Shown here piece after piece: positions 1-64,000 of a stretch of DNA of 64,000 bases. Origin of the DNA: Sycon ciliatum (lineage: Eukaryota > Porifera > Calcarea > Leucosolenida > Sycettidae); assembly GCF_964019385.1 (NCBI RefSeq), contig NC_088655.1, positions 17,784,690 to 17,848,689 on the forward strand, written 5' to 3'. A program made the translations under genes and the position numbers. The notes below the pieces were generated by a model. It ran no database searches and was not told the DNA's origin. It saw nothing but the letters and a program-made list of their open reading frames with translations. Numbering within the stretch: the first letter of the stretch is position 1; the number at the start of each line of letters is the position of its first letter.

Positions 1-60
1 CGCCTCCACCCTCTTGGACCAAGGCGCAGATGCAGCTCCTATACGGCGGGAGGTGAATGA
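1..60 (+). repeat. Relic of dispersed repeat Z (partial)
   Basis: This end of the window resembles the middle part of the repeat at 54725-54785 and a copy near 22045-22110. The shared words are a CCACCCT block, CAAGGCGCAGATGCAGCTCC and a GGGAGGTGA block. The element continues off the left edge, so its start is not visible. No coding potential is seen. Confidence 0.55.
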
Positions 61-378
61 TGAGAATGACGGCATATGGGAGCAAACACTAGCACGTAGA
101 TCTAAAAGAAGTAATTGTTGCATGCATGAATACATGATCGGATAATTTAGCGAAAATAACTGGAAAAGTACAACTGTGCCGACAGACGTTCCTAGATTGT
201 GGGCACCAAATTCCTTGGCCACAGTCACATGAGATACACCGACATCTCGTCACCTGATTTCCTTTAGGTTATTGTGTCTTTGTGTTCAGACTTCATTTGT
301 CCCATGTTCCCACGTAGACTGAGCTCTACAATTAAAGCAATGAACTTTGCCTTATCTGACGTCTTTTTACACTTGCAG

Positions 379-799
379 TTGTTGGATATCGAGCGACGCC
401 GCCTTCTACGGATCATTAATTACGCCTATGTGTCTAACACTCACCTACAACATAGCCGTTCTCTTCCTCCTGGTCAAGTCCCTGAAGACTCGAGCAGGGA
501 CCGTCAGGACAACCCGAAAGAAGCAGACCGCTTCCCGGAAAGTCAACCTGCTGCGTATCAGTGTTTCTCTATCATTGTTGCTCGGCCTGACGTGGGTGAC
601 CGGAGTGTTGACTGCTTTTAGTCTTATTGATCACATACCTTTGCAGTACATCTTTGCCGGACTGAACACGATGCAGGGTGTCTTCATCGTCGTGCACACC
701 ATCACGTCACAGGATGTGCGCAAGGAATGGAGCGATCACAGCTCGCGGCGATCGCGCTCTGCAAGCGACACAATGTCGAGCTCCTTCAGATTCAGCTGA
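379..799 (+). CDS. Adhesion-type (class B2) GPCR, last exon: ECL2 to C-terminal tail
   Basis: Partial gene: final exon of a seven-transmembrane receptor of the adhesion GPCR family, expected at the plasma membrane and coupling to G proteins. A pyrimidine-rich tract ending in TTGCAG at 378 is a good splice acceptor, and the exon opens with the conserved second-extracellular-loop C-W. Segments follow in family order: TM5 (GSLITPMCLTLTYNIAVLF), a basic third intracellular loop rich in K/R, TM6 containing GLTWVTGVLTAF, a short loop, and TM7 containing YIFAGLNTMQGVFIVVHT. A Ser/Arg-rich cytoplasmic tail of about 25 residues ends at TGA 797-799. The GLTW motif in TM6 and N-x-x-Q-G in TM7 are typical of adhesion receptors. 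Upstream exons (GAIN domain, TM1-4) lie outside the window, so the subfamily cannot be named. The tail is short for the family. No frameshift is seen. Confidence 0.85.
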
Positions 800-849
800 A
801 TTACCTTGCGCCGATTGTCCAGCCATGGGGAAGGCACGCTGGAGAGGGT

Positions 850-2285
850 CACAGGGGCGGATCCAGACCCCAAAGCTGAGGGGTGCGAGGATTAAACTTA
901 CATATTTTCTTTTGCAGTAGTAAACCAAAGACATAGTATGTTATGTGTGTTGCTGTATAATATCATAATTACACATAGCACCAAGATGAGTAGTATGACG
1001 AGAGAGCTTGGAAGCTCAGGGCCCTACGCTATGCTTTTTTGCCTTGATGACCTAGACAAAAAAAAAGCATAGGGATGTTATAAATTCTTTAAAAAATTCC
1101 TTTTTTTTAAGACACAACCTGGGATTCGAACCCGCACTATCGCGCGTCCTGCATGCATCCCCCGATACACTTCGCATACATACTAATTCTTCCAAGTTGT
1201 TTCACATTGTGATCTTGCATTTGAAAGCCCTATTTGAATATGCATTGTGGCCAGCCGTCTTTGATGGCACGGTACGGTAGCGGATAGGTACGGGACAGGT
1301 ACGATCGAGGGTAATACGACACCGTCTCCCGTACCGTACCATCAAACACAGCTGGCCACATACAGCTGCCCGCAATATTCAAATAGGGCCTTCAAACGCA
1401 AGATAATAACGTAAAGCAACTTGGAAGAATGGGTATGAATGCGAAGTGTATGGGGGAATGCATGTAGGGCGATAGTGCGGGTTCGAATCCCAGGATATGC
1501 CTGAAAAAAAGGAGAATTGAAAAATTTATAACATCCTATGCTTTTTTGCCGTCAGATATGGATAGCGCCAGGCGTGACACAAACAAACACACAAACAAAC
1601 ACCAAATTAAAGCTGTGTGGACCCTGGCTAGCGCCAGACGTTACTGAAGTAACGTCTTCTGCATAGCTACGGGAATTAATTACACATTGAATGTCAAAAT
1701 TTACAAGTAATTTACGACTGCTACCGGTATGATTCTCAGTCAGACACAGATTATGCTATGTACATGCTATATACACAGTCCATGCGGTTCGAAGGCTTCC
1801 AAACATTATCTATGAGCGACTTGATGTCATCATTGCTGGCATTCTACATCAATCCAGCAAATCGCTCAATGTCAAAAGGATGATGGCTCTCACAACGACG
1901 CTTAGCAGCAGGCTCCATGGTCTCACCAGCTGGTCCACCAGCTGTGTCTGACATCTCCGCTCAGCATGCACGGAAACGGAGTCGGAACAAGCAGTGAGAA
2001 TTTGAAAGAAGCTAACACGACAACTGAAACATTCAACGTCAAAAGTAAAGAACTTCGAAGTGAGTTTGTTGCCGGTGAAAAGTAACATTTAGTTCCAAAA
2101 AGTTCTATTCCAAATGTGCAGCCCTGGCGCGAGCACGTGTCCAGAACGATCACGTGATTGCACACAAATCATCCGCGGATCCGCGCAGGGAGCCTGGGCC
2201 TGGCCTGGCCTGACTTTTTTTTGTTTTTTTGGAAAAATCCTGACGGGTTCATTTGCACCCTTCGCACCCCCTGGATCCGCCCCTG
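850..2285. mobile_element. Possible DNA-transposon pair of ends (CAGGGGCGGATCCAG inverted)
   Basis: The 15-mer CAGGGGCGGATCCAG occurs at 850-864 and its exact reverse complement at 2271-2285, so the 1.4 kb between them could be one non-autonomous TIR element. The bases inside both ends are G/C-rich and loosely similar (GGGGGTGCGAAG-like). No transposase is visible. A separate palindromic element (1034-1555) lies inside. The two ends could also belong to two independent insertions of one family, because no target-site duplication was found. Confidence 0.4.
1034..1555. mobile_element. Palindromic foldback element with tRNA-like B boxes
   Basis: Almost the whole 0.52 kb is one imperfect palindrome centred near 1293. 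The left half runs from the AAGCATAGGGATGTTATAAA region to TGTGGCCAGC. The right half repeats it in reverse, from GCTGGCCACA to TTTATAACATCCTATGCTT. Each arm contains a Pol III B-box-like GGGTTCGAATCCC, antisense near 1122-1134 and sense near 1479-1491. This looks like a foldback/MITE element built from two inverted copies of a tRNA-related sequence. There is no open frame of note. Confidence 0.7.
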
Positions 2286-5200
2286 GACCCCACTCCATGT
2301 GCCGTCGACGCACATACAGGCGTGATTCTCTTGGCGAGCCAGACAATTACTTGTCCGGTACCAGCTCATTCCGACATGCTAGCTGGGAATCTTGTGTTCC
2401 AGCGGGTCTCTCGTCCAACACTCTCACCTCTTTTGCTCACGGGTTGCCATTATCGTCTACTATCCCCATCTCTGATCACACCAGTACTAGCCACATCAGG
2501 GCGAAAAAAAAACTCCAGTTTGCCTGATGAAGATACCACCTTACCTCTGTTCATGCCCTCGTCCAAGCCTATCCAGGAGGAAGAATCACACGAAGCATCC
2601 ACGGAAATGCAAACCCTCAGATTTGGCCACTTTCGAAGATGTCCTGGTACCTGTGGTGGGGATTGATCCATTTGCTCCAAACATGGTGGGTGACATCCGA
2701 CCAGACTCCCAACAGTGCATAACTGGCGCTTCAGATTTCCACGGAGCTCCATGCCCTGGCAGTGGTACAAAGGCTGCTGGACGTACACTTGTGTTCCTAT
2801 AAAAATAATGGATACTTATCCCAGGTGCAAGCGTTTGAATCAGGTTGGATTCCAAGGAGCACAAATACCACACAGACATGTTGAATGGCCTATTTTCGTT
2901 TCAAGGCTTACAGCCCACAAATAGCCACCAGGAAATGTCTTCTTTTCTATGAGCGAACATTAGTTACTCTATTCTACTTCACCATAGACACAGGCTTGGC
3001 AGCGTTCTGGCTGTGGTCTTGCATGATGCCACAGCTCCTAGGCTATGATGATCATTAAATTGTTGCTCTTGTTCTTGTTGATATCTAAAGAAATATAGCC
3101 GGGAGTAAAATCTTTTCTGTGTCTTGAGCTTTCCTAATTTTTTCCTATCTATAAGGTTTTGGACCATGACCTGGCCAGACCGTTATGCACTCTCATTTTG
3201 CATACTTCAGCCCATTTACCCTCTTTAGTCTTGTAATAATAACAAAACTTAATGCAACTGATAAACATGTCTACATAAATCGTGCATATCGTACTCGGGC
3301 AATTCTGATTCCCATATTTTTGATAGAATAGCGAAGTCAGGACTTTGTTCTTTGCACTGTATACGTGTACGTTTATCCAAATTCATTGGTAGATTTTCTT
3401 TGAAAGCAGAAGAGACATGATGTCTGCACCTCTATTGCATGCCCATACCGGGTGGGTGGCAACTCGGTTCAAACCACTGTGCCTAGTCACACGTGTCGGT
3501 ACAGTGAAACAAGATCCACAAAATGACACAGTTGACATGACAATTATACTAGTTTTATTTGTTTTTTGTTTTTTTTACTAGAGCCACGTAAACCCGTCAT
3601 GTGTGAGCCATGAATAAGGGGAGTGGTGGCGTGGTCTGGGATGCTCGGCAGGGAAGACATTTAACATCGTGTCCAACTGTCAAAAAGTTACAGTCCTGAA
3701 GTCAAACACTACTGAGGCTCATAGTTCGAGGTTTGGCGATGAATATGCGAGCGAGAAACGGTTATGACAGCAGAGACACTTGCACCTGAATGTCGATGCA
3801 AGATAGCGAAAACGACACAGACTGTTCCTGTGTAGTCTGTGACATGCCGTGTGATTCACGCCATGGTCGCTTCTCAGCATGCAAACACCCACGCGTTCAA
3901 CGCCGTTGCTTCACACATCCGTCCGCCCTTTCCATGCCAGCAACCGAGTCTGACTAGTCATTTCTCCCCAGCGCCTGCCAGAGTAGGATCACGAATCTTG
4001 TACTTTGCCGCCTTTCATGTAGAAGAAACTAGAAAATTATTATTTTTGTAGGTAGCCTACTTCAGTCCTGTTGTTGAAATGTAGTTCTTCGGCCACTGGC
4101 TCCTCACGAAGGGAGCAACAGGGCGCAGTGAGTGAATGATGTGTCCTAGTTTTGTGAGACTTTGCAGTGCACTTTTCTCTAAAGGAAGAGCTTCAATTTT
4201 TAACGGAACACCTCGCTGAAATTCGGCAGCCACCCGGAGAAAGCAGGTAAGGATGAGGAACATGATTTTTTCAGTTGTTGGTGTGCAAGACTTCTGTTTC
4301 ATTGTCCTGGCCTGCTGGCCACCACGCAAACACATTATACTTCTCTGTCGCTGTGTGTATTCTCAACTATGTTCACCCCTCGCATGCTCCTGGAGCATGA
4401 AATAACAAAGAATTTGTGGGTAAAAGTAGTGGTATGCGTTTTGAATTTCGAAATGTTTCCCGGCCGTCAATGGAGGGATATTTATTGATGCAATTAAAAG
4501 TCTGTGGGATGTCGAGTTCTTGGGAAAGGTACACGGAGAACAGCCTTAGAGTCTTTTTGCGACTTCTTCGGCGAGTGACGGAAAACCTTTTGAAATGTGA
4601 AAAGCAGAACCGCTGCCCTGACAATCGACTCTTCTTCCCCTTCAAGTTCCCCTCAAGTTTGAATGCTTCGCCAACCCTCAAAACCTAGTACATACAGTTG
4701 AAAAATATTCTGAAATTTCATTTAAAGAACCCTCAAACGTTTACTCTATAACCAGGTCAATGCACTTCGTCAAGGCGCAGCAGGGTCAGTCAAAATTCTG
4801 AACAAAATCCGATTTATAATTCTTGTTCAGGTCTGTCCGCAGATTGAGGAATTATTGGATAGGCATGGTACCCTTTTGTTCTATAGTCTCTACGTCCGCT
4901 AAATCAATGTGTAGTTAACAGTGGGATGTGGTTGGTGAAATCCTAGCCAAACACTGTCTGGCAGACAGTGTATGTTATTGGATAGACCTTGTATTGTACA
5001 AACACGTTTTGGTTTGACAGCATATTACAAGGTGATGGACCACCGTGTTCGGAAACAGTGTCCCTTACTACAATCATCCAAGGTTGGTAGAGCCCCAGTC
5101 TCGCAACCTTCTGAATCGCATGTGTGCTATACCTAGTTCTGACCCTCATTATACTGGGTGAGTTACTGGAGAGAGTGTACTAACACGGTTTTGAACATGC

Positions 5201-5365
5201 TTTGCCCGACCGCCCACATGGCTAGCCTTTCGCAGTAAGGGTTCTCCCACATTGTAACGAGTCCGGTTAGTACATAAACGCCGCTAGTGGATGGGTCTTT
5301 ATGACTGTTTTAAAACAGGTCCACATTTCTCGCAGTACAATTACTTCACTGTAGCCATCCACTAT
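2286..5365. other. Unassigned DNA, no supported gene
   Basis: The short open frames here (up to about 137 codons) overlap each other on both strands and resemble no family I recognise. There are no splice-flanked domain blocks, RNA genes or clear repeats. It includes homopolymer T/A tracts and ordinary AT-rich sequence. Confidence 0.5.
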
Positions 5366-5904
5366 ACCCATACATCTTCACGACACTCTTCAAACGGTCT
5401 CTGGGCTACACCAATCGCTAAAAGAAAAAAAATGAGAAAATCATTAGAAAGCCCATCTCTAGGATATGCCTTTTAATAACGTTAATTTGCGGGAAAATTC
5501 CGACAATTATCACTTTGAAACTCGGATGTTGAGCCATAAATAAATGTAGAAAGGAAAAGGACATATGAGCACGCGTTAAGAGTAACTCTCCGCCACTGTA
5601 ACTGGATACCCTCTTTGGTCTTTTCATAACCTTGAACCTTCCAAGTTGGAAGGCTGTCGGTTAGCGCTACGGAGATGTGTTGAAGCTAGGTGTCAGGACG
5701 TCGAATGTCTCAGTACTCTTGTCAGTTTTGTGCCTAGTTATTGCACTTTCTGACTGTATATAGTATCCAGTTACAGTGATGGAGAGTTACTCTTAACTCG
5801 TATCCATATGTCCTTTTCCTTTCTACAATTATCTCTTTTTTGTGTTTGGCGATTTGGTGTAGCCCAGAGACCGTTTGGAGAGTGTTCTGAAGATGTATGG
5901 GTTA
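5366..5904. mobile_element. Nested inverted-repeat element (MITE) carrying a relic of the 590-bp repeat
   Basis: The outer arms at about 5366-5418 and 5848-5904 are inverted copies containing GTCTCTGGGCTACACCAA and the CCCATACATCTTC terminus. Inside lies a second inverted pair (about 5547-5612 and 5763-5826) containing AAAAGGACATAT. The stretch 5610-5830 is a diverged copy of part of the 590-bp tandem unit at 15.6-17.3 kb, including the palindrome CCTTCCAAGTTGGAAGG. No hammerhead core is retained here and no protein is encoded. Confidence 0.65.
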
Positions 5905-8160
5905 ACAGGTCAGGTTATAATAATAACAACTGATTTTTAGAGGGGGCAGTTTCAAATAGGAACGGTTTGACAGGAAACTTGTGTAGACTCAAACCGATCA
6001 TCAGCGTGCATTGTTCACTAGAAATGTTTGTAGAAGGAAACTGGCATGTTGAAGTTTGCTCTGATGCCACAGTGGATTTGAACTCAGCCACTCCCTTGTG
6101 TTGACCCATTGCCTCCAAGTTGCCCCATTGTTCATTCCACACAGAGATAGCTCCAAACCGGAAAGGTTTTGGAGTGCACGACAAGTTCACTCTGAGTTCT
6201 AAAATTAAGTATTTGTTATCACTCCACAATGGCCAGTACAGGGCAACAATAAGCCTCGTGTGTGTGTGTGCATTAGTTTTCATTGGTATACGGTGCTTTA
6301 TTGGCGAGAGGTGAGCCGCTGTTTACCAGTGACAAGAAGTTTATAAATCGCAAGACGTAAAACTCAAGTCGCAGTGCGAAGCGACACGTCAAGGACTCGC
6401 CTGCTTGGTGTAGCGCTTCTGGTCGTCTGAGAGCCATGAAAATAATAATTTGGCTCGGAGTAAAACACATCGTAGTCCCGCTGTGACATACGTTTTCTAA
6501 TCAAAATGACAAGAGAGAAAGTGAATACTGAGCCCTTTCGGTTTGCAACCTACTGCATTATTTCCTATGTGAAATCGTCTCCTCTACATATGAGGCTTAT
6601 ACTACATATGAGGTTTATACTAAAACCGTCAAATTTACAGTTCTAGTGGTAGATGCCTGTATTTCGTGACAAGCTAATCTGGGCTTGCCTCGTGCTCCAC
6701 TGCGGCATAGGCTTCGGAAATAAAAAAAATTGTCATATAATTCGGGGTTCGCGTGAGACTTGGCTAGAGGCCAAGCTCTTTCACATCCACATGAACCCCA
6801 CTGCCATAAAATGCAGGTACTAATGCGGGCGCTTCTGTATTGAAGCGCCGTAGGTGCAAGGGGGACCCTTGCGCAATCTCTATGTTCAGTGTGGAAGGAT
6901 AGGGGCAGTACCAATCAATGGAAATCAAGTCATCTATGTACAATAACAGCAGAGTATGCTTGATCAGGCTTCACCTGTCCAAGCATACACCTGCCCAGAA
7001 TGTCTTGTGTGCATTGACTTGGTTTTATCCTACAGCCAATGTCATTACGAGGAGAATAATTTCAGAATGCTAGCTAATGATCAAGGTGAGGACTCGCATG
7101 GCGCTGTTCCTCCAAGCTGAAGACTACTGGGAAGTAAATCTTCACCTGTGTTGACTAGACGAAGCAGAGCCAAATCAATCCTAACATGCTTTCCACAAGC
7201 AGCTGATATCGTTATGAAAGTAGGACTACCACCACACTCCAGTATTCACCCCAGTGTCTGGAGATATGTGGACTTTGTAAAAACATATAAAAATGACAAC
7301 TCTAGAACAGCTGATCATTAGATTCCATTCTGCTGCTTTAGTGGCTGCGTGGATGAGTAACACTCAGTTACAGAAGCCCATACACTGAGAGTGCAATGCA
7401 GCCATGAGGTGAGTCGTATACGTCACAATTATCTTTAACGCGAAGCCATGTCTAGTCAAGCATTCATGTTCCGACTACTGACTAGATGCTTTTCCACTTT
7501 CCATTAGCTATCATGCACTGCATATCATACACAACGTGACGTTAGTTATTTTAAGTCTACGTTTTCAATGCCCGGCTATGCCTTCGACACTTTTCGGGAT
7601 AAACCATTGGGCCAATATACACTTTAAAGCTTTGCAAGCAATCTACTTCTACATGTATCTCTGTTGAATTTTCTCTCTATCAATCTCTCTCTCTCTCTCT
7701 CATTGATTTTCTATCCAAAGGAAATTTGCCTTTACTACCCGGTGGTCATTCTGTCCACCATTGGCCTATTGTTGGATGTTATTGGTGCAGATAGATATGG
7801 CATGGCATCGATCGAAAGATGTCAATGCGGCTACGGCTTCATCTTGCGCTTGGAACAAGTCAAAAAATATCAACACGAAAAACAAATAAGGACATGACAC
7901 TGAAGCGAGTATAAAACATAATCCTAAATATGCACCATTTGATCCCCTGATGTCATTGCCGTTTCCTCAGCATGAATGCATGTTCAGGGAAGAGTTACAA
8001 TGGAGATCAGTGTGAAAACCATCTTGCACATTTCAAACCTAAGAGTTCTGTGGAGTTATAGAGTTTAGTTAGTGACTTCAACACGACATTTAGCCCTTTC
8101 TTGACACTGGATAAATCATCATTTTCAGCGTTGCTTTTATTGCTGGACAAATTATTTTGG
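5905..8160. other. Unassigned DNA with a short (CT)n tract and a repeat-Z relic
   Basis: No gene is supported. A (CT)n run lies at about 7686-7702. A diverged relic of repeat Z, with GGTTCGCGTGAGACT followed by GGCTAGAGGCC, lies at about 6744-6800. Short frames at 5915-6283 and 6615-6914 on the minus strand show no recognisable domain. Confidence 0.45.
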
Positions 8161-8164
8161 TTCA

Positions 8165-8720
8165 AAATTCAGTGCGGACTTTAGCGGCGAAATAGGAAAA
8201 AAATTCAGCGCTGAATTTGGTGCCAGTTTCAGCGATGACTTAAGTGCTGAATCGGAAAAAATATTCTTCCCAACAATTTGCCGTGAATTTCAGCGTTGAA
8301 ATTCACGCAAATTTCAGCGCTTACTTTGGCGCTAAAAAAAGGAAGAAATTACAATTCACCATTGACGAAATTTGGAAATATCCCCATCGACAAATTCAGC
8401 GCTGAAATTAGCGCGAACTTCCGCGCTTACTTTGGAGCTAAAAAAAGGAAGAAATTACACTTCACCTTTGACAAAATTTGGAAATCTCCTCATCGACAAA
8501 TTCAGCGCTTACTTTAGCGCAAATTTCAGCGCTTACTTTAGCACTAAATAAAGGGAGAAATTACAAAATTTGGAAATATCTCATCAAAAAATTCAGCGCT
8601 GAAATTCGCACGAATTCGAATTTCAGCGCTTACTTTAGCGCTAAATATAAGACAAAAATTCGGAAATATCCGACAAATACAGCACTGAAATTCATAATAA
8701 TTATCTACATCGACAAGTTT
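8165..8720. repeat. Degenerate tandem/palindromic repeat field (TTCAGCGCTGAA motif)
   Basis: The motifs AAATTCAGCGCTGAA, TTCAGCGCTTACTTT and AGCGCTAAA recur about a dozen times. One longer unit of about 106 bp, including a GGAAGAAATTACA block and a TTTGGAAAT block, is seen near 8321 and 8427, with shorter spacings (82, 24 and 101 bp) afterwards. It reads as a decayed satellite. The frames over it are artefacts of the repeat. Confidence 0.7.
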
Positions 8721-9540
8721 CAGCACTGGATTGCGAATGAATTTCAACATATCTATCCCGTAAAAAATATTTTTTTTAAATGGATTAGATATTCCCATTA
8801 AGCCGATTCAAAGCTGACTTCAAACATGGATTGGGAGAAATAAGACACTGTAACATGTTTATATGCCAAAGGATCTATTTCTGCTGAAGAATAGTTTGAG
8901 ATTTCCAGGGAGTAGTTGGTGATAGGACTGGTAATAATACTTTCTGGACAAAGTAGACTCCGGCGGATTCCGCCGGCAGAAAATTGGCAGAATTCGGTAC
9001 TTCTTCTGGTAAGTTTCATGCATGTTTGGTATGTGGATAAAAAAAAGGAACAGAATTCGAGGAATTGCCTGTCATAAGGTTTGCATGGTTCTGCCAATTT
9101 CACTGCTTTTCGAGCTCAATCCGCCGGTCCCTAGTGTCCGACAAATTAGCCCAAGTCCATCTTCAATAATTAGTACGACTGCTTTTGAGCAGTGAGGTTC
9201 AAGCAACACAACCCAAGCTGTGTTACAAAACGTACTGCTGTGGACAAAGAAATCTGATGGAATGAACGTGGCCAGTGGAAGGTTCGGGACCGCTAAGACT
9301 TCCAGGTCATTCTTTGACAAGGTGGCACATGAATCGTAAAACAACCGGATAGGAGGGAGAGGAGAGAAAATCACGAACATCCAACCCAAACATGAGATGG
9401 TTTATGCTGTCATTGTACGGCCACTGCCGCAGCTATCTATGCACACACCTGCTATCTATGCACACACCTGGGTACTTCCTCGATAAAATGCTCTGACGCC
9501 TTTCAGTCACATTGTAGGCAATACACATGCAGGCATAGTA
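8721..9540. other. Unassigned DNA
   Basis: No gene, RNA or repeat is recognised. Minus-strand frames of about 100 codons at 8798-9103 and 9072-9389 have no visible domain. Confidence 0.4.
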
Positions 9541-10045
9541 CGACCACTGGTGCAATAATGACCACTGGTGCAAAAATGACCACTGGTGCAATAATGACCA
9601 CTGGTGCAATAACGACCACTGGTGCAATAATGACCACTGGTGCAATAATGACCACTGGTGCAATAATGACCACTGGTGCAATAATGACCACTGGTGCAAT
9701 AATGACCACTGGTGCAATAATGACCACTGGTGCAATAACGACCACTGGTGCAATAATGACCACTGGTGCAATAATGACCACTGGTGCAATAACGACCACT
9801 GGTGCAATAATGACCACTGGTGCAATAATGACCACTGGTGCAATAATGACCACTGGTGCAATAATGACCACTGGTGCAATAATGACCACTGGTGCAATGA
9901 TGACCACTGGTGCAATAATGATCACTGGTGCAATGATGACCACTGGTGCAATAATGACGACTGGTGCTATGATGACCACTGGTGCAATAATGACCACTGG
10001 TGCAATAATGACCACTGGTGCAATAATGGACACTTGTGCAATAAT
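9541..10045. repeat. 18-bp minisatellite, about 28 copies
   Basis: The unit ATAATGACCACTGGTGCA is repeated head to tail about 28 times with few substitutions (mostly ATAACG, ATGATG and AAAATG variants at the first positions). Because 18 is a multiple of 3, long open frames exist in several frames on both strands (for example MTTGAI repeats). They need not be coding: there is no flanking domain, and the frames open and close at the repeat edges. Confidence 0.95.
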
Positions 10046-10485
10046 CTCTACACACAACTGGGCATTTCCAAGATAATATAGCTGTGGGGCTTTACAGCTA
10101 TATATGAGATATACTAGTACAATAGTGGTATGTGTCGGACCCCTCTGATGCACATCTTACAAAGGGGCATGCTAGCTGACTGCGTCATAGATATTGTGTG
10201 ATTCTGAAGAAGATGTAGAGACTTCAGTAGAACAATTCATGCTAAAGGTACTGTCAAAGTGACACATTGTGCAGTGTATCACACAGTTTACCTATGTGGT
10301 GAGTAGTGGGCCAAGCACGTCAGCATCTTGTGATGGTTTGCCTTATTCTGCTGAACATTTGCACCTTGCTGTGGGCCAAGGCACAACAATATAGGGGACA
10401 GCATGTCTTCCTTTGCGGCACTGGCAATTTGTCTGCTAGTGAAACAGTGCTGAACAAAAATACCACGCAATAGGAACATTGAATT

Positions 10486-11282
10486 CATCAAAAGTTCACA
10501 GAATTTAGTTGACAAAACCGAATGATAAGTTCAGTCCCACAGCCAGGCGGGAGGAGGAGGGGGGCGGGGGGGGGGGGGGGGAGCGGGGGAGGTCGGTGAG
10601 GGCGGCACATGTTGTGAAAAGGAGAATTTTCACTGACAAGAACTGCGAGTTCATCATCATAGAACTAACATCAGCAACGGTATGCTGTGCAGAGAGAATA
10701 GGCCACCAGTACAGGCTAGGTTAATAGGCGATTCAGACTACGGCCAAAATCACGTCTGAATCCATGGTGATGCAGTCGTGCTTCAAATGATTTATGCACG
10801 GTCGCTTATCAAACACGTCTAATTCGTAGAAACGTTGTCACAGTTGGCCGTAGTCTGAATCGTCTATAAGGTAAACATGCACTGAGAAAAACGAAGAACA
10901 GTTACGTCTTGCATCCTTTATGGTGTCCTTCAATGGATTATATGGCGTAGTTTGGGTTCATACGTATCTTTGAAAATTGTAACAACTACCACCACCATGC
11001 GAAGTTCATCTACCGTCTGTAGACGGCTCAACTTGCCGAGGCGAAAATGCGGAACACACAGACAGAAGAACAAGCAGTTACTCTTTCAAAACTCTGAGTT
11101 TCACGACACGGTCTGAAGCTGATCCACCGTCCGTAGAGGGCCGTATCTGCATATCAACATTCCACTCTTATCTCCATTATTGTCTAGATGGTGACAGCGC
11201 TAATAGCATGATAATGATTGTTGATTTCCCTGTTTCCACCAAACCTTATGAAGATCCAATTGTTTTTAACAATCACGTGGCA
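10486..11282. repeat. Repeat X, copy 1 (left part of segmental duplication unit 1)
   Basis: Matches 14600-15394 almost base for base, starting at CATCAAAAGTTCACAGAAT. It includes a G-run of about 17 at 10563-10580, which could form a quadruplex, and ends at GTGGCA just before the LINE tail. Inside, two copies of a GGCGATTCAGACTACGGCCAA-like block lie in inverted orientation (about 10729 and 10855), so it may itself contain a small TIR element. No gene is seen. Confidence 0.8.
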
Positions 11283-13855
11283 CTATATTATTTATTATTA
11301 TTATTAAAAGCATGTCCGCGTAGGTGGCGGGTGTGCCACTTTCGCTTATGCCATTCAGGATTGATATCTGAAGAGTAATACGATACAATGAAATGACAGA
11401 AGTGACGTCAACAAAAGCCGTTAGCAACAACACAAATATGACTAATGGAAAACTTCATCCAAAGTATAAAATAAAATAGAATATGCATACAACATGTCTG
11501 GTCAGTCCTGTTAGGTGGGGTGGGCTCCACGCCATGCCTGTCGGTCCGCTGCCATTGTGCGGACTGCGTCAACATCTAGCGGCTGGTGGAGGGTAAGTCC
11601 ATGCCATGATAACAGTTCCGTCTGCAAGACCGTTACCAAAGTCGTCCGAGGTCGACCTCTGAAGCGTTCAGTGCCCTCGTCGTTGGCCAGGCGAAGATAC
11701 ATATCCACTGCCAACTGTGGAGGAGCAGTTGGGGCCAAACGAAAGATATGGCCAGCAAGACTGTAGCGCTGCGCTGTGATCATCTCGCTGATGGGGACAG
11801 CTCCGCAGCGCTTATACAGAGTGTCATTGCTAATTCGTTTAGGGTACCGCATGTCGATGATGCTACTTAGCTGGGTCCTGTGGAACGAATCCATTCGCGT
11901 GAGCTCCGACATCTGTAGACCCCAAGTGCCGCAGTTGTAGGTAAGGACTGGGATGACGTAGGCGTTGTAGACCCTCAGCCGAAGACCTTCACTGATCTGG
12001 CGCCTCCGGGTCCAGATCTTGAGGAGTGAGTTGAAGGCGGCGGCCAGTTGACGCCTCCGAGCAGCATCTTCGGCGTCACCCAGGAGGGAGTCTAGTTTGC
12101 GGACAGTACGCCACGTTTCTTGGTTCCTATCGGGAAATCGGGCGACGGTGGTATGCTCTGTCTTGGAGGGATTAACGTTCAGGTTCCATCTCCCAAGAAC
12201 TGCTGGAGCTTGTTGTTCAACTTCACTGAGAAACGTATCATCCCGGCTCACAAAATCAACATCGTCCGGGTATGCGATATCCAGCGGCAGGTCATTGTCC
12301 ACAGCAGGGCGAGATGGCAGCTCCTGTCGTAGGTCCCGGAGAGCAGCCTCCAGGTAAATGGTGAAAAGCACTGGAGAGAGACTGTCCCCTTGAGGGACTC
12401 CGATATTTGTCTTGAAGGAGCTTTTCGATGCACCTTTCACACGAGGTTCAAGCCAGGTTTCAGTCAACAGTATACGGATCATTCGGAGCTCACTTTCTTG
12501 GAGGAAGGATTCAAGGATCCTCATCAGGACATCGCGGCGGACAGTGCCGAATGCTTTACTCACGTCGATTCCCAATATGTGGATGGACGTATTAAATCGC
12601 TGCGTCATACTACATAGCCATCTATGACACCACACCACATCACTTGTGCTGCGGCCACGACGAAAAGCACTTTGGGATGTAGCCAGGTACTGATCAACCG
12701 CTGGCTGTATCCTCTTCAGCACAATCAGGGACAGCGTCTTTCTCAACGCCGAGAGCAGTACGATAGGGCGCGTACTAGTAAGCGGCCCTAGTGGTTTACC
12801 GGGCTTCTGCAGCAGTATTAGGGTTCCTCTGCCAACTTCGAGTGGGTCATGTGTCTCAATAGCTCGGTTCAAGATGTCGGTAGTCATCTCAGCGACAATG
12901 GGAGGACTGTACTTGAGTAACTCTCCGGAGAGATGGTCAGGGCCTGCCGCTCTCCCGTTATTCAGGCTTTGGAAGGCCCTCCTAACTTCGGACGATGTGA
13001 TTTGATTGGGGAGAGGGCTGGGATCACCTAGGAATTGTGGAATGTCAGGGAGGGATTTATCATGGAATTGGCTTTCATAATGCTTGATGATGAACGCCTG
13101 CTGGTCTGCAGGGTTGATAACGACCCGCTGCTTCTCATCATGAATAATAGGCTGGCTGTACGGTTTTCGCTTCAGTAGCTGGACAGCACGGAACATCTTT
13201 GCCCCACTATCATGCAGTCGCTCCACTTCCTCTGCTTGACGATCCAAGGCTCTCTTGGCATTGTCAGATGCGATATCCCGAATTTCATGCATTGTGCGAT
13301 TTCTTTGATTTTTTAGTGACTGTCTTTTCTGGTCATCCCTGCACTCTCCAATCGCCAGGCGAAGATCTTTCTGCTTGCGTGACAGCAACTCAATTTCAGG
13401 GGAGAAGTCATGGCGGTGATGTTGTCTCTGCTGAGTGCCGGCCGAATCCAGTGCTGATTTGCTGAGGACTTCAGATAAGGATTCCCAGACTGCTTGGGTG
13501 CTGTTGGCTTCTGATGACACGCTGCACTGGACCTGGGTCTCCACAGTTCTCTTGTAGGATTCCTGAATTGCGACATCTGAAGCAAGCTTTCCAGTGTCAG
13601 GGCGGATGTTGCCGGCAGTGGTCTTGCGTTGGTGCATACCCAGAACACCATAGAATCTCGACATGTCCAGTCTCGCCACAACTAGGCGATGGTCGGAGAA
13701 TACATATGTTCCCGCATACGACCTTGCGTCTGTTAGAAGGGGACTCTGGTTCTGACGGCAGCAGATGTAATCTATCATAATTATTGTAAACAGGAACACC
13801 GGCACTAGCCAATGAAAATAAGTATACATAACACTGCACACGCTACATCACTTAA
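11283..13855 (-). mobile_element. 5'-truncated non-LTR retrotransposon (LINE), copy 1
   Basis: The LINE lies on the minus strand. Its 3' end is an (AAT)n-type tail at 11283-11308 (TATTATTTATTATTATTATT on the plus strand). Its 5' end is truncated inside the endonuclease domain near 13775, followed by about 70 bp shared with copy 2. The copy at 17340-19913 is nearly identical and shares the same 5' break and right flank, so the pair arose by segmental duplication rather than by two insertions. Confidence 0.85.
11511..13775 (-). pseudogene. LINE ORF2 fragment: apurinic endonuclease end plus reverse transcriptase, catalytic region altered
   Basis: One open frame of about 755 codons. At the N terminus is the end of an APE-type endonuclease (IDYICCRQN, then SDHRLVVARL). 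A linker rich in charged residues follows, then RT motifs in order: NNGRAAGPDHLSGELLKY, RPIVLL, SQSAFRRGRSTSDV, a GIDVSKAF block, GVPQGDSLSPVLF, and motif C. The last part contains TYNCGTWGL and GRPRTTL, typical of the post-RT region. Two substitutions hit conserved positions. Motif C reads YPDD rather than YADD (codon 12267-12269), and SKAFDTV reads SKAFGTV (codon 12546-12548). Copy 2 keeps the standard residues at both places. RNase H is not seen. The clade is not assigned. It is 5'-truncated and probably inactive despite its long frame. Confidence 0.85.
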
Positions 13856-14232
13856 GAGAGCATGTCTGAGAATACCAAAGTGTGTGTGCAAGTGGATCTC
13901 TCCGATTTCGCTCAAAATTTGCAGGTAGGTTCCCTTTGGGGTGTGGATCGATTGTGCAAAGCCCTTGAAAAAGTTTCTGAAGGGAACCTTGAAATTTGCA
14001 TACCCCTCAAAAATAGTCGAAATATCACATTTTTTATGGGTCTAGAAACGAGTCACGCCACAGCGTATCCGAACAAGCTATGAACAAAACTCCATCAAGC
14101 CAACATTGCCTCACCTTAGAAGACTTCCTGGAGCAGTACCGCTTAGCCACGCCAGGATCCCAGAAGACGAGGTCCATCACCGCCTGACGCCACAAATGAG
14201 CGTCTTGAAAATAGCCAATTTACAAGCGCTAG
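13856..14232 (+). mobile_element. Element Y, partial copy 1 (one end only)
   Basis: Starts immediately after TTAA (13852-13855) with GAGAGCATGTCTGAG, the terminus of the complete element at 61238-63490. It follows that element for about 380 bp and breaks off at 14232. Relative to copy 2 it keeps about 48 bp after the TTTGCAG word. The 73-codon frame starting at 13862 is not convincing as a gene. Confidence 0.75.
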
Positions 14233-14599
14233 TGTGTGTCTGATATACACTTAAACCTTGTTTATCCGGGCGGTCAGGGACCGGCCGCTGTCCGTACCTT
14301 TGAAATAACTCCGAATCACATACACTCTGATGGGGAAAGGGTATAGATATAGCATGTGATGTCACTATTTCCAGAAAAAAGTAACAAAAGAGTTATAATA
14401 TTTCCTCTGAAATTTGCCTAAAGGTTGCCCAGTAGACCGAAATGCCCGTAACTTCGGGGTCCGGATAACTGAGGTGTGAGTAGTGTAGGTAGCTGCAAGG
14501 ACTAGACATGGTCAGATTTATTTTCGTGATGAAAGAATCTCTGTTTTGGCCAAGAGCCAAAGCCGAAATGTAAACACATTGTCCACTTACTTATGAATG
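14233..14599. other. Unique DNA between the two duplication units
   Basis: This stretch lies between the end of unit 1 and the start of unit 2. No gene or repeat is recognised. Confidence 0.45.
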
Positions 14600-15394
14600 C
14601 ATCAAAAGTTCACAGAATTAAGTTGACGAAACCGAAAGATAAGTTCAGTCCAACAGCCAGGCGGGAGGAGGACGAGGGGGGGGGGGGGGAGCGGGGGAGG
14701 TCGATAAGGGCGGCGCATGTTGTGAAAGGGAGAATGTTCACTGGCAAGAACTGCGAGTTCATCATCATAGAACTAACATCAGCAACGGTATGCTGTGCAG
14801 AGAGAATAGGCCACCAGTACAGGCTGGGTTAATAGGCGATTCAGACTACGGCCAACATCACGTCTGAACTTGAGTTTCCATGGTGATGCAGTCGTGTTTC
14901 AAATGATTTATGCACAATCGCTGATCAAACACGTCTAATTCGTAGAAACGTTGTCACAGTTGGCCGTAGTCTGAATCGCCTATAAGGTAAACATGCACTG
15001 AGAAAAACGAAGAACAGTTACGTCTTGCATCCTTTATGGTGTCCTTCAATGGATTATATGACGTAGTTTGGGGTCACATATATCTTTGAAAGTTGTAACA
15101 ACTACCACCACCATGCGAAGTTCATCTACCGTCCGTAGACGGCTCAACTTGCCGAGGCGAAAACGCGGAACACACAGACAGAAGAACAAGCAGTTACTCT
15201 TTCAAAACTCTGAGTTCGACACGGTCTGAAGCTGATCCACCGTCCGTAGAGGGCTGTATCTTCATATCAACATTCCACTCTTATCTCCATTATTGTCTAG
15301 ATGGTGACAGCGCTAATAGCATGATAATGATTGTTGATTTCCCTGTTTCCACCTAACCTTATGAAGATCCAATTTTTTTCACAATCACGTGGCA
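14600..15394. repeat. Repeat X, copy 2 (left part of segmental duplication unit 2)
   Basis: Near-identical to 10486-11282, with small indels in the G-run and around 14870. It ends at GTGGCA before CTATATTATTT, which is the first copy of the target-site duplication of the 590-bp element. Confidence 0.8.
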
Positions 15395-15405
15395 CTATAT
15401 TATTT
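15395..15405. repeat. Target-site duplication, left (CTATATTATTT)
   Basis: The 11-mer CTATATTATTT at 15395-15405 is repeated at 17340-17350. The uninterrupted homologous site in duplication unit 1 (11283-11293) has it once, directly followed by the LINE (ATT)n tail. This identifies 15406-17339 as a later insertion. Confidence 0.85.
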
Positions 15406-15655
15406 GTAGAAGAGAAAAGGACATATCGATACGAGTTAAGAGCAACTCTCCATCACTGTAACATGATACTGTATACAGTCAGAAAGTGCAATACTAGGCA
15501 CAAAACTGACAGAGTACTGAAACATTCAACGTCCTGATAGCTAGCTTCAACACATCTCCGTAGCGCTAACCGACAGCCTTCCAACTTGGAAGGTTCAAGG
15601 TTATGGAAAGACCAAAGAGGGGAAGGCAAGCGCAACGAAAATGAGGAGAATGAGA
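15406..15655 (-). repeat. Inverted partial copy of the 590-bp unit at the left end of the array
   Basis: This is the reverse complement of the unit segment at about 15888-16127. It runs from GTAGAAGAGAAAAGGACAT to CAACGAAAATGAG and includes CCTTCCAAGTTGGAAGG. It precedes the direct copies inside the same target-site duplication, so the insertion consists of one inverted fragment plus tandem direct copies. Confidence 0.85.
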
Positions 15656-16163
15656 AATGTCATGCATGAGGAGTACTGTAGGAGTTTGGCTTTCGGCTTG
15701 TACAATTCGTTTTCGCAAAGCTTCCCTTTCTTTATTTATCTTTGATATTTATGACCCACCCAAGTTGGGTGGTGTGCTGCTTTGCTGCTTCGAATTGTAG
15801 TTAGACCGCTTTGTCAAATATCGTACTGGTCTCGTCATCGTCCAGTAACAATCGACATTCTTTGTTCCGTTGGGACTGTAGCTTTTGCTCATTTTCGTTG
15901 CGCTTGCCTTCCCCTCTTTGGTCTTTCCATAACCTTGAACCTTCCAAGTTGGAAGGCTGTCGGTTAGCGCTACGGAGATGTGTTGAAGCTAGGTGTCAGG
16001 ACGTTGAATGTTTCAGTACTCTGTCAGTTTTGTGCCTAGTATTGCACATTCTGACTGTATATAGTATCATGTTACAGTGATGGAGAGTTGCTCTTAACTC
16101 GTATCGATATGTCCTTTTCTCTTCTACATTTATTTATGGCTCAACATCCGAGTTTCAAATTGC

Positions 16164-16210
16164 ACACCTGATGAGCCGTCACGAACCATACGGCGAAACG
16201 TACGTCGTGT
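16164..16210 (+). ncRNA. Hammerhead ribozyme, 590-bp family, copy 1
   Basis: Self-cleaving RNA motif, type I. Stem I is ACAC (16164-16167) with GTGT (16207-16210). The core CTGATGA (16168-16174) is followed by stem II GCCGT/ACGGC around a 10-nt loop, then GAAA. Stem III ACG/CGT has a 2-nt TA loop. The cleavage triplet is GTC with C at 16206. All invariant core bases are present. The short stem III matches hammerheads known from Penelope-like elements. Confidence 0.85.
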
Positions 16211-16753
16211 TAAACAACTTGTTTTTTAGTCAACTAGTCCATCACAATGTCATGCATGAGGAGTACTGTAGGAGTTTGGCTTTCGGCTTGTACAATTCGT
16301 TTTCGCAAAGCTTCCCTTTCTTTATTTATCTTTGATATTAACGACCCACCCAAGTTGGGTGGTGTGCTGCTTTGCTGCTTCGAATTGTAGTTAGACCGCT
16401 TTGTCAAATATCGTACTGGTCTCGTCATCGTCCAGTAACAATCGACATTCTTTGTTCCGTTGGGACTGTAGCTTTTGCTCATTTTCGTTGCGCTTGCCTT
16501 CCCCTCTTTGGTCTTTCCATAACCTTGAACCTTCCAAGTTGGAAGGCTGTCGGTTAGCGCTACGGAGATGTGTTGAAGCTAGGTGTCAGGACGTTGAATG
16601 TTTCAGTACTCTGTCAGTTTTGTGCCTAGTATTGCACTTTCTGACTGTATATAGTATCATGTTACAGTGATGGAGAGTTGCTCTTAACTCGTATCGATAT
16701 GTCCTTTGCTCTTCTACATTTATGTATGGCTCAACATCCGAGTTTCAAATTGC

Positions 16754-16800
16754 ACACCTGATGAGCCGTCACGAACCATACGGCGAAACGTACGTCGTGT
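16754..16800 (+). ncRNA. Hammerhead ribozyme, 590-bp family, copy 2
   Basis: Identical in all core and stem positions to the motif 590 bp upstream. Stem I is ACAC/GTGT (16754-16757, 16797-16800), the core is CTGATGA, stem II is GCCGT/ACGGC, followed by GAAA, a short stem III and the cleavage triplet GTC. Confidence 0.85.
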
Positions 16801-17339
16801 GAAACAGCTTGTTTTGTAGTCAACTAGTCCATCACAATGTCATGCATGAGGAGTACTGTAGGAGTTTGGCTTTCGGCTTGTACAATTCGTTTTCGCAAAG
16901 CTTCCCTTTCTTTATTTATCTTTGATATTTATGACCCACCCAAGTTGGGTGGTGTGCTGCTTTGCTGCTTCGAATTGTAGTTAGACCGCTTTGTCAAATA
17001 TCGTACTGGTCTCGTCATCGTCCAGTAACAATCGACATTCTTTGTTCCGTTGGGACTGTAGCTTCTGCTCATTTTCGTTGCGCTTGCCTTCCCCTCTTTG
17101 GTCTTTCCATAACCTTGAACCTTCCAAGTTGGAAGGCTGTCGGTTAGCGCTACGGAGATGTGTTGAAGCTAGGTGTCAGGACGTTGAATGTTTCAGTACT
17201 CTGTCAGTTTTGTGCCTAGTATTGCACTTTCTGACTGTATATAGTATCATGTTACAGTGATGGAGAGTTGCTCTTAACTCGTATCGATATGTCCTTTTCT
17301 CTTCTACATTTATTTATGGCTCAACATCCGAGTTTCAAA

Positions 17340-19913
17340 CTATATTATTTATTATTATTATTAAAAGCATGTCCGCGTAGGTGGCGGGTGTGCCACTTTC
17401 GCTTATGCCATTCAGGATTGATGTCTGAAGAGTAATACGATACAATGAAATGACAGAAGTGACGTCAACAAAAGCCGTTAGCAACAACACAAATATGACT
17501 AATGGAAAACTTCTTCCAAAGTATAAAATAAAATAGAATATGCATAGAACATGTCTGGTCAGTCCTGTTAGGTGGGGCGGGCTCCGCGCCATGCCTGTCG
17601 GTCCGCTGCCATTGTGCGGACTGCGTCAACATCTAGCGGCTGGTGGAGGGTAAGTCCATGCCATGATAACAGTTCCGTCTGCAAGACTGTTACCAAAGTC
17701 GTCCGAGGTCGACCCCTGAAGCGTTCAGTGCCCTCGTCGTTGGCCAGGCGAAGATACATATCCACTGCCAACTGTGGAGGAGCAGTTGGGGCCAAACGAA
17801 AGATATGGCCAGCGAGACTGTAGCGCTGCCCTGTGATCATCTCGCTGATGGGGACAGCTCCGCAGCGCTTATATAGAGTGTCATTGCTAATTCGTTTAGG
17901 GTACCGCATGTCGATGATGCTCCTTAGCTGGGTCCTGTGGAACGAATCCATTCGCGCGAGCTCCGACAGCGGTAGGCCCCAAGTGCCGCAGTTGTAGGTA
18001 AGGACTGGGATGACGTAGGCGTTGTAGAGCCTCAGCCGAAGACCTTCACTGATCTGGCGCCTCCGGGTCCAGATCTTGAGGAGTGAGTTGAAGGCGGCGG
18101 CGGCCAGTTGACGCCTCCGAGCAGCATCTTCGGCGTCACCCAGGAGGGAGCCTAGTTTGCGGACAGTACGCCACGTTTCTTGGTTCCTATCGGGAAATCG
18201 GGCGACGTTGGTATGCTCTGTCTTGGAGGGATTAACGTTCAGGTTCCATCTCCCAAGAACTGCTGGAGCTTGTTGTTCAACTTCACTGAGAAACGTCTCA
18301 TCCCGGCTCACAAAATCAACATCGTCCGCGTATGCGATATCCAGCGGCAGGTCATTGTCCACAGCAGGGCGAGATGGCAGCTCCTGTCGTAGGTCCCGGA
18401 GAGCAGCCTCCAGGTAAATGGTGAAAAGCACTGGAGAGAGACTGTGTCCCCTTGAGGGATTCCGGTATTTGTCTTGAAGGAGCTTTTCGATGCACCTTTC
18501 ACACGAGGTTCAAGCCAGGTTTCAGTCAACAGTATACGGATCATTCGGAGCTCACTTTCTTGGAGGAAGGATTCAAGGATCCTCATCAGGACATCGCGGC
18601 GGACAGTGTCGAATGCTTTACTCATGTCAATTCCCAATATGTGGATGGACGTATTGAATCGCTGCGTCATACTACATAGCCATCTATGGCACCACACCAC
18701 ATCACTTGTGCTGCGGCCACGACGAAAAGCACTTTGGGATGTAGCCAGGTACTGATCAACCGCTGGCTGTATCCTCTTCAGCACAATCAGGGACAGCGTC
18801 TTTCTCAACGCCGAGAGCAGTACGATAGGGCGCGAACTAGTAAGCGGCCCTAGTGGTTTACCGGGCTTCTGCGGCAGTATTAGGGTTCCTCTGCCGACTT
18901 CGAGTGGGTCCTGTGTCTCAATAGCTCGGTTCAAGATGTCGGAAGTCATCTCAGCGACAATGGGAGGACTGTACTTGAGTAACTCTCCGAAGAGATGGTC
19001 AGGGCCTGCCGCTCTCCCGTTATTCAGGCTTTGGAAGGCCCTCCTAACTTCGGACGATGTGATTTGATTGGGGAGAGGGCTGGGATCACCTAGGAATTGT
19101 GGAAAGTCAGGGAGGGATTTATCATGGAATTGGCTTTCATAATGCTTGATGATGAACGCCTGCTGGTCTGCAGGGTTGATAACGACCCGCTGCTTCTCAT
19201 CATGAATAATAGGCTGGCTGTACGGTTTTCGCTTCAGTAGCTGGACAGCACGGAACATCTTTGCCCCACTATCATGCAGTCGCTCCACTTCCTCTGCTTG
19301 ACGATCCAAGGCTCTCTTGGCATTGTCAGACGCGATATCCCGAATTTCATGCATTGTGCGATTTCTTTGATTTTTTAGTGACTGTCTTTTCTGGTCATCC
19401 CTGCACTCTCCAATCGCCAGGCGAAGATCTTTCTGCTTGCGTGACAGCAACTCAATTTCAGGGGAGAAGTCATGGCGGTGATGTTGTCTCTGCTGAGTGC
19501 CGGCCGAATCCAGTGCTGATTTGCTGAGGACTTCAGATAAGGATTCCCAGACTGCTTGGGTGCTGTTGGCTTCTGATGACACGCTGCACTGGACCTGGGT
19601 CTCCACAGTTCTCTTGTAGGATTCCCGAATTGCGACATCTGAAGCAAGCTTTCCAGTGTCAGGGCGGATGTTGCCGGCAGTGGTCTTGCGTTGGTGCATA
19701 CCCAGAACACCATAGAATCTCGACATGTCCAGTCTCGCCACAACTAGGCGATGGTCGGAGAATACATATGTTCCCGCATACGACCTTGCGTCTGTTAGAA
19801 GGGGACTCTGGTTCTGACGGCAGCAGATGTAATCTATCATATTGTAAACAGGAACACCGGCACTAGCCAATGAAAATAAGTATACATAACACTGCACACG
19901 CTACATCACTTAA
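17340..19913 (-). mobile_element. 5'-truncated LINE, copy 2 (unit 2 of the segmental duplication)
   Basis: Near-identical to 11283-13855, with the same (AAT)n tail, the same 5' truncation and the same flank before element Y. The first 11 bases double as the right copy of the 590-bp element's target-site duplication. Confidence 0.85.
17568..19842 (-). pseudogene. LINE reverse transcriptase, copy 2, split by a 2-bp insertion
   Basis: Same domain order as copy 1: endonuclease end, linker, RT and post-RT region. Here the catalytic motifs read SKAFDTV and YADD, as expected for an active LINE RT. A 2-bp insertion in ACTGTGTCCCC at about 18443-18446 shifts the frame just after the GIPQGD motif. The upstream frame then ends in unrelated residues near 18308, and the rest of the RT lies in another frame from 18431 down to 17568. 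The protein is therefore broken between RT motifs B and C. The damage is complementary to copy 1, which has an open frame but altered motifs. Confidence 0.85.
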
Positions 19914-20600
19914 GAGAGCATGTCTGAGAATACCAAAGTATGTGTGCAAGTGGATCTCTCCGATTTCGCTCAAAATTTGCAGGTTTCTGAAGGGAACCTT
20001 GAAATTTGCATACCCCTCAAAAATGGCCGAAATATCACATTTTTTATGGGTCTAGAAACGAGTCACGGTACAGCGTATCCGAACAAGCTATGAACAAAAC
20101 TCCATCAAGCCAACATTGCCTCACCTTAGAAGACTTCCTGGAGCAGTACCGCTTAGCCACGCCAGGATCCCAGAAGACGAGGTCCATCACCCCCTGACGC
20201 CACAAATGAGCGTCTTGAAAATAGCCAATTTACAAGCGCTAGCAAAACAGCCAGCTACGTCCTCAATTCTCCAGAACTATACACCGGCAGATAGTAGAAC
20301 ACCTCTTCTAGCACTGAGGACATGTCTTCCTTTGGGGGTTTTCTTGAATTAAACTTTTTTGAATTTTTCCACTCGACCATGCTGAAATACGGCCAAAGTC
20401 ATACCTGCGCAGGAAAGCTCGCCCCTCCGCGACGTCTCCTCAGCAATTTCTACTCCAACACTACTCCGAAGTCCGCAGAACAAAGTGTATTGTTGACTCT
20501 GACAAGGAAAAGCAGCGGTGATCACTTGTCACTCAAAACGACAAGCTTCTCCTTGCGCCACCAATAATTTTTTGTGCGACTGTTGATGCAAAAGTGACTG
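19914..20600 (+). mobile_element. Element Y, partial copy 2
   Basis: Starts after TTAA (19910-19913) with GAGAGCATGTCTGAG and follows the left arm of the complete element at 61238 to about 20600, longer than copy 1. About 48 bp after TTTGCAG are missing compared with copy 1. No inverted right arm is present. Confidence 0.75.
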
Positions 20601-21218
20601 AAGTCCTGAGCGCAGTGTTTGCATTTTACATGTTTGCTGTAAGTGTTATCCCCGTCCGTTGCAGTAATGCCTTTGTTTGAGACAAAAAGGCAAAGCAACA
20701 TCAGCAGTGGCCTTTTTATTCAAATCGTCTCTTGTACTTGTCGTACTTGCTGGTCAGCACCCCCGCGAGCCGCTGGTGCTTGTGCATGCGGCGCAGTGAT
20801 AGCTTCCGCTTGATGCAGCACCTGTGCATACTGCACCGAAGTCCTAACGCCTTGCACCAGTATTTTTGGCTAGGTTCCTAAAAGTCCTTTGCAGGAGGGT
20901 TTCACAGGACGTTGTGTTTACTTTGATTAGCTAATTTTCCCAGTTCTCTGTGAGATTCAAAGTGCGTCCGCCGGATCGGTCTCACTTTCTGGAGATATCG
21001 ACATGAGCTGCAGTTTCTTCGTCAGCGACTTGCTCGTGACAACTCTTCACTAGGCAGGCGCTGCACTGTGCCAGCACTGAAATTCGTTACGTTGGTGGAC
21101 AGTTTGTTGAACTCGAATGGTGAGCCAAATTCATTATGACATTACCGCAATGCCTTAACATATTGAGATCAAATTTAAAAACATGCTTAAAGCCGCTAAC
21201 AAAGCCATGGACAGGAAT
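20601..21218. other. Unassigned DNA
   Basis: No gene, RNA or repeat is recognised between the Y fragment and the LINE relic. Confidence 0.4.
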
Positions 21219-21700
21219 GTTTTTTTTGTTTTTTTTTATTTATTTTTGAACATATGCAATAACATGTTATTTATAAAGACAGGACAAATGAATAATTAGT
21301 CAGTCCATTGTTTATGATGATCTCCGACGGTTACGTCGGCAAGCGAGCCTCCGCCACTGCCATAGCAGCGTGGGCTCCGCAGGAGGGTGCAAATTTCAAA
21401 CCAAAATTTAAACGCCTGCAACCGCGAATGCACATGATACAGAATTTCAGAAGGCTGAAGGAAATCCTGCATCTAACAAATGCCATTACATGAGAATAAT
21501 GCTCACCCCTCTTCTCCGCCAACAGATGACCAATTCGTTTATACAGTGCTGTTGATGCTGGACCCATTCCGCCACTGGCTGACATGATCGCCGGAACAAA
21601 GGAGGCTTGCTCAACCAGCCTCACCCTCTCCTCATAGTGCCTTCTCTTTTCTTTTTCATGTCGCTGACACACAATAGTATGTGGTGCAGATCGATTTGAG
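21219..21700 (-). pseudogene. 3' end of a reverse-transcriptase retroelement (LINE-like), truncated
   Basis: The minus-strand frame ending at 21331 encodes a block I recognise from the extreme C terminus of invertebrate retroelement polyproteins. It has RRHYEERVR, then SASGGMGPASTALYKRIGHL, LLAEKRGEHYS, and FSLLKFCIMCIRG with a following RR. On the plus strand a T-rich tract at 21219-21247 lies just beyond the 3' side and is a plausible poly(A) tail, so this looks like a heavily 5'-truncated insertion. No RT catalytic motif is present. The family is assigned from general similarity only. Confidence 0.6.
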
Positions 21701-22000
21701 CGTGAGTGAGTGACAGGAATGTCAGTGAAGGTCTACAGTACGGCCATTAATCTTCAGATTTGTTATCAAATCAACAGTACGTACAAGGCAAGCACAGTGC
21801 ACATTGCACCCTTGAAACTGTACTGTTGTATCATTATATGCACATGCACTTGGGGCTGTATGTGCACTGCACTATGTACTGTGCCAGTGCTTTCGCCCAT
21901 TGGAATTCACATGGAGGTGGGTTAGAAAATGTTGCAAGAGTGTCGGCGCATAGGACCTGGACAAGTGCATGGATAGTGGATTTTTACTGGGTTATGGCTT

Positions 22001-22210
22001 TTTACGGCCACAGCTCACATGGAAGCCGAGTTTTCCGCGTGCGTAGGAACACCACCACCCTCTAGGATCAAGGCACAGCAGATGCTACTCCCAAGCGGTG
22101 GGAGGAGAGAAAATCAGATCCAATTCAAAGATGACAAAGACCGAAAATCCCGTTCACTGCACGCATGTTTCCCTCGTGCCAGTTCACAAGCTCCCTATCA
22201 ACTGTGGGTC
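22001..22210 (+). repeat. Dispersed repeat Z, diverged copy
   Basis: Shares long blocks with 54680-54880: GGAAGCCGAGTTTTCCGC, a CCACCACCCT block, GGATCAAGGC, GCGGTGGGAGG, AAAGACCGAAAATCCCGTTC and CTCGTGCCAG. No gene is seen. Confidence 0.65.
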
Positions 22211-22517
22211 AAACACGGCTACGAGACCTACTCACTCTCATAAGAACTAAAGCTAAAAAAAAGTAATGTTACTCGACTTGTAGACATTTAAGCGATATTC
22301 AATGACGACAGAGCTTGAGGTATGGAGCATGTGTTTCCCATTATGTGAAAAGAAATGCGTGTTGAAAATTTAGGAATGACATAATCTTAGGCACTTCAGT
22401 CACGTGACAGGACCTGTCAAATTTTGCTAAGGTGAGAGTGCGTACTTGCGTGGCGCCAGTCAAGCACATGCGCAAAACTGTACAGGTATACGCTATACTT
22501 CGTTGTACGGGCTGACA
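22211..22517. other. Unassigned DNA left of the trinucleotide tract
   Basis: No feature is recognised. Confidence 0.4.
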
Positions 22518-25716
<3,199 letters not shown>

Positions 25717-25934
25717 TTGGTGTAAGTGAGTGACGTGTGCTTGAAAAAAAACACTCTGATGTTTTGTGACTATATCCACTGCTAATACTCCGGAGATGCT
25801 GTTGGTGCCACAAATTGTATCGATTTCACCTTATGCAATTGCCTATCTTCAACCCTTCATATCTCAGTGGTATCACTGTGGATTTCAATAAAATTTTCTG
25901 TATGGCCTTGTGATACCCACCACCATCGATTACC
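25717..25934 (+). repeat. 218-bp direct repeat, copy 1
   Basis: Nearly identical to 26646-26863. It begins TTGGTGTAAGTGAGTGA and ends in an ATTACC word. Both copies have the same length and orientation, separated by about 0.7 kb. They could be solo ends of a small element with internal DNA at 25935-26645. Confidence 0.85.
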
Positions 25935-26380
25935 TGGCGTCTGGTGAAGCCAGGGATCATTTGTCCAGTCAGGTCGGCAGCCTAACCGTCGGTAAGCTTG
26001 TGTTTGGATCCCGTTCTGCTCGATGTGGTAGATCACAAACAATTTGATATCGCACAAATTGATCTCAGCATCGTGCGAACGGTATTTTATATTCAGAAAA
26101 TCCCAAAGTGTCTCTGTGTGGCCTTCCGATGCCACGAGAAACTCCAATCAGGCTCCTATGTCCTCTGCCTTCATGATTGAATGTCCACTTCGTTTGAACA
26201 ACGAACACAACAATCGAGGACGGCTTTGCAATGAAAAATACAGCTATACTGGAGCTGAAAAAAAGAAGAAAAAAAGGTGCTCAGGATGAGACTCGAGTAC
26301 ACGTATACTCTCCCAGCAGGTGAAACGTAAATTGCTGTGAAAAATGCGTGTCGCCGACTGACCAGTAATTTCGCCTGACG

Positions 26381-26632
26381 CACCAAGAGTGTGCAACTGC
26401 CTGCACAACCTCTATGCTGTGCTGCGACGGCAGAACTTCACATCGCGTAACTTGGTTCAAAAGGTTATGCTGGCAAACAGTGCAAAGTGACCACAAGAGA
26501 GTTGTACCCAAAGCTGGGTTGCGTACAACCCTGTATCTATCATGCACAGAGTGCAAATAATGTGTACGGGTTCATCACGTGATGTGAAGTCCTGCCGTCG
26601 CAGACCCCATAGCTGGAGTTGCACACTCTTGG
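26381..26632. mobile_element. Inverted-repeat element (MITE-like)
   Basis: The arms at about 26381-26448 and 26576-26632 are reverse complements and share CCAAGAGTGTGCAACT, TGCGACGGCAG and ACTTCACATC. The 130-bp centre has no frame. It lies between the two 218-bp direct repeats. Confidence 0.6.
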
Positions 26633-26645
26633 GGTTTATGAACTA

Positions 26646-26863
26646 TTGGTGTAAGTGAGTGATGTGTGCTTGAAAAAAACACTCTGATGTTTTGTGACTA
26701 TATCCACTGCTAATACTCCGGAGATGCTGTTGGTGCCACAAATTGTATCGATATTCGCCTTATGCAATTGCCTATCTTCAACCCTTCATATCTCAGTGGT
26801 ATCACTGTGGATTTCAATACAATTTTCTGTATGGCCTTGTGATACACACCACCATCAATTACC
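26646..26863 (+). repeat. 218-bp direct repeat, copy 2
   Basis: Second copy of the repeat at 25717-25934, differing at only a few positions. Confidence 0.85.
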
Positions 26864-28029
26864 GATGATAAACCTGGAAAAAGCCTGATTTAAAAAATGG
26901 GGTGAAGTGCCTAATAATATGAACCATGCAGCCCAACGAATTTTTCTCAAAATGAGCCGCGACATCACAAAAGGGTGCTTATGGCAAGCGACATAAAACT
27001 GCGAAAAACTCGTTTGAAAGTTGAGTATGCAATATTGAGAGTGCACATTTTCTTTTTGAATTCGATCAGTTTCGTTGCGATTTATCAAGCTTTTTGAATG
27101 CGTTTTTTTGCAACACAAGCAGTGAGAATTCAGCCATTGCGGTGTATTCATAACTCAGTTTGTGACATTTTCGCCATAAGCACCCTTTTGCCATGGTGCG
27201 GCTCAAATATGTTAACAAAAATTCTCTCCCGTTAACCCCTCGCCTACTTTTTTTGTATTAAAATTTAATTTTGTTTTCTCAACAATTATTTGTGCATTCC
27301 CATTGTGCTGTACTCGCATGTAGCCCACCACCGCTAGCTTGTAGAGGCCCAAAACCAAACGTCGTAGCTACTCGTAATAAAATAACAAGGCTTGCATGAA
27401 AATGTCCCACTTACCCTGTGTCTTACAAGACTTCATCCTGAAGTCGAGTGGCATTGAGCGCCATTCCATTCATCTAAATGTTCTCTGACATTTCCAAAAC
27501 AACGTTCATTATTCGCAGGATTCCTCGTGCGAGCACGGAACGGCAAAGGCTACTTATTCGGAGCACAGCGAAGCCTGCACCGTTTATTAAAAGCCTGGGA
27601 ACTAAAGGACAACAGAAGCAATGCAACACAAGTCATAATTTCGTTTATACATCCGCCAGCGCTGTGAAGACTGAAGATAAAATAATTGAGATGAAACTGG
27701 AGTACTCAACTGAGTCGGAGCAGTGAAAAACGCAAGCGCCCTCACTAGTGCACTCTACACCCTATCGCGTACTACTGAAACCTGATTGTTCACACAGTTT
27801 ACCGTTGTCGGTCTAGTTCCAGGCCCAGGCACTGACACTAAGCAGATTCTGGCAATGGACTGCATTTCACATTTTCAGCGTTGGCGGCGAAACATAATAA
27901 TATCCAATCTGATCAGCAGCCGGGCTAGTATTAGCGGTATATCTACCAGTGTGGGAACTGAACGGATTTTGTCATCAAGTGTAGATCTACAGTGCGAAAT
28001 AGTGGTTGCGACTTCGGGGATAATTATTT
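26864..28029. other. Unassigned DNA
   Basis: No gene is supported. The 208-codon plus frame at 27786-28412 runs through the strong inverted repeat at 28030-28151 and has no domain, so it is not called. Confidence 0.4.
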
Positions 28030-28151
28030 TAGGAATGTGTTTGCTCCCACACTGGAGCTCTCGCGCTATTCCGTGGTGGGTCAGACAAGACAGTGTCAAG
28101 TCAAGTCGGCGGATTAGCGCGAGCTCCAGTGTGGGAGCAAACTCATTCCTA
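28030..28151. repeat. Strong inverted repeat (hairpin-forming)
   Basis: The arms 28030-28068 and 28115-28151 are almost perfect reverse complements containing TTTGCTCCCACACTGGAGCT, around a 46-nt loop. A transcript would form a stem of about 37 bp. It may be a tiny MITE or a structured RNA. Nothing else identifies it. Confidence 0.75.
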
Positions 28152-30515
28152 AAAAAGTGTAGATCTAGATACCTGTATCTACACTCTACAGTGTTTTCCT
28201 CTCACATTGTTTTTTTGATAACATTTGTTATGGAATTTTTATTTCCTGAATTTTGTTTACACAAGGCAGATTGGAAGCTTTGTCACAACTCTGAGTCTGA
28301 GTTTCACGTATTACTTCGGTCATCAAGTACAGTGTATAGTGTTGATTTATTTTTTCACGGAGAAGCCGGACAACCCGATCATGCTCCGCTGGTTTTCAAC
28401 TTACGTGTATAACCAATGTGTGTAACACGAAGCATATCGACTACCGACTACATGTACTCACAGAAGGACAGTTCTACTCCTTAGTTCTAGAAAATACAGG
28501 TCGTGTCATCGGAAGGCGATTCACAGGATGACTCCCGCGCCGCCGGCGGTGAGCTTTCCCCAATGCGGTAGGCCGAAAAGGAGACTGATTGAAAAAACGC
28601 TAAGGCTTTAGCCGATTATGGAGGGTTTCTTTGAGAATCACGGAAAATCGACAAAATCGTCCTGTACCTCACCAAATTCGAAGCCAATACGTCGACAATA
28701 CTTTTAGCTGATTTTCCAATATTCTCCAATGTTGCAGCCGATTTTCGAACAGTCGGATGATTTTGCAGCTGAATCTGATTTGAAAAGCCGAATTTGGGGA
28801 AAGCCTTCGCCGAGGCCCGAGGGACCCGTTCACAGAAACCTGTGAATACCGTACTTGCGAGATTAGAGCCCTCTCTCGAATAGTGGTCAATCTCTGAATA
28901 CCAGTGAAATAATTACGCCCTGTCTTGAATAGTGCCAACCCCCCCCCCCCCCCCGAGCCCCCGACGATTGTAACCAAGCTGATGGGCAAGTTTGGTGTTC
29001 TTTTGCTAATGTACTTGTCCATCTCAATCCACTGGTGATTACAGCATCAATATCACAGTTATTGAATTTGTTACCGTTTCTGGGGAGCGATAGTTTACAG
29101 TAAACAATAGGCGTTGTTTTACTTAGCCTTCTTTGTCTTTATGCTGGTCCTTGCTGGATGACGTACATGTAAGTGTACCAGCATTGAAGAACTGGTGCCC
29201 TCTGTTGAATATTGCCTCATCTGTGATGGACTTTGGAAAAATACTGCCCCAATATTGTCCCAGGGGCAATATTCGGCCGACTACGGTAATCACTTGGAAA
29301 GTAAATTTAGAGCTCGGAAGGTGATGAGGGTGATAATGGTGGTGTTGGTGAATGCAACGATGAGAAGAACGAAAGGTGGAAGAATACCTCCGGCGTGCTA
29401 AATCAACGAAGTCGCACCAACTTCTTCTTCACACGTTACTCGAAAAGTTCATTTCATTTGTTTCACCCATACACCGTAATTTTTAGGCCCTATTTGCGAA
29501 CGGGTTTACTCACGAAGCTAATCGAGTGAAACCAGAAAGTAGTACTCGTAGCAATACTTGTCTTGCTAGTGAGGACTGTTCATGCAGTTGTTTCACATAC
29601 TTGAAGACGGTTGAAGTACAAGTACAATGTCATGTATTTAAAGGAAGAACAATGGACCAATGAACTATGAGTTAGGTTATCATTTCCACTAACAGCACCA
29701 GTTACTTGACAGTCACCTCATGCGATAACTAAATCATTGCACGACACAGACCAACGGTACTAACATTCCACAACTAACTAACTGGCTTCTTTTTTTTCGT
29801 GCTATAAATATTTGGCTCTCCATCCGAGTCCATCTTTATAAGTTTCTAATTCACATTATTTTCATGTTTCTTCTTGTATTCCCTATTGTGATGTATTTTC
29901 AAACTAATGATCGTCACAGGAAAACGTTTTAAAATGTTTCTCTTCACACTACGCCCCAGTCACGCGACATTCGCGTTCTTTCAATATTAATAAATATATT
30001 TTTTGGAAAGCCTATGATAGCATCACTGGAATTATTGGACGCAAGTTCAGACGTGGTTTTCTCGCCCAGTCTAGAATTGGCCGTGCAAGATTGAGCTCTT
30101 CCGCCAATAGCAATGTAATGATTTAAGTGTTGGAGTAGAGTTTCAAACCGTCAGGGACCATATAAGAATGTGACCAGACACATTTAAAACTAACAAGACA
30201 CACACACACAAAGAAGGAAAAGCAAGAAAACAACACGAAACCACAATAAACAATATTATGCAGCTACATACGAGTACGTGCAAACAATAAGAGGATGACA
30301 AAGGTGTTTTAACTCTGACTTTCACGCACTAAGTTTTACGAGTAAGTTAAAGTTCTGACACCTTAGTCTAGCTAATTGGGATATGGTGGGGACAATATCA
30401 CTTTTAAGATGTTAAATGAAAGGTGATTAAACATCAAGTTGTTTTCTGACATACCTAGCACACTGTAGTCTGGCATTGGTCTTATGAGAGTGCGATTGCT
30501 CGAGGAGTGGACTTA
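28152..30515. other. Unassigned DNA with one C-homopolymer
   Basis: No gene or transposon is recognised. A run of about 17 C residues lies at about 28937-28954. Frames of 60-117 codons on both strands have no domain. Confidence 0.45.
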
Positions 30516-30915
30516 AACGTCGCTTGAATGAATGAGAACAGAGTGTGTAGTGGATATCAAATATAGCACCGGCCAATAGCCAAATCCACAAAACAATGCA
30601 GGTCATATCATGCGCATTTACCAGTATACACTAGACCAGGGACTTGACTAACATTACTCAAACGTAGACGAAATTGCGGTTCACAACTATAAACAACATA
30701 AAACAGCATTGGAACAAATATGAGGAGGGACAAATAACAATCAGATAGTTACTTTCAATGGGATTATGAGAACAATGCTACTTGAACAATGTTTTTTGTG
30801 TTGTATGTTCTTTAAAACTCCCCCATGAGTTTTCAGGCGCTAGAGATGTCCATCATAATTATGGTTATTGATTAACAAATTTCCAAATACTTCAGGACAA
30901 TGCGCACCCAGGTAT

Positions 30916-32596
30916 TTAACATTCGGAATCAGACTCTTCAGAAGTATCCTCTTCATATCCATCGAGAACATCAACTCCTTGGTCTTGTGAATCTTGCGAT
31001 TTGCTGGTGCTACATTTACTGCCCGGTTGAGTACGGGGTGCTTTTCTAATATTCTTCTTGGACCGTTGATAGACAAACCACTTCCGTATGGTTGTTGTCG
31101 TTACGGCAAAACGGTTAGCCAATTGGGCTAACCTTCGTGTAGATGGCCAATGATCTTGAGCAAATTCATGCGTCAGAACAGCATACTGATTCTCTGAAAG
31201 TCGCTTGTGGGCTCGGCCACTTCCCGATTTGGTAGTACTTTTATCTCGTGGGGGACTGACGTTCCTGTCTACGTCATCTAGCCATGCTTTGAATATAGGA
31301 TACAACGAATTCAATTCAGCGTCACCAAATGAACGACTTCTAAACCTGGTGATAGAGTTCTTAGAGATTGGAAATTTGGCACCATAGGATATGCAGAGTA
31401 TGGATGCGAGTCTTTTTTGTGAAAATGTTTGCCCGTTCTCTTGCTGTTTTGACCAATTCGCAAAACGCCTGATGATTATACCTCAATATATCTGCCTTTG
31501 CCGCCGGAGAAGAGTGATCCAATTCAGTTCGTATCGGGCGATTTGGGGATGATCCGAAATCGCTTGTTCTCTGCCCAAGCGAAGCATTCTCGCTGTTTTG
31601 CTGTTGTGATGGACTCAAGGTTAAAGAGGAAGCTATCACAGGTAAACTAAAACGCGTATCTTTTTGTGGCGTTAATAATCTCCTAAAGGCTGTCGGGGGG
31701 TATGGGGATGCTGCATAGCGCCTTCTACTCTTCCTATGAGAAATACACTCACGGTTTTGCTGATGCGAGTTACTGCCGGACGAAGAAGAAGCATATCCCT
31801 GTAAAGCAGATGGTGTATCGTGCTGCGCTGAACTACGGGCATTCGATATAGTTATATGGTCTTGGGAGCCAGATGCGGATGCTGTGTGATTCCAGGTTCT
31901 CGGAACAAGGGAAACGTTCTCTGAGTAATTCTGCCACTGGTGATGCTCCTGCTGTGGATTGAGGGAGGAATTATACGAGATGCCTTCTAGTCGCTCTTTC
32001 GCTCCATGATGGTGAGTAGGATTGCTAGAAGCAATGGCAGGCTGTGTTAGGTAAGAGCCACTGCTAGAACTGGCATATGCCACTTGCTGCAAGCCAGACG
32101 AACAAGATACAGATACAGATCCACTTGCAGATGATAGCTCCGAACCAATAGTCACATCGGGTTCGACGGGTCTGGAAGTGAAGTATTTTGTTTCGGTTTG
32201 AGCTGGCCGGGGCCCATTCAGCCAACGGGCAATTTCTTGATCGTCGTGGGCAACTTGCTTCCAATCTAATGCGATTTCCTCAGCGAAATCTAGCGGTTTG
32301 TCTTTGGAGTATTGTCGTGTCTTGATCTTTTCCAGCACGGCAGTAAGCTCATTTCGCAGTGGGTAAGAGTCCCAGGGACTTTCGTCACAGTTGTGCTCCA
32401 GTTCCAGGCTAAGCCTTGGTGGACAATTCGATGATGTTTGTAGCGCCATAGATGTGCTTGATGGGTTATTGAAGTGTGATGTGGCATCTGGTATGGTCTC
32501 ACTGCTGGGCGACGATGTCCTGCTCTTTGCTGTTGAAGTTGAAGACTTGATCCAAGAAGGGACACCTGTCGCCGTTCGTGGTGAATGGTCAGCCAT
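30916..32596 (-). pseudogene. POU-homeodomain-like gene A, frameshifted in the POU-specific domain
   Basis: Paralogue of the genes at 35448-37124 and 57375-59084; the product would be a nuclear DNA-binding regulator. The start is taken as ATG 32594-32596 (MADHSP), because in all three genes this ATG follows a CTTTCAG splice-acceptor-like word and the frame upstream is poorly conserved. The N-terminal half is Ser/Gln-rich low complexity. It includes a shared block with SYPLRNELTAVLEKIKTRQ and a DWKQVA segment. The POU-specific domain starts normally (FCELVKTARERANI). One extra A in the AAAA at 31422-31425, compared with genes B and C, then shifts the frame, and the original frame stops at 31361. 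The rest of the domain, the homeodomain and the acidic tail remain readable in the second frame to 30916. Homeodomain position 51 is Tyr instead of Asn (WFVYQR). A sequencing error or a tiny intron cannot be excluded. Confidence 0.75.
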
Positions 32597-32770
32597 ATAA
32601 ACGTCCTGAAAGATATCGATTATTTGTTCTCTGCACCCGGAAGACAATAGCGATAGAAGACAAACTGAGTAGTGAGAGAGAATCTTAGAATTCGATGTTC
32701 GAAGAGTACCACCGACAACGGATAGAAAGACACTTGATAAGCAATGGGGTTGGGAGTAGTCTACTGGCAT

Positions 32771-33480
32771 TGAAGACTGTCTCGAGAACTACATTGTTTT
32801 GAGGCTCTTCAGGGGAGAATATTTCACAGTTTCTTTTGCCAAAGTAAGGGCTAAAGAAAAATAATTGCAAGTGAAAGTTGTTCGCCCTTAGTAACACTTG
32901 GTGGAAAAGAATCACAACTGCAATGTGATAAGATCTCGCACAGAACCCCCTAGTCTTTGGAATTTCAACTATTTGAGCATCCTGAAAGGCGTCAGTACGT
33001 TCAAATGATCGTTCTTCTCACATGTGCGTATCGCTCAATCATTTAAATTTTCTAAAGCTGTTCATATTTGCACGACTCAGCCGTATCTTAGTAATTACAG
33101 CATTCGCATTCACACTTATCCAGCTTAATACAACATCCGCTACCGGTACTTCTGTCCATTTGTTGCCCTCTGCAGTAGCAATAATTCGATAACGTGCAAG
33201 GTTTCTCAAGTCTTGCGCACTTTTTTCAATTATTCAACGTGTCCGAGGTCATCAGTTGCCCATGCTCTTTTATCCACCTCTTTGGGCTATTGGTCACGCG
33301 TTCATTTCTGATGTTCCTCAATGTCTGGTCTCACCTTTCAGGAGCAACACTGACTCATTCTGCACTCTGGTGTTCCACGAGGTGTTTGTTGCGCTGGAAA
33401 CGAAGGAAAGGGAGTGTAAAAATATACCTAATGCCGTACACTCAGAGGGGAAAAAGGAGAGGCGAAGAGGAACGACGATG
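32771..33480 (-). promoter_or_regulatory. Conserved 5' flank of POU-like gene A
   Basis: This flank aligns with 37300-37990 and 59260-59960 upstream of genes B and C. It shares GTTTGTCGC/GTTTGTTGC-like words, CACATGTGCGTATCGCTAAA-like sequence and GTTTCTCAAGTCT. The flank, not only the coding region, was duplicated, so it should contain the shared promoter and 5' UTR. No specific TATA or initiator is called. Confidence 0.45.
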
Positions 33481-33529
33481 AAGAGCCCCAGCTAGAACAG
33501 TCTAACCACCCTGCGGGGAGCGGAGTGAA

Positions 33530-33980
33530 GGCCCCACGGCCTGTCAAGTGTTCCAAAGCGTTGCCCTCACGTGCGTGTTTTCGAACACCATACCAGAACT
33601 GTACTATGGTATCCATGGTATCCATGGATACCATGGATACCATAGAGACAACAGCAGTCGGACACCTGGTTAGTTTAGTGATGAATGAGTTCACGGAATA
33701 AATGCCCCAGGGGCCTCTCACGTGACTACTTGCATTATTGTGTTGGTGCGCTAAGTCTGAACTGTCACCCTTATTTCCAGTACAAGTACATGTATACTAC
33801 ATATTGGATAAATCTTGTATTGTAGAATTCCACATGTGTGTATACTGCTCTGTACTTTTGTGCATTGAGCACTTTAGCTCCAGCTGCCTTGACCGGCCTT
33901 CAACTTTTATTATAATTCACACACGTTACGGCCACGCTTGCGGACACTTGAGGCGCCCGTGGCGCATTCACTCCGCTCGC
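33530..33980. mobile_element. Repeat W remnants with a 42-bp perfect palindrome
   Basis: The words GAGACAACAGCAGT, GAGTTCACGGAATAAATGCC and CCAGGGGCCTCTCACGTGAC match the terminal inverted repeats of the element at 55745-56520. Bases 33604-33645 form an uninterrupted palindrome made of TATCCATGG units. Further W-like words (CACGTTACGGCCA, GGACACTTGAGG) occur up to 33980. Confidence 0.6.
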
Positions 33981-34044
33981 CATATGGTCGATAGATCCTG
34001 TGTATCTGCTCTTGTTTGTCTACTTATGGTATTATAAATCCGTG

Positions 34045-34606
34045 TGAGGACATTGATGCACGTATAATAGCAGGGAACCGGGCATTTTCCAGAGTATCAT
34101 GGAAACGCCATACCCAGCAGTCCCGCTTAGGCATGTTTGTCAGTTCTCCTATATAACTGCGTGCTATGGACTCTAACAAAAGCCTTAGCAAGCAAAATTG
34201 ATGTATGGCACCACCGTAAACTCAGATATATACTTTGAATCATCTTTCCCAATAAAATTTCGAATAATGCTCTTTATGCTAAAACTGCTCAATGCCCAAT
34301 AAGTGCAGTCTGTAGACGCCGGCGCTTATTATGGTTTGGACATGTCATTCGTGAGTGGAAGTAGGCTGTGTCCTACAAAGCCCTTCAAATGGCAATGAAT
34401 ATAACAGATATAAAGAAGCCCAGAGGTCGCCCAGTGACCAGATGGGTAGACAACATTAGGAATGACCTTTTACTTCTCAATATGTCTCTTTTGGAAGGGG
34501 AGCAACTCGACTCAGACAGAACGCACTGGCTCGACGTTGTCGACAGATGCATGACCCTCATTTGATTTGTCGTATGAGCTACACGCCTGCTGTATTATTA
34601 TTATTA
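34045..34606 (+). pseudogene. 3' end of a second LINE family, inserted between POU units A and B
   Basis: Plus strand. The frame spells RRRRLLWFGHVIREW, an in-frame TAG at about 34361, then AVSYKALQMAMN, KKPRGRPVTRWVDNIRNDLL, a DRTHWLDVVDRC end and TGA. This W-F-G-H-V ... R-G-R-P ... W-D-I layout is the standard C terminus of many non-LTR retrotransposons. It is followed by a (TTA)n tail ending at about 34606. In the homologous flank near gene C (56670-56690) this DNA is absent, so it is an insertion of about 0.56 kb. The RT itself is missing. Confidence 0.75.
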
Positions 34607-35447
34607 GGTACTGTTAAGGTATTAATCACATTATAATGGCCTAAAGTGTATACCAGATTCACACTGACGGTGTCCGCCTAGTTTCCACCAATCATATTAT
34701 AATCTTTTTTTGCTTGGTTCAATATCCTTTGTTTTCAACTGGGTTTGCATTTTGTTCTGATGATTCATCATTTTATCAATGCATGCATTCCATTTCGATT
34801 CATTGTGGGGTTTGTGCCCGTAAAAGATGCTGTCATTCGCGCATAGAAACGTGGTTCTGCAATTGCACCCGCTCATTCAGCGACGATGATTTGGTTTATT
34901 TCTCCAATGGCTAGTTTTAGATCAAGCTGATTGAGGTGGCAATTCCCACCACGCCTAGACTTAGGGATACTTTACAGCAAACAATAGGCTCTTTATCTTT
35001 GCCTTCTTTGTCTTTATGCTGGATGACATAAATGAGCAGAGCGTGTAGTGGATATCAAACTCAAACTCAAAAGGGGAAACACAAAGCAAATCAAATATGG
35101 CACCGGCTAATAGCCAAGTGCGCAAAACATCGCAGGTCATATCATGCGCATTACCCGGTATATAGTAGATCAGGAACGTGACTAACATTACTAAAACGGA
35201 GACGAAATTGCCGTTCACAACCATAAACAATATGAAACGGCATGCGTACAAATGTGACCTGGGACAAATAACAATCAGACAGTTACTTTGAATGGGAGTA
35301 TGAAAACAATCATATTATGCTACTGAACAATCTTGTTTGTGTTGTACGTTCTTTTAAACTCCCCCGCATGAGTTTTCAGGCGAGAGAGATGTCCATCATA
35401 ATAACACATTTCCAATTACTTCAGGAAAATGTCCGCCCAGGTATGTA
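34607..35447. repeat. 3' flank of POU-like gene B, part of the segmental duplication
   Basis: Aligns with 56672-57374 beyond gene C; the part nearest the gene also aligns with 30530-30915 beyond gene A. It contains a GTACTG..GGTATTAATCACATTA block and a CCTGGGACAAATAACAATC block. It probably includes the 3' UTR. No gene is seen. Confidence 0.65.
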
Positions 35448-37124
35448 TCATTCGGACTCAGACTCTTCAGAAGTATACTCTTCATCTCCATCGAGATGTT
35501 CCACTCTTTGGTCTTCTGAATCTTGCGACTTGCCGGTGCCGCATTCACTGTCTGGCTGAGTTCGGGGTGCTCTTCTAATATTCTTCTTGGCCCGTTGACG
35601 ACCAAACCATTTCCGTATTGTGTTTGTACTTATGGCAACACTGTTAGCCAATTGGGCTAACTTTTGTGTAGACGGCCAATGATCTTGAGCAAATTCATGC
35701 GTCAGAACAGCATACTGATCCTCTGAAAGTCGCTTGTGGGCTCGACCACTTCCCAATTTGGATTTACTTGTATCTCGTGGGGGACTAACGATCCTGTCTA
35801 CGTCATCTAGCCATGCTTTGAATATAGGGTACATCGAATTCATTGTAGCGTTACAATATACACGTCCTCTAAAGTTTCTGATAGACTCCGCACTGTTTGG
35901 AAATTTGGCACCATAGGATATGCAGAGTATCGATGCGAGTCTTTCTTGTGAAATGTTTGCCCGTTCTCTTGCTGTTTTGACCAATTCACAGAACGCCTTA
36001 TGATCAAAACTCAATAAATCAGCCTTAGCCGCCGGAGAAGAGTGATCCATTGTACTTGGTATTGGGAGATTTGGGAGTGATCCGTAATCGCTTGTTGTCT
36101 GCCCAAGGGAAGCGTTCTCGCTATTTTGCTGTTGTGATGTACTCCAGGCTAAAGAAGAAGCAATCCCAGGTAAACTAGAAGGTGAATCTGTTTGTGTAGT
36201 CAATACTCTTCTGTAGGCTGGTGGCGGATATGGGGATGCTGCATGACGCCTTTTTCTCTCCGTATGAGAAATATACTCACGGTTTCGCTGTTGAAAGTTA
36301 CTGACGGCCGAAGAAGAAGCATATCCCTGTAAAGCAGATGGTGTATCGTGCTGCGCTGAACTGCGGGCATTTGATCTACTTCTATGGTCTTGGGAGCCAG
36401 ATGCGGATGCTGTGTTATGCCTTGTTCTCGGAACAACGGAAATGTTCTCTGGGTAATACTGCGATTGGTGATGCTCCTGCTGTGGATTGAGAGATGAATT
36501 ATACGAGATGCCTTCTAGTCGCTCTTTTGCTCCATGATGCTGAGCAGGAGAGCTAGAAGCAATAGCAGGCTGTGCAAGGTAAGAGGCACTGCTAGAACTG
36601 GCATATGTCACTCGCTGCGAGCCAGACGAACGCGATACTGATATGGACCCACTTGCAGATGATAACTCTGAACCAATAGTTACATCGGGTGTGACGGGTC
36701 TGGAAGTGAAGCACTTTGTTTCCGAGTGAGTTCGCCGGGATCTATTCAGCCAACCGGCAATTTGTAGATTGTCGTTGGCAACTCGCTTCCAATCCTCTGC
36801 GATTTCTTCAGCAACATCTAGTGGTTTGTCTTTGGAATATTGTCGTGTCTCGATCCTTTCCAGCACGGGCGTAATGTCATTTCGCAGGGCATACGAGTCC
36901 ACGGGACGTAGATCATAGTAAGGCTCAAGCTCTGGGCTAAGCCTTCGTGCCCTATTCGGTGACGTTGGTATCGCCATAGATGTGCTTGATGGATGATTGA
37001 AGTGTGATGGGGCATTGGTTACGATCTCACTGCTGACCGACGATGCCCTGCTCTTTGCTGTTGCGGTTGAAGACTGGATGCAAGGAGAGACACCGGTCTC
37101 AGTTCGTGGTGGTTCGTCAGCCAT
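35448..37124 (-). CDS. POU-homeodomain-like transcription factor, gene B (intact frame)
   Basis: Uninterrupted frame of 558 codons from ATG 37122-37124 (MADEPP). The frame runs on upstream for 58 codons, but a CTTTCAG acceptor-like word 9 bases before the ATG, conserved in all three paralogues, suggests a 5' UTR intron and supports this start. Residues 1-370 are Ser/Gln/Pro-rich, with a conserved charged block (YALRNDITPVLERI, then DWKRVA). Residues ~374-443 fit a POU-specific domain: FCELVKTARERANISQ, SYGAKF in place of the usual LYGxxF, and PIFKAWLDDVD in place of PLLxKWLxxAE. A linker leads to a 60-residue homeodomain at ~461-520 with WPSTQKLAQLANS and WFGRQR. The invariant Asn51 is Arg here. 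The last 38 residues are acidic (DEEYTSEESESE). It is a putative nuclear regulator. The divergence is strong, so a POU-derived rather than canonical POU class is claimed. Confidence 0.75.
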   Translation of the reverse strand: MADEPPRTETGVSPCIQSSTATAKSRASSVSSEIVTNAPSHFNHPSSTSMAIPTSPNRARRLSPELEPYYDLRPVDSYALRNDITPVLERIETRQYSKDKPLDVAEEIAEDWKRVANDNLQIAGWLNRSRRTHSETKCFTSRPVTPDVTIGSELSSASGSISVSRSSGSQRVTYASSSSASYLAQPAIASSSPAQHHGAKERLEGISYNSSLNPQQEHHQSQYYPENISVVPRTRHNTASASGSQDHRSRSNARSSAQHDTPSALQGYASSSAVSNFQQRNREYISHTERKRRHAASPYPPPAYRRVLTTQTDSPSSLPGIASSLAWSTSQQQNSENASLGQTTSDYGSLPNLPIPSTMDHSSPAAKADLLSFDHKAFCELVKTARERANISQERLASILCISYGAKFPNSAESIRNFRGRVYCNATMNSMYPIFKAWLDDVDRIVSPPRDTSKSKLGSGRAHKRLSEDQYAVLTHEFAQDHWPSTQKLAQLANSVAISTNTIRKWFGRQRAKKNIRRAPRTQPDSECGTGKSQDSEDQRVEHLDGDEEYTSEESESE

Positions 37125-38150
37125 ATGAACGTCCTGAAAGATATCCGTTATTTTTTCTCTGCACCCGCAACACAATACAAATAGATGGCAAATTGTGCAG
37201 TTGGAGAAAATTTTAGAATTTGTCGTTCGAAGAGAACCAACGACAACGGATAGAAAGACAGTTGATAAGCTAAGGGCTTGGAAGTTGTTTACGGGCATTG
37301 AAGACTGCAGCCTGGACTAACGCGTTTTGAGCAACCTCAAGAGGGAATATTTCACATCTTCTGTCGCCAAAGTTAGGGCTGAAAAAATAAGTTACAAGTG
37401 AAAGATGTTCCCTGTTAGTAACACTTGGAATGAAAGAATCACAGCTGCAATGTTATAAGATTTCTCACTGAATCATCTCGTCCTTGGAATTTCAGCTACT
37501 TGTGCATGCTGAAACACGTCAGTACGTTCAAGTGATCGTTGTTCTCACATGTGCGTATCGCTAAATCATTTAATGGTCTCAAACTGTTCATATTTTCACC
37601 ACTCAGCCTTCCCTTGGTTATTACAGCATTCGAATTCACACTTGTTCAGCTTGATACACCGTCAGCTATCATTACTTCTGCGCACTTGTTACCTACTATA
37701 GTCGGTATCCTTCATATATAATACCTTTTAGGTTTCTCAAGTCTGGCACCTTTATTCACTTCTATGTGTACGAGGGCACCAATTGCCCAAGCTGTTTTAG
37801 GCTGCATATCTGAGCGTTATTGGTATCACATTCATTTCCGAGGGCCCTCAAAGTCTTTTCTCACCTTCCAGGAGCAATGCTGACTCATTCTGGACTCTGG
37901 TGTTTCACGAGGGGTTTGTCGCGCTGAAAACGGAGGAGAGGGAGTGTCACAATATAACCAATATACCTTATGCTGCAGACTCAGAGGGTAAAGTGATGAG
38001 ACAAAGAGCAACGACGATAAAGACCCACGGCTAGAACAGTGTCTAACGACCATGCGGCGTGAATGCCCCACGGGCCTCCGAAGTGTCGGCAAGCGTGGCC
38101 GTAACGTCAGTGTTTTACAACACCATACCCGAACAGTAATAATAATTATA
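37125..38150 (-). promoter_or_regulatory. Upstream region of POU-like gene B
   Basis: Conserved with the upstream regions of genes A and C as far as about 38110, where W-like repeat words (GAATGCCCCACGGGCCTC, GTGGCCGTAACGT) begin. An upstream open frame of 58 codons joined to the gene is better read as 5' UTR or intron. The right edge abuts the 228-bp ribozyme array at 38151. Confidence 0.45.
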
Positions 38151-38371
38151 TGATGAGTTCAAAAAGAACGAAACAGCATGCTGTCCGCAGATTGAGTATT
38201 TCGTCCTGCTCTTGTAGCAGTTGAGCACTCTTGCGTGGGGTAGTGCCTTCGATGTTTGCGTTATGCAGAGCTCACTGACTTGTTAGTTTGAGCACTCTGG
38301 CAAGGTACGTTCGCGCCTGATTGGAAATTTTTATTTCCATTGCTATCCGGTTCGGCCTCATTTCCTCTGTG

Positions 38372-38417
38372 CTGCGCTGATGAGTTCAAAAAGAACGAAA
38401 CAGCATGCTGTCCACAG
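38372..38417 (+). ncRNA. Hammerhead ribozyme, 228-bp family, unit 2
   Basis: Type I layout: stem I CTGCG, core CTGATGA, stem II GTTC/GAAC, GAAA, stem III CAGC/GCTG with a 2-nt AT loop, cleavage triplet GTC. The 3' strand of stem I reads CACAG instead of CGCAG, leaving one mismatch, so cleavage may be weakened. Confidence 0.8.
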
Positions 38418-38599
38418 ATTGAGTATTTCGCTCCTGCTCTTGTAGCAGTTGAACACTCTTGCGTGGGGTAGTGCCTTCGCTGTTTGCGTTATGCAGAGCT
38501 CACTGACTTGTTAGTTTGAGCACTCTGGCAAGGTACGTTCGGGCCAGATTGGAAATTTTTATTTCCATTGCTATCCGGTTCGGCCCCATTTCCTCTGTG

Positions 38600-38645
38600 C
38601 TGCGCTGATGAGTTGAAAACGAACGAAACAGCATGCTGTCCGCAG
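38600..38645 (+). ncRNA. Hammerhead ribozyme, 228-bp family, unit 3
   Basis: All core bases and stem I CTGCG/CGCAG are present. The fourth base of stem II's 5' strand is G instead of C (GTTG), shortening stem II to three pairs. Confidence 0.8.
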
Positions 38646-38827
38646 ATTGAGTATTTCGCTCCTCCTCTTGTAGCAGTTGAGCACTCTTGCGTGGGGTAGT
38701 GCCTTCGCTGTTTGCGTTATGCAGAGCTCACTGACTTGTCAGTTTGAGCACTCTGGCAAGGTACGTTCGGGCCTGCTTGGAAATTTTTATTTCCATTGCT
38801 ATCAGGTTCGGCCTCATTTCCTCTGTG

Positions 38828-38873
38828 CTGCGCTGATGAGTTCAAAAAGAACGAAACAGCATGCTGTCCGCAG
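38828..38873 (+). ncRNA. Hammerhead ribozyme, 228-bp family, unit 4
   Basis: Complete motif: stem I CTGCG/CGCAG, CTGATGA, stem II GTTC/GAAC, GAAA, stem III CAGC-AT-GCTG, cleavage after GTC at 38868. Confidence 0.88.
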
Positions 38874-39017
38874 ATTGAGTATTTCGCTCCTGCTCTGGAA
38901 GCAGTTGAGCACTCTTGCGTGGGATAGTGCCTTTGCTGTTGGCGTTATGCAGAGCTCACTGACTTTTCAGTTTGAGCACTCTGGCAAGGTACGTTCGGGC
39001 CTGATTGGAAATTTTTA

Positions 39018-39516
39018 ATGGAAGTTTCCGGAGGAGGAAGGAGGAAACTGTAGTTATCACCAACCCTCACCGCGCCCAGCTCACGCCGCCACGGCGTGCG
39101 ACCTGAGCTGGACGCCCTGCCCAGTATGGAACTGTCCTCAAGCCAGTCACGTATTTGGCAGCCCAGTGAGCTGTCTACCGGATCGCAGCATTTAGAAGCG
39201 CCAAATGCGGCAGTGCCAGTCTCAGGCTGGTCGCGTAGGCGGCAGGCCGGCGGGCGACCGGCAAGGCTGCATTCGCATTTGGATCACCGAAGTGATACAG
39301 GTGCTTCGACGGCACTCTGCGACGCGTCAAGGAGGCATCTGGGGCCCAGGCAGCCCGCCCGTAAGCGCACCACTGTATCAGGTATGCGCAGGTGGAGCAG
39401 CAGAGCAAGATGTGTGCCGGACACTCACCATCATCCGGTCGACTGCACGGTTGTGGGACTTTACACAGCCGTCACTCATTACTTGCTATTGCTTGCAGAA
39501 GGCCAGAATTTTTTTT
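39018..39516 (+). repeat. Split direct repeat A1
   Basis: Begins ATGGAAGTTTCCGGAGGAGG. It is nearly identical to A2 at 47094-47592, differing at a few bases (for example a G/T change near 39210). Overlapping frames of 110-150 codons exist on both strands, but the identical non-coding-like copy at the other end argues that this is terminal repeat. Confidence 0.85.
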
Positions 39517-40006
39517 GCTCTCGTTTGCTCTAAAGCTAGTTGGTTTACATGGTTTATACCCGTACCTAGTACCTGAGCATGGATCCTACTCAGCAGCGGA
39601 TCGCTGGTATTCCTCGTTTGAGACCGCGGCGACGGCAGCGTCGGCCCTGACCAACAAGCCTCGGGTGATGAGCATGCCGGCCGAAAATGCAGGCATGGAC
39701 ACTGTCGTGCATGACCAGTTTAGTTGAGTTCCTTGGAGGCGCTATGATGCCGGCCGGCGCATGTGTTGGCGCACGGGAGACGATTAGGACAATTACGGCG
39801 TGCGGAATACTTCGAGCTGGCCACAATGCTTCCTTCTTGTCCTGCCCACACGCGTACGCAGCCAGCAGCCAAACGTGTTAAAATCGATCAATCCGATGGC
39901 AATCACTGAGTGGAATTGTCATTGGCGGCTCCTATTCTGGCAAGAGAAAAACTGAATCTCGAATCTACTGGGTCGAGACCTGGCAGACTTTCAGAACCAT
40001 CGCGCC
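39517..40006 (+). other. Start of the internal region of the Ngaro-like element
   Basis: A short basic frame starts at about 39579 (MDPTQQRIAGIPRLRPRR) and stops soon after. It could be a gag start remnant. Nothing firmer is visible. Confidence 0.35.
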
Positions 40007-40246
40007 TTGCAACACGGGCTTACGCCCTCTGGGGCCCTAAGTAGTCCGACAAGAAATTCATACTGCACGGCGACAAAAAGGCAGTTGGAGCAGTCTGAAA
40101 TCCGGGACTTGCCGAAATCCAACCGTGACGGAACTAGCCCACTTCAGCCCCCGCATGGTAGCAGAGCACAAGGCTTTATCTCGCTGACTACCCATATTAC
40201 GGCCACGGACAACTCCGCTGCGGACGCTCTTTCACGCGGACGATAA
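40007..40246 (+). pseudogene. RNase H C-terminal relic of a DIRS/gypsy-type polyprotein
   Basis: The 79-codon frame ends in THITATDNSAADALSRGR and then a stop. The pattern H-I-x-x-x-D/N-x-x-A-D-x-L-S-R is the standard end of the RNase H domain in DIRS- and gypsy-type elements, where RNase H removes the RNA strand during reverse transcription. The residues before it are not convincingly RNase H and the catalytic DEDD set is not visible, so only the tail survives. It lies between A1 and B1, where a Ngaro element should carry its RT/RNase H frame. Confidence 0.6.
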
Positions 40247-40427
40247 GTCCATTTCCTCTCATCGGCTCCCTAATCCAGCTGCTGGACTCGGCTTAGTCCC
40301 GAACTCATGCTATGCGGGAGCAACTAATCATGGCAGCAAACCGGCTGAACTTCTTCTCAACCAATGCGTGCCTCCTTTTTCATTCGCTGTGTAGTCTATC
40401 TCTCTCAGCACACGTGGGTAAGCACGC

Positions 40428-40540
40428 AAGCACACACACACCCACGCACACGCATACATACATACATACACACATACATACATACCTACATACACACACA
40501 CACACACACACACACATACTCTCTCTCTCTCTCTCTCTTT
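40428..40540. repeat. Compound (CA)n / (CATA)n / (CT)n microsatellite
   Basis: Runs of ACACAC, CATACATA, ACACAC and CTCTCT follow one another inside the Ngaro-like element. They create spurious frames rich in T-H and V-C. Confidence 0.9.
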
Positions 40541-41099
40541 AACCTCCTCTCCTCCATCCCTCACCCTGCTTCGCCTCTAAGTGCTGTCGCTCCCCTCCCC
40601 TTCCTACTCGTACTAGGCGGCATTACACCAAGTCTCAGCATGAGGGGTCTACTTTGTTGTTTTGGGGCTTTGTTTGGACATGGCGAGCTGTTATCTTTTT
40701 CCTTGCGGCTGTCGTCGCTGTTGCCATTGTTGTTTAGATACCACGGCGAGCCGGCAGTAAGTGCCGGTGTTGGCAGGCTGGCGACCTTGTCTTACTTTCA
40801 GTAATTAACACTGTACCCGAGGTGCGACGGATTAATCCGTCACGACCGCGCAGGGCATATTGCAGACACGCGTATGTGCGTTACACACACACACTCACAC
40901 ATTACTAGGCGCACCCGGCGGGCAGGGCGATTGGCCCATGCTGCTTATTCAGTTGTACTAGCGGAGGCAGGGGCGATTCCCCTTCGTAATCGCCCGTGCG
41001 GCGGAATACCCGGCGGCCTGATACGGCGGCGGTGCGAGCAAATGCAGGGGTCGTTCCCTTTTGAGCTCTGTTTGTGGCGGCGGCAGAGGCAGGGGCAGC

Positions 41100-41300
41100 G
41101 CCCCCAGCCCATGCGGCGGTTGACCCGGCGGCCCGACATGGCAGTTGACCCAGCGGTCCGATATGGCAACTGACCCGGCGGTCTGATATGGCGGCTGACC
41201 CAGCGGTCTGATATGGCGGCGGCTGACCCAGCGGTCTGATATGGCGGCTGACCCAGCGGTCTGATATGGCGGCTGACCCAGCGGTCTGATACGGCGGCTA
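41100..41300. repeat. Minisatellite of about 27 bp, about 8 copies
   Basis: The words CTGACCCAGCGGTCTGATA and TGGCGG repeat head to tail with small variants. It lies inside the Ngaro-like internal region. Confidence 0.8.
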
Positions 41301-41309
41301 TGCGAGCAA

Positions 41310-42680
41310 ATGCAGGGGCAGCGCCCCTTTGCGCGTGTTGTTTGCGGCGGCATTGGTCAAGGCAGGGGCAGCGCGCCTCGCCTGGGTGGCGTTATGCCCG
41401 GCGCTGCGGCTATGTTTGCAAAACGCAGGGGCCGCTTTCCTTTGAGCTTTGTATGTTCACAGCTTTGTTTGCAATATTCAGGGGCAGCTCCCCTTGGGGC
41501 CTGGTACAGTTATGTTTGCAAAAAGCAGGGGCAACTCCCCTCCGAGCCTTGTATGTAATCGTTTACAGCGATGCTTGCAGAAAGCAGGGGCAGCTCCCCT
41601 TAGTGCGTGGTATGTTTACAGCTATGTTTGCGAGGAAGAAACAAAAAAAAAGGGCTTGGAGCTGGGTATGTTTACGGCCACGTTTGCAAAATGCAGGGGT
41701 AGCTCTCCTTGGACCTTTAGCTAGTTGACAGCTACGCGACAAAATGCAGGGACAGCTCCCCTTGGAGCTTTGGATGTTTACAGCTATGTTTGCAAAATGC
41801 AGGGGCAGCTCCCCTTGGAGCTTTAACTAGTTTACAGCTGTGCGGACAAAATGCAGGGGCAGCACTCCTTGAAACTTTGGATGTTTACCACTATGTTGGC
41901 TAAATGCAGGGGCAGTTCCCCTTGGGGCTTGGATGTTTACAGCCAGGTTTGCAAAATGCAGGGGTAGCTCCCCTCAGAGCGTTGTAGGTTTACAGCTAGG
42001 TTTGCCAAATGCAGGGGCAGCTCCCCTTGGAACTTTGGATGTTTACAGCTATATTTGCAAATACAGGGGCAGCTCCCCTTGGAGCCTTCTACGTTTACAA
42101 CTATGTTTGCAAAATGCAGGGGCAGCTCCCCTTTGAGCTTCGTAGGTTTACTGCTAGGTTTGCAAAACGCAGGGGTAGCTCCCCTTTGGAGCTTTGGATG
42201 TTTACAGCTATGCTTGCAAACTGCAGGGGCAGCTCCCCTGGGAGCTTTTGAAGTTGGATGTTTACACGTGTGGTCGCAAAATGCAGGGGCAGCTCCCCTG
42301 GGAGCTTTGGATGTTTACAGCTATGTTTGCAAATGCAGGGTCAGCCCCCCTTGGAGCCTTGGATGCTTACAACTATGTGTGCAAAATGCAGGGACAGCTT
42401 CCCTTTGAGCTTTGTTGGTTTACAGCTAGGTTTGCAAAACGCAGGGGTAGCTCCCCTGAGCTTTGGATGTTTATAGCTATGCTTGCAAAATGCAGGGGCA
42501 GCTCCCCTTGGAGCCTTGGAAGTTTACAGCTATGTTTGGAAAATGCAGGGGCAGCTCCCCTGGGAGCATTGGATGTGTACAGCTATGTTTGCAAAATGCA
42601 GGGGCATTTCCCCTTGGAGCTTGGTATATTTACAGCTAGGCTTGCAAAATGCAGGGGCAGCTCACCCTCGGAGCGTGGTT
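41310..42680. repeat. 53-bp minisatellite, about 25 copies, with palindromic GGGGCAGCTCCCC core
   Basis: The unit has TTTACAGCTATGTTTGC, AAAATGCAGGGGCAGCTCCC and CTTGGAGCTTTGGATG. Spacing of the core at 41801, 41855, 41908, 41960 and 42013 gives 52-54 bp. Each unit carries a GGGGNAGCTCCCC palindrome. Long frames occur on the plus strand but in all registers, so no protein is called. Confidence 0.9.
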
Positions 42681-42934
42681 TGTTTGCAGCTGAGATGGGG
42701 AGTGCAACCGAAGATCTCCTTTCGAGCTTGCTTGTTCGCATTTGCTTGTTAGCACCGTAGCTCGGGCACCCAGCAGGTCCTGACTGGCCTCTCGCGCATA
42801 CTCCCGGCCACATTTATTGCCTGTTGCAGGAAAAGGGGCCTCACCCCATATTTTTTTGGACGATCGGCGGGCGGGAAGCCGTCATCGACGTAAGAGGCAA
42901 AATACAAGAATAACTGAGAAACTAATAATTGTAT

Positions 42935-43850
42935 ACAACGCGCCAACCCTTTGGCTCTGTTGTCGGCTCTGCGGGGGGCACCCAGGTATCCCCCTCGTGC
43001 GAACACCACCCGTGGAAGCGGAAAAGTTGTGACGGCGTATTCAGTAGTGCCCAGCACCAGCAGGACCTACCAATCAGGGGAAAGCCTAGCAGTCCTTCAT
43101 GGCAATCCCCTTGGTAGACCCCCTCAAGCTGACACAGGATCTGGCCACCAGGAAGGGGCCTGGACGGCAGCTCCAGGTCACCGGAAGGTGGTCAGGGTTG
43201 ACCCGCAAGAGATGCATGTGCGGTGGAGCCTGTAACTAAACGGCCACCCCTTGGGGCCAGAGAAAGTGGTCTTGAGGGGCAGGTGGTCCTTAGTTGGAGG
43301 CTTGCACCGCAAACTATGAATGTGAGACCGTCCGTGCCCGGCGAAGGTGTCCATAGTACAAGGCGGGTAGCTAGTCACACTTGTATCCAACACGACAGCC
43401 CTTCGGCTGTTGTCTGCCCGGCTTGGGGCGCCCAGGTATCCCCCCGTGCGAACACTACCCGCGGAAGCTGACAAGTCGTCAGCGTATTCAGTAGTGCCCA
43501 GCACCAGCAGGAGCTACCAACCAGGGGAAAGCCTAGCAGTCCTTCATGGCAATGCCCTTGGTAGACGCCCTCAAGCTGACACAGGATCTGGCGGCCAGGA
43601 AGGTGCCCGGACGGCAGCTCCAGGCCGCGGAAGGTGGTCAGGGTTGACCCGCAAGAGATACAGGTGCGGTTGAGCCTGTGGCTAACGACCACCCCTTGGG
43701 GCCAGAGAAAGCGGTCCTTAGTGGCAGGTGGTCCTTGGCTGCAGGCTTGCACCGCACAACCAATATGAATGTGAGACCGTCCGTGCCCGGCGAAGTGGTC
43801 CGTAGTACCAGACTGGTCGCTGGTCACAGTGGTCTTTAGCTACTGGTTTC
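42935..43850. repeat. 450-bp tandem duplication
   Basis: Copy 1 (about 42940-43390) and copy 2 (about 43391-43850) share CCCAGGTATCCCCC at 42981 and 43431, AGTAGTGCCCAGCACCAGCA, CCTAGCAGTCCTTCATGGCA and GTGAGACCGTCCGTGCCCGG. It is internal to the Ngaro-like element and has no recognisable protein. Confidence 0.85.
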
Positions 43851-44101
43851 ACTGTATACCGAATCAGGCATGACATCACAGGTCTACAGCGAACAGCACA
43901 GAGATCGACGGGACCAAGAATAGGGGATAGCGTGCGGCGAGGCCACCCCCATTATTTTTGGGAGGCACGGCTTCATGTTAGAGCAGTAAATTGCAGTTAG
44001 GGACTCAGCTGAGTCAAGCTGGACTCAGCGTGTCAAGTTTGGCATAATACAATAAGCACGCTATCCCCAAACAGTTGTGTGGTTATGGGGCTGTTAAGTG
44101 A

Positions 44102-44109
44102 TGACGTCA
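44102..44109. promoter_or_regulatory. CRE/ATF-type palindrome TGACGTCA in the left TIR
   Basis: The full palindromic cAMP-response-element word TGACGTCA lies 15 bases from the left end. The right TIR keeps it at 47019-47026. It may be a promoter element of the transposon or part of a transposase site; no further evidence. Confidence 0.35.
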
Positions 44110-44603
44110 CAGTTCCTTCGATACGCATAGCAACGATCCCACTGGGGACAAACAAAAGTAGCGTCGTCTCCACCGAACCAGTTGTCACTGGCAACATATA
44201 GGAATCGTGTACATTTCTTCGTTTCTTCTTTGCTGTTTTCAGTGAGTGTTTTGTTTTCTCTTTGTCCGTGGTCTCGACGGTGTTGTCGTGCTCATTACCT
44301 TACTGAGACGTCTCTTGTGACTGTAGCCAGTGTCACGGACGATTTTATTGGCGTGACGAGGTAGATCGCCGAGATCGAGCATGAAAAACGCTCTGCATTA
44401 GTAGCTCCTGTAGAATGTTTTCTGGGATGGCGTATCGATGGTCAACAAAGCCAAGGTGCAAGACAGCATGAGAGATCGTGTAAACGATGTGAACTCCAAA
44501 AGGTTAGCTCCTGAACAAGTGGAAAGATATGTGTATTTACAAACTCTCTCTTCATCCATCGATTGCCGCTATGCATTGCATTTTGTCTTCACAGATAATC
44601 TGG

Positions 44604-44757
44604 ACAAATAAATTATATTGTAACTGGAGAGTGCAATCGTGCTTGGGACCCATCCCAATGTCATCACATGGCTGTGGTGACTAGTGTATACCTGGGAGAG
44701 TTTTCCTCAACTGAGACGGAGTGTAGGTGGATGGATTATGAGAAATGCGAAGATGTG
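44604..44757 (+). pseudogene. Possible zinc-binding (SWIM/CxHH-like) exon of the transposon protein
   Basis: One frame reads SGQINYIVTGECNRAWDPSQ followed by CHHMAVVTSVYLGEF and TECRWM. It ends at a GTAAGT splice donor at about 44758. A C-x(n)-C-H-H-M-A pattern followed by hydrophobic residues resembles the zinc-binding segment ahead of YqaJ-type nuclease domains in eukaryotic transposons. The frame is short and stops just upstream, so it may be an exon or a relic. Assignment rests on pattern memory only. Confidence 0.4.
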
Positions 44758-46118
44758 GAGTAAGTTGTGTCGAAGAAATGTGTAATAAAATAAAATTTAC
44801 TTTACACTCAAAACATACACTGTACATGTACATGCAACATCATGATAATGATTCCATCGTCATATCTTCGCAACAGGTACGCCATACGCACCGAATACAT
44901 GGTGTGTGTGCACGCGCGCACTTGCGTGCGCACGTACATGCACACACTCTCGTACGTGGCCGAGTTGGCCGGATGAACAGACCACGCATTTGCACGAGGT
45001 GTCCGTCATGTCAATGGAATGCTGTACTTTATGACTTTATTCCAAAATAGTATGTCTTGCCCCTGCCAAATGGAGTTTTGTCTATGCTCAGCGGGTATCG
45101 GGCCATGACACCACACTGCAGTCAGCGCTGAAATTAAAATAGCACTTCATGGATTATTTTAACTAGTTTCCTTTGCGTTTACTTTGTCGAGCCCGTGGTT
45201 TCATTTCTGTGTTCTGTTATGATTGGCCTCTGGAAATAATCGGAGTGGATGTCATTTTTGTCATATGTGTGTGCCTTGTGCAACAGGTTAAAGGCTAGAT
45301 TCACTTCACACTCGGCGTGTGGGACCTGATAACGTCTTGGTTGGATGGGTGATCAAGGATGATACTACTCGGCACACCAATGTACATGTCAATGTAATTT
45401 TTACTTTTTCAGAGCTGAACTATTTACGTCTTGATGCTTACTTCGGTGCTAGCGTGTTTCCCCCGGATTATTTCTATCATCATGCGTGTTCTTGGGCTGA
45501 GCGAGCACATGCACGAGTGTGTAGCTATAACCCTGTGTATCTTTGGTTACACTTTGTTCTGCAATGCATGTACATGTACCTTGTAACAGTATGTGCTTGC
45601 ACTGCTTTGTGTGGCCTGTGTATTTCAGGACTATTCAGTGCATTAGACCAAGGTTGGTTTGGTTGCCGGATGATCTCTTGTTGCGTCGCTCTGTGTTTTG
45701 TATTCATAAATTTTTGGGCTTGATAATTGAGCTGGTGTGTGGTTCCCAATATGAAAACATCATGCTGGTGCTCTGTGTTTCGATTATCGACTGCCCGAGC
45801 AGTCGCGATTCATTACCAGAACGGTCAATTCTGTAGTCTCTTGACGTGTTTGTCTTTTTGTGTTTTCGCCAGGGAATTAGCGGTGACGTTGCACATAGAA
45901 CGGCAGTGTTGCGTCACTGGACGACCCTGCCTCTGTATCTGACTTCATTTCCCCAGGATCTGGTGCAGATACACCAGACAGTCACTTCCTGTAAACACGC
46001 AAACAGCAAAAGAAGAGATCCCGCAAATCAGGAAAAACCGTTGTGGAAAATATCGAGTAGATCTTACACCATTCAATAATCTGGAGTAATTACAGTGAGA
46101 CAAACACTTCAAACAGTG

Positions 46119-46119
<1 letters not shown>

Positions 46120-46187
<68 letters not shown>

Positions 46188-46199
46188 TCTCTCTCTCTC
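46120..46199. repeat. (CT)n microsatellite with an internal (CG)n block
   Basis: A nearly pure CT tract is interrupted by CGCGCGCGCGCG at about 46174-46186. The alternating CG block is a potential Z-DNA former. Confidence 0.95.
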
Positions 46200-46228
46200 C
46201 ATCCTTCCAAAATACCCTGTACCAATTC

Positions 46229-46493
46229 CCTACAGTCCATTTCAAAACTATAGACGCATAGGGTTTTTGAAATATTTCAAATTTGGCTGGGACTTTTTGA
46301 GAATAGTTTTCGGAATATTGCTCAGGACCGCTCCACAATTACTCTCATAATAATAGTTTCTAAACGATTGGATAACAGACGCCCAATTTGGAAAAATTTA
46401 TGCACAAAGTGATCACAGATTTTATGTGGTATAGATGCTGGCATAACGGTTTTTGCCTAGGTACGCGTCTATAGTTTTGAAATGGACTATGGA
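46229..46493. mobile_element. Small MITE nested in the DNA transposon
   Basis: The arms at about 46229-46262 and 46460-46493 are inverted copies sharing AGTCCATTTCAAAACTATAG and ACGC. The interior is AT-rich without a frame. Confidence 0.65.
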
Positions 46494-47093
46494 ATTATTT
46501 TATTTTATAATATCAGGACATCATTCTGAACATAATAACTTCTTCCATGGGTCTTCAATCACCACGGAGGGCGAGAATATATCTAAGTCATGCAGTTTAC
46601 GGGAGGTGCGAGCTGTCATGGATATAGAGGCTGATTTTGTGCCAGCGTGAGGGCAGAGACAGAAAGAAGACACTGATTTCTTGAACAACTCACCTGCATA
46701 TAATCGAATCCACAAGGGAGCGCTCGTACTTTGATCCATCAGGACGTGAAGAATCTTCAAAGCACTCTCAAACACGGAGTTTTACAGTGGGCAGCCAATT
46801 TCACAGCCATTATGAAGGCCCTCGACGACTACAGGAGATTTGTAGAGGAAAGAACAAGGAGTAAAGAGCGACAACAATCGCTTGAAGAAAAAGCAAAGAA
46901 AAACTGTTCTCTCTCCAGTCATTTAGATGCTGTTGCCCTTGACAACTGGTTCCATCCAGAGGACGCGACTTTTGTTTGTCCCCAGTGCTCTCCGTTGCTA
47001 TGCGTATCGAAGGGGCCGTGACGTCACACTTAACAGCCCCATTGTGTGAGTGTATATGCAGGAGCCCGCGGTCACGTGAGGGGGGAGTGATAA

Positions 47094-47592
47094 ATGGAAG
47101 TTTCCGGAGGAGGAAGGAGGAAACTGTAGTTATCACCAACCCTCACCGCGCCCAGCTCACGCCGCCACGGCGTGCGACCTGAGCTGGACGCCCTGCCCAG
47201 TATGGAACTGTCCTCAAGCCAGTCACGTATTTGGCAGCCCAGTGAGCTGTCTACCGGATCGCAGCATTTAGAAGCGCCAAATGCGGCAGGGCCAGTCTCA
47301 GGCTGGTCGCGTAGGCGGCAGGCCGGCGGGCGACCGGCAAGGCTGCATTCGCATTTGGATCACCGAAGTGATACAGGTGCTTCGACGGCACTCTGTGACG
47401 CGTCAAGGAGGCATCTGGGGCCCAGGCAGCCCGCCCGTAAGCGCACCACTGTATCAGGTATGCGCAGGTGGAGCAGCAGAGCAAGATGTGTGCCGGACAC
47501 TCACCATCATCCGGTCGACTGCACGGTTGTGGGACTTTACACAGCCGTCACTCATTACTTGCTATTGCTTGCAGAAGGCCAGAATTTTTTTT
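47094..47592 (+). repeat. Split direct repeat A2
   Basis: Second copy of A1, starting ATGGAAGTTTCCGG and ending at the AGAATTTTTTTT tract, immediately after B1. Confidence 0.85.
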
Positions 47593-47617
47593 CTTTTTTC
47601 GCTCTTTCCCTTCTTCC

Positions 47618-47792
47618 AGGCACGGCTTCATGTTAGAGCAGTAAATTGCAGTTAGGGACTCAGCTGAGTCAAGCTGGACTCAGCGTGTCAAGTTTGGCAT
47701 AATACAATAAGCACGCTATCCCCAAACAGTTGTGTGGTTATTGTGTGAGTGTATATGCAGGAGCCCGCGGTCACGTGAGGGGGGAGTGATAA
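47618..47792 (+). repeat. Split direct repeat B2 (uninterrupted)
   Basis: Starts AGGCACGGCTTCATG and ends GGGGGAGTGATAA. It gives the empty-site sequence for the DNA transposon in B1 (GTGGTTATTGTGTG). Confidence 0.85.
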
Positions 47793-47830
47793 TTTCCATT
47801 GCTATCAGGTTCGGCCTCATTTCCTCTGTG

Positions 47831-47876
47831 CTGCGCTGATGAGTTCAAAAAGAACGAAACAGCATGCTGTCCGCAG
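47831..47876 (+). ncRNA. Hammerhead ribozyme, 228-bp family, unit 5
   Basis: Complete: stem I CTGCG/CGCAG, CTGATGA, stem II GTTC/GAAC, GAAA, stem III CAGC-AT-GCTG, GTC. Confidence 0.88.
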
Positions 47877-48058
47877 ATTGAGTATTTCGCTCCTGCTCTG
47901 GAAGCAGTTGAGCACTCTTGCGTGGGATAGTGCCTTTGCTGTTTGCGTTATGCAGAGCTCACTGACTTGTCAGTTTGAGCACTCTGGCAATGTACGTTCG
48001 GGCCTGATTGGAAATTTTTATTTCCATTGCTATCAGGTTCGGCCTTATTTCCTCTGTG

Positions 48059-48104
48059 CTGCGCTGATGAGTTCAAAACGAACGAAACAGCATGCTGTCC
48101 GCAG
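48059..48104 (+). ncRNA. Hammerhead ribozyme, 228-bp family, unit 6
   Basis: Complete motif. Loop II reads AAAAC instead of AAAAA, and stems and core are unchanged. Confidence 0.88.
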
Positions 48105-48286
48105 ATTGAGTATTTCGCTCCTCCTCTTGTAGCAGTTGAGCACTCTTGCGTGGGGTAGTGCCTTCGCTGTTTGCGTTATGCAGAGCTCACTGACGTGTCA
48201 GTTTGAGCACTCTGGCAAGGTACGTTCGGGCCTGCTTGGAAATTTTTATTTCCATTGCTATCAGGTTCGGCCTCATTTCCTCTGTG

Positions 48287-48332
48287 CTGCGCTGATGAGT
48301 TCAAAAAGAACGAAACAGCATGCTGTCCGCAG
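48287..48332 (+). ncRNA. Hammerhead ribozyme, 228-bp family, unit 7
   Basis: Complete motif, identical to unit 5 in core and stems. Confidence 0.88.
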
Positions 48333-48514
48333 ATTGAGTATTTCGCTCCTGCTCTGGAAGCAGTTGAGCACTCTTGCGTGGGATAGTGCCTTTGCTGTTT
48401 GCGTTATGCAGAGCTCACTGACTTGTCAGTTTGAGCACTCTGGCAAGGTACGTTCGGGCCTGATTGGAAATTTTTATTTTCATTGCTATCAGGTTCGGCC
48501 TCATTTCCTCTGTG

Positions 48515-48560
48515 CTGCGCTGATGAGTTCAAAAAGAACGAAACAGCATGCTGTCCGCAG
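48515..48560 (+). ncRNA. Hammerhead ribozyme, 228-bp family, unit 8
   Basis: Complete motif, identical to unit 5 in core and stems. Confidence 0.88.
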
Positions 48561-48742
48561 ATTGAGTATTTCACTCCTGCTCTTGTAGCAGTTGAGCACT
48601 CTTGCGTGGGGTAGTGCCTTTGCTGTTTGCGTTATGCAGAGCTCACTGACTTGTCAGTTTGAGCACTCTGGCAAGGTACGTTCGGGCCTGCTTGGAAATT
48701 TTTATTTCCATTGCTATCAGGTTCGGCCTTATTTCCTCTGTG

Positions 48743-48788
48743 CTGCGCTGATGAGTTCAAAAAGAACGAAGCAGCATGCTGTCCGCAG
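48743..48788 (+). ncRNA. Hammerhead ribozyme, 228-bp family, unit 9, core substitution
   Basis: The conserved GAAA reads GAAG, turning the invariant A-U pair at the base of stem III into G-U. It is probably impaired. Confidence 0.75.
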
Positions 48789-49019
48789 ATTGAGTATTTC
48801 GCTCCTGCTCTGGAAGCAGTTGAGCACTCTTGCGTTGGGTAGTGCCTTTGCTGTTTGCGTTATGCAGAGCTCACTGACTTGTCAGTTTGAGCACTCTCGC
48901 AAGGTATGTTCGGGCCTGATTGGAAATTTTTATTTCCATTGCTATCAGGTTCGGCCTCATTTCCTCTGTGCTGCGCTGATGAGTTCAAAAAGAATGCTGT
49001 CCGCAGATTGAGTATATAT

Positions 49020-49561
49020 AACTGTTCAACCGCCACAATGTAAAAGTCAGCTATTGCTGCATGCCAAACGTCTCAGCCTCTATCAGCAGTCACAACAAGC
49101 GCCTCCTGACCAAAGCTACACCTGAAAAGCCATGTAACTGGAGAAAAAAGAACGAATGCCCACTGGAAGGCCGCTGCCTGGCATCACACATTATATACGA
49201 GGCACATGTCACCAGCCAGGATGAGCGAAGATTGTACATTGGCTGCGCAGACACGGAATTCAAAGCCAGATACAACAACCACACCACGTCGTTCCGACAC
49301 GAGAGATACCGCACTAGCACCGAGCTGTCGAAACACCTCTGGGAGAAGAAACAAAACCACCAGGACTACCAGCTCAGATGGCAGATAAAGGAAAAGGCCA
49401 ACTCCTACAGCACCGCCACAAAAAGATGTAACCTGTGCACAGCTGAGAAAACATGGATTCTCCTTGGCGACGAGACCATGCTCAACAAGAGAAGCAAAGT
49501 CATCGCAAAATGCCGCCACGCTAACAAGTATCACCTAGCTACCTTCACCGGGACCACATAA
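49020..49561 (+). pseudogene. Penelope-like element C terminus: GIY-YIG endonuclease (RT part missing)
   Basis: Penelope-like elements encode an RT fused to a GIY-YIG endonuclease that nicks the target for reverse transcription. The frame begins after a TAA just inside the array junction: FNRHNVKVSYCCMPNVSASI, then HNKRLL. This matches the RT-endonuclease linker of the family. From the Met at 49061 (166 codons) there is a zinc-binding C-x(7)-C-x(5)-C cluster (C25, C33, C39), I-I-Y at 44-46, YIG at 59-61, FKAR with Arg70, NH at 73-74, TELS with Glu88, and a C-N-L-C pair at 123-126. The key endonuclease residues are therefore present. The RT upstream is gone: the frame abuts the 228-bp array at 49012. 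It is probably a 5'-truncated copy, but it is positioned next to ribozyme repeats as in Penelope elements with hammerheads in their terminal repeats. Confidence 0.85.
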
Positions 49562-49961
49562 CAAGCGAGGATAGCACGCTGCACTCCGGCCAACGGACGT
49601 GACAACCCACCTCACTTGTAACGGACACTTCCATCAAATTTGCGCGAATACGATTGTCACTGTATACAAAGCCCAAACTCACAAGCTTGCCACTTGAAAA
49701 GCATACTGACAACTGCGCTGCTTTCTTTCTAACTAAGTTACTTTGCGCCTGACACTTTGTGCGTTACACTTTGCGCTTGACACTTTTGTGTCCGTGCTTG
49801 CTGCGTGATGGGTATATCTAACATTGTTTTTGCATGCCCAACTTAAGTTGTTTGTTGCCTGATGATTGATTGTTCAAGAAACTCTGAGTAGCAACAGAAA
49901 GAATGTGTACTTGGTGAGGACTATACTGGATTGTATATATATATATATATATATTATACTC
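49562..49961 (+). other. Penelope-like element 3' UTR and (TA)n tract
   Basis: Follows the endonuclease stop. It contains CACTTTGCGCTTGACACTTT-like short repeats and ends in a (TA)n run at about 49933-49953, after which the inverted 228-bp fragment begins. Confidence 0.5.
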
Positions 49962-50216
49962 AATCTGCGGACAGAACTGTTTCGTCCTTTGTGGACTCGT
50001 CAGCGCAGCACAGAGGAAATGAGGCCGAACCTGATAGCAATGGAAATAAAAATTTCCAATCAGGCCCGAACGTACCTTGCCAGAGTGCTCAAACTGACAA
50101 GTCAGTGAGCTCTGCATAACGCAAACAGCAAAGGCACTTCCCCACGCAAGAGTGCTCAACTGCTACAAGAGCAGGAGCGAAATACTCAATCTGCGGACAG
50201 AACTGTTTCGTCCTTT
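49962..50216 (-). mobile_element. Inverted fragment of the 228-bp family (one full unit plus a half ribozyme)
   Basis: Reverse complement of the array unit, starting at CTCAATCTGCGG. The second hammerhead half at 50191-50216 runs only to the start of stem II before a TATATA run. Orientation is opposite to the main array, so the Penelope fragment at 49013-49961 is bracketed by inverted ribozyme repeats. Confidence 0.88.
49965..50008 (-). ncRNA. Hammerhead ribozyme, 228-bp family variant, inverted
   Basis: On the minus strand: stem I CTGCG/CGCAG, core CTGACGA, stem II GTCC/GGAC (compensatory relative to GTTC/GAAC), GAAA, stem III CAG-TT-CTG, GTC. All essential positions are satisfied, and the CTGANGA variable base is C. 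Confidence 0.88.
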
Positions 50217-50225
50217 ATATATATA

Positions 50226-52131
50226 TGTAGGACTCAGTATAGAGTCCATGCACTATAATTATGATGTCCAGCACCCTATATAGAGTCCATTGGTCCAAAA
50301 TCCACTATACAGAGTCCAGGAGTCCACTCAGTTTTGATCAGCTTCATCCTGCCGCGCAATCCCCTATAAGGAGTACACTTTTTCTACAAGTCCCCTATTA
50401 ACGGTCCAGGAGTCCAGTTTATCCAGTCACGCCGTCCTGTGAGTTGTGCCCAAAAGAGAACAAACACCTTTTCAGTTTTGCTTGCCTCGTGGCAGCGCAT
50501 TTCTTTCTTCACTTCAGCCATGGCTGCCAGTTCTGCTGTGCAGTTGCTGACAGTAATCTGTCTCGAGGTAACCAAGGAGGATAAGAAGACGTTCAAAATC
50601 AAATCTGGAAAGCGTCTTGTGGTTCTCGGAAGACGTTTCATCAGTGCGCGGGATGAAAGCAGAAATTGCAGAACGAGAAAAGTTCAGCACAGTTCAAATC
50701 TGACGAGTCAGGAACACCGACACTCTCTTTCGTTCGACGCCACAAGGATCCCTGTTTGGCTGGCCATTGCTGCCAGTAAGACGTTTGAACGGTTTCATCA
50801 GAGCGAGGGATGAAAGCAGAAAGCGGAGAACGAGAAAAGTTCAGCACAGTTCCAATCTGACGAGTCAGATACACTGACACTCTCTTTCGTTCGACGCCAC
50901 AAGGATATCCTGTTTGTCTGGACAAGAGCTGCCTGTACCACCGTGTCAAAAGGCTGTCCAACTACATGGCAGGACGATGACTGAGGTAAGGAAGCTTGAT
51001 TCGTTTCGATTAGTCTGCTGTTCTGTCGTAATATGCTTGAATTTTTTTTCCATTTTTCAAGGAGCGTATCGCGTTTGTTTGATGTTGCTTGAATGAATGC
51101 CCTAAAAGTAATCAACCACTTCGTAATAGTCCTCAAGGACTGCAAGGACTTTGCATCAATCGTATACGATCGTCTAGTTATCATCAATATTATTTTATTT
51201 CATGAGAAATGTATTTTTATCCCTATGATAATTATGTGAACTCCACGACACTCTTCCTCTACTAGGCTCTAGTATGATGTCAAATACAATGGGATCCACA
51301 AACGCAGTGCCAGTGTACTAGTAGTAGTAGGAGGAGGATTTCTTGTATGCTGATGACAAGAAAAAGCTTCTCAAGCTAATACATGTACTCGTATTCCCTG
51401 AAGTAACCGTTTTGATGTGACAAACATTACACTGTGTCAGTGAAACTGCCTCGTGACAACAAATCATTGAATCATTGCATTTCCATCTCGGGGAAGACTG
51501 ACTGACGGCAACGCTGTACAGATTGTTCAAATCATCTCATTTCAATTTAGTTGCAGTGAAGTGAAACACTGTGTACACTACATGTATGGTGGTGTGTCTG
51601 TGCGTCTTGAGTGTGCACAAACGATCTTATTCCTCGTACTTCATCATAAGTATTACTAATAGATTATTGTTCCCACCGTCACCTGTTCACAGGTCTTTGA
51701 GTGGATGGATTTTTATTGAGCGTCACATTCGTTGAGAACTTGGTAGTTGTGTGCTCCCATGCATCATTACGGTAATAAGGGTATCCTTGTGCTATCTAAT
51801 TGTTGCAGGTGTGCTGATCTTCAGAAGCTTGCGGAACTGAGTACTGCTGAACATTTGCATGGCCATGAGCAATGGTGAAGCTTGCTATTGCAGTCTCAGC
51901 ATGTGCTAGTATTATGCTGACTACTGCACTATGTTACTCTCTTACACTACTACATGTACATGTGTGTAAACGTGCGTGCATCCGCCCACGGCCACGTATG
52001 CATTCGTTTCGTATAATTTTTTGTTATCCCTCTTGACTTTACGTATAAATGGGTGGATGTTTGCATGGCTGTTGGAGTTGCGTGTGTATTGTGTCTCTAC
52101 TCTTTTCTTGGTGTTTTCTTGGCGTTGTATA

Positions 52132-52174
<43 letters not shown>

Positions 52175-52835
52175 CCGCACAATAATTTGAAAAAAATAAT
52201 TAATCCTTGGCTCTCCATTATTATCTTTCGATTCTTGGTTTTTTTCTAGGTATTTTCTTGGCGTTGTGTGGGTGTGTGCATGTGTGTGCGAGCACAATAA
52301 TTTGGCAACACCACATGATTGAGATAATAATTATTGTAATTTGCAGCGTCTGCGAAGAGACCACTTGATTTGAGGATTGTGTTTGTAGGGTTTTTCATGT
52401 AATGAAGTGGCTGCAGTGGCGCCTCAATACTTATTTTTTATCTTGAGAAGTGAATGATGTAAAGGATTAAAGGGAGAGGCCGTTTTCTGGTTAATATTCA
52501 CTGCTTACAGCAGATCCTATGTCTAATTTCGAACTCTGGATAGGGGATGCCTAATTGGCTGGACTTTATACAGGAAGTGTTGTCCACATAAAGACTCTTT
52601 ATAGTTGATTTCAAAGTTTGGACTGCATACAGTTGATTTTGGACCAATGGACACTATATAGGGGTGAAGCCAATTGGCTGGACTCTATACAGGGAGTGAT
52701 GTTCATCTAAACTTTGAGCTCACAGTTGATTCCAAGTTTGGACTCTGTACAGTGGATTTTGGACCAATGGACCCTATATAGGGGTTGGACATCATATAGG
52801 GGCTGGACGCTCTACTGAGTCCAACATATATATTA
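50226..52835. mobile_element. TIR element with GGACTC-rich ends, copy 1
   Basis: The left end (50226-50340) and right end (about 52720-52835) are inverted copies sharing GGACTCAGTA, CCTATATAG..GTCCATTGGTCC and AAAATCCACT. The ends are built from short GGACTCTATACAG-type subrepeats. Inside are two ~157-bp direct repeats (about 50640-50790 and 50797-50930) with CGAGAAAAGTTCAGCACAGT, and a (GT)n run at 52136-52170. A 50-codon frame starting at 50520 (MAASSAVQLLTVICLEVTKE) has no known domain. No transposase is recognised. Both ends lie in TA-rich sequence. Confidence 0.7.
52136..52170. repeat. (GT)n microsatellite
   Basis: A pure GT run inside the TIR element copy 1. The homologous position in copy 2 (about 54197-54236) is longer, and a second GT run lies at about 54332-54383. 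Confidence 0.95.
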
Positions 52836-53229
52836 TAACAAGGTTGTCAGTTTCATAATATGGCAATTAATAAGATAAATTGTGCACTCATAACAACAGC
52901 AAAAATGAAGAAAGTAAAGTTCCATAACGTTTTCTTGTGACTGTCATCAGTGGAACGCCGTCACATAAAAATGTAATAACTAAAACACACACTTATATAC
53001 ATGTAGCTAATATGGTTTCAGGTAGAAATACAGCAGCTAACTACCTTTCGCACATACACTATATTCACACATTGCAAAGTTGCAAACTTCGCTTTTTGTA
53101 CTTGTTAGCTGCTGTATGAAGGGAATGCAGTACCAGAACAAACACGTGATAAAGTTGTCAGTCCGGTTGCAGCTTGAACAGCCGCAGCACCTTGATGTGC
53201 TTCTTTTGTCGACACAGTTGTGGCCTCAA

Positions 53230-53938
53230 CCTGCGAATGTACAACGCCTCCAGTGTGAATCGGTGCGCGCTGGCGAATCTTGCAGAAGAGTTTAGTAACA
53301 GTAAAGCAGGTAAAACCGATTATCCCCTCAACGACAAGCATATGGCAGCCATCAGGAAAATAAAGAATGACAAAGATATAATAATCAGCAGGCCGGACAA
53401 AGGGAATGGAGTGGTGATAATGCAGGGAAGTGATTACAATGGCAAGATGAATGCTATTCTGGCTGATGCATCGAAGTTTCAACTCCTGGGACCGACGGAA
53501 ACGCATGACCGCACTTACCTGGATGAACGCGCCTTGCAGGCAAACCTATTGTGATACAAAAAGGCTGGAAAAATACTCAATATAGATTACGACTGGATCC
53601 GACCCGTGGGGTCGTGCCGACCTGTGCTCTATGGCGTACCGAAAATACATAAGAAAACGTGCCGCTTCGACCAATCCTGTCCATGATCAATGCTCCCAAC
53701 ACGAAATGGCAAAGTGGTTAGCTGAATTACTAAAGCCAGTCCTGAATAAATATTCCGCCCACGCAACTAAGGATACCTTCGAGTTCGTGGAGGATGTAAG
53801 GGAATTTGGCCAGCAGCAGGCAGAGAACTCTGGATCGCTGTTCCTGTGCTCTTTCGATGTAGTCAGCCTCTTTACAAACGTGCCTCTCAAGGAAACAATA
53901 GTTATCTGCATACAGTCGCTATACCATGATGATGAAAT
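53230..53938 (+). pseudogene. Penelope-like reverse transcriptase fragment, frameshifted and truncated
   Basis: Recognisable RT blocks in order: PDKGNGVVIMQGSDYNGKMN, LYGVPKIHKK, a VPLRPILSMINAP block, EMAKWLAELLKPVL, and SFDVVSLFTNVPLKETI (the catalytic motif A region with its Asp). This order is typical of Penelope-like RTs. A stop follows at 53552-53554, and at least two frameshifts occur near 53655 and 53700, so no continuous frame remains. It ends at 53938, where the second copy of the TIR element begins. Motifs B and C (YxDD) are lost. It lies downstream of the endonuclease fragment at 49.0-49.6 kb, so the two cannot be one colinear copy. Confidence 0.8.
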
Positions 53939-54192
53939 ATTTGCATGGCCATGAGCACTGGTGAAGCTTGCTTTTGCACTCCAGCATGTGCTAGTACTAT
54001 GCTGACTACTACACTATGTTACTCTCTTACACTAATAGGTGCGTGCACCCGTCCATGTATGCATTCGTTTCGTCTAATTATTTGTTATCCCTCTTGACTT
54101 TACGCGTAAATGGGTGGACGTTTGCATGGCTGTTGGAGTTGCGTGTGGATTGTGTCTCTACTCTTTTTTTGGTGTTTTCTTGGCGTTGTATA

Positions 54193-54242
<50 letters not shown>

Positions 54243-54328
54243 CACGATAATTTGAAAACAAATAATTAATCCTTGGCTCTCCATTATTCTCTTTCGATTC
54301 GTGGTTGTTTCTAGGTATTTTCTTGGCG

Positions 54329-54391
<63 letters not shown>

Positions 54392-55256
54392 CACAATATT
54401 TGGCAACACTACATGATTGAGATATTGTAATTTGCAGCGTCTGCAAAGAGACCACTTGATTTGAGGATGGTGTTTGTAGGGTTTTTCATGTTGTGAAGTG
54501 GCTACAGGGGCGCCTCGATACTTATTTTTATCTTGAGAAGTGAATGATGCAAAGGGAGAGGCCGTTTTCTGGTTAATATTCACTGCTTACAGCAGATCCT
54601 ATGTCTAATTTCGAACTCTGGATAGGGGATGCCTAATTGGCTGGACTTTATACAGGGAGTGTTGTCCACATTTTTTTCACGGTTCGCGTGAGACTCGGCT
54701 GGAAGCCGGGTTTTCCGCATCCGTAGGAACGCCACCACCCTTCAAGGATCAAGGCGCAGATGCAGCTCCTAAAGCGGTGGGAGGTGAGTAGATCAGCTCA
54801 CCAGCAAGTGGTCAAAGACCGAAAATCCCGTTCACTGCATCCATGTTTTCCTCGTGCCAGGCCACGAGTTCCCAGGAGTTGCAGGCAGGCATAGTGGGAT
54901 GGTCTAAAACCATGATTGAGAAACAGAGGGTACCAGGTTCAAGCCCTGCTTGGAAGCGGAAGGATTTTTTCCAGCCGTGCTGCGACCCACAGTTAATTGT
55001 TGTCCACATAAAGACTCCTTATAGTTGATTTCAAAGTTTGGACTCCATACAGTTGATTTAGGACCAATGGACTCTATATAGAGGTGAAAACAATTGGCTG
55101 GACTCTATACAGGGAGTGATGTCCATCTAAACTTTGAGCTCACAGTTGATTCCAAGTTTGGACTCTGTACAGTGGATTTTGGACCGATGGGCTCTACCTA
55201 GGGGTTGGACATCATATAGGGGCTGGACGCTCTACTGAGTCCAACATATATATTAT
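53939..55256. mobile_element. TIR element with GGACTC-rich ends, copy 2 (left-truncated)
   Basis: Corresponds to about 51854-52835 of copy 1, starting ATTTGCATGGCCATGAGCA and ending at GAGTCCAACATATATATTA. It carries longer GT runs and is interrupted by a 326-bp insert at 54672-54997. Confidence 0.8.
54672..54997 (-). mobile_element. SINE-like insertion of repeat Z with a 12-bp target-site duplication
   Basis: TGTTGTCCACAT at 54660-54671 is repeated at 54998-55009, and copy 1 of the host element has it once. A short T-run at the left edge suggests a poly(A) tail for a minus-strand transcript. The plus strand contains GGTTCAAGCCC (about 54938), a tRNA B-box-like word, so a tRNA-related origin is possible but its orientation conflicts with the tail. 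Related fragments lie at 1-60, about 6744-6800 and 22001-22210. Confidence 0.7.
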
Positions 55257-55744
55257 GTATCTATTATTGCACGATTAAAGAGGTCAATATATGAAATATA
55301 GAACGAGTAAAAGACCGAGGTCCCCCGATTATGAGGGCAATAATAGATTTATCACGAAATAGCATACCTAAACCTGTTTTTGCTTTGCTATAGGAAGAAA
55401 TGAATACTATTGTAATAGTATGATAGTATGTACATATGCCGTTTACATTGGACATTACTTCTGTGTAAACCGAAGTTTTCAGTTGTCTCTTGTAGTATGT
55501 TCCCCAAGTTCTTTGACTGAGAATCTGACAGTTTGGGTTCAAATCCCAGCATTATTTGGCTTCAGATTTTTTTTCTTTCAGTTCTGATTTTTTTCTAAGT
55601 TGAGGAAAAAGAACTAAGTCCTCGGGCTAAGTGGTCAATAATAAGTGGTCAATATAAGCGGTCAATATATGCTGATATTTGACCGCTTAGAGATCACAAG
55701 TTTCTGTGGGGGTCAATAATAAGAGAGTGATAAATATATATATA
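55257..55744. other. Unassigned DNA with a B-box-like word
   Basis: No gene is supported. GGGTTCAAATCCC at about 55534-55546 resembles a tRNA B box, but no tRNA fold is convincing. A (TA)n run lies near 55735-55748. Confidence 0.4.
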
Positions 55745-56520
55745 TATACCATGGGGACACCAGCTGCGGGGCGTCCGGCACGTTTCCTGGTGAGTGAGTT
55801 CACGAAGTGAATGCCCCCAGGGGCCTCTCGCGTGACTACTTGCCATACTGTGTTGGAGGGATGAGTCTGAACTGTCACCCTTATTTCCAGTACATCTACA
55901 TGTATACTGTCATATTGGATAAATCTTGTCTTGTAGAGTTCCACATGTGTGTATACTGCTCTGTAATGTTGTGCATTGAGCACTCTACCTTGAACTGCCT
56001 TCACCGGCCTTGTCTATAATATATTTTACTCAATCTGCGGACAGAATTATGACAGTCTTGTACTCTTGGACTAGTTTCTGCTCCATAATCCAGTATGTCA
56101 TTACTATAATAGCTTTAACGTCTGAGGTTGTTGGTATGGCTGTTAGCTCTGGGTTCCCAGACCAGGTGTGCATTGGTGGTCGACTCATATGGCCTCGCCA
56201 ATTGTGTTCATTAGACAGTTATCTGGCGCAAGTCTTGATCTGTCTCATTCAGATCTTTTTCGCTATCGTTGCTATAAGAGAAAATCTGTGGGTGCACATC
56301 CGGTGCATTTGTTGGAGATTTATGTGCTTCTCTTGCAATGGGCGTATACATGGTACACGTACATGTACAAGTACTGGAAACAAGGGTGACAGTTCAGACT
56401 TAGCGCTCTAGCACAGTACTGCAAGAAGGCACGTGAGAGTCCCCTGGGGCATTCACTCCGTGAACTCACTCACCACCAAACTGACCGTGCGTCCCACTGC
56501 TGTTGTCTCCATGGTATATT
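55745..56520. mobile_element. TIR element W (complete)
   Basis: The inverted arms 55745-55905 and about 56360-56520 share ACCATGG, GTGAGTGAGTTCACG, GAATGCCCC, CAGGGGCCTCTCGCGTGAC-like blocks and CTGAACTGTCACCCTT. The interior has no recognisable transposase. Partial copies lie at 33600-33980, about 38054-38130 and 60030-60275, each near an edge of a POU-like unit. Confidence 0.7.
56029..56050 (-). repeat. Remnant of the 228-bp hammerhead unit
   Basis: ACTCAATCTGCGGACAGAA on the plus strand equals the 3' half of stem I, the cleavage triplet and stem III of the inverted ribozyme variant. The remaining core is absent. It lies inside element W. Confidence 0.6.
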
Positions 56521-57374
56521 CATTCTACATTCATGATATCGTGTTGGAAAACACACACACGTTACGGCCATGCTATCGGACACTTAATAGGCCCGTTGGA
56601 CATTCACCCCGCCCACCGCATAGTCGATAGATACTGTTTGTCTACTCTTGTTTATCTACTCTTGATATTATTAATCCGGGTTAGGTACTGCTATGGTATT
56701 AATCACATTATAATGGCCTACAGTGTATACCAGATTCACACTGACGGTGTCCGCCTAGTTTCCATCAATCATATCTTTTGCTTTGCCTGGTTCAATATCC
56801 TTTGGTTTTATACTGGGTTTGCATTTTGTTCTGGTGATTCATCATTTTTTATCAATGTCGGTATTTCATTTCCATTCATTGTGGGGTTATTCTCCAGTAA
56901 AAGAGGCTGTCATTCGCGCATAGAAACGTGGCTCTACAATTGCACCCGCTCATTCCGCAATGGTGATTTGGTTTAATTCTCCAATGGCTAGTTTTGGCTC
57001 AAGCTGATTGATGTGGCAATTCTCACCACGGCTAGACTTAGTGATAGTTTACAGTAAACAATAGGCTTTTTTCTTTGCCTTCTTTGTCTTTATGCTGGAT
57101 GACATAAATGAGCAGAGCGTGTAGTGGGTATCAAACTCAAACTCAAATGGGGAAGGACAAAGCAAATCAAAGATGGCACCGGCCGATAACCAAGTGCGCA
57201 AAACAATGCAGGTCATATCATGCGCATTAACCGGTATACAGTAGATCAGGGACTTGACTAACATTACTCAAACTGAGACGAAATAGGCGGTTCACAACCA
57301 TAAACAACATGAAACGGCATTCGAACAAATGTGACCTGGGACAAATAACAATCAGACAGTTACTTAGAATGGGA
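56521..57374. repeat. 3' flank of POU-like gene C (duplicated with gene B flank)
   Basis: From about 56672 it aligns with 34607-35447. W-like words occur at 56550-56640. No gene is seen. Confidence 0.6.
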
Positions 57375-59084
57375 TTATGGGAACAATCTTACTTGAACAA
57401 TGTTGTTTGTGTTGTATGTTTTTTGAAACTCCCCCGCATGAGTTTTCAGGCGAGAAAGATGTCCATCATAATTAGGGTTATTGATTAACATATTTCCAAT
57501 TACTTTAGGCAGATGTCCGCGAAGGTATTTGTCATTCGGAGTCAGACTCTTCAGAAGTATCCTCTTCATCTCCATCGAGAACATCCTTTCCTTGGTCTTG
57601 TGAATCTTGCGATTTGCTGGTGCCACATTCACTACCCGGTTGAGTGCTTTTCTAATATTCTTCTTGGACCGTTGATTGTCAAACCAATTTCGTATGGTTT
57701 TTGTCATTACGGCAAAACTGTTAGCCAACTCGGCTAACTTTTGTGCAGATGGCCAATGATCTTGAGCAAATTCATCAGTCAGAACAGCATACTGATACTG
57801 TGAAAGTAGCTTGCAGGCTCGGCCACTTCGAAATTTGGTAGAACTTGTATCTCGTGGGGGATTAACGTTCCGGTTTACGTCATCTAGCCATGCTTTGAAT
57901 ATAAGGTACAACGAATTCATTTTAGCATCAGCAAATAAACGTCTTCTAAAATTTTTGATAGAGTGCTCAGTGTTTGGAAATTTGGCACCATAAGATATGC
58001 AGACTATGGATGCGAGTCTTTTTTGTGTAATGTTTGCCCGATCTCTTGCTGTTTTGATCAATTCGCAGAACGCCTTATGATCATAACTCAATATATCTGC
58101 CTTTGCCGCCGGAGAAGAGTGATCCATTGTACTTGGTAGTGGGAGATTTGGGGATGATCCGTAATCGCTTGTTGTCTGCCCAAGCGAAGCGTTCTCGCTA
58201 TTTTCCTGTTGTGACGTACTCAAGGCTAAAGAAGAAGCAATCCCAGGTAAACTAAAAGGCGTATCTCTTTGTGTTGTCAATAATCTTCTATAGGCTGGTG
58301 GCGGATATGGGGATGCTGCATGGCGCCTTGTGCTCTCTGTATGAGAAACATACTCACGGTTTTGCTGTTGCGAGTTACTGACGGCCGAAGAAGAAGCATA
58401 TCCCTGTAAAGCAGATGGTGTATCGTGCTGCGCTGAACTGCGGGTATTTGATCTACTTCTTTGGTCTTGGGAGCGAGATGCGGATGGTGTGTAATTCCTT
58501 GTACTCGGAACAAGTGAAACGTTCTCTGAGTAATGCTGCCACTGGTGTTGCTCCTGCTGTGGATTGAGGGAGGAATTAAACGAGATGCCTTCTAGTCCCT
58601 CTTTTACTCCATGATGCTGAGTAGGAGAGCTTGAAGCAACAGCAGATGATAGCCCTGAACCAATAGTTACATCCGGTTCGACGCGTCCGGAAGTGAAGTA
58701 GTTTGTTTCCGTTTGAGTTGGCAGCCAACGGCCAATTTCTTGAACGTCGTTGGCGACTCGCTTCCAATCCGATGCGTCGTCTTTAGCAACATCGAGCGGT
58801 TTGTCTTTGGAGGATTGTCGTGTCGTGATCTTCTGAAGCACGGCCGTAAGCTCATTTCGCAGAGGATACGAGTCCAAGTCATGCTCCAGTTCCAGGCTTA
58901 GCCTTGGTGAACTATCCGATGACGTTAGTATCGCCATGGATGTGGTTGATTGATGACTGAATTGTGATGGGGCACTAGTTACGATCTCAGTGCTGGCCGA
59001 CGATGTTCTGTTCTTTGCTGGTGCAGTTGAAGACTGGACGCAAGAGGAAACACCGGTCGCAGTTCGTGGTGGTTGGTCAGCCAT
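57375..59084 (-). CDS. POU-homeodomain-like transcription factor, gene C (homeodomain Asn51 kept, altered C terminus)
   Basis: Open frame of 569 codons from ATG 59082-59084 (MADQPP), chosen as in gene B because of the conserved CTTTCAG word just upstream. It has a Ser/Gln-rich N-terminal half with the shared YPLRNELTAVLQKI block. Compared with gene B it lacks a stretch of about 25 residues around residue 145-170. The POU-specific-like domain (FCELIKTARDRANITQ, SYGAKF, LIFKAWLDDV) is followed by a homeodomain at ~422-481 ending WFDNQRSKKN, which keeps the DNA-contacting Asn51 lost in A and B. Just after the homeodomain a 7-bp deletion near 57645, relative to A and B, shifts the frame. The acidic tail is replaced by 88 residues translated from former tail and 3' UTR. 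It is a putative nuclear DNA-binding protein. Whether the new tail is tolerated is unknown. Confidence 0.75.
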   Translation of the reverse strand: MADQPPRTATGVSSCVQSSTAPAKNRTSSASTEIVTSAPSQFSHQSTTSMAILTSSDSSPRLSLELEHDLDSYPLRNELTAVLQKITTRQSSKDKPLDVAKDDASDWKRVANDVQEIGRWLPTQTETNYFTSGRVEPDVTIGSGLSSAVASSSPTQHHGVKEGLEGISFNSSLNPQQEQHQWQHYSENVSLVPSTRNYTPSASRSQDQRSRSNTRSSAQHDTPSALQGYASSSAVSNSQQQNREYVSHTESTRRHAASPYPPPAYRRLLTTQRDTPFSLPGIASSLALSTSQQENSENASLGQTTSDYGSSPNLPLPSTMDHSSPAAKADILSYDHKAFCELIKTARDRANITQKRLASIVCISYGAKFPNTEHSIKNFRRRLFADAKMNSLYLIFKAWLDDVNRNVNPPRDTSSTKFRSGRACKLLSQYQYAVLTDEFAQDHWPSAQKLAELANSFAVMTKTIRNWFDNQRSKKNIRKALNRVVNVAPANRKIHKTKERMFSMEMKRILLKSLTPNDKYLRGHLPKVIGNMLINNPNYDGHLSRLKTHAGEFQKTYNTNNIVQVRLFP

Positions 59085-60029
59085 ATGAACGTTCTGAAAG
59101 ATACCCGTTATTTGTCCTCTGCACCCGCAACACAATACAAATAGAAGACAAATTGAGCAGTGAGAGAAAATATTTGAATTTGGTGTTCGAAGAAAACCAA
59201 CTACAACGGATAGAAAGAAAGCTGATAAGCTACGAGCTTGAAAGTTGTCTACGGGCATTGAAAACTGCAGCCTGGACTAACGCGTTTTGAGCTTCCTCAG
59301 GGGATATATTTCACAGCTTCTGTTGCTAAAGTTAGGGCTGAAAAATTACCCACAAGTAAAAGGTGTTCGCTGTTAGTAACACTTGGTAGAAAAGAATCAC
59401 AACTGGAATGTGATAAGATTTCACACTCAATCACCGCGTCCATAAAATTTCAGCTACTTGAGCATGCTTAAACGCGTCAGTACGTCAGTATGTTCTCACA
59501 TGTGCGTATCGCTAAATCATTTAATAATCTAAAACTTTTCATATTTGCATCACTCAGCCTTACCTTTGCAATTATAGCATTCGAATTCACACTTGTCCAG
59601 CTTGACACACCGTCAGCTATCGTTACTTCTGTGTACTTGTTACCTACTATAGTCGATATACTTCATATATTATACGTTTTAGGTTTCTCAAGTCTGGCAC
59701 CTTTATTCACTTCTATGTGTACGAGGTCACCAGTTGTCCAAGCTGTTTTAGGCTGCATATCTTTGCGCTATTGGTATCAAATTCCTTTCCGAGGGCCCTC
59801 AAAGTCGGTTCTCAGCTTCCAGGAGCAACGCTGACTTATTCTGCACTCTGGTGTGTCACGAGGTGTTTGTCACGCTGAAAACGGAGGAGAGGGAGTGTTA
59901 CAAGGCATATTTTTGTTATAATTATTATAACAAAAATATTCCTTATGCTACAGACTCAGAGGGTAAAGTGGAGAGACGAAGAGCAGTGACGATGAAGACC
60001 CCACGGCTAGAACAGTATCTAACGACCAT
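59085..60029 (-). promoter_or_regulatory. Upstream region of POU-like gene C
   Basis: Conserved with 37125-38050. A short perfect-looking inverted repeat, ATATTTTTGTTATAA with TTATAACAAAAATAT, lies at about 59908-59940. No promoter motif is called. Confidence 0.45.
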
Positions 60030-60275
60030 GGGGCGGGCGGAGTGAATGCCCCATGGGCTTCTCAAGTGTCCGCAAGCGTGGCCGTAACGTGTGCGTATTC
60101 CAACACCATATCATAGTAGTAGAATAAATATACCATGGAGACAACAGCAGTGGGACGTCCGGCCAAGTTGGTGGTGAGTGAGCTCACGGACTGAATGCCC
60201 CCAGGGGCCTCTCGCGTCACCACTTGCCGTACTGTGTTGGAGGGCGAAGTCTGAACTGTCACCCTTTGTCATGCA
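60030..60275. mobile_element. Repeat W, end fragments
   Basis: Contains ACCATGGAGACAACAGCAGT, GTGAGTGAGCTCACG, GAATGCCCCCAGGGGCCTCT and CTGAACTGTCACCCTT, matching one TIR of the element at 55745-56520, preceded by GTGGCCGTAACGTGTGCG. Confidence 0.6.
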
Positions 60276-60572
60276 GGTTCTCACACGCAACGGGAAGACT
60301 TCGTGGTAGTAAAATAGATTTGGCACACAACAAAAGACAACCCTTTCTCTCTTCTTTTCGAAGAGCCGAACTAATTACTTGCCGAGCCTCATTCAAAGCA
60401 AACTCTGAAAAGCCCTACACTAGTACGGGATTCAGCGCAGAGCAAAAAGTAGTCATGATACAATGCATGCAGTGTAGCCGTGAACACTGGTGAACAAAGA
60501 ATGCAGTAGGCTGGCAGCACGTGACCCGTGGTACCGCAGAACGCGACGCGTCGACGGCGTCGCGGCTTAGAA

Positions 60573-60938
60573 CTAGAGAGGTTAGGTTTCACGTAAAAGT
60601 CTTACGTCCGTGAACTTTTACGTCAAAAGTGAAAAAACTCACGGAATATTTGACGTGTTTTTCGTGAGTTGACTGTCCCGCACGTAAGTTCATGACGTGA
60701 GTTTTTGGAAGTTTCGCTTGGTTATGCCGACCAAATTTGTTTGAGTTTCCGGAATTTTATCGAGTTTTATCGAGTTTGTTGGAAGACTTGATATTTGTGC
60801 GAACTAAACCCGAATCCTGCCATGCATAATTTCACTTCACGTCCCACGTGAAACTCAACCTCTAAAATTACATGTAACGTGAGATTTGCACCGCGTTTTG
60901 AAAAAAGGCAAAAAACGTGTAACTTAACCTCTCTAATG
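60573..60938. mobile_element. MITE with TAGAGAGGTTA ends (TA target duplication, Tc1/mariner-like)
   Basis: The left end GAGAGGTTAGGTTTCACGT and the right end (reverse complement GAGAGGTTAAGTTACACGT) are flanked by TA on both sides. The interior is full of ACGTGA/TCACGT words in both orientations and has no transposase. Confidence 0.65.
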
Positions 60939-61233
60939 AAAGGAAACACTGCAAGAGAAGACAAAACGAAAATACATGTCCCTTTGTCAAAACTTAGAAG
61001 AAACAAACAAAATGCCACCAAGAGACATTTTGAGAGTCAACGTCAATACTCTTGTGCCGTTGTGCAAATTCTTGTCTTGCATTGTGCAATGAAAGAAACA
61101 AACAATCTACGAAATAACTCGTGAACTAACTGTAGGCTAAATGGCTACATGTACGCGAAATTGCGTTCCAAAATAAACTGAACTTTCTGAGACATTTCAT
61201 ATTTCACATCCTGAGAGAAATATTGAATAAATA
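60939..61233. other. Unassigned DNA
   Basis: No feature is recognised. It may belong to the retroelement cut by element Y. Confidence 0.4.
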
Positions 61234-61237
61234 TTAA

Positions 61238-63490
61238 GAGAGCATGTCTGAGAAAACCAGAACATATGTGCAAGTCGATCTCTCAGATTTCGCTCAAATT
61301 TTGCAGGTAGGTTTGCTTTGGGGTGTAGATCGACATTCCAAAGCCCGCACAAAATCTTTTGAAGGGAACCATGAAATTGGCATACCCCTCAATATTGGCC
61401 CAATATTGGCACGATTTATGGGTCTACAAACGAGCCACGGCACAGCGTACAAGAACAAGCTACGAACAAAACTCCATCAAGCCATCATTACCTCACCTTA
61501 GAAGAGTTCTTGGGGCAGCACCACTTAGCCACGCCAGCATCCCAGAAGACGAGGGCAATCATCCCTTGACGCCACAAATGATCGTCTTGAAAATAGCCAA
61601 ATTACAAGCGCTGATAAAACAGCGAGCTACGTCCTCAATTAGCAAACACTATACACCGGCAGATAGTAGAACACCTCTTCTAGCACTGAGGACATGTCCC
61701 CCATCATCCTTTTGGGGTTTTCTTGAAATAAACAATTTTGAAATTTTCCACTCGACCATTCTGAAATACGTCCAAACTCATACCTGCGCTGGAAAGCTCG
61801 CCCCTCCGCGACGTCTAGTCAGCAATTTCTACTCCAACACCACTCCCAACGCTGCAGAACAAAGTGTATTGTTGACTCTGACAAGGAAAAGCAGCGGTGA
61901 TCACTTGTCACTCCAAACGACAAGCTTCTCCTTGCGCCACCAACATTTTTCGTTGCAACAGTTGATGCAAAAGTGACTGAATTTTTGCGTGTAGTTTTTG
62001 GATTTTCCTGCAAGAGGAATGATGAAATCACGTGCCTCGTGACACAAGAATGCCAGGTCTCGTAGATCACGGTTCAGCAGTTGTTCCGAGTCACCTTGAT
62101 CAAGCGCTCCTGCACTTACATGGATCACCCGTTGATCTAGATCGGATCAAGTGCATCTTGATGTCCAGCTCAAGAGCACGCATGTCGTGTTGTAGGCCTT
62201 CCAGCTGGGACTTTCCCTCAACATGCAGCACAGAGACGGGCGTGTAGGGTCAAATCACGTTGTTCATGACGTAAGAAATCTGCCATGTGGCCGCGCCACA
62301 TACTTCATGCAACCAGTGTTGGCCGCGTGCTGGTCAACTCCAAGCGACCTTGATGGCATGGACCACGCTCATTCCTTGCTGTTGCAGATCTACGTGGATC
62401 ATCAGCATGTAAACCAGCCGTAGTTCCTGTTGAACCATGTTCGGGATGAGCGAGGTTAGTGTGAAAAAATGCATCCCTGTTCTTACTGCAAGAGGAAATA
62501 TCTCCAAGAATTCTTGTCAATGCAATAATGCTAGCATTATAACGATAGTTTCTGCATGTTCTGAGCAGAGCATGCAAGAAATATAATGCATCTTACCTCC
62601 TCCCTCATGGTCCGTTTCGAATAGCGCCTCAGGAACGATCGTGATCGTGTGCATTGTGTCGTGTACCAGAAAGCATTATTCTACGTCACGATCCACGTGA
62701 TTTCTTCATTCCTCTTGCAGTAAAATCCAAAAACTACACGCAAAAATACAGTCACTTTTGCATCAACTGTTGCAACGAAAAATGTTGGTGGCGCAAGGAG
62801 AAGCTTGTCGTTTGGAGTGACAAGTGATCACCGCTACTTTTCCTTGTCAGAGTCAACAATACACTTTGTTCTGCAGCGTTGGGAGTGGTGTTGGAGTAGA
62901 AATTGCTGACTAGACGTCGCGGAGGGGTGAGCTTTCCTGCGCAGGTATGAGTTTGGACGTATTTCAGAATGGTCGAGTGGAAAAATTCAAAATTGTTTAT
63001 TTCAAGAAAACCCCAAAAGGATGATGGGGGACATGTCCTCAGTGCTAGAAGAGGTGTTCTACTATCTGCCGGTGTATAGTGTTTGCTTATTGAGGACGTA
63101 GCTCGCTGTTTTATCAGCGCTTGTAATTTGGCTATTTTCAAGACGATCATTTGTGGCGTCAAGGGATGATTGCCCTCGTCTTCTGGGATGCTGGCGTGGC
63201 TAAGTAGTGCTGCCCCAAGAACTCTTCTAAGGTGAGGTAATGATGGCTTGATGGAGTTTTGTTCGTAGCTTGTTCTTGCACGCTGTGCCGTGGCTCGTTT
63301 GTTGACCCATAAATCGTGCCAATATTGGGCCAATATTGAGGGGTATACCAATTTCATGGTTCCCTTCAAAAGATTTTGTGCGGGCTTTGGAATGTCGATC
63401 TACACCCCAAAGCAAACCTACCTGCAAAATTTGAGCGAAATCTGAGAGATCGACTTGCACATATGTTCTGGTTTTCTCAGACATGCTCTC
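61238..63490. mobile_element. Element Y, complete: ~815-bp inverted arms, TTAA target duplication
   Basis: TTAA at 61234-61237 and 63491-63494 flanks a 2253-bp element whose ends are GAGAGCATGTCTGAG and its reverse complement. The arms 61238-62052 and 62676-63490 are about 98% identical in inverted orientation. The centre (62053-62675) is unique. Frames of 85 and 205 codons appear in both arms but contain no known domain. TTAA specificity is shared by piggyBac and Kolobok superfamilies; no transposase is visible, so superfamily is open. Partial single-ended copies lie at 13856-14232 and 19914-20600. Confidence 0.8.
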
Positions 63491-63552
63491 TTAAATATTC
63501 ACTAGTCTGAGGGAAAGAGACAAACGGGAAAGGTCTGAAGAAAAAATTGACT

Positions 63553-63624
63553 GTCACCACCAGGACTCGAACCAGGGACCCTCGCTTGTAGCTAGCGATG
63601 CTCTAACCACTGAGCTATGGTGTA
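63553..63624 (-). tRNA. tRNA-like sequence, apparent anticodon CTA, probable pseudogene or SINE/LTR-embedded
   Basis: On the minus strand the D arm is perfect (GCTC-AGTGGTTA-GAGC). The anticodon stem is TCGCT/AGCGA with loop AGCTACA, giving CTA at 63589-63591, and the T arm contains GGTTCGAGTCC. Defects: the acceptor stem pairs only 5 of 7, the T stem has a T-T mismatch, and position 33 is G rather than U. These argue against a working tRNA. It lies about 230 bp downstream of the BEL/Pao-like stop, in the region expected to be LTR. Confidence 0.55.
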
Positions 63625-63748
63625 GTCGTCATCCCAGCGTAGACTGTTCAACATTTTCTTCAGACTCCGTAACTCACACTTCCTGTGAATCCACACAAAT
63701 ATTAAATACATAATAAAAAAACATATGGCCACGACGGCCTTCCCAACA
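63625..63748 (-). repeat. Probable start of the 3' LTR of a BEL/Pao-like element
   Basis: On the minus strand a purine-rich AATGAGGGGG tract (63751-63762) is followed by TATGTTGGGAAGGCC. A polypurine tract then TGTTGGG is the usual 3' LTR boundary. The other end of the LTR is not visible. Confidence 0.5.
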
Positions 63749-63853
63749 TACCCCCTCATTGACACATCCGTATCAAAGAATGAGTAAAATGAGAAAAGCG
63801 ATCGAACTGACTAAAGATGGCGATAAGTCCATCTAAAAAGTGCGTACGGACTG

Positions 63854-64000
63854 TCAGCCTTCCACAACCGGACATAGCCGTACAACTGACTTGGTTACCT
63901 GCTTGCCTCCGACCTGGAGCTTAGCGACACACACTCTGCCGTCAGAACCAGGGTAGACCTCCAACACCAGTCCAAGAGGCCACCTGCCACGGGGGTATCA
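63854..64000 (-). CDS. C-terminal end of a BEL/Pao-like retrotransposon polyprotein (integrase tail), partial
   Basis: Minus strand, entering from the right edge and ending at TGA 63854-63856. The frame reads [19 protein letters not shown], then [11 protein letters not shown] and [11 protein letters not shown]. The R-W-x-L-G/A-x-V-x-E-V-x-x-G-x-D-G pattern followed by V-x-R-L-x-P is the C-terminal module of integrases in BEL/Pao-type LTR retrotransposons. This module contacts DNA during integration. The catalytic core lies outside the window, and gypsy-type elements have a similar tail, so the superfamily is likely, not certain. No frameshift is seen in this short piece. Confidence 0.7.

Follow-up and report, generated by a model that had tools for sequence, protein, structure and literature searches.

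A split hammerhead ribozyme array in Sycon ciliatum, probably a retrozyme insertion copied by a Penelope-like enzyme

What kind of element builds a tandem array with a hammerhead ribozyme (HHR) in its units, and which enzyme copies it? We addressed this question in a 64,000-nt stretch of the genome of the calcareous sponge Sycon ciliatum (contig NC_088655.1, positions 17,784,690–17,848,689; hereafter the window), where a sequence-only reading had noticed a 228-bp repeat with an HHR in every unit.

The array and its ribozymes

TRF reproduced the reported 228-bp period in two stretches, at 38151–39017 (3.8 copies, 95% matches) and at 47792–48994 (5.3 copies, 96% matches). The two repeat stretches (38151–39017 and 47792–49015) form one array of about nine units that was split in phase, with unit position 190 on either side of the insert (Table 1). 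The repeat does not run continuously from 38151 to 49012, as had been thought, 39018–47791 being the insert, and the 3′ end of the array maps to 49015 rather than 49012. An inverted copy at 49956–50216 and 3′-end remnants at 4833 and 56027 had been overlooked; in the HHR of the inverted copy, stem II is compensated (GUCC/GGAC) and stem III differs, and the copy ends at (TA)n with the same fixed 3′ end.

Table 1 Features of the array, of Penelope-like elements (PLEs) and of hairpin boxes in the window.
Feature	Position	Strand	Remarks
Left array part	38151..39017	+	3.8 units; begins within HHR, at unit position 7
Right array part	47792..49015	+	5.4 units, in phase with left part
Array 3′ terminus	49015		Family's fixed 3′ end GATTGAGTA, then TATATA
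Insert	39018..47791		8.8 kb; divides array; later than array, not retrozyme
Inverted retrozyme copy	49956..50216	-	1.14 units, 226-bp subfamily
Retrozyme 3′-end remnant	4833..4850	+	1 mismatch
Retrozyme 3′-end remnant	56027..56044	-	Follows PLE-type box 1 at 55958–55986
Intact type I HHR, unit 4	38828..38873	+	Core, stems I and II; RF02275 28.8 bits
Intact type I HHR	47831..47876	+	Core, stem I, stem II
Intact type I HHR, loop II variant	48059..48104	+	Core, stem I, stem II
Intact type I HHR	48287..48332	+	Core, stem I, stem II
Intact type I HHR	48515..48560	+	Top Rfam score of array, 29.3 bits
Box 1 example	47889..47918	+	GCTC-hairpin-GAGCACTCT, 4 nt past fixed 3′ end; recurs through array
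Box 2 example	47957..47985	+	GCTC-hairpin-GAGCACTCT, 67 nt after box 1; recurs through array
PLE-type box 1	55958..55986	+	Inverted retrozyme 3′ end follows at 56027–56044
Isolated PLE-type box	33847..33875	+	GCTC-hairpin-GAGCACT
5′-truncated PLE, family A (PLE-A)	49016..49933	+	Adjoins array; 3′ UTR ends GGATTG at (TA)n
PLE-A endonuclease ORF	49022..49561	+	GIY-YIG type by reading
Minimal hammerhead motif of PLE-A itself	49859..49895	+	3-bp stem III, GTA triplet
PLE reverse transcriptase fragments	53153..53954	+	Read from frames; one piece 72% in L012

The strict pattern CTGATGA..GAAA..GTC matched nine times in the window (seven in the array, two elsewhere), compared to 0.69 matches expected in shuffles. 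The five units proposed as intact (38828, 47831, 48059, 48287 and 48515) proved to be so in core, stem I and stem II, and the predicted defects were also found, namely single mismatches in stem I at 38372 and in stem II at 38600 and the core substitution GAAG at 48743; the units at 38151 and 48971 are broken, both array ends being incomplete. An Rfam search of the window returned no HHR match at the gathering score. At an E-value threshold, Hammerhead_HH9 (RF02275) was the best-scoring family, with the entire motif aligned, and gave 18.6–29.3 bits (E 0.0005–1.5; gathering score 52) for the eight complete units and 17.5 bits (E 3.4) for the partial unit at 38151. The earlier expectation of covariance-model scores above background held for most units, and none reached the curated cut-off. 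Hammerhead_HH9 is a single-copy intronic motif of vertebrates. Minimum free energy (MFE) folding did not favor the HHR: for a 67-nt piece, a competing fold lay 6.3 kcal/mol lower and, after removal of the 5′ flank, still 1.6 kcal/mol below the HHR, and the folding z-score against shuffles was −0.83. Neither the gathering-score Rfam results nor the MFE z-scores were counted as support for the HHR or for the boxes described below. Among the fetched genomic loci, 264 of 313 HHR-like units had core, stem I and stem II all unbroken, and two subfamilies with compensated stem II were present; exact HHR cores of the family numbered 3,614 in the 538-Mb host genome compared to 0 in a reversed control.

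Family identity and array ends

Lengths of 228 bp (73 units) and 226 bp (33 units) were the most frequent among 167 units and fall within the ~150–450 bp of animal non-LTR retrozymes, GC content was 0.474–0.478, below 50%, and the family occurs dispersed and in multiple copies in the host genome. The unit contains no reverse transcriptase (RT) or GIY-YIG endonuclease frame, the longest stop-free frame in a 456-nt dimer being 99 codons. Unit length, type I HHR, GC content, dispersed copies and target-site duplications (TSDs) all speak for the animal retrozyme proposed in the sequence-only reading, and the anatomy of the genomic copies supports assignment to the animal-type (non-LTR) retrozymes as a non-autonomous member. 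The non-LTR retrozymes of Acropora, Mytilus and axolotl resemble it: they too have a type I HHR, low GC and TSDs exceeding 4 bp, and their tandem units, 220–240 bp long in the coral, form anything from dimers to long arrays (PMC7229834). Compared to these, the present family is known from DNA only and was matched to no named family in Rfam and literature searches; its distinguishing features here are the fixed 3′ end and the pair of boxes that also occurs in PLEs. Plant LTR retrozymes also combine an HHR with a circular RNA cycle, which is only proposed for the present family, and differ in their type III HHR, their LTRs and units of ~700 bp (PMC7761336). Our literature search found no work linking a hammerhead ribozyme with a calcareous sponge. 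The same layout recurs in a third HHR family, whose units measure 237 bp. The window also holds a 590-bp HHR repeat that is free of the box on the + strand and has a LINE frame next to its end at (TTA)n.

To count separate arrays, paralogous and double-fetched ones were removed (L027 and L029 are one array; L009/L010 and the L028 group are paralogues). The 3′ end fell within 5 nt of GAGTA, 13–14 nt beyond the ribozyme cut, in 28 of 31 separate arrays (38 of 43 with paralogues), and 5′ ends were scattered, 3 of 32 lying within 5 nt of the fixed 3′-end junction. TSDs of 9 bp or more, simple repeats not counted, were present in 11 of 30 arrays, compared to a mean of 0.57 and a largest value of 3 for mismatched flanks (200 tries); (TA)n is a common insertion target of retrozymes and PLEs. 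As read from genomic copies, a fixed 3′ end combined with scattered 5′ ends and TSDs is what reverse transcription from one set internal position leaves behind. With this start placed only 13–14 nt past the cut, copying a linear monomer released by self-cleavage would yield an insert no longer than that, which calls for a circle or an uncut multimer; by this reasoning, the template would be a circular or multimeric RNA.

Identity within arrays was at least 0.98 in 8 of 19 arrays, 0.95–0.98 in 5 and lower in 6, compared to 0.942 between arrays. Among 12 arrays of at least 5 full units, minor alleles common to two units were absent from 3, numbered one in 3 and ranged from 2 to 35 in 6; the window array has 10. 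The view that each array stems from one circle holds only in part: around half of the longer ones, that of the window included, do not resemble single-circle copies. A k-mer continuation test was swamped by subfamily variants and was left out as support.

A hairpin pair common to retrozymes and PLE leaders

Just beyond the fixed 3′ end, the units carry a hairpin, GCTC-stem-loop-GAGC-ACTCT (box 1), a second copy of which (box 2) follows 67 nt on. The pattern GCTCN{8,24}TTGAGCACTCT had 9,471 matches in the genome, where 228-bp units count more than once, compared to 11 for the reversed pattern. Eleven of 15 PLE 5′ windows keep the start region, and box 2 was found in all 11, 57–66 nt before the YS..NIP codons; both boxes occurred in 9 of the 11, spaced by 57–65 nt compared to 67 and 65 nt in the retrozymes. 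One mismatch was allowed in this search; 6 of the 9 box 1 matches needed it, as did 1 of the 11 box 2 matches. Stem covariation in 21 boxes amounted to a mean of 3.95 bp compared to 2.01 bp in shuffles, none of 2000 shuffles being as high, with stems of only 1–2 pairs in 4 of the 21; single boxes showed no folding advantage over shuffles (z −1.0 and −0.05). According to genomic 3′ ends, the fixed internal start of the retrozyme units adjoins this PLE leader signal: in two retrozyme families, 4 nt separate the cDNA start from box 1, and in PLEs the start is near one or other of the two boxes. The retrozyme works like a PLE RNA but is not a PLE, and the box pair probably points to a PLE enzyme as its copier; the shared boxes could alternatively reflect ancestry without present use. 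None of ten other box matches on C1 had a PLE N-terminus within 300 nt, and some of these ten copies end before box 2, not before box 1; L068, L071 and L072 were read by eye, against L063, L057 and L050, as PLE tails ending between the two boxes. Box patterns among the viral-contig matches listed were provisionally taken for chance, and a search of viral contigs with P0001 gave no match.

PLEs, to which the sequence-only reading had drawn no link, are also present beside the array. The adjoining PLE belongs to the same family as L044–L047. Its ORF had 67 of 68 homologues at 36–52% identity, and P0056 at 90% over 32% of the query; the endonuclease had no Pfam match at E 0.01 and one PDB match at E 0.38, and the RT fragments further downstream had no Pfam match. 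PLE-A 3′ ends lay at or a few nt from GGATT in 11 of 17 cases and ran through box 1 in 6, similar to an Anolis PLE, which has two start sites and a tail that is optional (PMC11167929). Two direct fusions, with no (TA)n between the partners, join PLE-A to retrozyme position 97 (L047) and position 45 (L046), and both sit at PLE 3′-end sites. Retrozyme sequence lay near all four further PLE-A copies (L044–L047) that were chosen by protein identity alone and fetched at length, and within 45 nt of none of ten further PLE-A 3′ ends, the sole 12-mer match, in L200, being the shared box. The notion that PLE and retrozyme are always adjacent is weakened by these two counts.

A proposed cycle and its alternatives

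We consider it likely, on the genomic evidence, that the array represents one insertion of a non-autonomous retrozyme copied via a PLE enzyme in the following cycle, taken as a whole. The HHR would cut array transcripts, and monomers of 226–228 nt, or multimers, would be closed into circles, as in related elements. A PLE RT-endonuclease would bind the paired hairpins GCTC-stem-loop-GAGC-ACTCT and, to judge from the insertion sites, nick AT-rich DNA, often (TA)n, and cDNA would start at GAGTA, 4 nt before box 1, the point indicated by genomic 3′ ends. Rolling round the circle would produce a tandem array, and a stop at any point would leave scattered 5′ ends. The retrozyme would be a parasite of PLEs, whose leaders hold this hairpin pair too, likewise next to a start of this kind. 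The window array would have formed in this way and been split by the 8.8-kb insert afterwards; at its 3′ end, the truncated PLE and the inverted retrozyme lie in (TA)n. More generally, and with confidence only a little above even, we propose that the paired hairpin, 57–67 nt apart and just 3′ of the cDNA start, may be the PLE RT recognition signal; animal retrozymes may be circular RNA parasites that keep only this signal and the ribozyme, and the PLE enzyme may copy their circles in a rolling mode of target-primed reverse transcription, now and then jumping between retrozyme and PLE RNA as template.

The units might instead be the pseudo-LTR (pLTR) of a PLE, and the arrays tandem PLE relics rather than a separate retrozyme, a reading favored by the PLE fragment next to the array, by the box pair common to PLE leaders, and by the pLTRs of PLEs, which bear HHRs and occur in tandem (PMC11167929). 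We regard this as quite unlikely. PLE-A has its own, different minimal HHR (stem III of 3 bp compared to 4–5 bp in the retrozyme) and its own 3′ end, for which reason the array was dropped as a candidate terminal repeat of the adjacent PLE; arrays of at least 27 units show no PLE ORF between units and keep the family's own 3′ end. The arrays also have their own TSDs, the 237-bp family repeats their layout, and the 228-bp unit was a native pLTR in none of the PLE leaders read, which disfavors the reading. Growth of the arrays as satellite DNA by unequal crossing-over, with the HHR as a passenger, is very improbable given that 3′ ends are fixed and 5′ ends scattered, that TSDs are present, that copies are dispersed and number in the thousands, and that the ribozymes are intact and compensated, although the internal variants shared in 6 of the 12 longer arrays make some exchange or a multimeric origin likely. 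Mobilization by a LINE or other RT, with the box pair a promoter or leader signal inherited from PLEs, would fit the LINE RT ORFs in the window and the box-free 590-bp repeat ending at (TTA)n beside a LINE frame. It is also unlikely, given the short distance of the cDNA start from the boxes (4 nt to box 1 in each of two retrozyme families, and near box 1 or 2 in PLEs), the two direct fusions, and the (TA)n targets common to retrozymes and PLEs.

A 2020 review described animal retrozymes as having no conserved motif indicating their mobilizer. The box pair is a candidate for such a pointer and, together with the start point shared by PLEs and retrozymes and with the two fusions, makes the idea of a PLE as mobilizer testable. 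Copying by a PLE enzyme would also suggest a reason for the ribozyme: because the start is so close past the cut, a linear RNA that has been cut would lead nowhere, and a circle could be copied without end. Poseidon of Anolis (PAc), to which the retrozyme is likened, has an internal RT start, AT-rich targets and a need for RNA 3′ of the start, and compared to HHR-bearing PLEs, the retrozyme lacks an RT ORF and has a fuller HHR (PMC11167929). The PAc start lies inside the ORF at an AC-rich stem loop, whereas the boxes of the present PLEs lie upstream of the start codon.

Array structure and insertion ends

In the window, drawn from a 538-Mb eukaryote assembly, both pieces of the 228-bp retrozyme array meet the intervening 8.8-kb insert at unit position 190; the pieces are therefore in phase and form a single interrupted array of ~9.2 units. 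A check of its hammerhead ribozyme (HHR) units confirmed which ribozymes the sequence-only reading had listed as intact and which as damaged, and by its anatomy the element is almost certainly a retrozyme. Stem II of the inverted 226-bp subfamily copy is GUCC/GGAC, compared to GUUC/GAAC in the array. Among 313 HHR-like units from the fetched loci, core, stem I and stem II were intact in 264, and the stem II and III states were linked (TA with CAGCATGC in 149 units, CG with CAGTTC in 130). This linkage supports selection on pairing but does not prove it, because two founders could also explain it.

The exact HHR core CTGAYGAGTYCAMAAAGRACGAAACAG matched the genome 3,614 times (1854 + 1760; reversed control, 0), and a 16-mer spanning the cut to the 3′ end matched 4,055 times (2095 + 1960; control, 1). 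Exact continuation into the next unit followed in 1,775 cases (946 + 829), leaving up to 2,280 as 3′ ends or diverged copies. The DNA search for copies listed 85 matches, with 40 of 375 candidates scored, and most of the 35 fetched stretches were centred on such matches. Ends were mapped in 45 arrays: these stretches except L043, the loci L044–L047 with extensions L051–L053, and the window.

The 3′ end lay within 5 nt of GATTGAGTA in 38 of 43 arrays with a visible 3′ end, and in 28 of 31 once paralogous and double-fetched arrays were taken out. The exceptions were L041/L015 (+97), a piece in L040 (+83) and the L028 group (+34), while L038 and L039, kin of that group, ended at the usual point. 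The 5′ ends were spread across the unit, only 3 of 32 falling within 5 nt of the 3′-end junction. Non-simple repeats of 9–17 nt, read as target-site duplications, bounded 11 of the 30 arrays having both ends (L011, L013, L018 in CA-rich DNA, L019, L020, L024, L025, L031, L033, L034 and L036) versus 0.57 on average, and never more than 3, for flanks paired between different arrays; many other arrays are embedded in (TA)n, where duplications are unreadable.

A hairpin pair common to retrozymes and Penelope-like elements

Downstream of the fixed 3′ end, each retrozyme unit carries box 1, GCTC-stem-loop-TT-GAGC-ACTCT, and 67 nt further box 2. The EukProt protein P0056 matched the Penelope-like element (PLE) adjoining the array with 90% identity over 32% of the query, and served to collect genomic PLEs (46–96% identity; 133 scored of 1,733 candidates). 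Its identifier follows the scpid/scgid style of Sycon ciliatum, making a calcareous sponge the probable host. Fifteen PLE 5′ windows (L049, L050, L054–L066) were picked for long open frames. The start region was kept in 11, all with box 2 located 57–66 nt upstream of the conserved YS..NIP codons and nine also with box 1, 57–65 nt upstream of box 2; the remaining four lacked both boxes and start region. Calls permitted one mismatch in nine letters, needed in 6 of the 9 box 1 sequences and in 1 of the 11 for box 2, and the leaders include two near-relative pairs (L054/L055, L058/L062). A third HHR family (237-bp unit, L044:395-680) showed the same layout with a spacing of 65, and is probably related to the 228-bp family since their units align at 62%. 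The second, ~590-bp HHR repeat contained no GAGCACTCT box on the plus strand.

The pattern GCTCN{8,24}TTGAGCACTCT gave 9,471 genomic matches versus 11 for its reverse, a measure of abundance rather than independence, since a single unit may count three times; the first-listed places were mostly retrozyme units. Independent support for the module is the stem pairing. In 21 boxes chosen by hand, the stem beside GCTC/GAGC averaged 3.95 bp compared to 2.01 bp with inner letters shuffled (0 of 2000 shuffles as high), and positions one to four each showed three to five kinds of pair; the stems of four boxes had just 1–2 pairs. Counted by eye, TGTGTA preceded box 1 in 9 of 22 sequences of PLE type, lying within the 10–14 nt visible upstream, and the two retrozyme families carried TGAGTA and TGGGTA 4 nt upstream of box 1. 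The PLE leader of L050 had no Rfam match up to E 10. A review describes animal retrozymes as lacking a conserved motif indicating their mobiliser (PMC7761336); among the later retrozyme and PLE studies listed, no title or abstract opening reports one, and the 2014 and 2017 papers dealing with the HHRs of PLEs and Terminons may already describe one.

Template form and mobilisation

The PLE adjoining the array belongs to a family, PLE-A, with 27 exact 3′ termini in the genome. Of 17 with a visible continuation, 11 exit at or within a few nucleotides of GGATT, in most cases entering AT-rich DNA, and six continue through box 1; other PLE families, judged by eye, apparently end between the two boxes. 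These ends agree with the two start sites and optional tail of the Anolis PLE, which is reported to require RNA 3′ of the start (PMC11167929). The PLE-A copy in L047 ends at ACTGGATT, directly followed by retrozyme position 97 (end GAGTA(TA)n); in L046, it passes box 1, stops, and is followed by retrozyme position 45 (end GAG-G(TA)n). The differing breakpoints indicate separate events. The fusions are few, affecting only two of the 45 arrays. A template jump by one enzyme, from retrozyme RNA to PLE RNA, would explain them; that a retrozyme twice landed precisely where a PLE ends is less likely.

The predicted HHR cut site GTC|CGCAG lies 13–14 nt upstream of the fixed 3′ end. A linear self-cut monomer would thus offer just 13–14 nt of template upstream of the cDNA start, so that long arrays require a circle or an uncut multimer. 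Within-array identity was ≥0.98 in 8 of 19 arrays, 0.95–0.98 in five and lower in six, compared to 0.942 between arrays. Among 16 arrays with at least three full units, no minor allele was common to two units in seven (four of these have three units only, where none can arise), one was in three, and 2–35 were in six (L012, L015, L019, L027, L028 and the window). This homogeneity agrees only in part with a single-circle origin; circles or linear templates made of multimers, or exchange at a later stage, must also be involved. In the Anolis PLE study, insertion in vitro did not depend on the HHR, and the main substrate was uncut RNA (PMC11167929), so uncut multimers may serve the retrozyme too. 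Circular RNAs of such repeats are reported from coral, mussel and axolotl in another paper (PMC7229834), which proposes PLEs as candidate mobilisers of animal retrozymes.

We consider it likely that PLEs move this retrozyme via the box pair, which would involve HHR cleavage, circles, PLE-protein binding and rolling reverse transcription. The stronger, general form, in which the box pair is a PLE reverse transcriptase signal and animal retrozymes are PLE-copied circular RNA parasites, is favoured only slightly. The array-homogeneity counts slightly lowered our confidence in both.

Features of the window

Features mapped in the window, with supporting detail
Feature	Position	Strand	Detail
18-bp tandem repeat	9542-10045		28 copies; several frames open
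Second HHR repeat family	15405-17339		~590-bp units; HHRs at 16168, 16758 (RF00163 23.5 and 26.8 bits, under gathering 34); inverted piece 15405-15645; 3′ end adjoins (TTA)n beside LINE frame
(GTT)n run	22518-24703		2.2 kb, 99% matches
ORF, homeodomain-like end	30916-32788		kindred to next and third
ORF, homeodomain-like end	35448-37316		homeobox type; three homologues found
ORF, homeodomain-like end	57375-59276	-	PF00046
228-bp retrozyme array	38151-39017 and 47792-49015	+	repeat mapping
Insert	39018-47791		700-bp unit whole at 47093-47792, pieces between 39017 and 47093
Part of insert	44087-47040		inverted ends TGGGGCTGTTAAGTG; resembles DNA transposon (by eye)
Retrozyme copy, 226-bp subfamily	49956-50216	-	inverted; stem III CAG-UU-CUG
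215-codon frames	61329-61976 / 62752-63399	+ / -	near-identical inverted pair
tRNA-like sequence	63555-63622	-	RF00005 38 bits

The tRNA-like sequence may be a SINE, since a stretch very similar by eye adjoins the PLE copy in L047.
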